A DNA stretch of 54,449 nucleotides from an uncultured Acidobacteriia bacterium. GTDB taxonomy: Bacteria > Acidobacteriota > Terriglobia > Bryobacterales > Bryobacteraceae. The notes under the pieces are model-generated. The model saw only the letters and a list, made by a program, of their open reading frames with translations, was not told where the DNA came from and made no database searches. Each line of letters starts with the position of its first letter. Within the stretch, counting starts at the first letter, position 1. Made by a program: the position numbers and the translations under genes. The stretch lies in assembly GCA_903929755.1 (NCBI GenBank), contig CAIYVZ010000138.1, forward strand, positions 1 to 54,449, given 5' to 3'. Below, one piece after another: positions 1 to 54,449 of this stretch.

Positions 1-2306
1 AGGGTCGACCGGCTCACCGCCACGTCGTGATGGTCCGGGCCGAACTGCTTTAAGCCCGACTCCAGCGCCAGTTCGATCTGCCGCCGCGCTTCGGCGTGCT
101 CGCCCAAGTCGCGCAGGATGTTGGCCAGGGTCGACCGGTGCACCGCCACGTTGGGATGGTCCGGGCCGAACCGCTTTAAGCCCGACTCCAGCGCCAGTTC
201 GATCTGCCGCCGCGCTTCGGCGTGCTCGCCCAAGTCGCGCAGGATGTTGGCCAGGTTCGAGCGTTGCACCGCCACGTTGGGATCGTCCGGGCCGAACTGC
301 TTTAAGCCCGACTCCAGCGCGAGCACCAGGAAGTCACGGGCTTCGGCGTACAGGCCGCGAACATGAAGGTACAGGACTGCCTGGTTCAGGAGGCGGCCCA
401 AGGATGCCGGGCAGATCGAGTTTCGAGCGTGTTGCCGGATGGCCCGTGCGTGGGGCAGGAGGGCGTCACTAATGGCCGAGAACGGGAGTTCGGCGGATCC
501 GCAGGGGAATGCCTCGTTCGTGAGATTGCAGGCTGCGGCCAGGGATTGAGTGGTGGTCCCGGCTTCAGCCATTCGGGCGCGAGTGATCTGCTGGACGACT
601 CGGTGGAGGCTGTAGGCATTGGTGACTCCATCGACGCGTTCGCGGGTGATTAGAGAGTAGGTGGTGAGTTCGGTGATGAGTTCGGTCCAGCGGTCGGGGT
701 CCTGGAAGGCGTCGCGGAGGGCTTCGGGGAGTTCTGCCGCTCCGGCTTCGAGGAGTTCGGCTTTTTGGATGCGGTCGGGGTCGAACCAGGCGAAGAGGCA
801 GAGGAGATCGTAGGCTGCGGGGGCGTGGTCGGCGACGGCGTCGAGGGAGAGCGAGATGGCGGCGTGGACGGAGTCTTTGTAGTCGTGTCCCCTGGGGGCG
901 TGGGATAGCTTCTTTTGCCAGATTTCCCGGTAGTGTTTGAGGGGGAGGCCGTCACCCGCGTTCATGTAGGCGGCGGCGTGTTCGAGGGCGAGGATGAGGC
1001 CGTCGAGGTCCTTTGCGAGTCGTTGGGCAGCGGGACGGTCTGTCTGTTGGGTCCGGTCGAGAAGGAATTGGGTGGCTTCTTCCTGGGGCCAGAGGGTTGT
1101 GCTGACTGGGGTGGCGAGGCCATCCCAGTTTTGGTTGCGGGAGGTGATGAGGATGTCGCCCTTGCCGGTGAGGTGTTGGGTGATGGGGCGGAGGGTGTGG
1201 GGCGAGGTTGCGTTGTCGAAGATGACGAGCCAGGGGGAGAGGGTGGCGAGGTGGTGGAGGGTGCGGTGGGCGAGGGCGGTCTGGTCCTGGTCGGGGGGGA
1301 GGCCGAGTTCGGCGGCGACGGCGGAGAGGCTGGTGAGGAGGGAGAGTTCGTTTTCGGCGGGGAGCCAGACTCCTACGCGGTAGTTTGGGCGGCGCTGCTG
1401 AGCGAAGCGGAGGGCGAGTTGGGTCTTGCCGATGCCGCCGAGGCCGTGGAGGGCGGTGAGGGCGGTGGCACCCTGGGTGAGGGCGTGGTCGATTTGGGTG
1501 AGGAGGTGGGGACGGTCGTGGAAGGTGTGGGTAGGCGGGGGGATGAGCCAGAGGGAGGTGGGGGGCGCGGGGGTGAGACGGTCGATTTTGGATTCGATGA
1601 TGTCGAGCTGGGCGCGGATGGCGGAGAGCTGGTCCAGCGTCTCACCGTAGACGCGCTGCTGGAAGGCGATCCAGCTTTTGCTGAGGGCGGGGTCGCGGAG
1701 AACTTGTTCGTGCGCGTGGTGGAGGGCCTCTGGGAGGCGGGTGCGGAGGAAGGCGGCGAGTTCAGCAGGGAGCGGGGCGATGTTGAGGTTGAGGCTGGTG
1801 ACGGGGGCTTTGTCGATGGCTTGCCAACTGGCAAGGAGGGGCTCCATGTGGGTCCACCAGAGGTCGCGGAAGGGGGCGTCGGTGTAGAGGAGGCACTGGG
1901 GATCGAGGTCGGGGATGCCGGCGAAGACTTCCTCGGGGGGATGGAAAGTGAGGTAGTGGCTCCAGGAGGAGAACCACTCGGCGTGACCGGGGGGTGCGTC
2001 GGCTTCGAGGCTGGTGAGGGCCGCCTGGGTGGCGGGCAGCATGGATTTTTGGAGGTCGCGGCTGTGACTACCGCTGAAGCCCAGGCGGGCGGAGGTGATG
2101 AGGGCGGAGACCTTTGGGCCGGTCAACTTCATGACCATCTCGAGGGCGGGTTGGGCGAGTTTGCTGTCAGAGAGGAATTTGGCTACGGGGCCGCTGTAGG
2201 CGAGGAAAAGGCCTCCGGCGAGAGGGCCGAGCTGGGACATCGCGGCGACGCGAACTGCGCCGACGGCGAGGTCCCTGGCGGTGATGTTCTCGGGCAGGAG
2301 GGCCAC
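1..2306 (-). CDS. NB-ARC STAND NTPase with TPR repeats (C-terminus beyond window)
   Basis: One open minus-strand frame runs from a GTG at 2306 to the left edge (about 768 codons, no stop). GGAG lies 6 nt before the GTG, and an in-frame TGA lies just upstream. Residues 1-270 are a domain I do not recognise, hydrophobic around residues 9-40. The NB-ARC ATPase follows: P-loop GLGGIGKT with Lys294, Walker B WLVIFDNA near 358-365, then GDILITSRN and a GLPL-like LDGLILALEHAA. From about residue 635 come 42-residue kinesin-light-chain-type TPRs. STAND proteins of this build are signal-sensing switches; the bacterial ones often act in phage defence or regulation. It begins 71 nt after truB on the same strand. 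ATPase and TPR calls are firm. The effector role of the N-terminus is unknown. Confidence 0.88.
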   Translation of the reverse strand, partial: MALLPENITARDLAVGAVRVAAMSQLGPLAGGLFLAYSGPVAKFLSDSKLAQPALEMVMKLTGPKVSALITSARLGFSGSHSRDLQKSMLPATQAALTSLEADAPPGHAEWFSSWSHYLTFHPPEEVFAGIPDLDPQCLLYTDAPFRDLWWTHMEPLLASWQAIDKAPVTSLNLNIAPLPAELAAFLRTRLPEALHHAHEQVLRDPALSKSWIAFQQRVYGETLDQLSAIRAQLDIIESKIDRLTPAPPTSLWLIPPPTHTFHDRPHLLTQIDHALTQGATALTALHGLGGIGKTQLALRFAQQRRPNYRVGVWLPAENELSLLTSLSAVAAELGLPPDQDQTALAHRTLHHLATLSPWLVIFDNATSPHTLRPITQHLTGKGDILITSRNQNWDGLATPVSTTLWPQEEATQFLLDRTQQTDRPAAQRLAKDLDGLILALEHAAAYMNAGDGLPLKHYREIWQKKLSHAPRGHDYKDSVHAAISLSLDAVADHAPAAYDLLCLFAWFDPDRIQKAELLEAGAAELPEALRDAFQDPDRWTELITELTTYSLITRERVDGVTNAYSLHRVVQQITRARMAEAGTTTQSLAAACNLTNEAFPCGSAELPFSAISDALLPHARAIRQHARNSICPASLGRLLNQAVLYLHVRGLYAEARDFLVLALESGLKQFGPDDPNVAVQRSNLANILRDLGEHAEARRQIELALESGLKRFGPDHPNVAVHRSTLANILRDLGEHAEARRQIELALESGLKQFGPDHHDVAVSRST
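10..320 (-). repeat. Near-identical 126-bp tandem repeats encoding TPR units
   Basis: Two full 126-bp units (10-135, 136-261) and most of a third (262 to about 320) are almost identical at DNA level and encode 42-residue TPRs in frame. Differences are mostly single substitutions, for example CGG for CAG before TTCGGCCCGGAC in the sense strand. The third copy diverges after about 320, towards the N-terminal side of the repeat array. The array continues past the left edge, so the copy number cannot be counted. Confidence 0.9.
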
Positions 2307-2376
2307 GGTGCTCTCCAGCTTGTCAGGTTGCGAGGTGGATGGTCAAGGAAAGAAGGAATTTTCCGAGCTGGGGCGG

Positions 2377-3324
2377 CTAATCGGTGGCCATGACTACGGT
2401 GGGGTGGTAGAGGTGGGGGAGGACGGCTTCTCCGATGGCTACGAGGTCGCCGGAGGGGCTGAGGGCGCGGAGGAATTCGGAGCCGGGGTTTTGGCGGAAG
2501 GGGGAGACGTGGAAGTCGCGTCCCTGGCGGATCTGGCGGACGGTGGCTTCGTCGAGCGTGATGGCGGGGAGGGATGGGGGGAGGGTGTTGAGGGGGAGGA
2601 CGGCCTCGGCGAGGCGGTCTTCGTCCTTGAGTGCCTGGAGGGCTTCGAGGGTCCAGGCTTGCTCGATGGTGAAAGCCCCGGAGGTGGTGCGGGTGAGTTC
2701 TTCGATGTGGGCGCCGCAGCCTAAGGCTATGCCCCATTCATGGGCGATGGAACGGATGTAGGTTCCGGTGGTGCAGCGGACGTGGATGCGGGCGCGGTCG
2801 GCGTCGAAGCCACGGAGTTCGAGTTCTTCGATGGTGATGCGGACGGGGGCGAGATCGACGGGCTTGTTTTCGCGGACGAGCTTGTAGGCGGGGACGCCAC
2901 CGATCTTCTTGGCGGAGACGGGGGGCGGGACCTGGTCGATTTCTCCGCGCATGGGGGCGAGGTGTTGTTCGAGAAGCTCGGGCGTTAGACGCAAGTCGCC
3001 TTCATTGCCAAGCGGCGTGACGGGGCCGGGGTCTCCGGCGCGGTCGTAGGTGGTGGTGGCGAAGCCGAAGCGAACGACGGCGTCGTAGGTCTTGGTGGAG
3101 TTTTCGAGGAAGCGGGCGAGGCGGGTGGCCTGGCCGATCATGATGGGCAGGACGCCGGTGGCGATGGGGTCGAGGGTGCCGAGGTGACCGACGCGTTTGG
3201 TGCCGGCGATGCCGCGCATACGGGCGACGACGTCATGGGAGGTCCAGCCGGCGGGTTTATTGACGACAATGACGCCATCTGGTGCGGCCTGCACCATTTT
3301 AGTTCGGGAGTTAGATTGATTCAC
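2377..3324 (-). CDS. truB: tRNA pseudouridine(55) synthase TruB
   Basis: A 315-residue protein that isomerises uridine 55 in the T-loop of tRNAs. The family motif GTLDPIATGVLP is present with the catalytic Asp at residue 52. It is preceded by the VNKPAGWTSHDVV segment and followed by the KTYDAVVRFG strand. The C-terminus holds the usual extra domain and the length is normal for the family. The first nine residues are variable, and an internal Met10 is an alternative start. Its start overlaps the stop of the upstream M28 peptidase gene by 4 bp, so the two are probably translationally coupled. Confidence 0.96.
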   Translation of the reverse strand: MNQSNSRTKMVQAAPDGVIVVNKPAGWTSHDVVARMRGIAGTKRVGHLGTLDPIATGVLPIMIGQATRLARFLENSTKTYDAVVRFGFATTTYDRAGDPGPVTPLGNEGDLRLTPELLEQHLAPMRGEIDQVPPPVSAKKIGGVPAYKLVRENKPVDLAPVRITIEELELRGFDADRARIHVRCTTGTYIRSIAHEWGIALGCGAHIEELTRTTSGAFTIEQAWTLEALQALKDEDRLAEAVLPLNTLPPSLPAITLDEATVRQIRQGRDFHVSPFRQNPGSEFLRALSPSGDLVAIGEAVLPHLYHPTVVMATD

Positions 3325-4238
3325 TTTTGTTGTTCGAGGAGTTCTAAGGAGCGGAGGAGGACGACGCCGAGGATGTCGAAGCTTTTGGGGCTGAGTTTAT
3401 CGAGGGTGTCCTGGGTGGTGTGCCAGAAGGTGGCTTGGGAGTCGAAGTCGATGAGGTCGAGGGCTTTGACGCCGGCGAGCAGGAAGGGCATGTGGTCGTC
3501 GGCGACGGGACCGCCGCGACGGGGGAAGGAGGCGGAGAAGCCGAGGGAGTCGGCGGCGCCCCAGACGAGGTCCCGGAGGGCTGGGGAGGAGTTTTCTTCC
3601 CAGACGAGGCGGAAGTTCTTGTCGCCGATCATATCGACATTGAGGAGGGCTTTGATTTTGGAGACGGTACCGTCCTGCTGCCATTTGGTGGCGAGGTGGC
3701 GGCTGCCGTAGAGGGAATCGGTATCGGTCCAGTCGCGGACGGCTTCTTCGCCGTCGAAGAAGACGAGGAGGACGTCGTCCTGGCGGGGGCGGCCCTTGAG
3801 GGTGGCGGCGAGTTCGAGGAGGAAGCCGGTGGAGGAGCCACCGTCGTTGGCGCCGAGGAAGTTGGCCATCTTTTTGGTGTCGTAGTGGCCGGTGACGGCA
3901 ATGATCTTGTTGGAAGAGCCGTTGCCCGATTTGCCGGGGAAGCGGCAGAGGATGTTTTCGAAAGCGACGGGGCCGTCGGGGGTGGGGGCGGTGAAGGAGT
4001 CGGTGGAGAGGGTGCAACCGGAGGTGGCGAGGGTTTGTTTGATCCAGGAGCGCTGTTTGGCGATGGCGGGGGAACCGGAGTGGCGGGGGCCGAAGGAGAC
4101 GGCTTTGGCGGTGAGCGAGAGGGCGTCGGCACCGGAGAAGGGTTTGGCGGCGGCGAGGCTGGGGGTGGGGGTGAGGAAAGCCTGGGTCAGCAGGGCCAGA
4201 GCCGGAAGGACCGGAGCCAGTGGGTGTCGTGTGGACAT
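3321..4238 (-). CDS. Secreted M28-family zinc peptidase / glutaminyl-cyclase-like
   Basis: A 305-residue protein with an N-terminal signal peptide (hydrophobic stretch ending near TPSLAAA). The M28 metal-site motifs appear in order: TGHYDTK, ANDGGSSTG, FFDGEE, NVDMIGD and a late DDHMPF. This pattern and length match the bacterial members near glutaminyl-peptide cyclotransferase, which cyclise N-terminal Gln, as well as small aminopeptidases. Sequence alone does not settle which reaction is catalysed. The protein is probably periplasmic. It is divergent from the RodZ-like gene and overlaps truB by 4 bp. Confidence 0.88.
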   Translation of the reverse strand: MSTRHPLAPVLPALALLTQAFLTPTPSLAAAKPFSGADALSLTAKAVSFGPRHSGSPAIAKQRSWIKQTLATSGCTLSTDSFTAPTPDGPVAFENILCRFPGKSGNGSSNKIIAVTGHYDTKKMANFLGANDGGSSTGFLLELAATLKGRPRQDDVLLVFFDGEEAVRDWTDTDSLYGSRHLATKWQQDGTVSKIKALLNVDMIGDKNFRLVWEENSSPALRDLVWGAADSLGFSASFPRRGGPVADDHMPFLLAGVKALDLIDFDSQATFWHTTQDTLDKLSPKSFDILGVVLLRSLELLEQQK

Positions 4239-4348
4239 GAAAATATTAGTTTACCTGTTGCGGCGGGGTGAATACTAAGTGTAAACCACACTGAAACAAC
4301 AACTTGACATTTGAATGATGTAGACTAACGCACAAGGAGAACGTACAA

Positions 4349-5228
4349 GTGGTGCTAAGCGGAGTGGGTGCAACCCTTCGCGAGGAGAGGCTGCGGCGTC
4401 AGTTCACACTGGAGCACGTTTCGAACGTGACTCGGATCTCAGCCAGGTACCTCGAGGCTATCGAAAATGACCGCCTGGAAGAATTGCCCGGGGTGGTCTT
4501 CACGCGTGGCTTTGTGCGGCAGTACTCCCGTTTTCTGGAGCTGCCGGCGGAGGAATTGCTGGCGCGGCTGCCGAAGGTAGATGTCGAGCATGCGTCGCTG
4601 CCTGTGCCACCTCCGAAGGAGCGGCGTCCGCTGTGGAATCCGCGATGGAATCTGCCCGGGATGGCGTTGGGGGTGGCGACGGTAGTGGTTGCGGCGGTGG
4701 GCGGGGCGTGGTTTTATTTCGATTTAACTCCAGTGTTTGTGGCGGCAGCGAAGGCTGGGGTGGCGACGGCGCGGAGTCAACAGGCGGCGAAAAACCAGCA
4801 ACAGGCGGCAGGGCAAACAACGCCGCAGGCGCAGGTGCCACGGGCTGCGCTGCCGGAGGCTGGGGAGACGGCAAAAGCGGACCAGGCTACCGAGGTAAAG
4901 GCGACGCCCGAGCCGGCGACTGGCGACGCAAAGACCGGGGCGGTTCAGGTTCTGCTGCGGGCCCATGGGGATGCGTGGGTTCAGGTGGTGGCGGACGGGA
5001 AGAAGGCGTTCACGGGGATGTTGCATCGGAACGATTCGCGGGAGATTTCCGGGAATCAACTGGTACGCGTGATGACGGGGAATGCGGGGGGGGCTGGAGA
5101 TCTCACTGAACGGGCGGGTGCTGGAGCCGCTGGGGCCGGTGGGGGAGGTTCGGACGATTCGATTGACGGCGGAGGGACTGGTGCCGGAGATTAAGAATCC
5201 AGAGCAGATGGGCGCAGGGCCGATTTAA
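4349..5228 (+). CDS. RodZ-like HTH membrane protein with DUF4115 domain, apparent frameshift
   Basis: It starts at GTG 4349 with AAGGAG 9 nt upstream. Residues 1-75 form the HTH_25 helix-turn-helix typical of RodZ (GATLREERLRRQ, TRISARYLEAIE, LPGVVFTRGFVRQY). A proline-rich linker and one transmembrane helix (about 108-130) follow, then an Ala/Gln-rich linker and a C-terminal DUF4115 domain. In the raw frame translation ends at 5194 with a low-complexity Gly/Ala tail. Removing one G from the run of eight G at 5086-5093 restores the expected end of the domain (GLEISLNGRVLEPLG, then GEVRTIRLTAEGLVPEIKNP), ending at TAA 5226-5228. RodZ links the cytoskeleton to cell-shape control. The identity is good. 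The frameshift may be a sequencing error or a real mutation. Confidence 0.85.
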
Positions 5229-5321
5229 GCCGGAAGCCGGGACCGCGAGGGTAAGCGCACCCTTCATAATCTGACGAGTTTTCACGGGTGCGAAAGCAGG
5301 TAGCGCGGAACAGGTGAGGTA

Positions 5322-6044
5322 TCAGGCGGAGGGGGGGCGGTCCGCGGTGGCGCCGAATTCGCGGGCCCGGAGGCGGGCGGCTTTGAGGCGGCGGCGTTCG
5401 GCGGCGGCGGTTCTGTTGACGGCGATGCGTTCGCGCTGGCGGTGGCGTTCGGCGTCGAGGAGTTCGGCGCGGCGGCGAAGCTTGGTGCTGTCATCGACGA
5501 CGCCCCAGAATTTGCCAAAGTAGCTGAGGGCAGAGACCACGGAGAAGAAGACGACGACGTAGAGGGAGAGGGTGGCCCAGCGCGTCATGTCCGGGTGGCG
5601 GATGCTGAGGAGCAGGAACGAGATGGCGACGACCTGGAAGAAGGTCTTGGTCTTGCCGAGTTCGTTGGCCTGGATGGTATAGCCTTCGGCGGCGGCGATG
5701 CTGCGGAGGCCGCTGACGGCGAATTCGCGTCCGATGAGGAGTACTACGAGCCAACTGCGGATGGCACCGAGCTGAACGAGGGAGATGAGGGCGGCGGAGA
5801 CGAGGAGCTTGTCCGCGATGGGATCGAGGAGGGTACCGATGGTGGTGACTTGTTTCCAGCGGCGGGCGAGGTAGCCGTCGAGAAGATCAGTGGCGGCGGC
5901 GAGCCAGAAGATGATGAGGGCGACAAGGTCATTGGTGATGACAGCGCCCTGCCAGTGAAGGACGATGCTCTCCTGCAGCAACGCCGCCACCAGAAGGGGG
6001 ACGAGGAAGATGCGGGCCAGGGTGAGACTGTTTGGCAGATTCAT
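5322..6044 (-). CDS. pgsA: CDP-diacylglycerol--glycerol-3-phosphate 3-phosphatidyltransferase
   Basis: A 240-residue integral membrane enzyme that makes phosphatidylglycerophosphate, the first committed step of phosphatidylglycerol synthesis. The CDP-alcohol phosphotransferase signature DG-x2-AR-x8-G-x3-D-x3-D is complete (DLLDGYLARR, then TIGTLLDPIADK). Several hydrophobic helices follow. The last 60 residues are an Arg/Ala-rich, probably helical cytoplasmic tail, longer than in many PgsA proteins. A good promoter lies directly upstream at 6066-6093. Confidence 0.93.
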   Translation of the reverse strand: MNLPNSLTLARIFLVPLLVAALLQESIVLHWQGAVITNDLVALIIFWLAAATDLLDGYLARRWKQVTTIGTLLDPIADKLLVSAALISLVQLGAIRSWLVVLLIGREFAVSGLRSIAAAEGYTIQANELGKTKTFFQVVAISFLLLSIRHPDMTRWATLSLYVVVFFSVVSALSYFGKFWGVVDDSTKLRRRAELLDAERHRQRERIAVNRTAAAERRRLKAARLRAREFGATADRPPSA

Positions 6045-6065
6045 CGCAGTCGGGCAGTTGTGGGA

Positions 6066-6093
6066 ATCATACCAGATTCACGGGACTTGACAA
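6066..6093 (-). promoter_or_regulatory. Sigma70-type promoter for pgsA
   Basis: Reading the minus strand, TTGTCA (6088-6093) and TATGAT (6066-6071) are separated by 16 bp, upstream of the pgsA ATG at 6044. Each box matches the consensus at 5 of 6 positions. Confidence 0.55.
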
Positions 6094-6234
6094 GGTTTTT
6101 GAAAAAGATATTGAAATGAAGGCTGGGCCTATGCTAAGTCGTTTACTTCAGCTAGTTTAGGAGAAGTGCTGCAGATCAGGTCAAAGTGCAAAAGCTACTG
6201 AATCCAGAGAAGTTGCAAGAGCGAAGCCGGAGTT

Positions 6235-7569
6235 CTACACAGAATTTTCCACAGGGTCTACAGAGGATGTTTTGACTAAATAACGGCTCAGGATTTGCTG
6301 AAGAGAGGCGGGGGCGTCGACCTCAATTTCACAAACATTTCCCTGATAGTCCTCGTGGCGAATTCGACCTCGTGCATGAAGCATAGCGATGGAAGCGCCG
6401 TCTTTCATCGGAATTCGGAAAAGAACGGTCTCAACGAGATCGAATTGTAACACTTCGTCGAGCATTTTAAGTAACTCGGGAATACCTTCGCCGGTGCGAC
6501 CGCTGGTGAGGACGACGGGAGTACCAGCGGACCTGCTGCTACCTTCGAGCAGGCGAGCTCCGAGGACTTCGGCGGGGAGACGTTCGCCTTCCATTTGGTC
6601 ACACTTATTGAGGACGAGAATTTGGGGGGTCTCGGCGGCATCGATCTCGGCGAGGACGCGGAGGACTTCGGTGACCTGAGTGGAGGCCTGGTCGGAAGAG
6701 ACATCGACGATATGGAGGATGAGGTGGGCGTCGGCGACCTCTTCGAGGGTAGCGCGGAAAGCCTGGACGAGGGTAGTGGGGAGGTTGCGGATGAAGCCGA
6801 CAGTATCGGAGAGGAGAATTCGGCGGCGGGAGGGGAGGGTGAGAGAGCGGACGGTGGGATCGAGGGTGGCGAACATGCGGGCGTCGGCGAGAACTCCGGC
6901 GGAGGTGATGCGATTGAAGAGAGTGGATTTGCCGGCGTTGGTGTAACCTGCCAGAGAAACGGTGGGGATGGGGACAGAGATGCGGCTCTGGCGATGCAGG
7001 AGGCGGCCGGCGCGGACATTTTCGAGGTGTCCTTCGAGTTTCTTGATACGGATGGCAATGCGGCGGCGGTCGGTTTCGAGCTTGGTTTCACCGGGACCGC
7101 GGGTGCCGATGCCGCCGCCCTGGCGGGTGAGGGAGACGCCCTGACCGGCGAGGCGGGGGAGGATGTATTTGAGCTGGGCGAGTTCGACCTGCAGGCCACC
7201 TTCGGCGGTGCGGGCGCGACTGGCGAAGATATCGAGGATGAGCTGGGTGCGGTCAATGACGCGAACGCCGATGGTCCGTTCGAGATTGCGCTGCTGGGTG
7301 GGGGAGAGATCGTTATCAACGATGACGACGTCGGCCTGGGCGGCTTCGGCATTTTCCTTAAGTTCCTGAACCTTGCCCTGGCCAAGAAGGGTGGCGGAGT
7401 CGGCGAGGGGGCGGACCTGGAAAAACTCTCCGACGATTTCGGCACCGGCGGAGAGGGCGAGTTCTTTGAGTTCGCGGAAGGATTCAGCCGCGCCGGATGA
7501 GACCTGGCCCCGGCGGCGTTCGAAACCGGCGAGGATGGCTTTTTCAGGAGATTGAGCAGTCGATATCAA
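6235..7569 (-). CDS. hflX: Ribosome-associated GTPase HflX
   Basis: GTP-binding protein that splits or rescues stalled 70S ribosomes. It has the HflX N-terminal domain (LLGQGKVQELKE, VIVDNDLSPTQQRNLE), the Gly-rich linker GGGIGTRGPGETKLETDRRRI, and the G domain with G1 GYTNAGKSTLFN, the DPTVR switch, G3 DTVGFI and G4 NKCD. An ATG at 7680 would also be in frame. It would overlap hfq by about 89 bp and add a Pro-rich stretch that is probably hfq read in another frame, so I prefer the TTG at 7569, which has no strong ribosome-binding site. The hfq-hflX order matches the conserved operon known from Proteobacteria. Confidence 0.93.
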   Translation of the reverse strand: MISTAQSPEKAILAGFERRRGQVSSGAAESFRELKELALSAGAEIVGEFFQVRPLADSATLLGQGKVQELKENAEAAQADVVIVDNDLSPTQQRNLERTIGVRVIDRTQLILDIFASRARTAEGGLQVELAQLKYILPRLAGQGVSLTRQGGGIGTRGPGETKLETDRRRIAIRIKKLEGHLENVRAGRLLHRQSRISVPIPTVSLAGYTNAGKSTLFNRITSAGVLADARMFATLDPTVRSLTLPSRRRILLSDTVGFIRNLPTTLVQAFRATLEEVADAHLILHIVDVSSDQASTQVTEVLRVLAEIDAAETPQILVLNKCDQMEGERLPAEVLGARLLEGSSRSAGTPVVLTSGRTGEGIPELLKMLDEVLQFDLVETVLFRIPMKDGASIAMLHARGRIRHEDYQGNVCEIEVDAPASLQQILSRYLVKTSSVDPVENSV

Positions 7570-7591
7570 TAGAAAATGAGTCTGGAGAGAC

Positions 7592-7915
7592 TTAGCCCTC
7601 GGGGTGTCCGGGGACGCTAAGGGCGATTGCGGGATTGTGCACAGGGGCGGCGGGAGGGCCGGGGACGTGCGGCGCGGCAACAGGAGCGACGTAGGGCTGG
7701 TGCGGGGCGACGCGTCCGGTGACGACGGTCGAGACGGCGTGCTTGAAGATCAGCTGGTCCTGATTGTTGGTTTCGAGCACGAGGGAATATTTATCGAAAC
7801 TTTTGATCCGGCCGGAGAGTTTGACGCCGCTAAGAAGGTAAATTGCAACGAGGCTCTTTTCTTTGCGAGCGTTATTGAGAAAGCTGTCCTGGATGTTTTG
7901 GGCCTGTTTTTCCAT
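7592..7915 (-). CDS. hfq: RNA chaperone Hfq
   Basis: A 107-residue Sm-like protein that forms hexamers and pairs small RNAs with mRNAs. Sm1 is visible as [19 protein letters not shown] with YSLVLE, and Sm2 as [11 protein letters not shown], close to the canonical YKHAIST. A Pro/Ala-rich tail of about 35 residues follows the Sm core. It lies immediately upstream of hflX on the same strand and is divergent from the amidohydrolase gene. Its presence makes Hfq-dependent small RNA regulation likely in this genome. Confidence 0.96.
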
Positions 7916-8169
7916 CTTAATTTGATTACCCGCTCGTGCGAAAAGGCGTTGCCGCCAACGGCACCACCAAATACAGAGAGTGTGGCGAAAAAGCTAATTG
8001 TAACTCAGAAGTGACTGCGGTACCAGCCCGTGAAGAACCAAACCGTGGTGTGAGCGCAAAAAAAGAAGAGCTGCGTTGCGGGCGGGGCGGCTGGGGACGG
8101 CGTTGCGGAGACGACGGGGGGAGGGGGGACGTGGGGCCGCGGGGGCGGATTCGAGATAGACTTACTGCC

Positions 8170-9522
8170 ATGCGATTGACGAGTTTCGGGCTGGCGATTT
8201 GTTTGGCGGGGATTTTGGGGGCACAGCCCGCGTTGCCTCCGGCGCCGTGGCGAGGGGCAGGGGTGACGCCCTGCGTGGGTGCGGACGGGGGGATTCTTAG
8301 CTGCCCGGCGGCTCCTGAGTTGGTGGTGGTGCGGGCGGGGCGGTTGTTCGACAGCAAGGCGGGGGTGATGCTGACGCGTCAGGTGGTGGTGATCAGCGGG
8401 GACAAGATTACGCAGGTGGGGGCGGAGGGGAAGGTCGCGTTTCCGGTTGGGGCTCGGGTGGTGGATTTGCGGAATGCCACCGTGCTGCCGGGGTTGATTG
8501 ATGCACATACGCACATGTTCAACGTGCGGGGGAAGGGGGCGACGGAGGCGTCGTCACTACTGATTGCGGTGCAGAATGCTCAGGCGGATCTGAGGGCGGG
8601 GTTTACTTCGGCTCGGGATATGGGCAGCCATGGGAACGGGTATCTGGACGTGGCGATCCGGGACGGGATAAATGGGGGGCGGTTTGACGGGCCGCGGTAT
8701 CAGGTTTCGACTCGGGGGATTGTGTGGGGTGGGGATCCACGGGCGGCGGAGGCTAGTCCGCTGGCGAGTGCGGTGGTTCGGAATGAGGAGGAGGCTCGGG
8801 CGGCGGTTCGGGAACAGGTGCTGCAGGGGGCGGACTGGATCAAGCTGTTTCCGGCGGGCGGGTACTCGTTTACGGCGGAGGGGAAGGATGTTTATGTGGT
8901 GACGTATCCGTTGCCGGTGATGCAGGCTTTGGTGGACGAGACGCACAAGGCGGGCAAGAAGGCGGCCTGCCATGTTTACGGGGGCGAGGGCCAGCGGAAT
9001 GCGATTGTGGCGGGGTGCGACACGATTGAGCACGGGTTTGGGCTGGATCAGGCGCAGGTGGACATGATGGCGGCGAAGGGGTTGTTTTATGATCCGACGC
9101 TGGTTCGTTATGTGGAACCTTATATGGACGATAACGACGAGAAGAATACGAAGGGGAAGTACCGGATTGTGCCGATTTTCGAGAGGGCCGCGACGATGGC
9201 GGCGGCGACGAAGGGGATAAAGGTGATGTTGGGGAGCGGGGCGGACGGGTCGACGTATGCGCACGGGACGCAGGCTTTGGATTTTGAGGCGCTGGTGAAG
9301 CGGGCGCATTTGACGACGGCGCGGGCGATGCAGAGCGGGACGATGGTGAACGCGGAGGCTATGGGGTGGGGGGACCGGGTGGGGAGTGTGGAGGTGGGGA
9401 AGTTTGCGGATCTGGTGGCGGTGACGGGGGATCCGCTGGCGGATATTACGGAGTTACAGAGGGTGAAGTTTGTGATGAAGGGCGGGAAGGTGATCCGGAA
9501 TGAAGTGGGGTCAGGCCGGTAG
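8170..9522 (+). CDS. Secreted metal-dependent amidohydrolase
   Basis: The ATG at 8170 is chosen because it begins a clear signal peptide (MRLTSFGLAICLAGILGAQP). The open frame upstream is Arg/Gly-rich antisense-like sequence. The mature protein has the amidohydrolase-superfamily strand LPGLIDAHTHMF with metal ligands His-x-His, a Lys in GADWIKLF, the His of CHVYGG, the His of IEHGFG, and a late Gly-Ser-Gly-Ala-Asp segment in the place of the catalytic Asp. It ends with GKFADLVAVTGDPLADI, the usual return strand. This is the imidazolonepropionase/Xaa-Pro dipeptidase-like subgroup of exported amidohydrolases common in Acidobacteria. The substrate is not predictable. Confidence 0.9.
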   Translation: MRLTSFGLAICLAGILGAQPALPPAPWRGAGVTPCVGADGGILSCPAAPELVVVRAGRLFDSKAGVMLTRQVVVISGDKITQVGAEGKVAFPVGARVVDLRNATVLPGLIDAHTHMFNVRGKGATEASSLLIAVQNAQADLRAGFTSARDMGSHGNGYLDVAIRDGINGGRFDGPRYQVSTRGIVWGGDPRAAEASPLASAVVRNEEEARAAVREQVLQGADWIKLFPAGGYSFTAEGKDVYVVTYPLPVMQALVDETHKAGKKAACHVYGGEGQRNAIVAGCDTIEHGFGLDQAQVDMMAAKGLFYDPTLVRYVEPYMDDNDEKNTKGKYRIVPIFERAATMAAATKGIKVMLGSGADGSTYAHGTQALDFEALVKRAHLTTARAMQSGTMVNAEAMGWGDRVGSVEVGKFADLVAVTGDPLADITELQRVKFVMKGGKVIRNEVGSGR

Positions 9523-9564
9523 CTGGTCTTCGTGAGGTGAGGGGTCGCTGGTGCCGGCTGGCTG

Positions 9565-9816
9565 TCACCATTTGCTGCAGGAGCCTGCGACCATCACCCA
9601 ACTGGACCCGTCGGGGATTGTCACGGTTGGATGGCACGGGCACTCGCTGCTCGAGAAAGTAAAGTACATTTGATCGCCGGTTTTCCAGGTGCCCGTTGGA
9701 ACAGAGCAGGTGTAGTAGGCGCCGCAATTTGTCTGGCCGCCAATACCACCCGGAGTTTCCCTCAGCAGCAGGGGTATCTCTACGCCGCCGTGCGTATTAT
9801 CTACTTCGATTATCAT
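9565..9816 (-). CDS. Small cysteine-containing hypothetical protein
   Basis: An 83-residue ORF in the otherwise empty 9523-9896 interval. Five Cys are seen (residues 31, 37, 59, 61, 80), with Gly/Ser/Thr-rich beta-like sequence and a C-terminus WVMVAGSCSKW. There is no signal peptide and no good ribosome-binding site; only ACGAG precedes the ATG, and an in-frame stop lies five codons upstream. It may be the tail of a secreted protein that has lost its front, or a chance ORF. I do not recognise the family. Nothing else was seen in this interval. Confidence 0.35.
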   Translation of the reverse strand: MIIEVDNTHGGVEIPLLLRETPGGIGGQTNCGAYYTCSVPTGTWKTGDQMYFTFSSSECPCHPTVTIPDGSSWVMVAGSCSKW

Positions 9817-9896
9817 CTCGTGCCAAGGTCAAGGGAAAAACAATATTTGAGGGTGCTTATCGTCGACACAGGGGTGCGGATTTCGCCCCTGGTACT

Positions 9897-12158
9897 TTAC
9901 TCAATGACCAGCACTTCGTGGTCCAGCACGGAGGGGATTTCGAAGGTGACCCAGCCTGCGTTCACCTTTGCCGGCAGAGGCTTGCCTCCAACGAGGGCTT
10001 TCACGGCGCGGCCTTTCACGCCTGGTGGCAGGTGGATGGCGGCCTTGAGAGCGCCGGAGGGGATGAGCTCATCAACAGGTGTGCGCCCGGTAACGGTCAG
10101 GTTCACGATGTGGGCAATTATGCGGCCGGGTTGGGTGTAGAGGTTGCAGTCGAAGAGGCCGTGGCCTTCGAGACGGAGGGGGATTTCGCCGGCGGTGGCC
10201 CAGTTGACGAGGTTGGCGAGGAGATCGGCGTAGTCGGGGAGAGGTTCCAGTTTGTAGCGGCGGTCGATGTCGGCGGGCATGAAGGCGCACTTGCCCTTAA
10301 TGACGAGACCGGGAATGGTGGTGACGGGCTGGCGCATCCATGCGGTCTCAGGGGGATAAATGGGGAAGACCGGAACGAACGTCAGGGGGACGAGGGCGTC
10401 GCTGTCCACCTTGAGGTTGGTGAGGGTGCCGCCAAAGGGGATGATGTCGGTTTCGGAGAAACCTTTGAGGACGGCGTGGCGCGTGCCGGTAACTTTCGGT
10501 TCATCGGAGGTGTGGGGTCCGTAGACGCCGGCGCGCATCTCGGGTAAGAGGCGCAGATAGGTGTGTTGGGACTGGCCTGCGGCGCTGCGTTCGGCACCGG
10601 CGGGGCTGGAAGCGTGGGTGCCAAAAAGATCGGCGAGGCCGAAGTCGGGGCGCGGGTCGCCCATTTCGGTGTAGAGGCTGGTGACGCCGGTGGCGATGAC
10701 GGAACCGCCGTTGGCGGCGAACTTGCGGACGGACGCGCACTGGGCGTCGGACATGGCCGCGATGTTGGGCAGGATGAGGGTCTTCAACCCGGGGGCTTCG
10801 CGGTCGAGGTGGTCGATGTGGAGTGGAATATAGGGAACGCGGGCGCGAACGAGGGCTTCGACGAAGCCGCGATAAGGGGCGTCAGTCAGTTCGGCGGCGC
10901 GGTCGCGGCCATAGAAATCAGTATTCCGTTGCGACCAGGCGATGCCGACGGTAGCGAGAGGCCGGCGGTTGACCATGTAGCGCTCGTTCTCTTTGAACCA
11001 CTTCATGAGCGGTTCGGCGGTGTGGTACATGCGGCGATCATCGTGGTAAGCGCCGATATGGTGCCACCACGGCTGGATGCCGCCGGCGAAGCCTTCCACC
11101 ATCCACATGCGCGCTTCGGGAGCGGGTTTACTGGCGACGCGGAAGGAAGTGCGGCCCACCTGATACATGGCCATACTCTCGGGGGCGAGCTTATCCCAGC
11201 CGAGCACACCGTGCACGAGTTTGCCTGTGTCGGAGTTCTCCTCGAAGGCGCCGGCGCCGCGCGACTGGTGGTCCAGAAACACCACGGGGGCACGTTCAAA
11301 AATGGCTTTGCAATCGCGGAACGAGCGGCTTTGCGAGGAGATGGAGCCGCTGTTCATGCCGAACCAGAGACAGTGGTTCCCGCCGGCCGCTTTGGTGGCC
11401 CGGTTATTCAGATCCCAGATCTGGATGCGACGCGCATAATTCCAGTCGATCCATTTGCGGTAGACGGGGTCATTCCAGTCGTGCTTGACGGGGATGGGGG
11501 CACCGGCGGCAGCCTGAAACTTGCTTGTGCAGTTGTCGCAATAGCAGATATTGTCACGGGTTAAGCCGCTCCAGCTGTTATCGGCGAAGCCTTGCGGCGG
11601 ACAACCCTGGGCGAGGCCGCGTTCGATGATTTCGGTGAGGACGGCGGGCAGGTATTCGTCGTAGTAAGGGCTGTTGACGCAGGTGACGAACTTATCTTCG
11701 GCGCGGTAGGGGTTGTGGGAAATATCGCGGGCGAACCAGTCGGGGTGGGCTTTGAAGAAGTCTTCGGTGGTGCGGTTGGAATCCATGCGGGCGACGATGA
11801 CGAGACCGTCGTCTTTGGCGGCTTTGGCGAGATCGCCGTAGAGATCGCGGGTGCCGAGAAATTCGGCGCGGTGCTGGAGCGGGAATTTGCTGGGGTAGTA
11901 GGCGACGATGCCGCCGGCGTTGAGGATGACGCCCTGGACCTGGGTGCGCTTCCAGAACTCACGCCACCAGGGGATGTCGTAGCGTTCGGGGTCCTTTTCG
12001 GTGACGTTGGTTTGGCCCCAGCGAGTAGTGCGTTCGTACCACGGTTTGAGGGGGAGTGGGCTATGCGGGGCTGACAGGGGGCCTGCAGTCTGGGCCACCA
12101 GATCGGAGGCGAGCACGGCCGCGGAAGTGGCGGCGAGAAAGTCTCGGCGGGATGTCAT
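9897..12158 (-). CDS. Tat-exported glycoside-hydrolase-like protein with GATase-like domain
   Basis: The start is set at ATG 12158, preceded by GGAG at 7-nt spacing, because it opens a Tat signal (TSRRDFLAATSAAVLASD). Residues 40-380 look like a TIM-barrel sugar hydrolase of the hypothetical-glycosidase (GHL) type, with GVILNAGGIVAYYPSKF, ARMDSNRTTEDFFKAHPDWFAR and CYCDNCTSKF. The part after about residue 420 resembles the beta-galactosidase trimerisation/class I amidotransferase-like domain (LKTLILPNIAAMSDAQ, FAANGGSVIATG). The activity is unproven, but periplasmic glycan breakdown fits the build. It is divergent from a TonB receptor, which suggests joint control. Confidence 0.75.
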   Translation of the reverse strand: MTSRRDFLAATSAAVLASDLVAQTAGPLSAPHSPLPLKPWYERTTRWGQTNVTEKDPERYDIPWWREFWKRTQVQGVILNAGGIVAYYPSKFPLQHRAEFLGTRDLYGDLAKAAKDDGLVIVARMDSNRTTEDFFKAHPDWFARDISHNPYRAEDKFVTCVNSPYYDEYLPAVLTEIIERGLAQGCPPQGFADNSWSGLTRDNICYCDNCTSKFQAAAGAPIPVKHDWNDPVYRKWIDWNYARRIQIWDLNNRATKAAGGNHCLWFGMNSGSISSQSRSFRDCKAIFERAPVVFLDHQSRGAGAFEENSDTGKLVHGVLGWDKLAPESMAMYQVGRTSFRVASKPAPEARMWMVEGFAGGIQPWWHHIGAYHDDRRMYHTAEPLMKWFKENERYMVNRRPLATVGIAWSQRNTDFYGRDRAAELTDAPYRGFVEALVRARVPYIPLHIDHLDREAPGLKTLILPNIAAMSDAQCASVRKFAANGGSVIATGVTSLYTEMGDPRPDFGLADLFGTHASSPAGAERSAAGQSQHTYLRLLPEMRAGVYGPHTSDEPKVTGTRHAVLKGFSETDIIPFGGTLTNLKVDSDALVPLTFVPVFPIYPPETAWMRQPVTTIPGLVIKGKCAFMPADIDRRYKLEPLPDYADLLANLVNWATAGEIPLRLEGHGLFDCNLYTQPGRIIAHIVNLTVTGRTPVDELIPSGALKAAIHLPPGVKGRAVKALVGGKPLPAKVNAGWVTFEIPSVLDHEVLVIE

Positions 12159-12180
12159 GGTGATTCTCCACTGCAATTAG

Positions 12181-12266
12181 ATCAGATCGTTCGTCTTGAT
12201 GCGACACTTCGCGACCTGATCTGATATGATCGCCGCCATGATCTGGTTCCCGGTTTAATTACCGGG
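12181..12266. promoter_or_regulatory. Palindromic operator-like spacer between divergent genes
   Basis: A perfect inverted repeat, ATCAGATC (12181-12188) and GATCTGAT (12218-12225), sits between the Tat hydrolase and the TonB receptor. Its right arm runs into TATGAT at 12225-12230, a plausible -10 box for the receptor. A second hairpin, CCCGGT-TTAATT-ACCGGG (12249-12266), lies in the receptor leader. The placement suits a repressor that controls both genes. No regulator gene is adjacent. Confidence 0.5.
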
Positions 12267-12293
12267 TCCGTCTTTGGGGAGTAGCGAAAGTCC

Positions 12294-15200
12294 ATGAAGA
12301 TTGTCAAAAGAATATTTCTGGCGGGAATATTGCTCGCCTGCGCAGCCCAGGCACAGTTTGATGCGGGGCAGATTTCCGGCTTTGTCCGCGATAACAGCGG
12401 CGGGAGTGTGGCGAGCGCCACGGTGATCGCGACCAATGCGGACAGCCGAGAGCAGCACAAAGTCACCACGAACACGGAAGGATATTACGTTGTTCCGCAA
12501 CTGCTGGTGGGGCGTTATGACCTGGCAGTGGAGGCTTCCGGATTCAAGAAATACACGCGCACGGGCGTTGTGATTAATTCGCAATCGAAGGTCTCCATTG
12601 ATGTAGAACTGGCGATTGGGGCGATCTCAGAGCAGATCACGGTTGAATCGTCGGCGGCGCAGGTGCAGACGGATTCGGCGTCAGTGGGAAGTCTGGTGGA
12701 TTCGAAGCAGATCCAAAACCTGACGCTGAACGGGCGGAATCCGGTTTACCTTGCGGCGTTGACGCCTGGGGTGGTGAGCGGCGCGGGTATCGGCACGTTT
12801 GATCCGGACAGCGTGAGCAACGGCGGCTTCAACATAAACGGCGGACGCGCCGATGAATACGTGGTGATGGTGGATGGCGCGGTGGCCACGCGGACGCGTT
12901 CCTCGGGCTCCATGCTGGGGGCGATGGACGTGGACACGGTGCAGGAAGTGCAGGTGATCACGTCGAGCTATTCGGCAGAATACGGCCGGTCGTCGGCAGG
13001 GCAGATTCGCTTTGTGACGAAGAGTGGCACACGCTTGCTGCATGGCGACGTGGTGGAAAACTTCCGGAACTCGGCGCTCGATGCCAATACGTGGACGAGA
13101 AACCACAGTCCGCTGACGCCGATCTCGAGTGGCGCCGCACCGTATCGATTTAACCAGTACGGATACAACCTCGGGGGCCCTGTGTTCATCCCGAAGCACT
13201 TTAATACGGACCGCAGTAAGCTGTTCTTCTTCTTCGCTGAAGAGTGGACCAAGCGGCGCTATGAGACGACGAACACGGGGATTGTCCCCAGCCAGGCGAT
13301 GCGGAACGGGAACTTCAGCGAATTGCTGGACGCGACGAATCCGTTTTTCAAGAAAGTGCGGCCAATAACGGACAGCCGGAACGCCAACGCGCCGTTCAGC
13401 GGCAACATTATTCCGCCGTCGCGGCTCAGCCAGAACGGCATCGCGCTGCTGAATATCTATCCGCAGGCGGTACCCGGATTCCTGCAGGGATCATCGAACT
13501 GGATTGGCACGAAATCGACCCATTCGGATCTGAGGAAAGATACGTTCAAAGCCGACTACATGATCAACGACCGGGAGCACCTCTCGGTGCGGGGGAATTA
13601 CACTCCGTGGCACTTTAACGCGCCGTTCGAAGACACGTTCGGGCGGATGGAAGAAGTCTGGTCGCGGCCCAACCGGATTGGCGCGATGAGCCTGATCAGT
13701 ACAATCACGCCGACGTTCATCAACGAAATCAATCTTTCGGCGAATTCCGACGGGAAGGGTGATATTCAGTTTGGCGACTACTGCGCGGCCTGTAAGCGGA
13801 GCGCGTACGGGGTGAACTACACGCTGCTGTATCCGGGGACGAAAATTGCGCCGGAGAAGGTGCCGAGTCTGCGAATGCAGGGCCTGACGACGCTGGACGC
13901 GGGACCGTATCCGGGTTCGTGGTCGGGTTTCGTTTACGGCCTGAGCGACAACGTGACGAAGATCGCTGGAACGCACTCCATGAAATTCGGTGCGTATCTG
14001 GAATATTCGGGCCAGAATGACTTCATTCAGGGCACGACGGCGGGGCCTGGCACGACGGTAAACCAGAACGGGGACTTCACGTTCAACGACACGGGTAACC
14101 CGGCCACCAGCGGGCTGAGCATTGCGAATGCCGCGCTGGGTAACTTTGATACCTACTCGGAGTTTGGAGCCAAAGCTTTCACGCCGTACGTTGCCACGGC
14201 GCTTGACCTGTTCGCGCAGGACAGCTGGAAGGTTACTTCGAAACTGACCCTGGAATATGGCGTGCGATGGTCCTTGTGGCCCCAGTGGCACAGTAAGTGG
14301 GGCAATCTCTCAGAATTCCTGCCTCAGTATTACAACAGGGCCACGGCTCCGGTGATTGACCCGAAGGGTGGGTTTGTGGTGAGCGGCGACCAGTACAACG
14401 GCATTGTGCTGCCGGGTAACGGGCCTCCGGATGCAGCGGGCGGGCGCATTCCCGCGCTGAATTCGGGCCAGTTCAAGAACCTGTATCACGGGCTGCCGGA
14501 TGGCCTCTCGCCGACGCGGTGGAATGTATTCCAGCCGCGCTTCGGGATCGCTTATGCGTTCTCGCCCAAGACGGTACTTCGCGCTGGTGGCGGGTCGTTT
14601 GCGAACCGCGTGGCCATCAATCGTGATACGGCGCTGGGGGGCAACGCACCGTTCCAGTTACAGTCTTCGGTGGTGAACGGAATTGTAGATACGCCTGGCG
14701 GCGCGACGCCGCGCAACTTCCCCTTCACGCAGACGATTCAGGATCCGGTTTTTAAGATTCCGACGGCGTGGGAATGGAACGTCATGTTCCAGCGCGAGGT
14801 GCTTTGGGGCACTACGGTGCAGGTTGGCTATGTGGGCAGGCGCGGGCTGCACAATCAGCGGAAGCGCAACATCAACCAGTTGCAGGCGGGCACACTGCAG
14901 GCGAATCCGGGTATCAATGCAAATGCGCTGCGGCCCTATCTGGGGATGGGGGTGATTGGCATTTCGGAAAACGGCGGCAGTTCGCGGTATGACGCGCTGC
15001 AGGTGAGCGTGCAGCACCGCTATTCGTCGGGCATTCAGGTGGGCGTGGCGTACACGTTCTCCCGGTCGCTTGACGACGGTTCCAGCCTGACGGATGTGCT
15101 GCCGAACGCATACAGCGCCGCTGGGTACTACGGCCGATCCGACTTCGATCGTCCGCAGGTTCTGGTGGTGAACTACACGTACTCGGTACCGTTGTTCCGC

Positions 15201-15686
15201 AACAGTTCGAATAAGATCCTGCAGACAGCGTTTGGAGGCTGGGAGCTTTCGGGAATTAATCAGGCGCAGTCGGGAGTTCCACTTTCGGTACGGAATAGTT
15301 CGGATATTGCGGGTGTCGGTACGGGCAGCGGGAACCAGTTCTGGAACATGGTGGGGGACACGTCTATCGCGGTTACTCCGTTCACCAATTCGGCGACGTG
15401 GTTCAACAAAGCCGCCTTCACACAACCTGCGGCCGGGACTTATGGGACGCAGCTTCGCAACACGCTGCGCGGACCGGGTTACTGGATCTGGGATATGGGT
15501 ATCCGCAAGAACTTCCGGGTGAGGGAAGGGCAAAGCCTGCAGTTCCGGTATGACTTGTTCAATACGCTGAATCATCCGAACTGGGGTAATCCGGCTACGG
15601 ATCCGACGAGCGGTACGTTTGGGACGATTACGGGGAAGACGAATGATGTGCGGAATATGCAGCTGGCTTTGAAGTATATCTTCTGA
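12294..15686 (+). CDS. TonB-dependent receptor, Oar-like, with carboxypeptidase-regulatory domain
   Basis: A 1130-residue outer-membrane protein. Signal peptide (IFLAGILLACAAQAQ), then a CarboxypepD_reg/CNA_B-like beta domain at about 25-110 (GQISGFVRDNSGGSV, EGYYVVPQLLVGRYDL). The plug follows (LTLNGRNPVYLAALTPGVVS, EVQVITSSYSAEYGRSSAGQ, RFVTKSG), then a long beta-barrel of Oar type with the family segments YNLGGPVF, LFFFFAEEW and the end LRFRYDLFNTLNHPNW-like. The protein ends with an aromatic residue (KYIF), as expected for insertion by the Bam complex. These receptors are amplified in Acidobacteria and probably import glycan fragments. The divergent Tat hydrolase supports a sugar substrate. 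Confidence 0.93.
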   Translation: MKIVKRIFLAGILLACAAQAQFDAGQISGFVRDNSGGSVASATVIATNADSREQHKVTTNTEGYYVVPQLLVGRYDLAVEASGFKKYTRTGVVINSQSKVSIDVELAIGAISEQITVESSAAQVQTDSASVGSLVDSKQIQNLTLNGRNPVYLAALTPGVVSGAGIGTFDPDSVSNGGFNINGGRADEYVVMVDGAVATRTRSSGSMLGAMDVDTVQEVQVITSSYSAEYGRSSAGQIRFVTKSGTRLLHGDVVENFRNSALDANTWTRNHSPLTPISSGAAPYRFNQYGYNLGGPVFIPKHFNTDRSKLFFFFAEEWTKRRYETTNTGIVPSQAMRNGNFSELLDATNPFFKKVRPITDSRNANAPFSGNIIPPSRLSQNGIALLNIYPQAVPGFLQGSSNWIGTKSTHSDLRKDTFKADYMINDREHLSVRGNYTPWHFNAPFEDTFGRMEEVWSRPNRIGAMSLISTITPTFINEINLSANSDGKGDIQFGDYCAACKRSAYGVNYTLLYPGTKIAPEKVPSLRMQGLTTLDAGPYPGSWSGFVYGLSDNVTKIAGTHSMKFGAYLEYSGQNDFIQGTTAGPGTTVNQNGDFTFNDTGNPATSGLSIANAALGNFDTYSEFGAKAFTPYVATALDLFAQDSWKVTSKLTLEYGVRWSLWPQWHSKWGNLSEFLPQYYNRATAPVIDPKGGFVVSGDQYNGIVLPGNGPPDAAGGRIPALNSGQFKNLYHGLPDGLSPTRWNVFQPRFGIAYAFSPKTVLRAGGGSFANRVAINRDTALGGNAPFQLQSSVVNGIVDTPGGATPRNFPFTQTIQDPVFKIPTAWEWNVMFQREVLWGTTVQVGYVGRRGLHNQRKRNINQLQAGTLQANPGINANALRPYLGMGVIGISENGGSSRYDALQVSVQHRYSSGIQVGVAYTFSRSLDDGSSLTDVLPNAYSAAGYYGRSDFDRPQVLVVNYTYSVPLFRNSSNKILQTAFGGWELSGINQAQSGVPLSVRNSSDIAGVGTGSGNQFWNMVGDTSIAVTPFTNSATWFNKAAFTQPAAGTYGTQLRNTLRGPGYWIWDMGIRKNFRVREGQSLQFRYDLFNTLNHPNWGNPATDPTSGTFGTITGKTNDVRNMQLALKYIF

Positions 15687-15772
15687 GGGAGGCAGGCGGG
15701 AGGTATGGGGTGCGCGACGTACAAGTGGAACTGGCGGCAGGTTGTACCCCCGCTTCTGCTGCAAACAGAGCA

Positions 15773-15823
15773 GGCCGATTGACAATCGGCCGCAGCTTAC
15801 CAAGCTGCCCCACAAAGTGCGCC
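15773..15823. repeat. Dispersed double-palindrome repeat, copy 1
   Basis: About 50 bp containing CCGATTGaCAATCGG followed directly by GCAGCTTaccAAGCTGC, two adjacent hairpins with 7-bp stems. A nearly identical copy lies at 48561-48610. Both copies are intergenic. This copy lies in the 15687-15945 gap, which otherwise shows no gene. Confidence 0.8.
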
Positions 15824-15945
15824 GTCCTCTCAGATTCCAGCCGCAGTGCGAGCCCCACTCTCATGGCGCGCACCCTCAGGCATGAGTTCGCTTGACCTGA
15901 TGCCGCAGACGGGCACAAATGACGAGCGAGCGTGACGGTCGCGCG

Positions 15946-16296
15946 CTAACTTCGCGCCAGGCGCTCCAGAGCCTTCGTGCACGCCTGGATGAGAGGGCGC
16001 AGATCGCCCGTTACGATCTCCCAAATGTGATCGACGCCGACTTCATCGTACGAGTGGCGCAAGCGATTGCCCAGCGCCCGGATTTCACGCCAGGGCTGGT
16101 TGGGCAGGAGGATTGGTGCCTGGTCGCCCAATTTTGAGAACGCCTCGCTGATCCTTTCCAGACATCGTTCCACCGCGTCGTAAACGAGTTGGTTCTCGGC
16201 AAACGCCGTTGAATCCAGGTCCGCCGTGTAGCGCAGTATCGCCTCAGCGTTATCGACGATGTCCCGGAGACGCCGGGCGGGCTGGTCAGAAGGCAA
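15946..16296 (-). CDS. hepT: HepT-like RNase toxin (DUF86)
   Basis: A 116-residue all-helical protein with the HEPN-family RNase motif in GNRLRHSYDEVG (Arg-x4-His-x-Tyr type). Further family segments are DAVERCLERISEA and IRALGN. HepT is the toxin of the HepT/MntA type VII toxin-antitoxin system, in which the nucleotidyltransferase modifies the toxin's active-site Tyr. It overlaps the upstream MntA-like gene by 11 bp, the normal arrangement. All active-site residues look intact. Confidence 0.9.
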   Translation of the reverse strand: MPSDQPARRLRDIVDNAEAILRYTADLDSTAFAENQLVYDAVERCLERISEAFSKLGDQAPILLPNQPWREIRALGNRLRHSYDEVGVDHIWEIVTGDLRPLIQACTKALERLARS

Positions 16297-16591
16297 TTTG
16301 GCGGTCCCGGTCGATTTCGGACTGGAACTGGGCCCGGCGGACGGGCTCTTCCACTACGTCAACGACGCAGCCGAGCAATTGCGAGAACTGCCGCTCCAGG
16401 GCTTCGAGGCGGCCAAAGTAGTGGAAGCCTCCTTTTGAGAAGCCGGGAGAAAGGCGGACGGCGATGTCGATATCGGCGGGACTCGCTTCGCCGCGGGCCA
16501 TGGAGCCAAAAAGGGACGCGGCGGCGACGCCGGTGGCTCGAAGCTCCGCCTCGTGCGCCCGGAGAGTTTCCAGAACCTGGTTCCTCGTCAT
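16286..16591 (-). CDS. mntA: MntA-like nucleotidyltransferase antitoxin
   Basis: A 101-residue minimal nucleotidyltransferase with the signature GSMARGEASPADIDIAVRL, giving the GS motif and the Asp-x-Asp metal ligands. A TTG at 16627 extends the frame by 12 residues, but the ATG at 16591 gives the usual length. It precedes hepT and overlaps it by 11 bp. MntA enzymes neutralise HepT by adding AMP units to its active-site tyrosine. The third, distal carboxylate is likely in VVDVVEEP. Confidence 0.88.
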   Translation of the reverse strand: MTRNQVLETLRAHEAELRATGVAAASLFGSMARGEASPADIDIAVRLSPGFSKGGFHYFGRLEALERQFSQLLGCVVDVVEEPVRRAQFQSEIDRDRQIAF

Positions 16592-16647
16592 GTCCCTATT
16601 GTTCAGGAGGTTGAGCGGCGCAGTCAAGCTTTGTCACGGGAGGTGCC

Positions 16648-16722
16648 TATAATGGGGAATTCTTTCCACGAACTGGCCGCGTAGCTGGTTCGCTTTCGAG
16701 ATTCAACCTTCGAGATTCAACC
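16648..16722 (+). promoter_or_regulatory. Candidate promoter and tandem 14-bp repeat before the DUF2126 operon
   Basis: TATAAT at 16648-16653 is a perfect -10 box, but no good -35 stands 17 bp upstream (TTGTCA at 16631 is too close). Further down, TTCGAGATTCAACC occurs twice head to tail (16695-16708 and 16709-16722), ending 12 nt before the start codon and just before the AGGGAG ribosome-binding site. The tandem repeat could be a protein-binding site in the leader. Confidence 0.45.
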
Positions 16723-16734
16723 AGGGAGCCTCCC

Positions 16735-19700
16735 TTGCCGATACGCGTTGCGCTGCATCACAAGACGACTTACAAGTACGACCGGCTGGTCCAGCTTTCT
16801 CCCCAGGTGATCCGGCTGCGGCCGGCTCCGCATTGCCGGACGCGGGTGACGGCGTATTCGCTGAAGATTGAACCCAAGGGTTTTTTCATTAACTGGCAGC
16901 AGGATCCGCAGTCGAATTATCTGGCTCGGGTGGTATTTCCGGAGAAGGTGAAGCAGTTCCAGGTGGAGGTGGACCTGGTGGCGGAGATGACGGTGATCAA
17001 TCCGTTTGACTTCTTTCTGGAGCCTTACGCCGAACAGTTTCCTTTCACGTATGAAGCGGCTTTGGCGACGGAACTGACACCTTATCTGGTACCGGAGCCG
17101 ATGGGGCCTGAGATGCGGAAGCTGGTGGACTCGATTTCGCTGGAGAAGGCGAACACGAACGATTTTCTGGTGAGCGTAAATCAGAAGCTGCAGCACGTGA
17201 TCCGCTATGTAATTCGGATGGAGCCGGGGGTGCAGACGCCGGAACAGACATTGGGGTTGGGGACGGGGTCTTGCCGGGATACGGCGTGGCTGCTGGTCCA
17301 GTTGTTCCGGAATCTTGGATTGGCGGCACGGTTTGTGTCGGGGTATTTGATTCAGTTAAAGCCGGATCTAAAGGCGCTTGACGGGCCTTCGGGGACGGAG
17401 GAAGACTTCACGGATCTGCATGCGTGGACGGAAGTGTATCTGCCGGGGGCGGGGTGGATTGGGCTGGATCCGACTTCCGGGCTGTTTGCGGGGGAGGGCC
17501 ATTTGCCGGTGGCGGCGACGCCACAGCCTTCGGCGGCGGCACCAATTTCCGGGGGCGTGGATGAGTGTGAAGTTGAATTTGTCCACGAGATGACGGTAAC
17601 GCGGGTGCATGAAGACCCGCGAGTGACGCTGCCTTATACGGATAAGCAGTGGGCAGAGATTGAGGCCCTGGGGCATGCGATTGATGCGGAGCTGACGGCT
17701 GGCGATGTGCGGTTGACGATGGGGGGCGAGCCCACGTTTGTGTCGATTGACGACATGGACGGCGAGGAATGGAACACGGCGGCGATGGGGCCGAATAAGC
17801 GGCGGCTGGCGGGGGAATTGCTGGTGCGGCTGCGGGACGAGTTTGCGCCGGGGGCGTTTTTGCATTACGGGCAGGGGAAGTGGTATCCGGGGGAGCCTTT
17901 GCCGAGGTGGGCGCTGGGGTGCTACTGGCGCGTGGATGGCGTGGCGATGTGGCGGAATCAGGATTTGATTGCGCGGGACGACGTGCGGACGGCGTTCAAC
18001 CATGCGGATGCGGAGAAGTTTGCGCAGACGCTGGCGGGGCGGCTGGGCGTGGATACGGGGTATATTACGCCGGCGTTTGAAGATCCGCTGTATTACATGC
18101 AGAAAGAGCGGGAGTTACCGATAAATGTAGACCCGGTGGATAACCACCTGGAAGATGCGCGGGAGCGGGAGAGGTTGCGAGGCGTGTTTGAGAGGGGACT
18201 GCATACGCCGACGGGGTATGTGCTGCCGCTGGAACGGGCGCCGCGGGATGGGGCGAAGGGCAAGGATGGTCCGACGTGGCAGACAGGGATGTGGATGCTG
18301 CGGGGCAAGCGGGTATTTCTGCTACCGGGGGATTCACCGGTGGGGCTGCGGTTGCCGCTGTCTTCCCTGCCCTGGGTGGCGGCTGGGGAGGCTCCGGTGA
18401 GGAACGGGGTGGATCCGATGGTGAATCGGGGGCCGATGCGGCAGCCGTTGCGGATGACTCCGGTGCAGCCGCAGGGGGCGCCGCAGATGCAGAGGGAGGG
18501 CGCGCGACCGCAGGATCGGGAGCCGAAGCCTGGGGAGTCGGCGGCCTGGGTGGTACGAACGGCCTTGTGTGTGGAGCCGCGGGAAGGGCGGCTGCATGTA
18601 TTTATGCCACCGGTGGAGACGATTGAGGATTATATTGATCTGCTGGCGGCGATTGAGGATACGGCGGACGAGTTAGGCCAGCCGGTGGCGGTGGAGGGGT
18701 ACACGCCGCCGCAGGATCCTCGGGTGCAGGTTCTGAAAGTGACGCCGGACCCGGGGGTGATTGAGGTAAATATTCATCCGGCCGGGAACTGGGGGGAGCT
18801 GGTGCGGAATACTTCGGTGCTGTATGAGCAGGCGCGCCTGACGCGGCTGGGCACGGAGAAGTTCCTGCTGGACGGGCGGCATACGGGGACGGGGGGCGGG
18901 AACCATTTTGTGATGGGCGCGGCGACGGCGGGGGAGAGTCCGTTTCTGCGGCGGCCGGATTTGCTGCGGAGCATGGTGGGGTACTGGCTGAATCATCCGT
19001 CGCTCTCGTATTTATTTTCGGGGCTGTTTATTGGGCCGACGAGCCAGGCTCCGCGAATTGACGAGACGCGGCAGGACAGTTTGTATGAGCTGGAGATTGC
19101 GTTCAGTCAAATCCCGGAGCCGGGGATGGGGTTTTGTCCACCGTGGCTGGTGGACCGGATCTTCCGGCACATTTTGGTGGACGGAACGGGGAATACGCAT
19201 CGGGCGGAGTTCTGCATTGATAAGTTGTACTCGCCGGATTCGAGCACGGGCAGGTTAGGGCTGCTGGAGTTGCGGGGGTTTGAAATGCCTCCTCATGCGC
19301 GGATGAGTCTGACGCAGCAGTTGCTGGTGCGGGCATTGATTTCGTGGTTTTGGAAGCAGCCTTACAAGCGGGAGCCGATTGAGTGGGGCACGGAATTGCA
19401 TGATATGTTCATGCTGCCGCACTTTGTGGCGAAGGATTTCGAGGAAGTGCTGGCGGATTTAGGGGAAAATGCCGGATATAAGTTTGAACCGGCGTGGTTC
19501 GCGCCGCATTTTGAGTTCCGTTATCCGGTGGCGGGGGTGGTGACGCATCAGGATATTCAACTGGAGTTAAGAACGGCGACAGAGCCCTGGTACGTGCTGG
19601 GAGAAGAGCCGGCGGGGGGGGCCACGACGCGGTTTGTGGATTCGTCAGTGGAGCGGCTGCAGGTACGGGTGTCAGGGCTGGCGGGGAACCGGTATGTGGT

Positions 19701-20097
19701 GGCATGCAACGGGCGACGGTTGCCGTTGCATGGGGTGGGGAGTCGGGGGGAGTTTGTAGCGGGGGTAAGGTATCGGGCGTGGCAGCCGGCTTCGGCATTG
19801 CATCCGCTGATTCCGGTGCATTCGCCGCTGGTATTTGATTTGGTGGATACATGGACGGGGCGGTCAGTGGGCGGGTGTACGTATCATGTGTCGCATCCGG
19901 GGGGGCGGAGCCATTCGACGCTCCCGGTGAATGCGAATGAGGCGGAAGCGCGGCGGGGGGCAAGATTTAGTGATATTGGTCACACACCTGGGGCGATGGA
20001 GATTCCGCCGGCGGAGGAGAATCCGGATTTCCCGCTGACGCTGGATTTAAGGAGAGCGGTGCGAGTAAATGCGAGGGTGGCTTTTCAAGACATTTGA
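16735..20097 (+). CDS. Transglutaminase-DUF2126 protein
   Basis: A 1120-residue protein starting at TTG 16735, with AGGGAG 7 nt upstream. Residues 1-85 match the bacterial transglutaminase N-terminal beta domain. Residues 150-255 are the transglutaminase core with catalytic Cys180 (GTGSCRDTAWLL), His229 (DLHAWTEVY) and Asp245 (GLDPTSG). From about 325 to the end lies DUF2126 (LTMGGEPTFVSIDDMDGEEW, GQGKWYPGEPLPRWALG, then NHFVMGAAT, DRIFRHILVDGTGNTHRAEFCIDKL, LLELRGFEMPPHARMS). DUF2126 resembles amidoligase/glutamine-synthetase-like folds in published domain analyses. No signal peptide is seen, so it is probably cytoplasmic. The family is known next to permuted ATP-grasp and alpha-E genes, predicted to act on peptides or proteins. 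It is the first gene of a four-gene operon. Confidence 0.92.
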   Translation: MPIRVALHHKTTYKYDRLVQLSPQVIRLRPAPHCRTRVTAYSLKIEPKGFFINWQQDPQSNYLARVVFPEKVKQFQVEVDLVAEMTVINPFDFFLEPYAEQFPFTYEAALATELTPYLVPEPMGPEMRKLVDSISLEKANTNDFLVSVNQKLQHVIRYVIRMEPGVQTPEQTLGLGTGSCRDTAWLLVQLFRNLGLAARFVSGYLIQLKPDLKALDGPSGTEEDFTDLHAWTEVYLPGAGWIGLDPTSGLFAGEGHLPVAATPQPSAAAPISGGVDECEVEFVHEMTVTRVHEDPRVTLPYTDKQWAEIEALGHAIDAELTAGDVRLTMGGEPTFVSIDDMDGEEWNTAAMGPNKRRLAGELLVRLRDEFAPGAFLHYGQGKWYPGEPLPRWALGCYWRVDGVAMWRNQDLIARDDVRTAFNHADAEKFAQTLAGRLGVDTGYITPAFEDPLYYMQKERELPINVDPVDNHLEDARERERLRGVFERGLHTPTGYVLPLERAPRDGAKGKDGPTWQTGMWMLRGKRVFLLPGDSPVGLRLPLSSLPWVAAGEAPVRNGVDPMVNRGPMRQPLRMTPVQPQGAPQMQREGARPQDREPKPGESAAWVVRTALCVEPREGRLHVFMPPVETIEDYIDLLAAIEDTADELGQPVAVEGYTPPQDPRVQVLKVTPDPGVIEVNIHPAGNWGELVRNTSVLYEQARLTRLGTEKFLLDGRHTGTGGGNHFVMGAATAGESPFLRRPDLLRSMVGYWLNHPSLSYLFSGLFIGPTSQAPRIDETRQDSLYELEIAFSQIPEPGMGFCPPWLVDRIFRHILVDGTGNTHRAEFCIDKLYSPDSSTGRLGLLELRGFEMPPHARMSLTQQLLVRALISWFWKQPYKREPIEWGTELHDMFMLPHFVAKDFEEVLADLGENAGYKFEPAWFAPHFEFRYPVAGVVTHQDIQLELRTATEPWYVLGEEPAGGATTRFVDSSVERLQVRVSGLAGNRYVVACNGRRLPLHGVGSRGEFVAGVRYRAWQPASALHPLIPVHSPLVFDLVDTWTGRSVGGCTYHVSHPGGRSHSTLPVNANEAEARRGARFSDIGHTPGAMEIPPAEENPDFPLTLDLRRAVRVNARVAFQDI

Positions 20098-20131
20098 GGG
20101 GCATGGATTCGGGGGAGGGGGGCGATAAACG

Positions 20132-20161
20132 TTGCATTCCGGCTATTTCCGCCGTGATAAT
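20132..20161 (+). promoter_or_regulatory. Possible leaderless promoter for the embedded kinase
   Basis: TTGCAT (20132-20137) and GATAAT (20156-20161) are 18 bp apart. Transcription would begin at about 20168-20169, on the A of the ATG at 20169. No Shine-Dalgarno sequence precedes that ATG, which fits a leaderless transcript. Confidence 0.4.
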
Positions 20162-20168
20162 AGTGACA

Positions 20169-23100
20169 ATGGCTGACCCGCTCCAATTCAAGGCGTCCCT
20201 TGCACCGGAAGTCCAGGGACTGACACCAACTCTGGCCTTGATGCCGATGGCCATTCTGGTGACGAACCAGAGCGGCGAAGTGCTCTGGACGAACACGTGG
20301 CCGGAGGAACTTGCGGGGTATAGCGGGGCGCAGCTGGTGGGAGAGCCGGCGTGGAAGGCGGAGGCCAGCGCAACGCGGGACCGGGCTGCGGACAGAGTGG
20401 CGCAGGTACTGGAAACGGGGAAGGCCTGGAAAGGCGAGGTCCGCTGGGACGGGGCCGAGAGTTGCTATCTGGAGCTGACAATTACGGCAATACCGCAGGC
20501 AGCGGGAACCGCGGCACACGCCTTGTGGACGTTAAATAAGATCAGCATGGAAACGCAGGCCGTGACGGACCTGCAGAGGATGAGTGAGACGTTCAGCGCG
20601 GCACAGCGGGCGGCGGGGTTTGGCATCTTCCGGTGGAATATAAAGACAGGGAAGTGTGAGTGGCCGAATGAGATATATCGACTGTACGGACTGGACCCGA
20701 CGAGGGACGAGGCGTCGTTTGACAGCTGGTTGCGTGCCATTCACCCGGAGGACCGGGCGAAGACGCTGGAGTTGGTGACGAAGAACCTGCAAGATCCGGC
20801 GGTTCGGCTGGATATTTGCGCGAGGACTGCGGACGGGACGCGCTGGATTTCGGTTCGAGGGAAGGTATTTCCGGATGAGCACGGGAACCCCGAATACGCA
20901 GACGGGATCCATTTGGACGTAACGGAGCAGGTACGTCTGGAGACGGCGTTACGGGCGAGCGAGGAGAGGCTGGCGCTGGCGCTTGAGGTGGCGAGCGACG
21001 GGACGTGGGACTGGAACATTGCGACGGGCCAGGTGCATTTTTCAACGCAGTGGAAGCGACTGCTGGGGGCGGCGGAAGACGAAATCGGGGACGATTTCGC
21101 GGAATGGGAGAAACGCCTGCACGCGGATGACAGGGAGCGGGTATTCGCCGCGGTGCAGGCACATCTGGAGGGCAAGGATGAGCAATACATTGCCGAATAC
21201 CGGATCCGGTGCCAGGACGGGACATGGAAATGGGTTCTGGCGCGGGGCAAGGTAACGAACCGGAGCGCGGAGGGGAAGGCGCTGCGCATGGTGGGCGCGC
21301 ATACGGACATCAGCCGGCAAAAAGAGCTGCAGGATGAATTACGGAAACGAGAGGAACAGGCGTGGTCACTCGTTACGCATCTGGGGGAAGGGATTGCGTA
21401 TTGCCGGATGAAGTTCGAGGGCGAAGTCCCTGTGGACTGGCTGCACGAAGAAGTGAATTCTGCCTACGCGGGCCTGATTGGGCTGCAGGATGCGGCGGGT
21501 AAGTGGGCTTCGGAGCTGGTGCCTGAGCTGCAGGCGCGGTACCCGGAATTGTTGAAAACGTACGGAAGAGTTTGCCGTACGGGGACGCCGGAGCGGCTTG
21601 AACAGTTTTTGGAGCCGGTCCAGAAGTGGTATGCGCAGACGGTGTATGGCATCCCCCCGGACCGCTTTGCGGTGGTGTTCCAGAATATTACCGAGCGGAA
21701 GAACGCGGAACTGGAGCTGAAGAAGAGCCACGACTTGCTGTCGAACCTGGCGCGGATGGTGCCGGGCATGATTTACCAGTACCGGATGTATCCGGACGGG
21801 CGGGCGGAACTTCCGTATGTAAGCCCGGGAGTGTACCGGATTTTAGAGTTGACGCCGGAGAAAGTGAGTGGGGACGCGACGCCGGTATTCGAGAGGGTGC
21901 ACGCGGAGGATGCGGCGAGGGTGTTCGCGACCATTGAGCAATCGGCGCGGACGCTGGAGATGTTTTATTGCGAGTTTCGGGTGGTCCTGCCGGAGCAGGG
22001 GCTGCGGTGGCTGTTGTCACACGCGAAACCGGAGAGGACGGAAGACGGAGGAACGCTGTGGCACGGAATTTGTTCCGACATTACGGCGCAGAAGCGGGGG
22101 GAGCAGGAGAAGGAACGGCTGACGCAACAATTGATGCAGACGCACAAGATGGAGTCAGTGGGGCGGCTGGCGAGCGGAGTGGCACACGATTTCAATAATC
22201 TGCTGACGGTGATCCTGGGGTACAGCGGCTTTCTGCTGGAGGACCTGGAGCCGAACACTCGGCTGCACCAGTTTGCAGAGGCGGTACAGCGCTCGGGCGA
22301 GCGGGCGGCGAGCCTGACGCAGCAATTGCTGGCGTTTAGCCGGAAGCAGGTAATTGCCCCGAAGTTGCTGGATATTAATCAGGCGATTCAAGACTGGGTG
22401 CCGATGCTGGAGCGGCTAATCGGGGAAGATGTGAAGCTGCGAGCGGAGCTGGACGAGACGCCGCATTATGTGATGGCGGACCCGGGCCAGATCAACCAGG
22501 TGATTGTGAACCTGGTGGCGAACGCGCGGGATGCGATGCCGCAGGGAGGGGAGCTGACGATCGCGACTTCGACCAGGAACTTGAGCGCCAGGGAAGCCTT
22601 TGCGGTGGACCCGGACGCGATACCGGGATGGTACGCCATGGTGACGGTAGCGGATACAGGAACGGGGATGGATGAAGAGACGCGGCAGCAGATCTTTGAA
22701 CCGTTCTTCACGACGAAGAAGGTAATGACCGGGACGGGGCTGGGGCTATCGACGGTCTTCGGGATCGTGCGGCAGAGTAACGGCTGGATTGAGGTGGAGA
22801 GCAGGCGCGGAGAGGGAACGACGTTCAGGATCTATCTGCCGCAGACTGAGGGTAGCGAAAGGGAACAGCAGGCGAAGGTGAAAAAAAACGACGAAGCAGG
22901 GACAGAGACAATTCTGTTGATAGAAGACCTGGATGCGGTGAGGACCTTTACGGCGAGTGTGCTGAAGAGACAGGGTTATCGCGTGCTGGAGGCGATGGAC
23001 GGCGAGGAAGGGCTGCGGGTAGCGGCGGGGTACCAGACGCCCATTCACCTGCTGCTGACGGACGTGGTGTTGCCGGGGATGAACGGAAAGATGGTGGCGG

Positions 23101-23315
23101 ACACGCTACAGGCGCTGCATCCGGAGATGGCGGTGCTGTTTTGCTCGGGTTATACGGCGGATCTGATACAGCAGCGGGGTGTATCGAATCAGGAAACGGC
23201 GTTCCTGCAGAAGCCATTCCGGCCGGAGGACTTATTGAACAAAATTCGAGCGGTGCTGGGGGCGCAGCGGCTGCTGAAACAGGATCGGCCAAACCGAGAG
23301 AATGACGGCGATTGA
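20169..23315 (+). CDS. Multi-PAS hybrid histidine kinase with receiver domain
   Basis: A 1048-residue soluble sensor kinase from ATG 20169; an ATG at 20103 or the TTG at 20094 that overlaps the previous stop are alternatives. No transmembrane helix is seen. PAS-type modules at about 20-130, 140-255, 265-385, 400-515 and 525-640 show the WDWNIATGQVHFS and DGTRWISVRGKVF patterns, with PAC-like ends GIHLDVTEQ and VGAHTDIS. HisKA has the phospho-acceptor His673 in VAHDFNNLL. The ATPase has QVIVNLVANARDA, DTGTGMD and GTGLGLSTVFGIV. A C-terminal receiver has LLIEDLD, the Asp in LLLTDVVLPGMNG and Lys in LQKPF. Such kinases sense cytosolic ligands or redox state. The surrounding genes suggest it controls or is controlled by the transglutaminase/ATP-grasp pathway. 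Confidence 0.92.
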   Translation: MADPLQFKASLAPEVQGLTPTLALMPMAILVTNQSGEVLWTNTWPEELAGYSGAQLVGEPAWKAEASATRDRAADRVAQVLETGKAWKGEVRWDGAESCYLELTITAIPQAAGTAAHALWTLNKISMETQAVTDLQRMSETFSAAQRAAGFGIFRWNIKTGKCEWPNEIYRLYGLDPTRDEASFDSWLRAIHPEDRAKTLELVTKNLQDPAVRLDICARTADGTRWISVRGKVFPDEHGNPEYADGIHLDVTEQVRLETALRASEERLALALEVASDGTWDWNIATGQVHFSTQWKRLLGAAEDEIGDDFAEWEKRLHADDRERVFAAVQAHLEGKDEQYIAEYRIRCQDGTWKWVLARGKVTNRSAEGKALRMVGAHTDISRQKELQDELRKREEQAWSLVTHLGEGIAYCRMKFEGEVPVDWLHEEVNSAYAGLIGLQDAAGKWASELVPELQARYPELLKTYGRVCRTGTPERLEQFLEPVQKWYAQTVYGIPPDRFAVVFQNITERKNAELELKKSHDLLSNLARMVPGMIYQYRMYPDGRAELPYVSPGVYRILELTPEKVSGDATPVFERVHAEDAARVFATIEQSARTLEMFYCEFRVVLPEQGLRWLLSHAKPERTEDGGTLWHGICSDITAQKRGEQEKERLTQQLMQTHKMESVGRLASGVAHDFNNLLTVILGYSGFLLEDLEPNTRLHQFAEAVQRSGERAASLTQQLLAFSRKQVIAPKLLDINQAIQDWVPMLERLIGEDVKLRAELDETPHYVMADPGQINQVIVNLVANARDAMPQGGELTIATSTRNLSAREAFAVDPDAIPGWYAMVTVADTGTGMDEETRQQIFEPFFTTKKVMTGTGLGLSTVFGIVRQSNGWIEVESRRGEGTTFRIYLPQTEGSEREQQAKVKKNDEAGTETILLIEDLDAVRTFTASVLKRQGYRVLEAMDGEEGLRVAAGYQTPIHLLLTDVVLPGMNGKMVADTLQALHPEMAVLFCSGYTADLIQQRGVSNQETAFLQKPFRPEDLLNKIRAVLGAQRLLKQDRPNRENDGD

Positions 23316-25875
23316 GGCGGGCGAGGGCCTGAACTCCGCCTGGCGGTACACGCCGCGAGCTGGGTTCCACGACGAAATGTTCGCGGAGCCGGGGAAGACG
23401 CGTGCGCACTGGCGGGCACTGGCCGCGGTGATGAATGGGCTGGGGCCGGCGGGGCTGGACGAGCGGTGGACGGAAGGCCGACGGTTGCTGCATGACCATG
23501 GCGTGACGTACAACGTGTATGGGGAACAGGCGGACGGGGAGCGGGCGGGTGAGGGAGGGGCGGGCGGGGCGAGCAGGCCGTGGCCTTTGGATCCGCTGCC
23601 GTTCCTGATTGAGCCTGCGGAGTGGGCGGGGATAGAAGCGGCGATTGTGCAGAGGGCGACGCTGCTGGACCGGGTGCTGGCGGATATTTATGGTCCGCAG
23701 ACACTGTTGCGGTCCGGGAAGCTGCCACCGGAACTGGTACTGGAGCATCCGGGATTTTTGCGGCCGCTGTGGGGCGCGCAGCCTCCGGGCGGGCGCTGGC
23801 TGCACAGCTATTCGGTAGATATTGCGCGGGCTCCGGGGGGCAAGTGGTGGGTTCTGAGTGACCGGACGCAGGCGCCCTCGGGGGCTGGGTATGCGCTGGA
23901 GAACCGGCTGGTATCGCTGCGAGTGCTGCCGGATGTGTTTCGGGGCTGCAATGTGCGGCGGCTGGCGGGGTATTTCCACGGGTGGCGGGATGCGCTGCGG
24001 CGATTGGCTCCGAAGGCGGAGAATCCACGGATCGTGCTGCTGACGCCGGGCCCGCTGAACGAGACGTGGTTTGAACATGCATTTCTGGCGCGGTATCTGG
24101 GATTCACGCTGGTGGAAGGCGGGGATCTGACGGTAAGGAACAACCGGGTCTTTTTGAAGACGCTGGGCGGGCTGTTGCCGGTGGATGTGATTGTGCGGCG
24201 GCAGGACGATACGTTTTGCGATCCGCTGGAGCTGCGGCCGGATTCGATGCTGGGCGTGGCCGGGCTGGTGGAAGCGGTGCGGGCGGGGAATGTGGCGGTG
24301 GCGAACGCGCTGGGGTCTGGGGTAGTGGAATCGTCGGCGTATTCGGCGTTTTTGCCGGTGCTTTCGCGGCATATTCTGGGCGAAGAGCTAAAGATGCCGA
24401 ATATAGCCACGTGGTGGTGTGGGCATACGGCTGCGCGCGAGTGGGTTCTGGCGAATCTGAAGAATCTGGTAATAAAGCCGGCGTCTCCGGCGGTAATGTT
24501 TGAGCCTGTGTTTGGGGCGAAGCTGACGGCGAGTGGGCGGGCGGAGTTAGTGGGGAAGGTGCGGGCGAATCCGGGCGCATATGTGGCGCAGGAGCAGGTG
24601 GCGCTTTCGACGATCCCGGTGGTGGGCAAGGCGGGAAGCGGGGGCAAGCTGGAGCCGCGGCATTTGGTGCTGCGGGTGTTTGCGGCGGCGACGGGGGAGG
24701 GCTGGGCGGTGATGCCGGGCGGGCTGACGCGGTTCACTTCGGGAGCGGACAGCCTGGTGGTTTCGATGCAACGCGGCGGCGGGAGCAAAGATACGTGGGT
24801 GCTGGCGGATAAGCCGGAACCGGCGTTCAGCTTGTTGCGGCCGGCGGGCGCGGGGCTGGAAGTGAACCGGGCGACGTTCGATCTGCCGAGCCGGGTGGCG
24901 GATAACCTGTACTGGCTGGGGCGGTATGTGGAGCGGTTCGAGATGCAGGTGCGGGCGCTGCGGGCGGCTCCGCCGAGGCTGTATCAGGATGCGGATCCGG
25001 CGAGCCGGGCGGCACTGAATGTGTGCCAAAGGGTGCTGTCGAAGGCAGTGCATCTGGAGAACGAAACGCAGCCTTCGATGCTGACCGAGAAGGACGTGGT
25101 GGAACTGGTGGCGGGGGAGGACGACGCGGCAAAGCAACGGATTGGGCTGCGGGGGAGCGTGCGGGAGATTCACCGGATCGCGTGGCTGTTGCGGGATGTG
25201 ATTTCGACGGATTCGTGGCGGGTGCTGAAACAACTGGAGCAACAGTTTTCGGCGACGCCGGCGCCAGACGCGTTGCTGATGAACTGGACGCAGGATTTGC
25301 TGGACCGGTCCGTGCTTTCGCTGGCTGCGTTTTCGGGTTTGGCCACGGAGAATATGACGCGGGGGCACGGGTGGCGATTTCTGGATATGGGGCGGCGGAT
25401 TGAGCGTGCGGTCCAGACGATACAGCTGATCCGGCGGGGGCTGGGGTTTGATGCCCGCGAGGCGGAGTTGGGGCTGCCGACGGCGCTGGAGATTGCGGAT
25501 TGCTCGCTGACGTACCGGGCGCGGTACCGGAATACGATGCAGGCGGATCTGGCGTTTGATTTATTGCTGCTGGATGAGGGAAATCCGAGGTCGGCGGCGT
25601 GGCAGTTCGCGAAGTTATTTGAGCATGTGGAGCAGTTACCGGAAAGTCATCCGCCGGCGGGACATTCGCGCGAGGCTAAGGTGGCGCTGCGTATGTTGAC
25701 GGCGACTCAGTTAGTGGAGGCCGGGGAGCTGGCGAGGGCGGATGAGAATAAGCGGCTGGCCAGGCTGGATGAGTTCACGTTCCAGTTACTTATGGATGTT
25801 ACGACGCTGTCAGATACTTTGACGCGGGTGTATTTCACGCATGCGACGCAATCGAGGCAGATTTCTTCGCGATGA
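23302..25875 (+). CDS. Circularly permuted ATP-grasp / alpha-E fusion protein
   Basis: An 857-residue protein. Residues 60-480 are the permuted type 2 ATP-grasp region (DUF404/DUF407): YNVYGEQADG, RATLLDRVLADIYGPQ, GRWLHSYSVDIARAPGGKWWVLSDRTQAPSG, ENRLVSLRVLPD, VANALGSGVVESSAYSAFLP. From about 531 the alpha-E helical domain (DUF403) begins with SRVADNLYWLGRYVERFE and continues to RVYFTHATQS. ATP-grasp enzymes form amide bonds through acyl phosphates. Alpha-E is a helical partner of unknown role. The gene overlaps the kinase by 14 bp and the next gene by 4 bp, so translation is coupled. Separate genes occur in many bacteria; the fusion is also known. The substrate is unknown. Confidence 0.92.
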   Translation: MTAIEAGEGLNSAWRYTPRAGFHDEMFAEPGKTRAHWRALAAVMNGLGPAGLDERWTEGRRLLHDHGVTYNVYGEQADGERAGEGGAGGASRPWPLDPLPFLIEPAEWAGIEAAIVQRATLLDRVLADIYGPQTLLRSGKLPPELVLEHPGFLRPLWGAQPPGGRWLHSYSVDIARAPGGKWWVLSDRTQAPSGAGYALENRLVSLRVLPDVFRGCNVRRLAGYFHGWRDALRRLAPKAENPRIVLLTPGPLNETWFEHAFLARYLGFTLVEGGDLTVRNNRVFLKTLGGLLPVDVIVRRQDDTFCDPLELRPDSMLGVAGLVEAVRAGNVAVANALGSGVVESSAYSAFLPVLSRHILGEELKMPNIATWWCGHTAAREWVLANLKNLVIKPASPAVMFEPVFGAKLTASGRAELVGKVRANPGAYVAQEQVALSTIPVVGKAGSGGKLEPRHLVLRVFAAATGEGWAVMPGGLTRFTSGADSLVVSMQRGGGSKDTWVLADKPEPAFSLLRPAGAGLEVNRATFDLPSRVADNLYWLGRYVERFEMQVRALRAAPPRLYQDADPASRAALNVCQRVLSKAVHLENETQPSMLTEKDVVELVAGEDDAAKQRIGLRGSVREIHRIAWLLRDVISTDSWRVLKQLEQQFSATPAPDALLMNWTQDLLDRSVLSLAAFSGLATENMTRGHGWRFLDMGRRIERAVQTIQLIRRGLGFDAREAELGLPTALEIADCSLTYRARYRNTMQADLAFDLLLLDEGNPRSAAWQFAKLFEHVEQLPESHPPAGHSREAKVALRMLTATQLVEAGELARADENKRLARLDEFTFQLLMDVTTLSDTLTRVYFTHATQSRQISSR

Positions 25876-26732
25876 TTTACGAGACAGAACATGCGACGAC
25901 TTATCTGTACAGCGGACCGGTGTCGATCTGCCATACGGAAGTACATTTGACGCCTCGGTCGGGGCCGGGGCAGAAGTTACTTTCGCATAGTTTGGAGATT
26001 CGGCCGGAGCCGGCTTATTCGGTGACGCGGGAAGATTATTTCGGGAATGAGATTACGTGTTTTTCGATTCAGGAGTCGCATGAGACGCTGACGGTGATAT
26101 CGAAGAGCGAGGTGGAGGTGCTGGTGGAGGAACCACCGGCGCTGGAGTTGACACCTGGGTGGGAAGAAGTGCGGGACGAGATTCGGGGGCGGACGACGGA
26201 GGAGTTGTTCGAGGCGGCGGAGTTTACAGGGCGATCACCGATGGTGCGGGTGACGCCGGAGTTTGCGCGGTGGGCGGGGCCTTCGTTTGCAGCGGGGAAG
26301 CCGATTGCGGAAGCTTGTATGGATTTGACGCACCGGATTTTCAAGGACTTTCGGTATGATCCGCGGGCGACGACGATATCAACTCCGGTGGAGGAAGTGC
26401 TGAAGATTCGGGGCGGAGTTTGCCAGGATTTCGCACATCTGATGATATCGGGGTTGCGGTCCATGGGGCTGGCGGCGCGGTATGTGAGCGGGTATTTGAA
26501 GAGCGGGGAGAAGACTCGGGGGGCAGAGGCTTCGCACGCGTGGTGTGCGGTTTATTGCGGGGAGTTTGGGTGGCTGGAGTTTGATCCGACGAATGATTTA
26601 ATGCCTGGCGGGGAGCATGTGACGGTGGCTTATGGGCGGGATTATTCGGATGTTACTCCGGTGAAGGGTGTGGCGATTGGTGGGGGGGAACAGTTGATTC
26701 ATGTGAGTGTTGGGGTGGGGGTGCGGGGGTAG
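25872..26732 (+). CDS. Transglutaminase-family protein
   Basis: A 286-residue protein with the bacterial transglutaminase N-terminal domain (1-85, IYETEHATTYLYSGPVS) and a core with the full catalytic triad: Cys184 in RGGVCQDFAH, His222 in ASHAWCAVY and Asp238 in EFDPTND. No signal peptide is seen. It overlaps the ATP-grasp/alpha-E gene by 4 bp (ATGA) and ends the operon. The fold supports protein crosslinking, deamidation or, often in bacteria, peptidase activity. Pairing with an ATP-grasp ligase suggests one enzyme makes and the other breaks the same peptide or isopeptide bond. Confidence 0.93.
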   Translation: MIYETEHATTYLYSGPVSICHTEVHLTPRSGPGQKLLSHSLEIRPEPAYSVTREDYFGNEITCFSIQESHETLTVISKSEVEVLVEEPPALELTPGWEEVRDEIRGRTTEELFEAAEFTGRSPMVRVTPEFARWAGPSFAAGKPIAEACMDLTHRIFKDFRYDPRATTISTPVEEVLKIRGGVCQDFAHLMISGLRSMGLAARYVSGYLKSGEKTRGAEASHAWCAVYCGEFGWLEFDPTNDLMPGGEHVTVAYGRDYSDVTPVKGVAIGGGEQLIHVSVGVGVRG

Positions 26733-26769
26733 GGGGGGCGACGACACGAGGCGTTCGGAGCTGCCGCTT

Positions 26770-28284
26770 CTACGGTTGGGAGCGGAAGGGACTGGCGGGA
26801 AGGCCTTCGGTGTTGTAGAGGTTGCCGTCCGGGTTGTCGGCCCACGAGTAGCGGACCTGAACCGGTTCCGAGACGGTGCCGGTGGAGACAATCACGGACG
26901 CGCCGTCGAGCTTCGCGTCGGCGGGCACAAAGGTTCCGTTGGCTCCGGCGATTTCAAAACCATTCAGCGGGCCGTTCTTTGCCACCAGACCGCCGCCGGT
27001 TTGATCGAACCACACGCGCAGGGCTGCTCCGTCGCGCGAGACCTGCCGGTAGAGCGGGCCGGAGTAAGTGAGCTTTTCGCCATAGGCGACAGAGCGTGCG
27101 GCGAGTGCGAGCCGGAGGCCGACATCCTGCTTGTTGGTGGGATGGATGTTGGTGGGGTTCCCCACATCGATGGTGACGGCCATGCCCGTATTGGTCAACT
27201 GGAGGGTCTGGCGCTGGGCCTCGCGGACCTCAGGCCAGAAGGGATTGGCTTTGTAGTTGGCGAGTTGAACATAGAAGAACGGGAAGTCGCCGACGCCCCA
27301 GGCGCGCCGCCAGTCCTTAATCATGGCCTGGAAAGCACGTCCATAGATACCGGCAGCCTGCGGGGAAGCGTTGCTTTCGCCCTGGTACCAGATTGCGCCT
27401 TTGATGGCGAAAGACGCGATGGGGGCGATCATGCCGTTGTAAAGTCCGGCTGGCATCCAGGGGCCGCCAGGGTTGGTACCGGGGGCACCGGGCTTGTTCC
27501 CGGGGGCGGGTTTGCCTTCCGTTTTGACTTTCGCCGCCGCGTCGTTCCATTCGGCGAGGCGCTGTTCGTATCGCGCCAGAGCGAGGGGGTACGCCTCCAT
27601 AGAGCGGGCCCAGTTTGCGGTGATTTGGGACAGTGCGGGCTCCTCGCCGATGGCGCGAAGGCTCATCCATGCCTCCACGGGAGTTCCGCCCCAGAAGCTT
27701 TCGATGATGCCTTGGGGGATGCCGGCGGCGGAGCTCTTTTCCTGCAGATGGCGGGCGAAGAAGAAGGCGACGGCGGAAGCGCCGGAGGCGTTTTGCGGGG
27801 TGATGGAGGTCCAGCCCTGAGCTGTCATGTCTTCGAGGGGGTAATCGGCAGGTTTGCGGGTAACCTTGATGCGGCGAATGTTTGGGTAGTTGGCGGCGGC
27901 GATCTCGGCTTCGGCGTTGGTTACCTGGCGAAGCTGGAACTCCATGTTGGACTGGCCCGAGGCAACCCAGACGTCGCCGACGAGGACGTCAGAAAACGAA
28001 ATCGTGTTGGTGCCGGTGATCGTCAGGGGGAAAGGCCCACCGGCGTCACCTGGCGCGAGATAAAGGCTCCATCGGCCCAGAGTGTCTGCCTTTGTCCCCT
28101 GCGTGGAATTGCGGAAGGCGGCGCTGACGGCTTCACCGGGCGCGGCTTTGCCCCAGAGGTGGACGGGCACGCCTCTTTGGAGCACCATATGGTCGGTCAG
28201 AATTGCCGGGAGTGTAATCTCGGCTGAGAGGCTGGCGGCCAAGGCAAGGGCGGAGACAAGAATTCGGATTCGCATGGGACGCAC
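26770..28284 (-). CDS. Secreted sialate O-acetylesterase-like protein
   Basis: A 504-residue protein with a signal peptide (RIRILVSALALAASLSAE; ATG 28275 is an equally good start). The SGNH-type esterase block has nucleophile Ser in WVASGQSNMEF. IIESFWGGTPVEAWMS, IWYQGESNAS and the late HPTNKQDVGLRLALAAR carry the remaining catalytic residues. The N-terminal ILTDHMVLQRGVPVHLWGKAAPGE strand is typical of sialate 9-O-acetylesterases. In soil bacteria these enzymes mostly de-acetylate plant or microbial glycans. It is probably periplasmic and stands alone on the minus strand, convergent with the transglutaminase operon. Confidence 0.92.
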   Translation of the reverse strand: MRPMRIRILVSALALAASLSAEITLPAILTDHMVLQRGVPVHLWGKAAPGEAVSAAFRNSTQGTKADTLGRWSLYLAPGDAGGPFPLTITGTNTISFSDVLVGDVWVASGQSNMEFQLRQVTNAEAEIAAANYPNIRRIKVTRKPADYPLEDMTAQGWTSITPQNASGASAVAFFFARHLQEKSSAAGIPQGIIESFWGGTPVEAWMSLRAIGEEPALSQITANWARSMEAYPLALARYEQRLAEWNDAAAKVKTEGKPAPGNKPGAPGTNPGGPWMPAGLYNGMIAPIASFAIKGAIWYQGESNASPQAAGIYGRAFQAMIKDWRRAWGVGDFPFFYVQLANYKANPFWPEVREAQRQTLQLTNTGMAVTIDVGNPTNIHPTNKQDVGLRLALAARSVAYGEKLTYSGPLYRQVSRDGAALRVWFDQTGGGLVAKNGPLNGFEIAGANGTFVPADAKLDGASVIVSTGTVSEPVQVRYSWADNPDGNLYNTEGLPASPFRSQP

Positions 28285-28484
28285 TAATTCTATTACAGGT
28301 TAGGCGGAACAGTGGCGCTTCTGTGGCGCAGACTTGGGTGAGTTTCGTGAACTTGAGTGGCGAGAGCGACTTTGGCGAGCCGGGTACCGACTGCCGTGGG
28401 GGAACCCGGCGAACCGGCATGGCGGGCGCGGCGGAGCATGAAGTCCGCGGCGCGAATACGCAACGGGGTTGTCGCCCCCAGGGA

Positions 28485-28889
28485 CTATTGGACAGGGTCT
28501 CCGAAGGCAGATCTCAAATCAGTTTGAGAAAAGTCGTTCCCGATGAACAGCAGCGGCTCCCCGAGAAACCGGGCAAGGCCATAGGAAAAGCAGTCGCCGA
28601 AATTGAGGGCTGCCCGGTGTCTGCCCTTCCCGAAGCGGCGAAAGCCTTCTGTTGCAAGCTCTACGTGTCGCTCGGTGAGAGGCACAATCTCAATCGGCGT
28701 ATTCGCGAGCCATCGATCAAAGGTGATTGTCGCGGAACTGCCGAAGCGGGATTCGAGGACGATTCTGACTTCGAGGACTGAGGCCGTGGAAATCTGAAGC
28801 GACTGGGCCTCGTCCATTGCACGGATACAACTCTGTGCGGCGGGCTCCTCGGTCAGAATTGCTATTACCGCCGAAGTGTCAATCACCAT
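28485..28889 (-). CDS. vapC: VapC-type PIN-domain RNase toxin
   Basis: A 134-residue PIN domain with the acidic residues in place: VIDTSAVIAIL at the start, SVLEVRIVLESRFG in the middle, LNFGDCFSYGLAR and LLFIGNDFSQTD at the end. The first codon overlaps the vapB stop (TGATG), so translation is coupled. VapC toxins cleave tRNA or rRNA and are held inactive by VapB. The full acidic set and intact frame suggest an active toxin. It is the only undamaged toxin in this island. Confidence 0.93.
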   Translation of the reverse strand: MVIDTSAVIAILTEEPAAQSCIRAMDEAQSLQISTASVLEVRIVLESRFGSSATITFDRWLANTPIEIVPLTERHVELATEGFRRFGKGRHRAALNFGDCFSYGLARFLGEPLLFIGNDFSQTDLRSAFGDPVQ

Positions 28890-29143
28890 CAGGTTGGCAG
28901 GCCATTTTCGTCATAGCCGAGGATTTCATCGGCTGGCCGGGGATCGAGTACAGGGAGACGCCTGATGGTGACGCCGAGCTTTGCGAGTTCGGTACCGACT
29001 CCGGTACGGCGGCGTGGCAACTGATGTCTGTTCAGCCGTTCCCGAAGGGAGCGAACTACCGTTTCGGTGAGACTCTCTCCGGTAAGCGCCGCGAGTTGCC
29101 TGGCAAGCCGATCCGCCTCGTCGTTCTTGATGCTGAATGCCAT
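28889..29143 (-). CDS. vapB: VapB antitoxin (Rv0623/PSK-type)
   Basis: An 84-residue antitoxin beginning MAFSIKNDEADRLARQLAALTGES with the helix TETVVRSLRERL. This is the ribbon-helix-helix-like N-terminus of the PSK_trans_fac family. The C-terminus, ending PADEILGYDENGLPT, is the expected toxin-binding tail. It lies directly upstream of vapC and behind a perfect 12-bp palindrome. Confidence 0.92.
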   Translation of the reverse strand: MAFSIKNDEADRLARQLAALTGESLTETVVRSLRERLNRHQLPRRRTGVGTELAKLGVTIRRLPVLDPRPADEILGYDENGLPT

Positions 29144-29147
29144 CTAT

Positions 29148-29159
29148 CTAGAATTCTAG
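29148..29159. promoter_or_regulatory. Palindromic operator of vapBC
   Basis: CTAGAATTCTAG is a perfect 12-bp palindrome starting 4 nt before the vapB ATG. Toxin-antitoxin operons are usually autorepressed at such sites. Confidence 0.55.
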
Positions 29160-29194
29160 CATTAACCGGGATGGACCGGGGTAGACGCTACAGG

Positions 29195-29474
29195 CTACGG
29201 CGTCAACACAGAAAGCTCTGGAAAGACTTCGAAATCTCCGGTATTGAACGTGTAAATTCGGTGAATTCCATTGGCCTGCATGGTGGCGATGATTTGCAGG
29301 TCTAACACATTCCCGCCCGTGACGGGTCGGCGCTGCAGGAGTGCCATCCATCCGGCCACGGCGCGCACTGGAGTCGGCAGAATCTGGAGGCCGGGAAGAG
29401 AGATGCTGCGGCGCGCCTGCGTTCAGAGCGCAGGCCAGAACGTTGGCATCGAGAACGCCCGGTTCAACGGACAT
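29195..29474 (-). pseudogene. Broken PIN-domain toxin (internal deletion and frameshift)
   Basis: From ATG 29474 the frame gives a normal PIN start (MSVEPGVLDANVLACALNAG), then turns to nonsense. Another frame of the same strand resumes the family's end, NVLDLQIIATMQANGIH followed by RIYTFNTGDFEVFPE, and stops at TAG 29195-29197. The middle of the domain, with the central acidic residue, is mostly missing; the whole piece spans only about 93 codons against the usual 130. The toxin is almost surely inactive. Confidence 0.75.
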
Positions 29475-29696
29475 CGTGGTAGATTTCGCTGCGGTGGAGA
29501 GTCCCCATGTCTCCCAGATGTAATGCTCGGAGATGTAAGCGGGGTAGTTTCGACGCCGTAGCGCTGGAAGCAGCAACGTGAGCCGCGGCTGCGAGTTCGC
29601 GCATAAGCCGTTCCAGCAGGGCCTCCACCGAAACACCTTGCCGCAGGACTTCATCGTTGAGGCTGGCTTCGGTCTCATTGGCATTGCGAGACTCAT
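29464..29696 (-). pseudogene. Remnant of the cognate antitoxin, frameshifted near its start
   Basis: One frame encodes ETEASLNDEVLRQGVSVEALLERLMREL and ends LRALHLGDMGTLHRSEIYHDVR, a typical antitoxin tail for PIN toxins. The ATG with a good ribosome-binding site (AGAGGAAA, then ATG at 29696) is in a different frame, so a frameshift lies in the first codons. No alternative start exists in the antitoxin frame before its conserved part. It overlaps the broken PIN gene by 11 bp, as in intact pairs. Confidence 0.65.
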
Positions 29697-30024
29697 GAGT
29701 TTTTCCTCTTCTACAGATTACCGTGTATGCCACGGCAACCAGCGGAAGATAAATGGAGTAGAGTCCGCAGGTCACTCGCCAGCCATCGATCAAAAGTGAA
29801 CTTGATGGCCAAGGGCCGCTAACCCGGTTCCAGCGAGATCTTTGGCTCTGATTCCAAGGAGTGCAACGACCGGCAGGCATCCATTGCTCATTAGGGAGCG
29901 GATTCCAATGGAGTGGCCATCAAGTGCAGCGCCCCGCCTGACCGCCATGCCAACCTGCGGAAGTGACATGGGGCGAGTGACCCTGGTGCTTGATGCCAAC
30001 TTTCCAGCGTGGCAAAGCCACCTA
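29697..30024. other. Gene-poor stretch with a VapC fragment
   Basis: No intact gene was found. On the minus strand near 29770-29800 the codons for FTFDRWLAS match the FDRWLAN segment of the intact VapC at about 28710. The DNA GCCATCGATCAAA is shared exactly. This suggests the remains of another VapC copy. The rest shows nothing recognisable. Confidence 0.45.
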
Positions 30025-30324
30025 TTAAAATACGGTGGTTTCAAGATTGCGTCCTCCGTACAGGATACGCAGGATTGTCACGGTGCCAGGTGTGATGCGG
30101 AAAGCGATAACTGCGCGGCGTTCGAAGCCGAGCACGCGAAGACCGGGACGCAAGTCGTTACGCAAGGCGCCTCTTGCGGGGAAAACAGACAGATTGCGGC
30201 AATGATCTTCGATCCGGTCGATATAACCGATGGCGCGATCCTCACCATCACGTGAGGCTATGTAGTCTTAAAGGTCAAGCAGATCGGCGAGAGCCTCAGG
30301 GCTGTATTCAATCCTGTGACTCAC
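30025..30324 (-). pseudogene. parE: ParE toxin interrupted by one in-frame stop codon
   Basis: From GTG 30324 (overlapping parD by 17 bp) the frame reads VSHRIEYSPEALADLLDL, then TAA (30268-30270), then continues DYIASRDGEDRAIGYIDRIE and ends GFERRAVIAFRI with VTILRILYGGRNL. This is a full-length RelE/ParE-fold protein of 99 codons, broken only at codon 19. In homologues this position is usually Tyr (LLDLYDYIA), so one base change from TAT or TAC explains it. The product, if any, is inactive. Confidence 0.8.
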
Positions 30325-30610
30325 GCGATTTCCGGTTTAGGCGGTCGGCATGCCGGGCACGAACAGTGGCGAAGGTTTCCTCCGCTGAAATCGCGCGCTT
30401 TGGGTCGGACTGCATGGCGTCATAGACACCGATGACCTGTTCGCGCAGCCAGTGTTCTACAACTGTGTCGCGTTCCTGCAAGGCTCGCAATCCTGCACGC
30501 ACCACTTCACTACCCGAAGCGTAGGTGCCGGAGGCGACGAGAGTATCAATGTAGACGCCCTGCTCCGTGGGCAGGCTAAAGGTCCGTTTCTCAGGTGACG
30601 GCATAGCCAT
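30308..30610 (-). CDS. parD: ParD-type antitoxin
   Basis: A 100-residue ribbon-helix-helix antitoxin (KRTFSLPTEQGVYIDTLVASGTYASGSEVVRAGLRAL), with a toxin-binding C-terminus (LREQVIGVYDAM, AISAEETFATVRARHADRL). The gene is intact although its partner ParE carries a stop codon. ATG 30604 is an alternative start. An inverted repeat just upstream is its likely operator. Confidence 0.92.
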   Translation of the reverse strand: MAMPSPEKRTFSLPTEQGVYIDTLVASGTYASGSEVVRAGLRALQERDTVVEHWLREQVIGVYDAMQSDPKRAISAEETFATVRARHADRLNRKSRESQD

Positions 30611-30611
30611 A

Positions 30612-30628
30612 GTATGACACTTTCATAC
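30612..30628. promoter_or_regulatory. Inverted-repeat operator of parDE
   Basis: GTATGA-cactt-TCATAC is a perfect 6-bp inverted repeat beginning 2 bp before the parD ATG. It is a probable autorepression site. Confidence 0.5.
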
Positions 30629-30647
30629 CGGCCCTGGAGGCTCGTGC

Positions 30648-31946
30648 TTAGTTCACCGGGAGGGTAAAGCGGAGGAGGGCTCCGGGGTGGGCGTTTTCGG
30701 CGGTGATGTCTCCGTGGTGGACCCTTATGGCGCGGCGGGCGATGGCGAGGCCGAGGCCGATTCCTCCGGTGGCTTCGTCGCGGGAGGGGTCGGCTCGGAA
30801 GAAGGGGTCGAAGATGCGGGGGATGAGGTTTTCGGGGATGCCGGAGCCGTGGTCGCGGATGGCGATTTTGATTTGGGCCTGGTTGCGGTAGAGGTGGATT
30901 TCGACGGTGCCGCCGGGGGGCGAGTAGCGGATCGCGTTGCGGATCACGTTCTCAAAAGCGCGGTGGAGGAGTTCGGCGTTGCCTGGGACGGTGACGGCGG
31001 CGGATGAGGTGAAGGAGATACGGCAGTGGTTGGCTTCGGCTTCGACGGCGCAGTCGGCGGCGAGGTTTTGCAGGAGCTCGTTGAGGGGGACGTCTTCCAT
31101 ATCGACGGTGGCGGGGTCGCCTTCCATGCGGGCCATGTCGATGAGGGTTCCGACGAGCGAGGAGAGGCGCTCGATTTCGCGGCGGAGGCGGAGGGCGGAG
31201 GCGTCGCGGTCAGGAGTCTTGCGGACCATTTCGGCTTCGAAGGTGAGGCGGGCGAGGGGGGAGCGGAGTTCGTGGGAGACATCCTGGAGGAGTTGGCGTT
31301 CGGCGACGAGGAGGGTCTGGATGCGGTCGGCCATGGCGTTGAAGGAGTGGCCGAGGTTGGCGATTTCATCCTTTGATTTTTTGGGGGCGGGAGAGCGGGC
31401 GGCGAGGTCGCCCTGGCCGAAGCGATCGACGACGGCGGTGAGGCGGCGGAGGGGGGAGGCGATGCGGGCGGCGACGAGCCAATAGAGGGCGGCGACGGTG
31501 GCGAGGACGATGAGGTAGAAAGGGGCGAAGGTGAAGGGGGAGAAGGGCTGGCGGACGATGCCGACCCAGGCGTAGCGGCCGTCGTCGGAGGTGCGGGCGT
31601 AGATGAACTGGTCGTCCTGGCGGGACATCCAGCGGGGCTGGCCGCCCATGAGGCGAATGATGGCGGAGCGGTCTTCGCCGGTTTCGAGATCTTTGCCGCG
31701 GGAGTCAGTGAGGTGGTGTTCGACGGCGCCGGCGCTTTTGAGATCGGCGAGGTATTCGGAGAGGCGGGTGGGACCGCCGCCCTGGTAGGCCTGGCGTGCC
31801 TGGAGAAAGTGGAAGCTGTTATAGCGGTCGAGGCTCTCCATGAGGGGGCCGCCGATGACGCTGCGGGAGACCATGGTGAAGACGGCGAGGGAGATGAGGA
31901 GGGCGGCGACGGACCAGAAGATGATTTTGGCGGAGATGGACCTCAT
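30648..31946 (-). CDS. Two-component sensor histidine kinase (CpxA-like)
   Basis: A 432-residue inner-membrane kinase. Transmembrane helices at about 7-29 and 140-160 flank a periplasmic sensor of about 110 residues. HAMP at 161-215 (RIASPLRRLTAVVDRFGQGDL), then the dimerisation helix with His225 in QDVSHELRSPLARL. ATP-binding motifs: FENVIRNAIRYSP, IRDHGSGIPE, IFDPFFRAD and GGIGLGLAIA. The H-box and HAMP resemble CpxA-type envelope-stress kinases. It follows its response regulator with a 1-bp overlap (TAATG), so the two form one operon. The signal is unknown; envelope stress is a guess. Confidence 0.94.
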   Translation of the reverse strand: MRSISAKIIFWSVAALLISLAVFTMVSRSVIGGPLMESLDRYNSFHFLQARQAYQGGGPTRLSEYLADLKSAGAVEHHLTDSRGKDLETGEDRSAIIRLMGGQPRWMSRQDDQFIYARTSDDGRYAWVGIVRQPFSPFTFAPFYLIVLATVAALYWLVAARIASPLRRLTAVVDRFGQGDLAARSPAPKKSKDEIANLGHSFNAMADRIQTLLVAERQLLQDVSHELRSPLARLTFEAEMVRKTPDRDASALRLRREIERLSSLVGTLIDMARMEGDPATVDMEDVPLNELLQNLAADCAVEAEANHCRISFTSSAAVTVPGNAELLHRAFENVIRNAIRYSPPGGTVEIHLYRNQAQIKIAIRDHGSGIPENLIPRIFDPFFRADPSRDEATGGIGLGLAIARRAIRVHHGDITAENAHPGALLRFTLPVN

Positions 31947-32650
31947 TATTGGAGCTCTTCTTCCGCCAGCAGATAGCCTACGCTGCGGACGGTGCGGATG
32001 ACGATGCCGGCGCCTTCGGTCTTTTTGCGGAGGCGGCTGATGTGGACTTCGACGGCGCGTTCGAAGGGCGTGGCTTTGCGCTGGTAGAGCATGCCCCAGA
32101 CTTCATCGCGGGAGACGACGCGGCCAGCGGCGCGGGCGAGGATGTCGAGAATGTCGAATTCGGTGGAGGTGATGTCGAGGGGCTGGTCGGCGATCCAGAC
32201 GCGGCGGGTGGCGGCGCTGAGACGGAGGCGGCCGACTTCGGTGAGTTCGGGCTTGCTGGTGAGGGTGTGGCGGGAGCGGCGGAGGACGGCGGCGATGCGG
32301 GCGGCGAGTTCTTCGGGGCCGAAGGGTTTGGAGAGATAGTCGTCGGCGCCGGCGTTGAGGCCGAGGATGCGGTCCTGCTGGGCACCGCGGGCGGTGAGCA
32401 TGATGACGGGAACGGCGGAGCGGCGGCGGAGTTGGGTGAGGATTTCGAAGCCGTCGAGGCCGGGGAGCATGACGTCGAGGAGGATGAGATCGAAGGAGTC
32501 TTCCGTAGCGCGGGCGAGGCCGGTGGGACCGTCGTGGACGGCGTGGAGGGTATAGCCGGTGCCCTGGAAGAATTCGGCGATGAGCTGACAGAGACGGACG
32601 TCATCGTCAATGACCAAAATAGATGCGCTCTGGGGCTTTTCCTGTTCCAC
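31946..32650 (-). CDS. OmpR-family response regulator
   Basis: A 234-residue regulator. I start it at GTG 32650. The longer open frame upstream overlaps the divergent lipoprotein gene and has no coding character. The receiver domain has VIDDD, phospho-acceptor Asp59 in LILLDVMLPGLDG, the Thr of MLTARG and Lys in LSKPFGPEEL. The winged-helix output domain follows (LDITSTEFDILDILARAAGRVVSRDEV, then EVHISRLRKK and VRSVGYLL). It pairs with the downstream kinase. Confidence 0.94.
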   Translation of the reverse strand: MEQEKPQSASILVIDDDVRLCQLIAEFFQGTGYTLHAVHDGPTGLARATEDSFDLILLDVMLPGLDGFEILTQLRRRSAVPVIMLTARGAQQDRILGLNAGADDYLSKPFGPEELAARIAAVLRRSRHTLTSKPELTEVGRLRLSAATRRVWIADQPLDITSTEFDILDILARAAGRVVSRDEVWGMLYQRKATPFERAVEVHISRLRKKTEGAGIVIRTVRSVGYLLAEEELQ

Positions 32651-32747
32651 GCTGCTTTCAGTTCTACCGCATGTGGGGGTGAGGGTGGTGGAGGTGGGCT
32701 GGAGTTTAACAATTCTTGAGGGTGAAATTTGGTAGTATGCTGGGCTG

Positions 32748-33644
32748 ATGCGACTGACGATAGGTGTAATGGTGATGGCGGCGGGGCTGGGACTGGGCGG
32801 GTGTAGCAAGCCCGCGAGTACGGAAACGGGACCGACGGCGACCGTGATACTGAAGGACGGGTCGAAGTTCACCGGTGAGGTGACGAAGACGGATGTGGCC
32901 GAGATTACGCTGAAGGCACCGGGCGGGGAGACGCGGACATATCCAATGACGCAGGTGGCTGGCGTGCAGTATGCGCCGGTGGCGGGGCCTCCGGCAGTGG
33001 CGGTAACGAGCGACGCAAAGAGTATGCAGGAGAAGCTGCAAGGGAAGATGCAGCCTTCGGGGGCGAGTGTTGCGCCGCTAAAGGCGCCGACGGCTCCGCC
33101 CGCTCCGGTGGAGGAGATTCGCACGATACCTGCGGGCGCGTCGATTCGGATTCGGAATAACGAGGCGATCCATTCGGAGACGGCGAAGACGGGGCAGATT
33201 TTCTCGGGCCAGGTAGCGGAGGACGTGAAAGACGCGGACGGGAACGTGGCAATTCCGAAGGGTTCAGACGCGGCGCTGGTGGTGAAGGCGGTGGCGGGGC
33301 AAGGGAAGCTGCAGGGGCAGTCGGAACTGGTGCTGGATGTGGATTCGGTGACGGTGGGCGGGCGGAAGTACCAGATGGAGACGGTTGACCTGGTGGAGAA
33401 GGGCAAAGAGGGCGTGGGCACGAATAAGCGGACGGCTATTTATGCGGGCGGGGGGTCGGCTTTGGGCGGGATTATCGGGGCGATTGCCGGGGGCGGCAAG
33501 GGTGCGGCAATTGGGGCGTTGTCTGGGGCAGGTGCTGGCACGGCGGCGCAGGCGGTGACGCGGGGCAAGGCGGTGAAGGTGGCGTCCGAGACGGTGCTGA
33601 CGTTCAAGCTGGAGGCTCCGGTGCGGATTCGGGAGCTAAAGTAG
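32748..33644 (+). CDS. Lipoprotein with glycine-zipper domain
   Basis: A 298-residue protein with a lipobox (MAAGLGLGGC, Cys19 lipidated). Residues 30-75 resemble a small beta domain for a DGSKFTGEV-type motif. After an Ala/Pro linker comes EEIRTIPAGASIRIRNNEAI, a domain seen in acidobacterial envelope proteins. A Gly-rich zipper (GGGSALGGIIGAIAGGG) at about 227-262 is likely membrane-inserting. The C-terminal strand is VLTFKLEAPVRIREL. It is divergent from the two-component operon, so it may be a target of it. The exact function is unknown. Confidence 0.75.
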   Translation: MRLTIGVMVMAAGLGLGGCSKPASTETGPTATVILKDGSKFTGEVTKTDVAEITLKAPGGETRTYPMTQVAGVQYAPVAGPPAVAVTSDAKSMQEKLQGKMQPSGASVAPLKAPTAPPAPVEEIRTIPAGASIRIRNNEAIHSETAKTGQIFSGQVAEDVKDADGNVAIPKGSDAALVVKAVAGQGKLQGQSELVLDVDSVTVGGRKYQMETVDLVEKGKEGVGTNKRTAIYAGGGSALGGIIGAIAGGGKGAAIGALSGAGAGTAAQAVTRGKAVKVASETVLTFKLEAPVRIRELK

Positions 33645-33680
33645 GGCCATTTCCGTGCGAATTGGTAGGATGGTAAGTGC

Positions 33681-34919
33681 ATGGCAGATATCGCGCGGCG
33701 TAAATCAGTAACAGTCGAAGTCGGCAACGTGAAGGTGGGCGGGACGAACCCAATCGTTGTCCAGTCGATGACGAATACGGATACGGCGGATGTGACGTCG
33801 ACCGTGAATCAGGTGATGGCGTTGGCGAAGGCCGGGTCGGAACTGGTTCGGGTAACGGTGAACACGGATGCGGCGGCGGCGGCGGTGCCGAAGATTGTGG
33901 CGACGCTGGATATGTTTGGGGTACGGGTTCCGATTATCGGGGACTTCCACTACAACGGGCATTTGCTGCTGAAGAAGTATCCGGAGTGTGCGCGGGCGCT
34001 GGCGAAGTACCGAATTAATCCGGGAAACGTGAATATCGGCAAGAAGCACGACGATAACTTCCGGACGATGATTGAGGCGGCGATCGAGTATGGGAAGCCG
34101 GTCCGGATTGGGGTGAACTGGGGGTCTTTGGATGGCTCGCTGTTGACGCGCATGATGGACGAGAACAATCTGCTGGCGGAACCGAAGGACGCACGGAGCG
34201 TGACGCTGGACGCGATTGTGGCGAGCGCGGTGTTGTCGGCTGAGGCGGCAGAGAGTTACGGTTTGCCGCGGAACCGGATTATTCTGAGCGCGAAGGTTAG
34301 TGGCGTACAGGATTTGATTGATGTATACCGGGCGCTGGCGCGGCAGTCGGACCATTGTCTGCATTTGGGGTTGACGGAAGCCGGGTTGGGCGCGAAGGGT
34401 ATAGTGGCGACGACGGCGGGGCTGGCGGTGCTGCTGCAGGAGGGGATTGGCGACACGATTCGGGCGTCGCTGACGCCGCTGCCGAATGGCGACCGGACGG
34501 AAGAAGTGATTGTCAGCCAGCAGATTCTGCAGTCGATGGGGATTCGGAGCTTTACGCCTCAGGTGACGGCTTGTCCGGGATGTGGACGGACGACGAGCAC
34601 GTTCTTCCAGGATATGGCGGACCAGATCCAGACGTATCTGCGGGAGCAGATGCCGGTTTGGAAGGGCCAGTATACGGGCGTGGAAGAGATGAAGGTGGCG
34701 GTGATGGGCTGCATTGTGAACGGGCCGGGAGAATCGAAGCACGCCAACCTGGGGATCTCGCTGCCGGGGACGTTTGAAGAACCGGTGGCTCCGGTTTATA
34801 TAGATGGAAAGCTTTCGCGGACGCTGCGCGGGGATGCGATTGTGGCAGAGTTCATTGAGATTCTGAATGTGTATGTGGCCGGGCATTATGCCGCGGTTGC
34901 GGAACCAGTGTTCGCTTAG
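33681..34919 (+). CDS. ispG: 4-hydroxy-3-methylbut-2-enyl diphosphate synthase IspG (GcpE)
   Basis: A 412-residue iron-sulfur enzyme that converts methylerythritol cyclodiphosphate to HMBPP in the MEP isoprenoid pathway. It starts with the TIM-barrel motif [13 protein letters not shown]. It carries the 4Fe-4S ligands Cys298 and Cys301 (TACPGCGRT) and Cys344 with Glu351 ([11 protein letters not shown]). The length is typical of the bacterial short form without the plant insertion. The DUF2203 gene follows with no gap, so they are probably co-transcribed. Confidence 0.96.
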
Positions 34920-35360
34920 ATGCCGAGATATTTCACGCTGGAAGAAGCGCGACGGATGCTGCCGTTTGCGGAGCGGTCGATTCGGGAAGCGGTAGAGTCG
35001 CGAGGGCGGGCGGGCGCTGCGGAGACGTGGCTGCGGAGCCTTTCGCAAAGGATTATGATGTCGGGCGGGATGGCGGTGGATACGGCGGCGGTGGAGTCGT
35101 GGAAGGCGCAGTATGATTCCAGTTCGAAGATACTGAAACGGTCGATGGACGGTTTGGAAGAGGCCGGGATTCAGGTGAAGGACCTGGAGGTGGGGCTGGT
35201 GGACTTCCCGTCGTTGTACCGTGGTGCGGAGGTTTGTATCTGCTGGCGGATGGATGAAGGTGACATCCGGTACTGGCATGGGATGACGGAAGGGTTCGGG
35301 GGGCGGAAAGAGATTGATGAAGATTTCATTCGAAACCACCGGGGCGAGACGTTAACTTAG
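34920..35360 (+). CDS. DUF2203 family protein
   Basis: A 146-residue protein matching DUF2203: MPRYFTLEEARRMLP at the start, IQVKDLEVGLVDFPSLYRG and EVCICWRMDEGDIRYWHG near the end. The function is not known; the family is small, soluble and widespread. It begins on the base after the ispG stop. Confidence 0.9.
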   Translation: MPRYFTLEEARRMLPFAERSIREAVESRGRAGAAETWLRSLSQRIMMSGGMAVDTAAVESWKAQYDSSSKILKRSMDGLEEAGIQVKDLEVGLVDFPSLYRGAEVCICWRMDEGDIRYWHGMTEGFGGRKEIDEDFIRNHRGETLT

Positions 35361-35398
35361 GACTGGCTGGAATTCCGAAAATTTGATATTGTGATGTT

Positions 35399-35585
35399 GA
35401 GGAGGCCAGCGGCTCGTGACCGCCAGCCCCCTTCGGTTAGAGGTTAAAACCAGAAATCGATTTTAATCCCTATCCGTCTCGGCCTGGGTAAAAGGCTCTT
35501 AAGAAACAACATCAGAAGACGCATAAGTAATCGCCTCCTCTCTACTCCGTAGATTCGCTAACCCCGCCCCCGAGGCGGGGTTTTG
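35399..35585 (+). ncRNA. Possible structured small RNA between convergent genes
   Basis: The 35361-35707 gap has no ORF. GAGGAGGC (35399-35406) can pair with GCCTCCTC (35533-35540), enclosing 126 nt. Inside are hairpins such as GCGGctcgtgaCCGC and an A/T-rich GGTTAAAACC element. A TTTGATATTGT sequence lies just upstream and a strong terminator follows at 35562. The layout is that of an independent RNA of roughly 190 nt. I could not match it to a named family; it does not look like tmRNA or a simple 6S hairpin. Confidence 0.35.
35562..35584 (+). terminator. Rho-independent terminator
   Basis: CCCCGCC-cccga-GGCGGGG followed by TTTT. It ends the ispG-DUF2203 transcript or the candidate small RNA. 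Confidence 0.85.
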
Positions 35586-35707
35586 CGTTTGGAGCTCGAG
35601 TTCTCCCGCAAACCACGACTTAACGAATCCAAAAGTAGAAACAACGTTTTCAGGGTAACGAAAAGGGGTAGGGCTGCGGTATTAGCCCCTTGAACTCTTT
35701 GGTGGTA

Positions 35708-36907
35708 TTACCTTCCTGATGCCAGGGGGATCTCGTGGCCGGCGAGGAAGACCCGGCGGACGTTGAGATCTTTGTCGAGGATGAGGAGATCGGCTCGTTT
35801 GCCGGGTTCGAGGCTACCGGTGTCTCGGGCTATGCCGGTTCGCTCGGCTGGCGTTAGTGTGGCCATGCGGATGACTTCGTGGAGCGGGGCCTGGGTGGCC
35901 TGGGCCATGTTGCGGACCATGGTGTCGAGGGCCACTACGGAGCTGGCCAAGCTCTTTGAATTTGAGGCACCGTTCGGCGCCATGCCTACCAGACCGTTGC
36001 TTTCGAACCAGGAGCCGGTGTCGGCGGGGCCGAAACGGTAGGGGCCGGGGGGCATGCCGAGGGCTCGGTTGGCGTCGGTGACGAGGCAGAGTCGGGTGGC
36101 GCCTTTCATACGCCAGGCGAAGTTGAGGAGTTCGGGGGAGAGGTGCTGGCCGTCGGCGATGACTTCCGTGCTCATGGCCTGGTGGGCGAGAACGAATTGT
36201 TCCATGCTGGCTTGCATGGGCGTGCCGTGGAGATTGCGGAGAGAGGCTACGGAACTCATGGCGCACCAGAAGTGATCGACGTGGCGCATGCCGGCTTCGA
36301 AGGCCCGGGCCATGTCGGTCCAGGTGGCGTTGGAGTGGCCGCAGGTAATGAGGCAGCGTCGCTGGCGGGCGGCTCGATAGAAAGCCTCGGCTCCGGGGAG
36401 TTCGGCGGCGCAGGTGGCGATGCGGATGAGGCCTGAGGCGAAGTATTGGTTGAAGTCTTCGGGGGTGGGGTCGCGGCGTCCCTGGACGGAGTGGCAGCCT
36501 ACTTTGTCTTCGGCGAAGTAGGGTCCGTAGAGGTGGACGCCGGCGATGCGGGCTTCGGCTGAGGCGGGTTTCCAGGATTTTTTGGTGGTGGCGCAGGCGT
36601 TGATCATGCGCGAGATTTCGGTAGGGGAACCGGTGGTTGTGGTGGGGAAGAGGGTGGTGGTGCCCCTTGCGGCGTGGGCGCGATTGGCAGCGCGGATGGC
36701 TTGGGGCGTGCCATCCATATAGTCGGCTCCGGCGCCACCGTGAACGTGGATGTCGATGTAGCCGGGGACGATGTAACCGTCTTCGGCGTCGATGTGGGCG
36801 GTTCGGGAGCGGGGGTGGATGGCGTGGATGCGGCCATCGTGAAGTTCGAGGGTGCCGTTGAGGACACGGTCAGGCAGGACGAGATGGCCGCGAAATCGCA
36901 TGTTCAT
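35708..36907 (-). CDS. nagA: Divergent N-acetylglucosamine-6-phosphate deacetylase (NagA-like)
   Basis: A 399-residue amidohydrolase. Metal and catalytic motifs: GYIDIHVHGG (His54, His56), CGHSNAT (His191), HVDHFW (His212), and Asp278 in CLVTDAN. NagA normally has a metal-binding Glu in an LEGPF motif; here that position is Tyr127 (VHLYGPYF). It also has TDANRALGMPPG in place of the usual TDAMAAAG. NagA makes glucosamine-6-P from GlcNAc-6-P in amino-sugar recycling. The missing Glu may mean a different metal setup or substrate. The ATG at 36907 has no Shine-Dalgarno sequence and lies 7 nt after a strong hairpin. An amino-sugar role fits the nearby TonB receptor. Confidence 0.85.
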   Translation of the reverse strand: MNMRFRGHLVLPDRVLNGTLELHDGRIHAIHPRSRTAHIDAEDGYIVPGYIDIHVHGGAGADYMDGTPQAIRAANRAHAARGTTTLFPTTTTGSPTEISRMINACATTKKSWKPASAEARIAGVHLYGPYFAEDKVGCHSVQGRRDPTPEDFNQYFASGLIRIATCAAELPGAEAFYRAARQRRCLITCGHSNATWTDMARAFEAGMRHVDHFWCAMSSVASLRNLHGTPMQASMEQFVLAHQAMSTEVIADGQHLSPELLNFAWRMKGATRLCLVTDANRALGMPPGPYRFGPADTGSWFESNGLVGMAPNGASNSKSLASSVVALDTMVRNMAQATQAPLHEVIRMATLTPAERTGIARDTGSLEPGKRADLLILDKDLNVRRVFLAGHEIPLASGR

Positions 36908-36914
36908 TAAATAG

Positions 36915-36959
36915 CAAAAGGGCCCGCGCTTCTTGTGACAAGCAGCGCGGGCCCTTTTG
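36915..36959 (-). terminator. Strong terminator hairpin after the second TonB receptor
   Basis: Perfect 16-bp arms CAAAAGGGCCCGCGCT and AGCGCGGGCCCTTTTG, with CTTG/CAAG pairing inside the loop. T-runs occur in both directions. It follows the TonB receptor stop (36985) and ends 7 nt before the nagA ATG. Confidence 0.9.
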
Positions 36960-36984
36960 GTTTGGTTGGATTGTTAAAGCCGGA

Positions 36985-39900
36985 TTAGAAGCGCAGGCGC
37001 AACGCCATCTGCATGAGGCGGGGCGTATTTTGCTGGGCTGTGATCTGGCCGAAGGTGTTGTTGGCGGCGGTCGTCTGGCCCAGGTTGGGGCTGCCGAACT
37101 GCACGCGGTTCATGAGGTTGAAGGCTTCGGCGCGGAACTCCATTTTGATCTTCTCGGTGATCGTCGTGTACTTGAAGATGGAGAAGTCATAGTTGGCGGT
37201 TCCGGGACCACGAAGGTCGGGATCAGTGCGACCTTCGTTACCGAAGGTGTAGATGGCCGGAGCAGTGAAGCAGGCGGTATTAAACCACCCGGTGATCTTC
37301 GATTGCGCCGAACCGCTGACGGTCTTCTGACATCCGCCGACAACGTTGGGACGGAGGCCGGTATTGAAGCCCGTGTTGTTGGGAGTTGAGGTAATGCCGA
37401 GCGGGAAGCCCTTCTGGAAGGTGGTGACGCCGTTGATGCCCCAGCCAGCGACCAGTTTATCGGCGAAGCCGTTGAGGTTGCCGAAGATGGCGTGACCCTT
37501 GCCCATGGGGATGTCGTAGACGTAGCTGATGGTGAGACGCTGGCGGGAATCGAAGCTCGACAGAGCCTTTTCATTCCGCATGTCGTAGACGTTCTGGTAG
37601 CCGGCGACGCCGGTACCGGAATCGAGCCAGCTGGTGAGGGTTTCCACGTTGGCGAGGATCTTGGAGAACGTGTAGGAGCCGAGCAGCGTACCACCTGAGG
37701 CGAAGCGCTTTTCAGCCTTCATCTGCAGGGAGTGGTAGGAACTGTCGCCCATGTAGTTGGCGGGATCGGAGAGGCTCTGATACTGCGGGAACGGCAGCAG
37801 GAGCTGGCCGGCCTGAACCGTCTTGGTAGAGAGGGTGCCGAGAGCGATGGTGCCGTAGAAGGGGTTGGTGACCTGGTTCTTCAGGGCCGCGCCGAGCGCC
37901 AGATTCTTCGGATCGAGCTGGTTGAACTGCAGGCCGAGCGGGAGGTGCATGCCGCGGAGGCCAGCGTAACCAGCTTCGAAAGCGAGGTTGTTCTTGAACT
38001 GGTGCTGAACCGTGAAGTTCCACTGTTCCGTGTAACCGGCGTTCTCATTGCGGAGTTGAGCTTTACCGCCGAGGCTGCCACCGAGGAGGTTGGCCTGGTA
38101 GACAGGGTTGCGTCCGGCAGCGGAGATGAGGCCGTTCGGGAACGGGTTGCTGAGCGTGGTGGCGTAGGTAATTGAGCTATCGATGGTGGCGTTCTGCGCA
38201 TTGTTGTAGTAGTTAGCGGAGTTGCCATAAGGCCCCTGCGAGAACTGTACGTTGGCGGGGATGAAGAAGAGGCCACCGCCGGTGCGGATGACGGTCTTAT
38301 CGGTGAGACGGTAGGCGATACCAACGCGGGGGGCGATGAGACCGTAATGTTCCGGGTTGAGGCCAATTTCCGGGTGGTTGGAAGTACCGGTGAGATCGAA
38401 AGCACCCAGGATGGGCTTGCCACCGATGAGCGTACCCTTCAGGATCGGGTTCTCTTCACTCGGATTGAAGGTGGCCTGACGACCGAACTTTTCGAGATAG
38501 ACGCCGGGGATTTCCCAGCGGAGGCCGGCGGTAACGGTCAGCTTGTTGCTGGCCTGCCAGGTATCGGTGAGGAAGTAGCCCTGATAGTAGAGGCGGGCGC
38601 CGGTGAAGAACGAGGTCTGCACGAGGCTGCTGTTGTTGGAGAGACCGAGAAGGAATGACGCCATGCCGCTTCCCGAAGCGCCACCGGTGTTGGCAGCGGC
38701 GGTGAACAGGTTGTCGAAGGAGAACGTACCGCCAGGGGCGTTGTTCTGGAAGTAGTTCATGTCGTTGCGGTGGAATTCCGCGCCGATCTTGATGGCGTGA
38801 CGGCCCTTGATCCAGGTAAAGGTCGGCGTGACGGCATAAGTCATGTCGCGATCGAGGAGCAGGCCCGTATTGATGGTGTTGAGGGTCGGCGACGCGATAT
38901 TGATGCCAGGAATGGTGGTAGAGGGAGTGAGACCGTTGAGGGTCGCAATCTGATTGAAGTAGGAGGGGAAACCGAGGGTGGATTCGTCCATCCCGAGCGA
39001 ACCGGGGATGCGGGTGTAGAACCAACGAGTCACTCCGAGGCGGAGGTCGAAGATCTGGTTCGGGTTGATGACCCAGGTATCGGCGAGAACGGCCTGTGAG
39101 GTGACGAAGTGCTCGGGTGAGTAGGGGTCGCCATTGCGCATGCCGTTGCCGTAGGGGTCAACGGGGAGGTTAGAAGAACTCCAGCGGGTGAAGCGACCGA
39201 GGAGGCGCTGTTTTTCGTTCAACTGGTGGTCGCCACGGATGTTGATCTGGTCGTTGTCGCCGCCGGTGGAGGCATTTTTGTTGAAGTTGAGGTTGTGGGT
39301 ATTGGCCACACCGTTGTCGGTCGGCTTCGCGTAGATGGGGAAGGCGAGTAACTTGGCAGCAACCGGGTTGATACGGCTCTGCGGGATGACGTTATTCGGG
39401 AACTGGGTACGCTGAGTGGCGGCGCAGGCCGGATTGTTATACGCGCCGCACTGGGTGTTGGGATCGTAAACCGGGATGACGGCACCGGTGGCAGTCTTAT
39501 AGCCGGAGAAATCTCCCGTGTACTGCTCGACGAGCGGCACGGTGCGGGTGAAGAGCGCGCCTTCACGGGCACGATAGGATTCCATGTTGAAGAAGAAGAA
39601 GGTCTTGTCTTTGCGGACGGGACCACCGATGGCGCCGCCGAACTGGTTCTGCACGAATGGCGGTTTGCCGGCGCCGGACTTGTTGGCAAAGAAGTCGGTC
39701 GCATTCAGCTTCTTGTTGCGAAGGTACTCGAAGGCGGTACCGTGGAATTCGTTGGTGCCGCCCTTGGAGGCGATGTTGATAACGCCACCGGTGTAGCGAC
39801 CGTATTCGGCGGTGTTGTTGCTGGTCTGGACGCGGAATTCAGCCACAGCGTCGGGGCTGGGGGTGAGCGCGGTCACGTTGCCGTAGGTGATGTTGACGGG

Positions 39901-40515
39901 AACGCCATCAAAGAACGTGGCGCTCTGGTTGGCGGTACCGCCACCGATCTGGTAGTTGCCCGCGGCGAAGACGTTCTTGCCGGTGAGCGAACCGCCGGAG
40001 GAGCCCTGGGGAACGACGCCGGGAACCAGGTTGACCAGGTTCAGGATGTTGCGGCCGTTCATAGGAAGCTGCTCGACGGAGCGGGTGCTGACGACCTGGC
40101 TGAGGGAGGCGTTTTCGGTCTGCAGAAGGGGCGCGGAGGCCTCAACTTCGACGGACTGGCTGACGTCGCCGATCTGCATGGTGGAATCGAGACGAACGAC
40201 AGATTCGACTTGAACACCGACGTTATCGCGGGTGAGGCGTTTGAAGCCTGTCTTTTCGATATCTACTTTATAATTGCCCGGAACCAGGTTGACGATGCGG
40301 TATTCGCCGGAGGCGGAAGACTGCGCCGTGTTGCGGGTTCCTGTGCCGATGTTGCTGACGGTGATGTTCGCGCCTTCCATGGGCGCGCCGGTTGCGTCGG
40401 CGACGGTGCCGACAATTGATCCATAGAAAGTCTGCGCCATGGCGGGCAACGCGAACAGTGCGGTGCACACGACAGCGGTAAGTATTTGAAGCGTTAGCGG
40501 ACGCTTTTTAAGCAT
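36985..40515 (-). CDS. TonB-dependent receptor, Oar-like, with carboxypeptidase-regulatory domain
   Basis: A 1176-residue outer-membrane protein. Signal peptide (ILTAVVCTALFALPAMAQ), then a CarboxypepD_reg domain (30-115: GSIVGTVADATGAPMEGANITV). The plug has LPMNGRNILNLVNLVPGVVPQ and VQTSNNTAEYGRYTGGVINI. The Oar-type barrel has FGGAIGGPVRKDKTFFFFNMESYR, and the protein ends QMALRLRF with a terminal Phe. Ribosome-binding site GAGGAG stands 8 nt before the ATG. A good sigma70 promoter is present (40643-40671). It is about 35-40% larger than the classic Fe-siderophore receptors, as is typical for this group. Glycan uptake is likely but unproven. Confidence 0.95.
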   Translation of the reverse strand: MLKKRPLTLQILTAVVCTALFALPAMAQTFYGSIVGTVADATGAPMEGANITVSNIGTGTRNTAQSSASGEYRIVNLVPGNYKVDIEKTGFKRLTRDNVGVQVESVVRLDSTMQIGDVSQSVEVEASAPLLQTENASLSQVVSTRSVEQLPMNGRNILNLVNLVPGVVPQGSSGGSLTGKNVFAAGNYQIGGGTANQSATFFDGVPVNITYGNVTALTPSPDAVAEFRVQTSNNTAEYGRYTGGVINIASKGGTNEFHGTAFEYLRNKKLNATDFFANKSGAGKPPFVQNQFGGAIGGPVRKDKTFFFFNMESYRAREGALFTRTVPLVEQYTGDFSGYKTATGAVIPVYDPNTQCGAYNNPACAATQRTQFPNNVIPQSRINPVAAKLLAFPIYAKPTDNGVANTHNLNFNKNASTGGDNDQINIRGDHQLNEKQRLLGRFTRWSSSNLPVDPYGNGMRNGDPYSPEHFVTSQAVLADTWVINPNQIFDLRLGVTRWFYTRIPGSLGMDESTLGFPSYFNQIATLNGLTPSTTIPGINIASPTLNTINTGLLLDRDMTYAVTPTFTWIKGRHAIKIGAEFHRNDMNYFQNNAPGGTFSFDNLFTAAANTGGASGSGMASFLLGLSNNSSLVQTSFFTGARLYYQGYFLTDTWQASNKLTVTAGLRWEIPGVYLEKFGRQATFNPSEENPILKGTLIGGKPILGAFDLTGTSNHPEIGLNPEHYGLIAPRVGIAYRLTDKTVIRTGGGLFFIPANVQFSQGPYGNSANYYNNAQNATIDSSITYATTLSNPFPNGLISAAGRNPVYQANLLGGSLGGKAQLRNENAGYTEQWNFTVQHQFKNNLAFEAGYAGLRGMHLPLGLQFNQLDPKNLALGAALKNQVTNPFYGTIALGTLSTKTVQAGQLLLPFPQYQSLSDPANYMGDSSYHSLQMKAEKRFASGGTLLGSYTFSKILANVETLTSWLDSGTGVAGYQNVYDMRNEKALSSFDSRQRLTISYVYDIPMGKGHAIFGNLNGFADKLVAGWGINGVTTFQKGFPLGITSTPNNTGFNTGLRPNVVGGCQKTVSGSAQSKITGWFNTACFTAPAIYTFGNEGRTDPDLRGPGTANYDFSIFKYTTITEKIKMEFRAEAFNLMNRVQFGSPNLGQTTAANNTFGQITAQQNTPRLMQMALRLRF

Positions 40516-40579
40516 TCATTTCTCCTCTGCACAATACCCGTGAGCGCGGATATTGGCCCCTGATCGGCTTGTGGGGCCG

Positions 40580-40618
40580 TGCGTCAGCCTAACCGAAAGT
40601 TTGGTTGCTTATGACGCA
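40580..40618 (-). promoter_or_regulatory. Nested inverted repeat in the TonB receptor leader
   Basis: TGCGTCA (40580-40586) pairs with TGACGCA (40612-40618), and within it AACC (40591-40594) pairs with GGTT (40603-40606). It lies between the predicted transcription start and the receptor ATG at 40515, so it could be an RNA hairpin or an operator. Confidence 0.45.
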
Positions 40619-40642
40619 AGACACGTTGCCGGATACGCAGGG

Positions 40643-40671
40643 ATAGTATCAAGGTACTGGGTGGATGTCAA
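40643..40671 (-). promoter_or_regulatory. Sigma70 promoter of the second TonB receptor
   Basis: On the minus strand, TTGACA (40666-40671, perfect) and TACTAT (40643-40648) are separated by exactly 17 bp. The start of transcription would be near 40636, giving a leader of about 120 nt. The rest of the 40516-41006 gap shows no gene. Confidence 0.75.
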
Positions 40672-41006
40672 GGGGAGAGGGGGGTAAGGCGGGGGGGACT
40701 CGGGGAGCAGCCGCAGGAACGGACTCCGATAAAAGCTGAGGATTTGACGTGTTTTTTTTCCACCGGCAGCGGGAGGGGAAAGCGGAACGCAGGATTGGGG
40801 TTAGCTTCGAACGTACCCCTACAGGTAGTGGTATTTCCACAGTATATCCACCATGATGTATACGAGACCCTTTACTTTTGCCAAAAAGCGTGGCACGATG
40901 GAGTCTCTCGCCCCAGTGGCGGGACGCTACCGCGCTCCTTAAAACGGGCGGCGGAGACTTTAGGTAAGGGCGCACCCCCGGGCGTCCTCCATGCTGAGGT
41001 GTTGTC

Positions 41007-44000
41007 TTGCTGAAGTTAAGGAAAGTAGAACTCCAGGGGTTCAAATCATTCTGCGATAAGACCGAGCTCCGGTTTAACGGAGACGGAATCGCTGCTGTTG
41101 TCGGCCCGAACGGGTGCGGCAAATCCAATCTGAGCGATGCCATTAGTTGGGTTCTGGGCGAGCAATCGGCCAAGAGTCTGCGTGGCGGCAAGATGGAAGA
41201 CGTCATTTTTGCGGGCACGAAGGCCCGCAAGCCTGTTGGCATGGCGTCGGTGACGATGGTCCTTGTTGATCCCCATCACGGACAGACACCAGTAGTACCG
41301 ATTGACGCTCCGATTGACACCGCTGAATTACTGGCGGACCAAGCTACCTCCCCCGAGGGTGAGCCGGAGGTGTCGGGTGCAGCCGACACCTCCGCTCCAG
41401 AAATTTCTGCTGCCAGCGCGAAGGTCACTGAGATCAACGCCGGGCACAGTGCGCGTCCCCACTCGGCACCGATCACTAATAAGAATGGTGAGATCACGAT
41501 TACGCGGCGGCTGTTCCGGTCGGGTGAGAGTGAATACCTGATTGATGGCCGGCAGGCTCGCCTGCGTGACATCCAGGACATCTTCATGGGTTCGGGCCTG
41601 GGGCCGGAATCGTACGCGATTATCGAGCAGGGCCGGATTGGGCAGATTCTGTCGTCGAAGCCGGCGGATCGCCGGGCGGTGATTGAAGAAGCGGCCGGGA
41701 TCACGAAGTACAAGAGCCGGCGGCGGCTGGCGGAAGCGCGGCTGGAAAGCTCGAAGCAGAATCTGTCGCGTGTGTTCGACATTCTGGAAGAAGTGACTCG
41801 CCAGGTAAATTCGCTGAAGCGCCAGGCGACGCGGGCGAAGCGGTATCAGGAACTGAAGGGCGAGCTGGAGTTTCAGTTGCGCACGGTTCTGGCAGGGCGG
41901 TTTATTGCCCTTCAGAGTGAAACGAAGCGGGTTGCGACAGCGCTGGAAGCAGCAACGGCGGAGTTGACCGACGCGACGATTCAGGCGCAGGAAAAAGACG
42001 GCTTGCGGCAGACGGCGCAGGCGAAGTTCTATGAGCTGGAACAGAAGCTGACGGAAGCGCGCGCGCAGCTCTCGGCGATGAACGTGGAAGCGGAACGGGC
42101 TCGCGGACGGCTGGAATCACAGGTTCGGGAAGCGGCGTCGATTGAGCAGAGAATGGGCCGGGCGGACGAGGAAACTCTGACGCTGGAACAGAATCTGACG
42201 AAGAACGAGCGCGAGCGCACCGGGATGGCTGAGGGCGTGCGGGATCTGGAGCACCAGATGCAGGCGGCGCGCACCGGGCTGCTGGAAAAGAACACGATTC
42301 GGGACCAGATGCAGGCGCGGGTTCGGGACGCAGAGCGCGCCATTGAAGCCGCGCGGACCGTGATTCTGCGGCTGCTGGGCGAAGCTTCGAATGTTCGCAA
42401 TCAGGTGGCGCAGGCCGATACATGGCTGGCCGGCATTGAACGCGAGCGCACGCGCGTTACCAATGAAGAGCAGGGCGCGGCGGCGGAAATTGAACGGCTG
42501 CGGACGGTGAAGGCGCAGCTTTCGGAGAGCATCGCGCAGCGGCAGGCGGAGATTCAGGCCACGCAGGCGAGCCGACGGGAAACTGACCTGGCGTTGCAGG
42601 GCAAGCGGAAAGAGACGCAGGATCTGCGGCAGAAGATTGACCAGTTGCGGGCGGAATGTTCGCGGCTGCGGGCTCGGCGGGAATCGCTGGAGAACATCCT
42701 TTCTCACCACAGCTACACGACGGAATCGACGCGGAAACTTCTGACTGCGTTGCAGCAGGGTCGGGCGGGCCAGTTCCGGCCGGAAGGAGTGCTGGCGGAT
42801 TTTGTGGAAGTGGCTCCGGCGTGGGAACGTGCGGTGGAAGAATTCCTCCACGAAGAGCTGGAATACATTGTGGTGCAGAACTGGGACCAGGCGGAGAAGA
42901 GCCTGGGGCTGCTGCGGTCTGAATTAGAGGGCCGTGCGACGTTCCTGGTGGAAGGTGGAGCTGCGGGCGGGGACACGAACGGGGTGGCGTCTCAGTTGCC
43001 GCGGCTGGCCGACTTCGTGAAATTTACGAGCGGGCTTTCGGGGCAGACGCGGGATTTGATTCCTCGTTTGGCGAATTGCTATGTGGCGGACGACGGCGAG
43101 CAGGCGCGGGTGATGGCGGAAGCGCATCCTCATGCCTATTTCCTGCTGGCGGACGGGCAGTGTTACCACGGGCGGATGCTGACGGGTGGCCGGAAGAAGT
43201 CGAGCGGGCCGCTGGTGCTGAAGCGCGAAATGCGCGAGTTTGCGACGCAGCTGGAGACGCAGGAAGAAGTTCTGGCGAAGGCGGTTGCCAGCCAGGACGA
43301 ACTGCAGAAATCGACCGTAACGTTTGAGCAGGAGCTGGAACGGTTGCGGCAGTTGCAGCAGCAGCGCGAGAAGGACGCGGTGGCGCTGGAGCACGAGATG
43401 CGGCGGGCGGGCGATGAGATCAATCGCGCGACTTCGCGGGCGTCGGTGGCGAAGCAGGAAATCGAACGGCTGAAGCGCGAAGAAGAGCGGATCCACGAGA
43501 CTCGCGGGAAGAATCAGCTGGCGCTGGAAGAGAAAGACGCGGAGAGAGCGGAGCGGGAACGCGCGACGGAAGCGTTGCGGGAACAGCTGGAAACGGCGCA
43601 GAAGGATTCGCAGAGAATTGGCGAAGACCATGCGGTGATGCGGGCGGCTTTGGCTGGCTTAGAAGAACGGCTGCGCGGGGAGAAGGCGGCGCTGGCGCGG
43701 CTGGAACAGCAGCATCGTGAGATGTCGGCACGGCGGCAGCATATCAGCAGCGAAGTGCAGCGCTGGGGCGAAAACCGGGCGCGGATTCTGACGGACAATA
43801 TCGGGCTGGACCAGACGATTACGACGCTGACGGCGGAGACGGTGGTGGCGGAGCGGGCGATTCTGGAGATGGCGGAAGAGGACGCGAAGCATCGCGTGGC
43901 GCTTTCGGCGTATGAAGTTTCGCTGAAGGAATTGCGGGCCCGGATGGAAGTGGGCCACAAGCGTCGCGGCGAAGTGGAAGTGGAGTTGACGCGGCGGCGG

Positions 44001-44765
44001 GCGGAGTTGCAGTTCCTGGATGAAACGAGCCGTAAGGAACTGAACGTTGCGGTGGAGGAACTGTCGGCTCCGGAAGATTCCTCACCGGAAGTTCTGGAAG
44101 CGACCGAGCGGCAGTATCAGGAAACGAAGACGAAGATTGAGAACCTGGGCGCGGTGAATCTGACGGCGTTTGAGGAGTATGAACAGGCTTCGCAAAGGTT
44201 CGACTTCCTGAGCGCGCAGCGGCAGGATCTGCTGGATTCGATCCGCGACACGGAACGCGCGATCCATGAAATTGATGAGTTCTCGAAGGCTCGGTTCACA
44301 GAAGCGTTCAAGGTGATTAACGAGAACTTCAAGCAGTGCTTCACGACGCTGTTTGGCGGCGGGATGGGCGAGATGCGCCTGACCGACGAAGAGAACATCA
44401 ACGAGAGCGGCATTGACGTGATCGCGTCGCCCCCGGGCAAGAGGCTGCAGAATGTGCTGCTGCTTTCGGGCGGTGAAAAGGCGCTGACGGCGATGAGTCT
44501 GCTGATGGCGATCTTCAAGTATCAGCCGAGTCCGTTCTGCGTGCTGGACGAAGTGGATGCTCCTCTGGATGAGGCGAATATTGGACGGTTTACGAAGTTG
44601 CTGGCGGAAATGGCAACGGGGACTCAGTTCATTGTGATTACGCACTCGAAGAAGACGATGGAAGCGGCTCAGGCCATGTATGGGGTGACCATGCAGGAGG
44701 CGGGGGTTTCGAAGCTGGTGAGCGTGAAGTTCCATCAGGTGGAACAGCGCGGGGCTGCTGCGTAA
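41007..44765 (+). CDS. smc: Chromosome segregation protein SMC
   Basis: A 1252-residue SMC ATPase starting at TTG 41007. Walker A GPNGCGKSN (33-41) is in the N-terminal head. A long coiled coil follows (about 240-540), then the hinge at about 570-720 (VLADFVEVAPAWERAVEEF, RMLTGGRKKSSGPLVL). The second coil runs to about 1060. The C-terminal head has signature LLSGGEKALTAMSL and Walker B FCVLDEVDAPLDEAN, then VITHSKKTM. With ScpA/ScpB it compacts the chromosome. About 70 low-complexity residues (89-158) are inserted between the EDVIFAG and ITRRLFRSGESEY strands of the N-terminal head. Confidence 0.97.
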   Translation: MLKLRKVELQGFKSFCDKTELRFNGDGIAAVVGPNGCGKSNLSDAISWVLGEQSAKSLRGGKMEDVIFAGTKARKPVGMASVTMVLVDPHHGQTPVVPIDAPIDTAELLADQATSPEGEPEVSGAADTSAPEISAASAKVTEINAGHSARPHSAPITNKNGEITITRRLFRSGESEYLIDGRQARLRDIQDIFMGSGLGPESYAIIEQGRIGQILSSKPADRRAVIEEAAGITKYKSRRRLAEARLESSKQNLSRVFDILEEVTRQVNSLKRQATRAKRYQELKGELEFQLRTVLAGRFIALQSETKRVATALEAATAELTDATIQAQEKDGLRQTAQAKFYELEQKLTEARAQLSAMNVEAERARGRLESQVREAASIEQRMGRADEETLTLEQNLTKNERERTGMAEGVRDLEHQMQAARTGLLEKNTIRDQMQARVRDAERAIEAARTVILRLLGEASNVRNQVAQADTWLAGIERERTRVTNEEQGAAAEIERLRTVKAQLSESIAQRQAEIQATQASRRETDLALQGKRKETQDLRQKIDQLRAECSRLRARRESLENILSHHSYTTESTRKLLTALQQGRAGQFRPEGVLADFVEVAPAWERAVEEFLHEELEYIVVQNWDQAEKSLGLLRSELEGRATFLVEGGAAGGDTNGVASQLPRLADFVKFTSGLSGQTRDLIPRLANCYVADDGEQARVMAEAHPHAYFLLADGQCYHGRMLTGGRKKSSGPLVLKREMREFATQLETQEEVLAKAVASQDELQKSTVTFEQELERLRQLQQQREKDAVALEHEMRRAGDEINRATSRASVAKQEIERLKREEERIHETRGKNQLALEEKDAERAERERATEALREQLETAQKDSQRIGEDHAVMRAALAGLEERLRGEKAALARLEQQHREMSARRQHISSEVQRWGENRARILTDNIGLDQTITTLTAETVVAERAILEMAEEDAKHRVALSAYEVSLKELRARMEVGHKRRGEVEVELTRRRAELQFLDETSRKELNVAVEELSAPEDSSPEVLEATERQYQETKTKIENLGAVNLTAFEEYEQASQRFDFLSAQRQDLLDSIRDTERAIHEIDEFSKARFTEAFKVINENFKQCFTTLFGGGMGEMRLTDEENINESGIDVIASPPGKRLQNVLLLSGGEKALTAMSLLMAIFKYQPSPFCVLDEVDAPLDEANIGRFTKLLAEMATGTQFIVITHSKKTMEAAQAMYGVTMQEAGVSKLVSVKFHQVEQRGAAA

Positions 44766-44789
44766 GGCGCAGACTTCCAGTGCAGAACG

Positions 44790-44825
44790 AAAAGGGGCCG
44801 GCTTCTTCGGAAGTGGGCCCCTTTT
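44790..44825 (+). terminator. Terminator after smc
   Basis: AAAAGGGGCC (44790-44799) and GGCCCCTTTT (44816-44825) form a perfect 10-bp stem, with an inner CTTC/GAAG pairing in the loop. Confidence 0.9.
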
Positions 44826-44831
44826 GTATTT

Positions 44832-44951
44832 GGGGCAACGAGGCAGGAAGCTCTGGCGAACGCGGAGATCGTGATCGGGGAGTGGATTGACAGGGCACTG
44901 GAACTGGGACGACCGGTCCCAGAACCCCGCGGCAGATTGCTCTTCGCGTAG
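44832..44951 (+). pseudogene. C-terminal fragment of a HicB-type antitoxin
   Basis: Starting right after the smc terminator, one frame reads GATRQEALANAEIVIGEWID, RALELGRPVPEPRG and RLLFA, then TAG. This is the typical end of HicB-family antitoxins (EALANAE, then EW, then GRPIPEPRGRL). No start codon or N-terminal half exists: the frame meets the smc terminator. No HicA gene is adjacent. It keeps its own terminator downstream. I read it as a decayed remnant. Confidence 0.65.
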
Positions 44952-44975
44952 ACGTGATGGAACAAGATTAAACAG

Positions 44976-45002
44976 GGCTCCGGGAAACCGGGGCCTTTTT
45001 TT
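44976..45002 (+). terminator. Rho-independent terminator
   Basis: GGCTCCGG-gaaa-CCGGGGCC followed by seven T. It is plus-oriented and lies behind the HicB remnant, so it probably once ended that operon. Confidence 0.8.
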
Positions 45003-45019
45003 CGTTTACCGCGAGATCT

Positions 45020-46069
45020 TTAAGAAGTTGCGGCCAGGTTTCGGAAGAACTGGCGCACCTTCTTATTGCAGGGGACTTCCACCCACTGGAAGACGACGGC
45101 TGAGGTGGCGATTACGATGGCCACGTAGAGGAATGACGCGAAGCCTCGGGTAGCGGTGGCGTTGCGGCGCATCGCCCATTTGTTGAACCACCACAGGACG
45201 GGGACGTGGAGGATGTAGAGCGAGTAACTGGCTTTACCGAGGAAATCCATGACGGGGCCGGAGAGGGAACGGGCGAGGGCGCCTCCTCCCCAGGCGAAGC
45301 CGATGAGGGCGAGGACGTTGAGGGGGCGGAGGCCGGTGTTGAGGTCTCCGTAAGTGCCGTCCATCCACTGGGGGTGGAGGATGAGGGCGATTCCAGCCAC
45401 GGTGGCAGGCAGGTAAAGCCAGGAGCCGCGGTTGGTGAAGCGGGGGGCGCCGAGGTCGAAGATGCGGGAGGCGACGATGCCGGCGGCGAAGTCGGAGAGG
45501 TGGTAGACGGGCTTCCAGTCCCAGGGGACGCCGTAGTGGGGCATGGCGGCGGGGGTGACGATGGTGATGACGAGGATGAGGGCAAGCGCCCAGTTCCCTG
45601 CCCTCTTGATGACGGGCAGCAACAGGGGGAAGCAGAGGTAGAAGACGAACTCGCAGGAAAGGGACCAGGCTGGCGTATTCCAGCCGACGTGGAGGTTGCC
45701 TTTCCAGCCCTGCAGGACGAAGAGATAGTCAATGAGCAGGCTGACTTTGGTCTCAAAGGAGCGGGTGGACTCATGCATCGCGCCCCAGATGAAGGGCGAC
45801 ACGACGAGCAGGCTGAGGAAGTAGACGGGGTAGATGCGGGCGAGGCGGGCTCCGCAATAGTTGATGAGAGAGCGCTTGTTCCAGACGGCTTTGGCGTAGC
45901 TTTGGGCGAGGACGAAGCCGGAGAGGATGAAGAAGGTCTGGACGGCGAGATAGCCATCGCGAATGAGGAGGCGGGGCACGGAAGGCAGGGCAAGGACGAA
46001 CGCTTCCAGCATCATGCCCTGACCTGAGATATGGTGCAGGACCACCCAGAGCGCGAGGAAGAAACGCAT
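45020..46069 (-). CDS. Membrane acyltransferase (acyltransferase 3 family)
   Basis: A 349-residue multi-pass protein with the Acyl_transf_3 pattern: FFLALWVVLHH (motif His), RDGYLAVQTFFILSGFVLAQSY, ARLARIYPVYFLSL, WNTPAWSLSCEFVFYLCFPLLLP and the late KASYSLYILHVPVLWW. About ten hydrophobic helices are seen. These enzymes add acetyl or other acyl groups to exopolysaccharide, lipopolysaccharide or peptidoglycan. The codons before the ATG (AAYLPALTG) also match the family, and the frame stays open upstream. The true start may therefore be farther up, though no standard codon was found there. Confidence 0.9.
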   Translation of the reverse strand: MRFFLALWVVLHHISGQGMMLEAFVLALPSVPRLLIRDGYLAVQTFFILSGFVLAQSYAKAVWNKRSLINYCGARLARIYPVYFLSLLVVSPFIWGAMHESTRSFETKVSLLIDYLFVLQGWKGNLHVGWNTPAWSLSCEFVFYLCFPLLLPVIKRAGNWALALILVITIVTPAAMPHYGVPWDWKPVYHLSDFAAGIVASRIFDLGAPRFTNRGSWLYLPATVAGIALILHPQWMDGTYGDLNTGLRPLNVLALIGFAWGGGALARSLSGPVMDFLGKASYSLYILHVPVLWWFNKWAMRRNATATRGFASFLYVAIVIATSAVVFQWVEVPCNKKVRQFFRNLAATS

Positions 46070-46179
46070 CCCGGTAAGAGCTGGCAGGTAGGCCGCTTGT
46101 GAAGGCGAGGAAAGGGGTGCAGGGGACGGTTGAGCGGAGGTCGCGATTTCGTTATTGTATCCAGTGGAGACTTTTACCT

Positions 46180-46674
46180 ATGACGATTGGCGAGATGATG
46201 CTGCCGGAGTTCGACCAGGAAATGGCGAGCAGCCGGAAAATACTGGAGACGGTTCCAGAGGATAACTACGGCTGGAAACCGCACGAAAAGTCGATGACGC
46301 TGGGACGTCTGGCGGGCCATGTGGCGGAAATGACAAGCTGGGCCGCAGCGACGATCAACCAGGACAAGGTGGAAATGACGCCGGGGACGCCTCCGACGAC
46401 GGCTACCTCAAAGGCGCAGATTCTGCAGGTGTTCGACGGGGAACTGGGCGCGGCGCGGGCGGCATTAGCGGGGGTGAGCGATGAGGCGATGATGCAGCCG
46501 TGGTCCCTGATTATGGGCGGACACACGGTGTTCACGATGCCCCGGATTGCGGTATTTCGGAGCATGGTGATGAACCATATGATCCACCACCGGGCGCAAC
46601 TGGGGGTTTATCTTCGGTTGCTGGATGTGCCGTTGCCAGGCGTATACGGGCCGTCGGCAGATGACAAGAAGTAG
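46180..46674 (+). CDS. DinB-family putative metalloenzyme
   Basis: A 164-residue four-helix-bundle protein (ATG 46180; the upstream frame is not coding-like). Metal-ligand histidines as in DinB/YfiT: His47 in LAGHVAEMTSW, then His133 and His137 in MVMNHMIHHRAQLGVYLRLLDVP. Members of this family act as thiol transferases (for example bacillithiol) or as damage-induced proteins of unknown role. It is divergent from the acyltransferase gene. Confidence 0.9.
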   Translation: MTIGEMMLPEFDQEMASSRKILETVPEDNYGWKPHEKSMTLGRLAGHVAEMTSWAAATINQDKVEMTPGTPPTTATSKAQILQVFDGELGAARAALAGVSDEAMMQPWSLIMGGHTVFTMPRIAVFRSMVMNHMIHHRAQLGVYLRLLDVPLPGVYGPSADDKK

Positions 46675-46728
46675 GCGATAAGAGATAAGCGGTAAACCGG
46701 GCGGGGACGCGGCTGCTAAATTCTATGC

Positions 46729-47751
46729 ATGCGCGTCCTCGCTTTTTTTGTGGTGTTGCCGTCATTGCTGCTTGCCGCACTGGACCCTTCGCTGGTCCGG
46801 CTGGAGAAGCAGATTCAGCTGGTGTCGAAGATCACGGATGGGGTTGTTGGCGTGAGCGGGACGCATATTGAGAGCGGGCGGACGGTGTCGGTGCGCGGGG
46901 GCGAAGGGTTCCCGATGGCGTCGGCTGTGAAGATTCCGTTTGCGGTGCAGGTGATGGAACTGGTGGAGCAGGGCAAGACTTCGCTGGACAAGATGATCGC
47001 GCTGGGGCCGCAGGATTTGCATCCGGGCAGCGGGACTTTGACGGAGATGTTCTTCCATCCGGGCGTGTCGCTGTCGCTGGCGAACTACATGGAACTGATG
47101 CTGGAGATCAGCGATAATTCCGCGGCCGATGTGGTGTTGAGAGAAGGCGGCGGACCGGCGGCGGTGACGGCGCGAATGAAGGCGCTGGGGCTGGGCGGGA
47201 TTCGGGTGGACCGGAACATTGCGGTGCTGGTTTCCGATTGGTCTGGCGCGAAGAATCTGCCTCCCGAAACAGAGTGGACCCGCGAGATGTGGGACAAGAT
47301 TTATGAAGCGGTGCCGGATGCCGAACACATGCGGGCGCGGCGGGTGAACTGGGCCGATCCGCGAGATACGGCGACCCCGGACGACATGACGAAGCTGCTG
47401 GTGCGGATCTGGAAGAAAGACCTGTTTGGCGCGAAGAATGCGGAGGTTCTGCTGGGGATGCTGGAGCGGTGCCAGACGGGCAAGGCACGGTTGAAGGGTC
47501 TGCTGCCGGCGGGGACGAAGGTGGCGCATAAGACCGGGTCACTGGGCGGCATTGTTGATGACGCAGGGATTATTACGCTGCCTGGGGATGCGGGGCATGT
47601 GGCGATATCGGTATTTACGAAGGCTTCGTCAAGGCCGGCGGATGTTTCAGAGAGAGCGGTGGCTGAGGTGGCGAGAACGGTGTACGACTATTTCACATTA
47701 TTTCCAACAAACTTTGTGCCAACAAACGGCCAGGCGGCGGGGACTCGGTAA
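46729..47751 (+). CDS. Class A beta-lactamase-like serine hydrolase
   Basis: A 340-residue protein with a signal peptide. Active-site motifs: Ser65-x-x-Lys68 in MASAVKIPFAVQ, Ser-Asp-Asn at 128-130 (LEISDNSAADV) and Lys-Thr-Gly at 268-270 (AHKTGSLGGIVDDAGII). The omega-loop area (WTREMWDKIYEAVPD to NWADPRDTATP) is longer than in TEM-type enzymes and lacks a clear E-x-x-L-N, so penicillinase activity is not assured. It is probably periplasmic. The methyltransferase gene begins at the next base, giving a possible two-gene operon. Confidence 0.88.
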   Translation: MRVLAFFVVLPSLLLAALDPSLVRLEKQIQLVSKITDGVVGVSGTHIESGRTVSVRGGEGFPMASAVKIPFAVQVMELVEQGKTSLDKMIALGPQDLHPGSGTLTEMFFHPGVSLSLANYMELMLEISDNSAADVVLREGGGPAAVTARMKALGLGGIRVDRNIAVLVSDWSGAKNLPPETEWTREMWDKIYEAVPDAEHMRARRVNWADPRDTATPDDMTKLLVRIWKKDLFGAKNAEVLLGMLERCQTGKARLKGLLPAGTKVAHKTGSLGGIVDDAGIITLPGDAGHVAISVFTKASSRPADVSERAVAEVARTVYDYFTLFPTNFVPTNGQAAGTR

Positions 47752-48504
47752 ATGACTGACAGATGGGATAGCTCCCTGTATGACGACCGGCATTCGTTTG
47801 TGTGGAAGGCGGCGGGCGGGTTACTGGAGTTGCTGGACCCGAAGCCGGGCGAGAGGATTCTGGATGTGGGGTGCGGCACGGGGCATCTGACGGCGCAGAT
47901 TGCTGAAAAAGGCGCGGAAGTTACGGGCATGGATGCGAGCGTCTCGATGATCGCGCAGGCGCGGCAGAATTTCCCCAAGCTAAAGTTTGCACTGGCCGAC
48001 GCGCGGAGTTTTGTGGTGGATGACGAGTACGATGCGGTGTTTTCGAACGCGGCGCTGCACTGGGTTCGGGAAGCCGAAGACGCGGTGAAGTGCATGGCGG
48101 CGGCGCTGAAACCGGGCGGGCGTTTCGTGATGGAAATGGGCGGCCAGGGGAACATTGCGCGGATCCGCGCGGGTGCGGAGGAAGTGCTGCGGGCGGCGGG
48201 TTACAAGGGCGAGCATACGTGGTACTTCCCGAGCATTGCGGAGTATACGGCGCTGCTGGAGAAGCACGGGTTTATGGTGACGATGGCGCAGAATTTCCCG
48301 CGCTGGACGAAGCTGGAGCATCCGGAGCGCGGGATGCGGGAATGGCTGGAGATGTTTGGCGGCGCTTACTTCGATGACGTGCCGGCGGTGGCCCGGGGCG
48401 AGATGAATAAACAGATTGAAGAACGGCTCCGCCCGGCGCTGTGGTGCGACGGGCAATGGCACGCGGACTACCGCCGGTTGCGCGTGGTGGCGGAGAAGCG
48501 GTAG
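47752..48504 (+). CDS. SAM-dependent methyltransferase (trans-aconitate methyltransferase-like)
   Basis: A 250-residue class I methyltransferase. SAM motif I is ERILDVGCGTGHLT (about 34-47), the acidic end of beta-2 is GMDASVSMIAQA, and the motif IV region is YDAVFSNAALHWV, then LKPGGRFVMEMGG. The insertion and overall length match Tam and similar small-molecule methyltransferases. The start is one base after the beta-lactamase-like gene stop. The substrate is unknown. Confidence 0.9.
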   Translation: MTDRWDSSLYDDRHSFVWKAAGGLLELLDPKPGERILDVGCGTGHLTAQIAEKGAEVTGMDASVSMIAQARQNFPKLKFALADARSFVVDDEYDAVFSNAALHWVREAEDAVKCMAAALKPGGRFVMEMGGQGNIARIRAGAEEVLRAAGYKGEHTWYFPSIAEYTALLEKHGFMVTMAQNFPRWTKLEHPERGMREWLEMFGGAYFDDVPAVARGEMNKQIEERLRPALWCDGQWHADYRRLRVVAEKR

Positions 48505-48560
48505 CGGCTGCAAATACGACTAATACTCCACCGTAGTTCCGCCAATATGGTTCACTAGTG

Positions 48561-48610
48561 GGCCGATTGCCAATCGGCCGCAGCTTACCAAGCTGCGCCA
48601 CAAGCGCGCC
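48561..48610. repeat. Dispersed double-palindrome repeat, copy 2
   Basis: Matches the copy at 15773-15823 almost base for base (CCGATTGcCAATCGG, then GCAGCTTaccAAGCTGC), in the same orientation. It lies between the methyltransferase gene and the small membrane protein. Confidence 0.8.
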
Positions 48611-48654
48611 TCTCTCTCCGGCTTACCCCTGCGCCCGCAATTAAACATCGCTAT

Positions 48655-48684
48655 TTGAGGGCACCGCCCCGGAGGCGATATACT
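48655..48684 (+). promoter_or_regulatory. Promoter of the 53-residue membrane protein
   Basis: TTGAGG (48655-48660) and TATACT (48679-48684) are 18 bp apart. The start codon at 48727 follows about 40 nt after the -10 box. Confidence 0.6.
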
Positions 48685-48726
48685 GCTCCAGACGGCTGTA
48701 AAAGACCTTACCAACGGAGCAAGTAA

Positions 48727-48888
48727 ATGGCGCTTTCCTCTCTCATCGCACTTCTTCAGGACACGGCACCAAAACCAGACGATTCCATGATTAAGATTGT
48801 GGCCGGCGTGCTGGCTGTAGTTCTGCTGGTCATCATCGTTCTTCGCCGCAAGAGTGGCAAGAAGAAGGACGCTGACGACGACTTCTAA
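48727..48888 (+). CDS. Small single-pass membrane protein (53 residues)
   Basis: ATG 48727 is preceded by GGAG at 6-nt spacing. The protein has a short N-terminal segment (MALSSLIALLQD), a linker with TAPKPDDS, a transmembrane helix (IKIVAGVLAVVLLVIIVL, about 22-39) and a charged tail (RRKSGKKKDADDDF). By the positive-inside rule the Arg/Lys tail is cytoplasmic. It has its own promoter and terminator, so it is a separate gene. I do not recognise the family. Confidence 0.75.
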   Translation: MALSSLIALLQDTAPKPDDSMIKIVAGVLAVVLLVIIVLRRKSGKKKDADDDF

Positions 48889-48907
48889 ATTAGATCAGCG
48901 TGAAGAC

Positions 48908-48959
48908 GGGGGGGACGGAATTTCCTGATTTGGGAGAGTGCCGTTTCCCCCTTTTGTTT
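48908..48959 (+). terminator. Terminator of the small membrane protein gene
   Basis: A G-run with ACGG pairs with CCGTTTCCCCC, followed by TTTTGTTTTTT. Confidence 0.7.
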
Positions 48960-49008
48960 TTTGCAGAGGCATCGAGGAACTGAGCGGTCGCGAGCCCGGG
49001 GGCCAGGG

Positions 49009-49839
49009 TCAGTTGCGCGAGGCGAGCCAGTGGCCCAGGCTGCGGAGTTGATCCTGAATGGTTTCCTTATCGGGCGCGTCGGGCCGGAGATCCAGGTAGC
49101 GGCGAAAGGCGGCTACGGCTTCGGGGATGCGGCGGAGGTGCATGAGGGCCACACCGCGCTGCTTGTGTTCGTCGGCGGCTTCGGGATCGGCGGCAAGAAG
49201 GAGATCGAGGAGGCGGAGAGCCTTGTCGGTGGCTTTGGTGGAGAAGTAGACGTTGCGGAGGTTGTTGACCATCCGCATGATGATGGTCCGGCGGTCTACG
49301 TGGGCCAGCATTTCGTCGGTGAGGGTATCGACGCGGGCGAGAGCGCGGCAGCCGTCGAGATCGATGAGGACGCCGCCGTGGAAGGGGTCTACGAAAGTTG
49401 CATAGTCGCCGTCATTGTACTGAATGATGAAGTGGCCGGGGAGGGCGATACCGTGGACGGGTTTGGCGAGGCGGCGGCCGACTTCCATGTAGATGAGCGA
49501 GAGGGTGATGGGGATGCCGAGGCCGGTATCGAGGACGCGGTTGAGGCAGCTGTTTTCGGCTGAATAATAGTTGTTGTTGTTGCCACGGAGGCCGAGGTCG
49601 ACGCCGGGTTGACCGAAAAGATAAGCGTTGGCGGTTTCGACGAAATTGCGGCCGTCGGAGAGGTCGTCGGCACGGGTGGCGATTTCGAAGGCGTGTCGGT
49701 CGAGGAGGTGGAGGTACTGAGCAGGGTCGAGGTCGGGATACTCGATTCGGGCGATTTCGAGCGCGGCGACGTCGAGTTCAAGATCGTTTGGTTTACGTCC
49801 GAGCAGATCGAGCAGTTGTTGCGCTGAAGTAACCTCCAC
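49009..49839 (-). CDS. SirB1-like transglutaminase-fold / TPR protein
   Basis: A 276-residue protein matching the SirB1 family. The N-terminal transglutaminase-like fold has NSCLNRVLDTGLGIPITLSLIYMEVGRRL and ALPGHFIIQYNDG with VDPFHGG, giving Cys, His and Asp in the expected order. The C-terminal 80 residues are TPR-like (ATDKALRLLDLLLAADPEAADEHKQRGVALMHL). The role is not established. It is the third transglutaminase-fold protein in the window, unlinked to the operon at 16.7-26.7 kb. Confidence 0.88.
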   Translation of the reverse strand: MEVTSAQQLLDLLGRKPNDLELDVAALEIARIEYPDLDPAQYLHLLDRHAFEIATRADDLSDGRNFVETANAYLFGQPGVDLGLRGNNNNYYSAENSCLNRVLDTGLGIPITLSLIYMEVGRRLAKPVHGIALPGHFIIQYNDGDYATFVDPFHGGVLIDLDGCRALARVDTLTDEMLAHVDRRTIIMRMVNNLRNVYFSTKATDKALRLLDLLLAADPEAADEHKQRGVALMHLRRIPEAVAAFRRYLDLRPDAPDKETIQDQLRSLGHWLASRN

Positions 49840-49882
49840 GAGGGCCAGAATAGCATTTGGTTGCAGGCGGTAAGATCGGGGG

Positions 49883-50404
49883 GTGGAACTTAAAGGGAAG
49901 CGGATTGCGATTTTGGTGGACCAGCTGTATCAGGAGATGGAGCTCTGGTACCCGTTGTACCGGTTGCGCGAGGCGGGCGCAGAGGTGGTGACGGTAGCGG
50001 CGAAGGCTCGGGAGACGTACAAGAGCAAGCTGGGGTATCCGTGTACGTCGGACATTTCTTATGACGTGGCGCGCGCGGAGGATTTCGATGGGGTGGTGGC
50101 ACCTGGCGGTTTTGCTCCGGATTACATCCGGCGGCATCCTGCGGCGATTGAATTCGTGAAGCAGGTGGCGGCGCAGGGGAAGCTGGTAGCGGCGATTTGC
50201 CATGGGCCGTGGGTGTTGTGTTCGGCGGACGTGTTGCGCGGGAAGCGGGCGACGTCGTTCTTTGCGATCAAGGACGACGTGGTGAATGCCGGGGCGATAT
50301 GGGAAGACGCTGAGGTGGTGGTGGACGGCAATATAGTGACATCGCGGAAGCCGGACGATCTGCCTGCGTTTTGCCTGGCTTGTATTGCGGTGGTTCGAGG
50401 GTAA
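49883..50404 (+). CDS. DJ-1/PfpI-family protein
   Basis: A 173-residue protein starting at GTG 49883. Nucleophile elbow AAICHGPWVLCSA contains the catalytic Cys and His. The acidic residue expected near the first strand is in ILVDQLYQEMELWYP. Members act as deglycases, chaperones or intracellular peptidases. The fold is clear; the activity cannot be chosen from sequence. Confidence 0.92.
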   Translation: MELKGKRIAILVDQLYQEMELWYPLYRLREAGAEVVTVAAKARETYKSKLGYPCTSDISYDVARAEDFDGVVAPGGFAPDYIRRHPAAIEFVKQVAAQGKLVAAICHGPWVLCSADVLRGKRATSFFAIKDDVVNAGAIWEDAEVVVDGNIVTSRKPDDLPAFCLACIAVVRG

Positions 50405-50523
50405 GTGAGGGCGATTCGTATTCGCGGCGCACGACTGGCGAAACCGACGGGGGGGAGCCGCGGAGGGTCACTGACTGTAAACTGGAGGTTTATCCTCAGC
50501 TGTCACCCGGAAAAAGGAGATGA

Positions 50524-51981
50524 ATGTCTGCACCTGCTTGTGATATCGGCCTGATTGGCCTGGCCGTGATGGGCCAGAATCTGGTCCTCAACATGAACGA
50601 TCACGGATACAAAGTGGCGGTTTTTAACCGTACAGTGTCGAAGGTCGATGATTTCGTAAACAACGAAGCGAAGGGCACCGAAGTTGTCGGGGCGCACTCG
50701 ATTGAAGAGTTCGTGGGGCTGCTGAAGAGCCCGCGTCGCGTGATGTTGATGGTGAAGGCCGGCGATACGGTCGACCACATGATCGATGCGGTGGTGCCTC
50801 ATCTGGAAGCTGGCGACATTGTGATCGATGGCGGTAATTCGCTATTTACGGATTCCAATCGCCGGACGAAGGCGCTGGCGGACAAGGGTATTTTGTTTGT
50901 TGGTACCGGTGTTTCTGGCGGTGAAGAAGGCGCACGCAAGGGTCCGTCGATTATGCCGGGGGGGAATCCCGCGGCGTGGCCGCATGTGAAGGGCATTTTC
51001 CAGGCGATTTCGGCGAAAGTGGATGACGGCACGCCGTGTTGCGACTGGGTGGGCGAGAATGGCGCGGGCCATTACGTGAAGATGGTCCACAACGGCATTG
51101 AGTACGGCGATATGCAGCTGATCTGCGAAGCCTACCAGTTGCTGAAGGATGGACTGGGGGTGTCGGCCGATGAACTGCACGAGATTTTCTCGGAGTGGAA
51201 CAAGGGCGAACTGGACAGCTATCTGATTGAGATCAGCTCGGAGATTTTCGCGCTGAAGGACGAAGATGGGTCGCCTTTGGTGGACAAGATTCTGGATACG
51301 GCCGGCCAGAAGGGCACGGGCAAGTGGACCTGCGTGAGCGCGCTCGATACGGGCATGCCGGTGACGCTGATTGGCGAAGCGGTGTTCTCCCGTTGTTTAT
51401 CGGCGCTGAAAGACACTCGCGTGAAAGCTGCGGGCGTGCTGCATGGCCCGACGAAGAAGCTTGCAACGGACCGGGCGGAGTTTATTGAAGACGTTCGGCG
51501 GGCGTTGTTCTGCTCGAAGATCATTTCTTACGCGCAGGGCTACATGCTGCTGCGGGAAGCGGCGAAGGAACACGGCTGGACTCTGAACTTTGGAGGCATT
51601 GCCCTGATGTGGCGCGGCGGTTGCATTATCCGCAGCCGGTTCCTGGGCAAGATTAAAGAAGCATTCGATAAGAATGCGAACCTGGATAATCTACTGCTGG
51701 ACGACTTCTTCAGCAACCTGCTGAACGAGTACCAGACCAGTTGGCGCAGGGGTGTAATTCGGGCTGTGGAGTATGGGGTGCCGACTCCGGCGTTCTCGAC
51801 CGCACTGGCGTTCTATGATGGCTTCCGGACGGCTCGGCTGCCGGCGAATCTGTTGCAGGCGCAGCGCGATTACTTCGGGGCGCACACGTATGAACGCGTG
51901 GACAAGCCGAGGGGCGAGTTCTTCCACACGAACTGGACGGGCCGCGGCGGACGCGTTTCGTCGACCACTTACAACGTTTAG
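50524..51981 (+). CDS. gnd: 6-phosphogluconate dehydrogenase, decarboxylating
   Basis: A 485-residue NADP-dependent enzyme of the oxidative pentose-phosphate pathway, making ribulose-5-P and CO2. Nucleotide motif GLAVMGQNLVLN is at the start. The substrate motif GVSGGEEGARKGPSIMPGG and the active-site Lys region HYVKMVHNGIEYGDMQ follow. The C-terminal helical domain with YFGAHTYERVD is complete. AAGGAG stands 5 nt before the ATG. The sugar kinase gene follows within 16 nt. Confidence 0.97.
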   Translation: MSAPACDIGLIGLAVMGQNLVLNMNDHGYKVAVFNRTVSKVDDFVNNEAKGTEVVGAHSIEEFVGLLKSPRRVMLMVKAGDTVDHMIDAVVPHLEAGDIVIDGGNSLFTDSNRRTKALADKGILFVGTGVSGGEEGARKGPSIMPGGNPAAWPHVKGIFQAISAKVDDGTPCCDWVGENGAGHYVKMVHNGIEYGDMQLICEAYQLLKDGLGVSADELHEIFSEWNKGELDSYLIEISSEIFALKDEDGSPLVDKILDTAGQKGTGKWTCVSALDTGMPVTLIGEAVFSRCLSALKDTRVKAAGVLHGPTKKLATDRAEFIEDVRRALFCSKIISYAQGYMLLREAAKEHGWTLNFGGIALMWRGGCIIRSRFLGKIKEAFDKNANLDNLLLDDFFSNLLNEYQTSWRRGVIRAVEYGVPTPAFSTALAFYDGFRTARLPANLLQAQRDYFGAHTYERVDKPRGEFFHTNWTGRGGRVSSTTYNV

Positions 51982-51996
51982 GGATAAAGCGACAAC

Positions 51997-53085
51997 ATGA
52001 GTAACGGACTGAATATACCCGCTCTGAAAAAGGGTGGTCTTGATTTTCTTTCGCTGGGCGCGCTGGTGCATCGTCTGGATCCGGGGATTATCCCGTTTCG
52101 GAAGGCGCATACGTGCGAGATCCATGTGAGTGGCGGCGAGTTTAACTGCTCGGCGAATCTGGCGGATTGCTTTGGGCTGCAGACGGGCGTGGCGACCGCG
52201 ATGGTCAACTACCCGATCGGCGAACTGATTGCGGAACGTGTGCGTGCGATGGGCGTGAAGCCGTTCTACAAGCATTTCCAGCACAATGGCGTGAATGGCC
52301 CGAATATGGCGACGGTTTATAGCGACCGGGGCCATGGAGTGCGGGGTCCGGTGGTGTTTTATAACCGGGCGAACGAAGCGGGCGCGATGCTGAAGCCGGG
52401 CGATTTCGACTGGGACGCGATTTTTGCGGACGGCGTGCGGTGGTTCCACTCGGGCGGGATTTTCGCGGCGTTGTCGGAGACGACGGGGCCGCTGGTGGCG
52501 GAAGCGATGAAGGCTGCCCGCAAAGCGGGTGTGGTGACGTCGTTCGATCTGAACTATCGCGAAAAGCTGTTTAAGGTTCGCGGCGGGGCGGATAAAGCGG
52601 TGGAGACGCTGGCGAGCATTGTGGAACATGTGGATGTTCTGGTGGGCAACGAGGAAGATCTGCAGAAGGGCCTGGGCGTTGCGGGCACGGATGTGGAAGC
52701 GGCATCGAAGCTGGACACGAGTGTGTTCCGTGGCATGATGCAGAACGTTCTGAAGAAGTTCCCGAACGTGAAGATTGTGGCGACGACGCTGCGTGAAGTG
52801 CACTCGACTTCGCGGCACTCGTGGGGCGCGATTGCGTGGATCAACGGGGAGTTCTATCAGGCTCCGACTTGTGAGCTGGATGTGGTGGATCGCGTGGGCG
52901 GGGGCGATGGGTTTGCTTCCGGGCTGTTCTATTCGCTGATGAACGGGGATAGCGCGGATGAGGCGATCCGGATGGGCTGGGCGCATGGGGCGCTGCTGAC
53001 GACGTTCCCGGGTGACACGACGATGGCGACGGTGGAGCAGGTTCGGGCGTTTGCCCAAGGTGGGTCGGCCCGGATTCAGCGGTAG
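51997..53085 (+). CDS. PfkB-family sugar kinase, 2-dehydro-3-deoxygluconokinase-like
   Basis: A 362-residue ribokinase-fold protein. It has GGEFNCSANLADCFG at the substrate lid, FDLNYREKLF, VLVGNEEDLQ and the ATP/catalytic motif DRVGGGDGFASGLFYSLM with the general-base Asp. The sequence is closest in style to KDG kinases (KdgK). It is co-directional with gnd 15 nt upstream, so the pair may serve hexonate use: one enzyme feeds the pentose-phosphate route and the other the Entner-Doudoroff route. Confidence 0.85.
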   Translation: MSNGLNIPALKKGGLDFLSLGALVHRLDPGIIPFRKAHTCEIHVSGGEFNCSANLADCFGLQTGVATAMVNYPIGELIAERVRAMGVKPFYKHFQHNGVNGPNMATVYSDRGHGVRGPVVFYNRANEAGAMLKPGDFDWDAIFADGVRWFHSGGIFAALSETTGPLVAEAMKAARKAGVVTSFDLNYREKLFKVRGGADKAVETLASIVEHVDVLVGNEEDLQKGLGVAGTDVEAASKLDTSVFRGMMQNVLKKFPNVKIVATTLREVHSTSRHSWGAIAWINGEFYQAPTCELDVVDRVGGGDGFASGLFYSLMNGDSADEAIRMGWAHGALLTTFPGDTTMATVEQVRAFAQGGSARIQR

Positions 53086-53106
53086 TTTTTTTTAGGGTTC
53101 GTTTTG

Positions 53107-53143
53107 AGGCCGGTGGTTCGCGTCAGACGCGAGCCACCGGCCT
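53107..53143 (+). terminator. Hairpin terminator after the sugar kinase
   Basis: AGGCCGGTGG and CCACCGGCCT form a long stem with CGCG pairing near the loop. The stop codon of the opposing patatin-like gene (53123) lies inside this hairpin. Confidence 0.7.
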
Positions 53144-54322
53144 TTCCCTTTGCAGCCCGAGACGCTCCTCGCAGAAGTATTCGAAGCGAATTCCGTAGGT
53201 ACGATGAATATCCTGCCAGGCGGCACGGAATTTTGGACTACGGGCCCAGCCGCTGAAGAGCATGGCCCAGCCGCGATTATCGGGGTGGTTCCAGAAGGCA
53301 TCGAGGCGCAGGTCGATGAAGACGTTTTCCATAAGTTGGGTCAATTCCAGACAGGCGCATAGTTCGGCGGGGGTAGGAGGGACAGTTGCGGGAGGGGGCG
53401 TCGTCGGTCTCCCGGGATTATGGCTCAACTCTGTCAGCAGATTGCCCAGGGCGCCCGACGAATTGCGGAACTTCTCCCACATCTGGTTGAGCGTCTCGGT
53501 GTGCTTCAGGAAGGCGGTACTGCTGAAGCCCGCCGGAGCCCACGTTTCAGACAGTCTTTCGGCGACATTGGGTAAGTATTCCGCAAGCTGGGTACCACGA
53601 AAAGCGTGACGGACGACGTGCCGCCCGAGTCGGCGATAACTTTCGAACTGATCCTCGGTAAAGAACTGGTCGGCGGTAGATTCGTGTGGAAAGGTTGGGT
53701 GGGTTTCGCGGTATTGGGCGACAGATACATCCTCATCCCCCACAATGCTGGACTTCAGGTAGATCAACCAGCCACGGCTGCCGTTGCTGTAGTAAATCCG
53801 GCCAACGGAGCAGTGGGTGAGGCTTTTGCCATCGGGCTGTTTGCGAATGGAAGATACGTCGATGTCAATCTTCGCGCCAAAATCGGTATCGCAAATGCGG
53901 ATGAGGTTGCCGAGACTGCCGAACTGCAGGTCGGGGTCGCATTCGCCGTCAGAGGCAATGATGACGCGAACGCGGCGGCGGATGAGTTCGTAAATGCCGA
54001 GGTTTTCGAAATGGCCACCGTCGGAAACGTTGAGGTAATCGCGCTTTTCATCGGCAAGACCGAAGAGTTCGGCCAGGAGATAGGCGAACCCAAAGGAAGG
54101 GAGTCGCTCCTTATTCCGGGCGCCTGAAGATGGATTTGAGAACCACCAGCCGAGTCTGACATTGAACATGGTCAGGAAGAAAGAAACAAGGGTTGAGGTG
54201 TGGTAGCCCATATTCGGGCTGGCGGCGGCACCGGAGACAGCGATGGCCTGCCCAAGCTTGACCTTGCCCCCGCCGTAGTCTTTCGTGGGAACGAAGCCTA
54301 CGCGGGCGCGGGTGTGCGACAT
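53123..54322 (-). pseudogene. Patatin-like phospholipase, 5' end lost to an insertion sequence
   Basis: The frame holds the C-terminal part of a patatin-type protein: AIAVSGAAASPNMGYHTS, LFNARLGWW-like MFNVRLGWWFSNP, DYLNVSDGGHFENLGIYELI (the active-site Asp in DGG) and IIASDGE. A less conserved C-terminal half follows. The front, with the Gly-x-Ser-x-Gly nucleophile, is missing. Just upstream on the same strand is the end of a transposase, so the IS element probably inserted into this gene. The ATG used here (54322) is only the first one left in the fragment. The active-site Ser is therefore not present. Confidence 0.7.
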
Positions 54323-54333
54323 GAAAGTGGAGA

Positions 54334-54449
54334 TCAGGCCGCCCGCCGACCCTCCCAATAGTTTTCAAACCGGGCGTTGAAGTGACAGCAGCGCAGTGCG
54401 AGGATGGCGTTTGCGCCGCGAACGGTCCAGAACATGCCGGACTGCTTGC
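54334..54449 (-). mobile_element. ISKra4-family transposase, C-terminal end (partial)
   Basis: The frame reads KQSGMFWTVRGANAILALRC then CHFNARFENYWEGRRAA and stops at TGA 54334-54336. This matches the known tail of ISKra4-type transposases (TVRGANAILALRC, then W-E-x-R-R). The rest lies beyond the right edge. GGGTGTGCGACATGAA at about 54310 may be the terminal inverted repeat; its partner is outside the window. Confidence 0.75.

What the first reader, a model, noticed from the sequence alone, without database searches (positions are those of the whole stretch)
16735..26732. Transglutaminase / DUF2126 / permuted ATP-grasp / alpha-E operon with an embedded multi-PAS hybrid kinase
Four genes are stitched together by overlaps (14 bp and 4 bp) and a near-contact. 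Two proteins carry a full transglutaminase triad (Cys180-His229-Asp245; Cys184-His222-Asp238), and one carries an ATP-grasp ligase fused to alpha-E. These families are known to co-occur and are predicted to make or modify peptides, but no product is known to me. The kinase between the first and third gene is not part of the usual set as I know it. It is soluble, with about five PAS-type modules plus its own receiver. This suggests a self-regulated peptide-tagging or crosslinking system gated by a cytosolic signal.
Basis: partly seen in the sequence, partly recalled or inferred. Interest (0 to 1): 0.8.

Follow-up and report, generated by a model that had tools for sequence, protein, structure and literature searches.

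The report
Amide-ligase operon with captured sensor kinase
A widespread but poorly understood set of bacterial peptide-bond-forming genes has, in one small group of Acidobacteriota bacteria, picked up a sensor-kinase gene in its middle; the enzyme set is already described, while the kinase insertion is a local variant whose link to the enzymes is unproven.

Summary
Four same-strand genes lie at 16735-26732: transglutaminase+DUF2126, a soluble multi-PAS hybrid histidine kinase, circularly permuted ATP-grasp+Alpha-E, and a second transglutaminase. The enzyme genes are a known, widespread set, usually contiguous. The kinase is not part of it: none of 71 loci (at least one duplicate) with DUF2126 and ATP-grasp-Alpha-E on one strand has a detectable kinase between them, and the nearest relative without it (G016, 80% identity) has a 42-bp spacer. 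Nor is it an isolated accident: in G003 a 56%-identical full-length kinase lies 4 bp before the ATP-grasp gene (the contig ends before DUF2126), and G008 keeps a deletion scar joining the transglutaminase start to a kinase-receiver remnant. The three form one clade (100/99). The kinase is under purifying selection (omega about 0.26) but changes amino acids about five times faster than its neighbours. The 14-bp overlap looks like a stop-codon loss rather than designed coupling. Modelling places DUF2126 near glutamine synthetase/Dop folds, so the operon plausibly makes or attaches amide-linked peptides. That the kinase gates the enzymes remains inference; a passenger kinase is nearly as likely. 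New variant of a known kind; moderate interest.

The parts
16735..20097 (+). Transglutaminase (N region + core) fused to DUF2126; predicted GS-fold carboxylate-amine ligase domain
20098..20168 (+). 71-bp intergenic stretch between DUF2126 stop and probable kinase start
   Evidence: no promoter-like consensus site reported here by the scan
20169..23315 (+). Soluble PAS(4-5)-HisKA-HATPase_c-REC hybrid histidine kinase; H-box HDFNN from residue 673, candidate receiver Asp in LLLTDVVLPG from 961
   Evidence: Pfam; motifs; orthologue G003 56% full length
23284..23301 (+). Old ATP-grasp leader (ATCTGCCAAACT in G003, G008, G016; changed here), now read as part of the kinase C-terminus
23302..23315 (+). 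14-bp overlap of kinase and ATP-grasp genes, apparently from loss of the kinase stop present in G003
23302..25875 (+). Circularly permuted ATP-grasp (type 2) fused to Alpha-E
   Evidence: Pfam; PDB 3n6x E 4.4e-88; Foldseek 3n6x 1.3e-33, then glutathione synthetases
25872..26732 (+). Stand-alone bacterial transglutaminase
   Evidence: Pfam; triad invariant in 21 of 21
30648..32719 (-). Flanking HAMP histidine kinase (30648-31946) and OmpR-type response regulator (31946-32719); kinase conserved beside the operon in G003 and G008, no match at E<=1e-60 in G016
   Evidence: not shown to act with the operon

Best explanation
The locus is a cytosolic amide-bond-forming operon of the already described transglutaminase/ATP-grasp/Alpha-E kind. 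Shown here: domain make-up, invariant transglutaminase triads, glutathione-synthetase-like fold for the ATP-grasp part, a GS/Dop-like fold for DUF2126 in a predicted model, and wide conservation of the three-gene order. Inferred: DUF2126 and ATP-grasp activate a carboxylate with ATP and join it to an amine to build or attach a peptide, and the transglutaminases transfer or cut such isopeptide linkages. In the ancestor of three related Bryobacterales genomes a soluble multi-PAS hybrid histidine kinase gene came to lie before the ATP-grasp gene (inferred from gene order, a deletion scar and a tree). Between the two species that still have it whole, it shows purifying selection while changing fast. 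The most likely role is a cytosolic sensor, made together with the enzymes, whose phosphorelay output adjusts use of this operon in this clade, through a histidine-phosphotransfer protein or regulator encoded elsewhere. Shared transcription, signal, partner and the act of gating are all inferred.
For: Three-gene core: 60 of the 129 loci examined have DUF2126 and ATP-grasp-Alpha-E adjacent on one strand, in records titled as Acidobacteria, Planctomycetes, Verrucomicrobia, Proteobacteria and others. Kinase recurrence: the G003 contig starts 55 bp before the kinase, then ATP-grasp after 4 bp and transglutaminase with 4-bp overlap. G008: transglutaminase start (window 16734-16914) joined to a receiver remnant (window 23145-23231; 88 columns, 76%, E 7e-11), then ATP-grasp leader and gene. 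One clade, support 100/99, 1 change. Kinase dN 0.347, dS 1.33, omega 0.26. Folds. A DUF404/407-DUF403-transglutaminase-transglutaminase cluster is in the NtrC/sigma54 nitrogen regulon of a Burkholderia (PMC5491218, passages), so two-component control of a relative of this set has precedent.
Against: The nearest relative lacking the kinase (G016, 80% identity) keeps open ATP-grasp-Alpha-E and second transglutaminase genes, so the kinase is not needed for the set. Kinase amino-acid change is about five times that of its neighbours (dN 0.347 against 0.076 and 0.065). No cognate regulator or HPt gene inside the operon. In G008 one deletion removed most of both kinase and DUF2126, so co-loss is one event, and mis-assembly of that draft genome is not excluded. 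G003 has no DUF2126 in its assembly. Nothing shows the kinase acts on these enzymes.
Confidence: 0.5

Rival explanations
1. Passenger kinase: the gene landed in the spacer, uses the operon's transcription, and serves an unlinked pathway. Bryobacterales appear to carry many such kinases, so a landing beside any operon is unsurprising.
For: First-look candidates for this kinase query: 94 in the own genome, 65-132 in its 18 congeners (candidates, not confirmed kinases). No kinase detected between the genes in the other same-strand DUF2126/ATP-grasp loci examined. Fast divergence. 14-bp overlap explained as stop loss.
Against: Kept at the same place and strand between G000 and G003, whose ATP-grasp proteins differ by 12%, under omega about 0.26.
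Confidence: 0.38
3. Clade-specific signalling island: the hybrid kinase and the flanking HAMP kinase/OmpR regulator pair were gained together and form one circuit controlling the operon.
For: Both kinases are in G000, G003 and (hybrid kinase as remnant) G008, and both missing at this site in G016, where the transglutaminase gene is followed by the IspG gene.
Against: The pair is convergent to the operon and looks like a complete two-component system by itself; in G008 the pair stays while the hybrid kinase is lost, so it does not need it.
Confidence: 0.08

Closest known systems
Transglutaminase / ATP-grasp / Alpha-E peptide-modification operons (Iyer et al. 2009, PMID 20023723; not held in the library, known here through passages of PMC5666114, PMC6376114 and PMC3597751)
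   Same: Circularly permuted ATP-grasp, Alpha-E and transglutaminase genes in one operon; predicted peptide synthesis or protein tagging
   Different: Here ATP-grasp and Alpha-E are fused, DUF2126 is fused to a transglutaminase, and a hybrid kinase is inserted; no Anbu peptidase in the operon or found elsewhere in the assembly
Anbu operon (PMC5666114, PMC6376114; passages)
   Same: ATP-grasp, Alpha-E and transglutaminase partners
   Different: The only proteasome-family match found in the genome is HslV beside HslU
Glutamine synthetase / Dop / YbdK carboxylate-amine ligase superfamily
   Different: About 8-14% identity in those rows, large extra segments, fused to a transglutaminase; active-site residues not mapped
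CckA-like and other PAS hybrid histidine kinases
   Same: HDFNN H-box, HATPase_c, C-terminal receiver; best NCBIfam match is CckA (383.8 bits)
   Different: Far below the 1000-bit CckA cut-off, no transmembrane-like segment, different sensory half

Membership tests
Transglutaminase/ATP-grasp/Alpha-E operon | Circularly permuted ATP-grasp | tested here: met
   CP_ATPgrasp_2 511.2 bits; 3n6x
Transglutaminase/ATP-grasp/Alpha-E operon | Alpha-E | tested here: met
   202.5 bits
Transglutaminase/ATP-grasp/Alpha-E operon | Transglutaminase with intact Cys-His-Asp | tested here: met
Transglutaminase/ATP-grasp/Alpha-E operon | Amide-bond ligase activity | not testable with these tools
   needs purified protein; a Yersinia ATP-grasp relative releases phosphate from ATP (PMC6376114, passages)
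Anbu operon | Anbu Ntn-hydrolase in the operon | tested here: not met
   one PF00227 match in the assembly (97.89% complete), identified as HslV
Glutamine-synthetase-like carboxylate-amine ligases | GS fold in DUF2126 | tested here: met
Glutamine-synthetase-like carboxylate-amine ligases | Conserved metal- and ATP-binding residues | not tested
   many invariant acidic residues but not mapped onto GS
Hybrid histidine kinase | HisKA + HATPase_c + Response_reg in one protein | tested here: met
   H-box HDFNN at 673
CckA | Equivalog cut-off | tested here: not met
   383.8 and 317.5 bits against 1000

The most novel reading that the evidence does not exclude
In one Bryobacterales clade a cytosolic multi-PAS kinase, perhaps with the flanking kinase/regulator pair found at the other end, has become the switch of an isopeptide-forming operon, giving a natural case in which the unknown signal and product of this widespread enzyme set could be read out by deleting one gene.
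Probability: 0.2. Interest if true: 0.65.

Novelty: new variant of a known kind. Interest (0 to 1): 0.35.

Why it matters
The DUF2126/ATP-grasp/Alpha-E/transglutaminase set is found across several phyla and I found no paper giving its product. A clade where a sensor has been built into it, beside a close relative without it and one with a decayed copy, is a natural comparison set for finding what signal and what product go with the enzymes. The enzyme set itself is not new, and the kinase link is unproven.

Tried and rejected
Kinase as usual component: rejected; no kinase detected between the genes in 60 adjacent plus 11 gapped or re-ordered same-strand loci (gap contents of seven gapped loci viewed). 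The screen used profiles built from relatives of the window kinase at E<=1e-6; distant kinases could be missed. G003 (L144) was not among the 129; G008 (L180) was, as 'ATP-grasp only', and its short kinase remnant was not picked up by the screen.

Overlap as translational coupling: judged unlikely. G003 ends the kinase inside the leader shared with G016 and G008; at the matching bases the window has no stop and reads on. That the window lost the stop, rather than G003 gaining it, is the simpler reading, not proven.

Nearby kinases in L086 and L054 as independent support: with 20 of 129 loci having some kinase or receiver gene, I treat these as compatible with chance; no formal test.

Direction of change: G016 lacking the kinase could be loss rather than primary absence. 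A gain on the stem of the three genomes is the simplest reading. In several congeners the two genes were not seen together (G010, G012, G015, G017, G006) or are re-ordered or split by another gene (G018, G002), so this junction is unstable in the genus.

Foreign origin by composition: kinase GC 0.607 and GC3 0.757 do not stand out from the three enzyme genes (0.582-0.646; 0.668-0.771).

Promoter scan: 1 promoter-like site in 16400-26900 against 2.5 expected, none before the kinase; terminator-like sites 23 against 7.4, mostly inside genes, not used. Rfam at gathering threshold: none. tRNAs: none. Defence library: only a weak receiver-region match, 18.9 bits.

Foldseek hits of the DUF2126 model to diphtheria toxin chains (probability 0.05 or less) are chance. 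Absence of Alpha-E matches in the listed Foldseek rows is not evidence of a new fold.

Papers: DUF2126 gives 0 papers; DUF2126 with transglutaminase 0; hybrid histidine kinase + transglutaminase + ATP-grasp 0, all in the open-licence library only. Rv2566/Rv2567/Rv2569c, recalled as having the same domains, gave one paper, seen only in the listing. The rlo operon (PMC12239564, passages) has a membrane-bound inactive transglutaminase and a RimK-like ATP-grasp, a different system; PMC12096838 (passages) concerns a like membrane protein.

Full report
Observation. The window (a Bryobacterales genome, Acidobacteriota, judging by the titles of the nearest named records) carries four same-strand genes at 16735-26732. 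Pfam gives Bact_transglu_N + Transglut_core + DUF2126; PAS_4 + three PAS_3 + HisKA + HATPase_c + Response_reg; CP_ATPgrasp_2 + Alpha-E; and Bact_transglu_N + Transglut_core. The 14-bp and 4-bp overlaps are real. The kinase can start at TTG 20094, but ATG 20169 fits better, since the G003 kinase aligns from that Met; this leaves a 71-bp gap after DUF2126. None of the four shows a transmembrane-like segment.

The three enzyme genes are a known kind. Across 129 loci examined (71 from named genome contigs, 58 fetched from unnamed relatives), 60 have DUF2126 and ATP-grasp-Alpha-E adjacent on one strand, 11 have both on one strand but gapped or re-ordered, 4 on opposite strands, 25 only DUF2126 and 20 only ATP-grasp-Alpha-E within the fetched stretch, 3 neither above thresholds, and 6 are detected duplicates (at least one more duplicate pair went undetected). 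Some stretches end at contig edges, so 60 is a lower bound on linkage. The second transglutaminase usually follows ATP-grasp-Alpha-E. A separate three-gene set (ATP-grasp, Alpha-E, transglutaminase) lies elsewhere in the own genome (C175). The only proteasome-family match is HslV next to HslU, so this is not an Anbu operon. Published work describes ATP-grasp/Alpha-E/transglutaminase operons as a predicted peptide-synthesis or tagging system (PMC5666114, PMC6376114 and PMC3597751, passages), with ATP-dependent phosphate release by one ATP-grasp member and nitrogen-limitation control of a related cluster by NtrC in Burkholderia cenocepacia (PMC5491218, passages).

The kinase. Those listed mostly cover the HisKA-HATPase-receiver part, some reaching into the PAS modules (as far as residue 249); the one full-length match listed outside the window is G003 (56%). 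The sensory half alone is found at E<=1e-50 in 3 of 237 family genomes (window, G003 in full, G253 in part) and 2 of 399 class genomes (window and G003). In G003 the contig starts 55 bp before the kinase; ATP-grasp-Alpha-E follows after 4 bp and the transglutaminase overlaps by 4 bp. G003 has no DUF2126 in its assembly, so adjacency to DUF2126 there cannot be seen. G008 carries the transglutaminase start (window 16734-16914) with in-frame stops, joined to a receiver-domain remnant (window 23145-23231), then the ATP-grasp leader and an ATP-grasp gene with an internal deletion, then the transglutaminase. The simplest reading is a roughly 6.2-kb deletion in an ancestor that had DUF2126-kinase-ATP-grasp; draft mis-assembly is not excluded. 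G016, the next closest (80% identity), has 42 bp between DUF2126 and ATP-grasp and no kinase there. On an ATP-grasp-Alpha-E tree of 19 rows the three kinase-bearing or remnant genomes form one clade (100/99) with G016 as sister (100/100).

Overlap and tempo. A leader ATCTGCCAAACT precedes the ATP-grasp start in G016, G003 and G008. In G003 the kinase stop lies at this leader's end; in the window the matching bases read CCGA, there is no stop, and the frame runs on to 23315, giving the 14-bp overlap. G000 against G003: kinase dN 0.347, dS 1.33, omega 0.26; ATP-grasp-Alpha-E 0.076, 0.81, 0.094; transglutaminase 0.065, 0.85, 0.076 (Nei-Gojobori counts, dS high, so rough). The kinase is thus a maintained protein, but changes about five times faster at amino-acid level than its neighbours.

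Second signalling gene pair. The same three genomes carry a HAMP histidine kinase, with an OmpR-type regulator in the window and a receiver protein beside it in G003 and G008, convergent to the operon's end (window 30648-32719; kinase 87% identical in G003, 85% in G008). G016 has no match to this kinase at E<=1e-60 and goes from the transglutaminase gene to the IspG gene. Whether the two signalling gains are linked is open; G008 keeps the pair and lost the hybrid kinase.

Verdict. The enzymes are a known, widespread kind. The embedded kinase is a real, clade-specific addition, neither a standard part nor an isolated accident. Control of the enzymes by the kinase is plausible (about 0.5 with the wide wording used above) and a passenger kinase is nearly as likely (0.38). 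Interest 0.35.

Noticed in passing
window 30648-32719: HAMP histidine kinase and OmpR-type regulator, shared with G003 and G008 and convergent to the operon; absent from this site in G016.
   Followed up: partly
window 26770-30610: About 3.8 kb (SASA-type carbohydrate-esterase gene, PIN-domain gene 28485-28889, ParD-like antitoxin gene 30308-30610) lies between operon and the kinase/regulator pair in the window; in G003 the gap there is 55 bp.
   Followed up: no
window 15946-16627: HepT-like and nucleotidyltransferase gene pair, a likely toxin-antitoxin module, upstream of the operon on the other strand.
   Followed up: no
L086:1764-8618: Alphaproteobacterial hybrid kinase of 2284 aa with 11 PAS_7 stretches, receiver and HPt, 226 bp upstream of a transglutaminase-DUF2126 gene on the same strand.
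   Followed up: partly
L180 (G008:C17): Decaying copy of the operon: stops and large deletions in transglutaminase-DUF2126, kinase and ATP-grasp, while the second transglutaminase stays open.
   Followed up: yes
L181 (G010:C66): A different hybrid kinase (49% in the kinase part), a receiver protein and another kinase lie in a divergent cluster within a few kb upstream of an ATP-grasp-Alpha-E gene that is apart from DUF2126.
   Followed up: no
L091 (G002), L183 (G018), L101 (G022): The junction between DUF2126 and ATP-grasp is also split by other genes or re-ordered in these relatives.
   Followed up: partly
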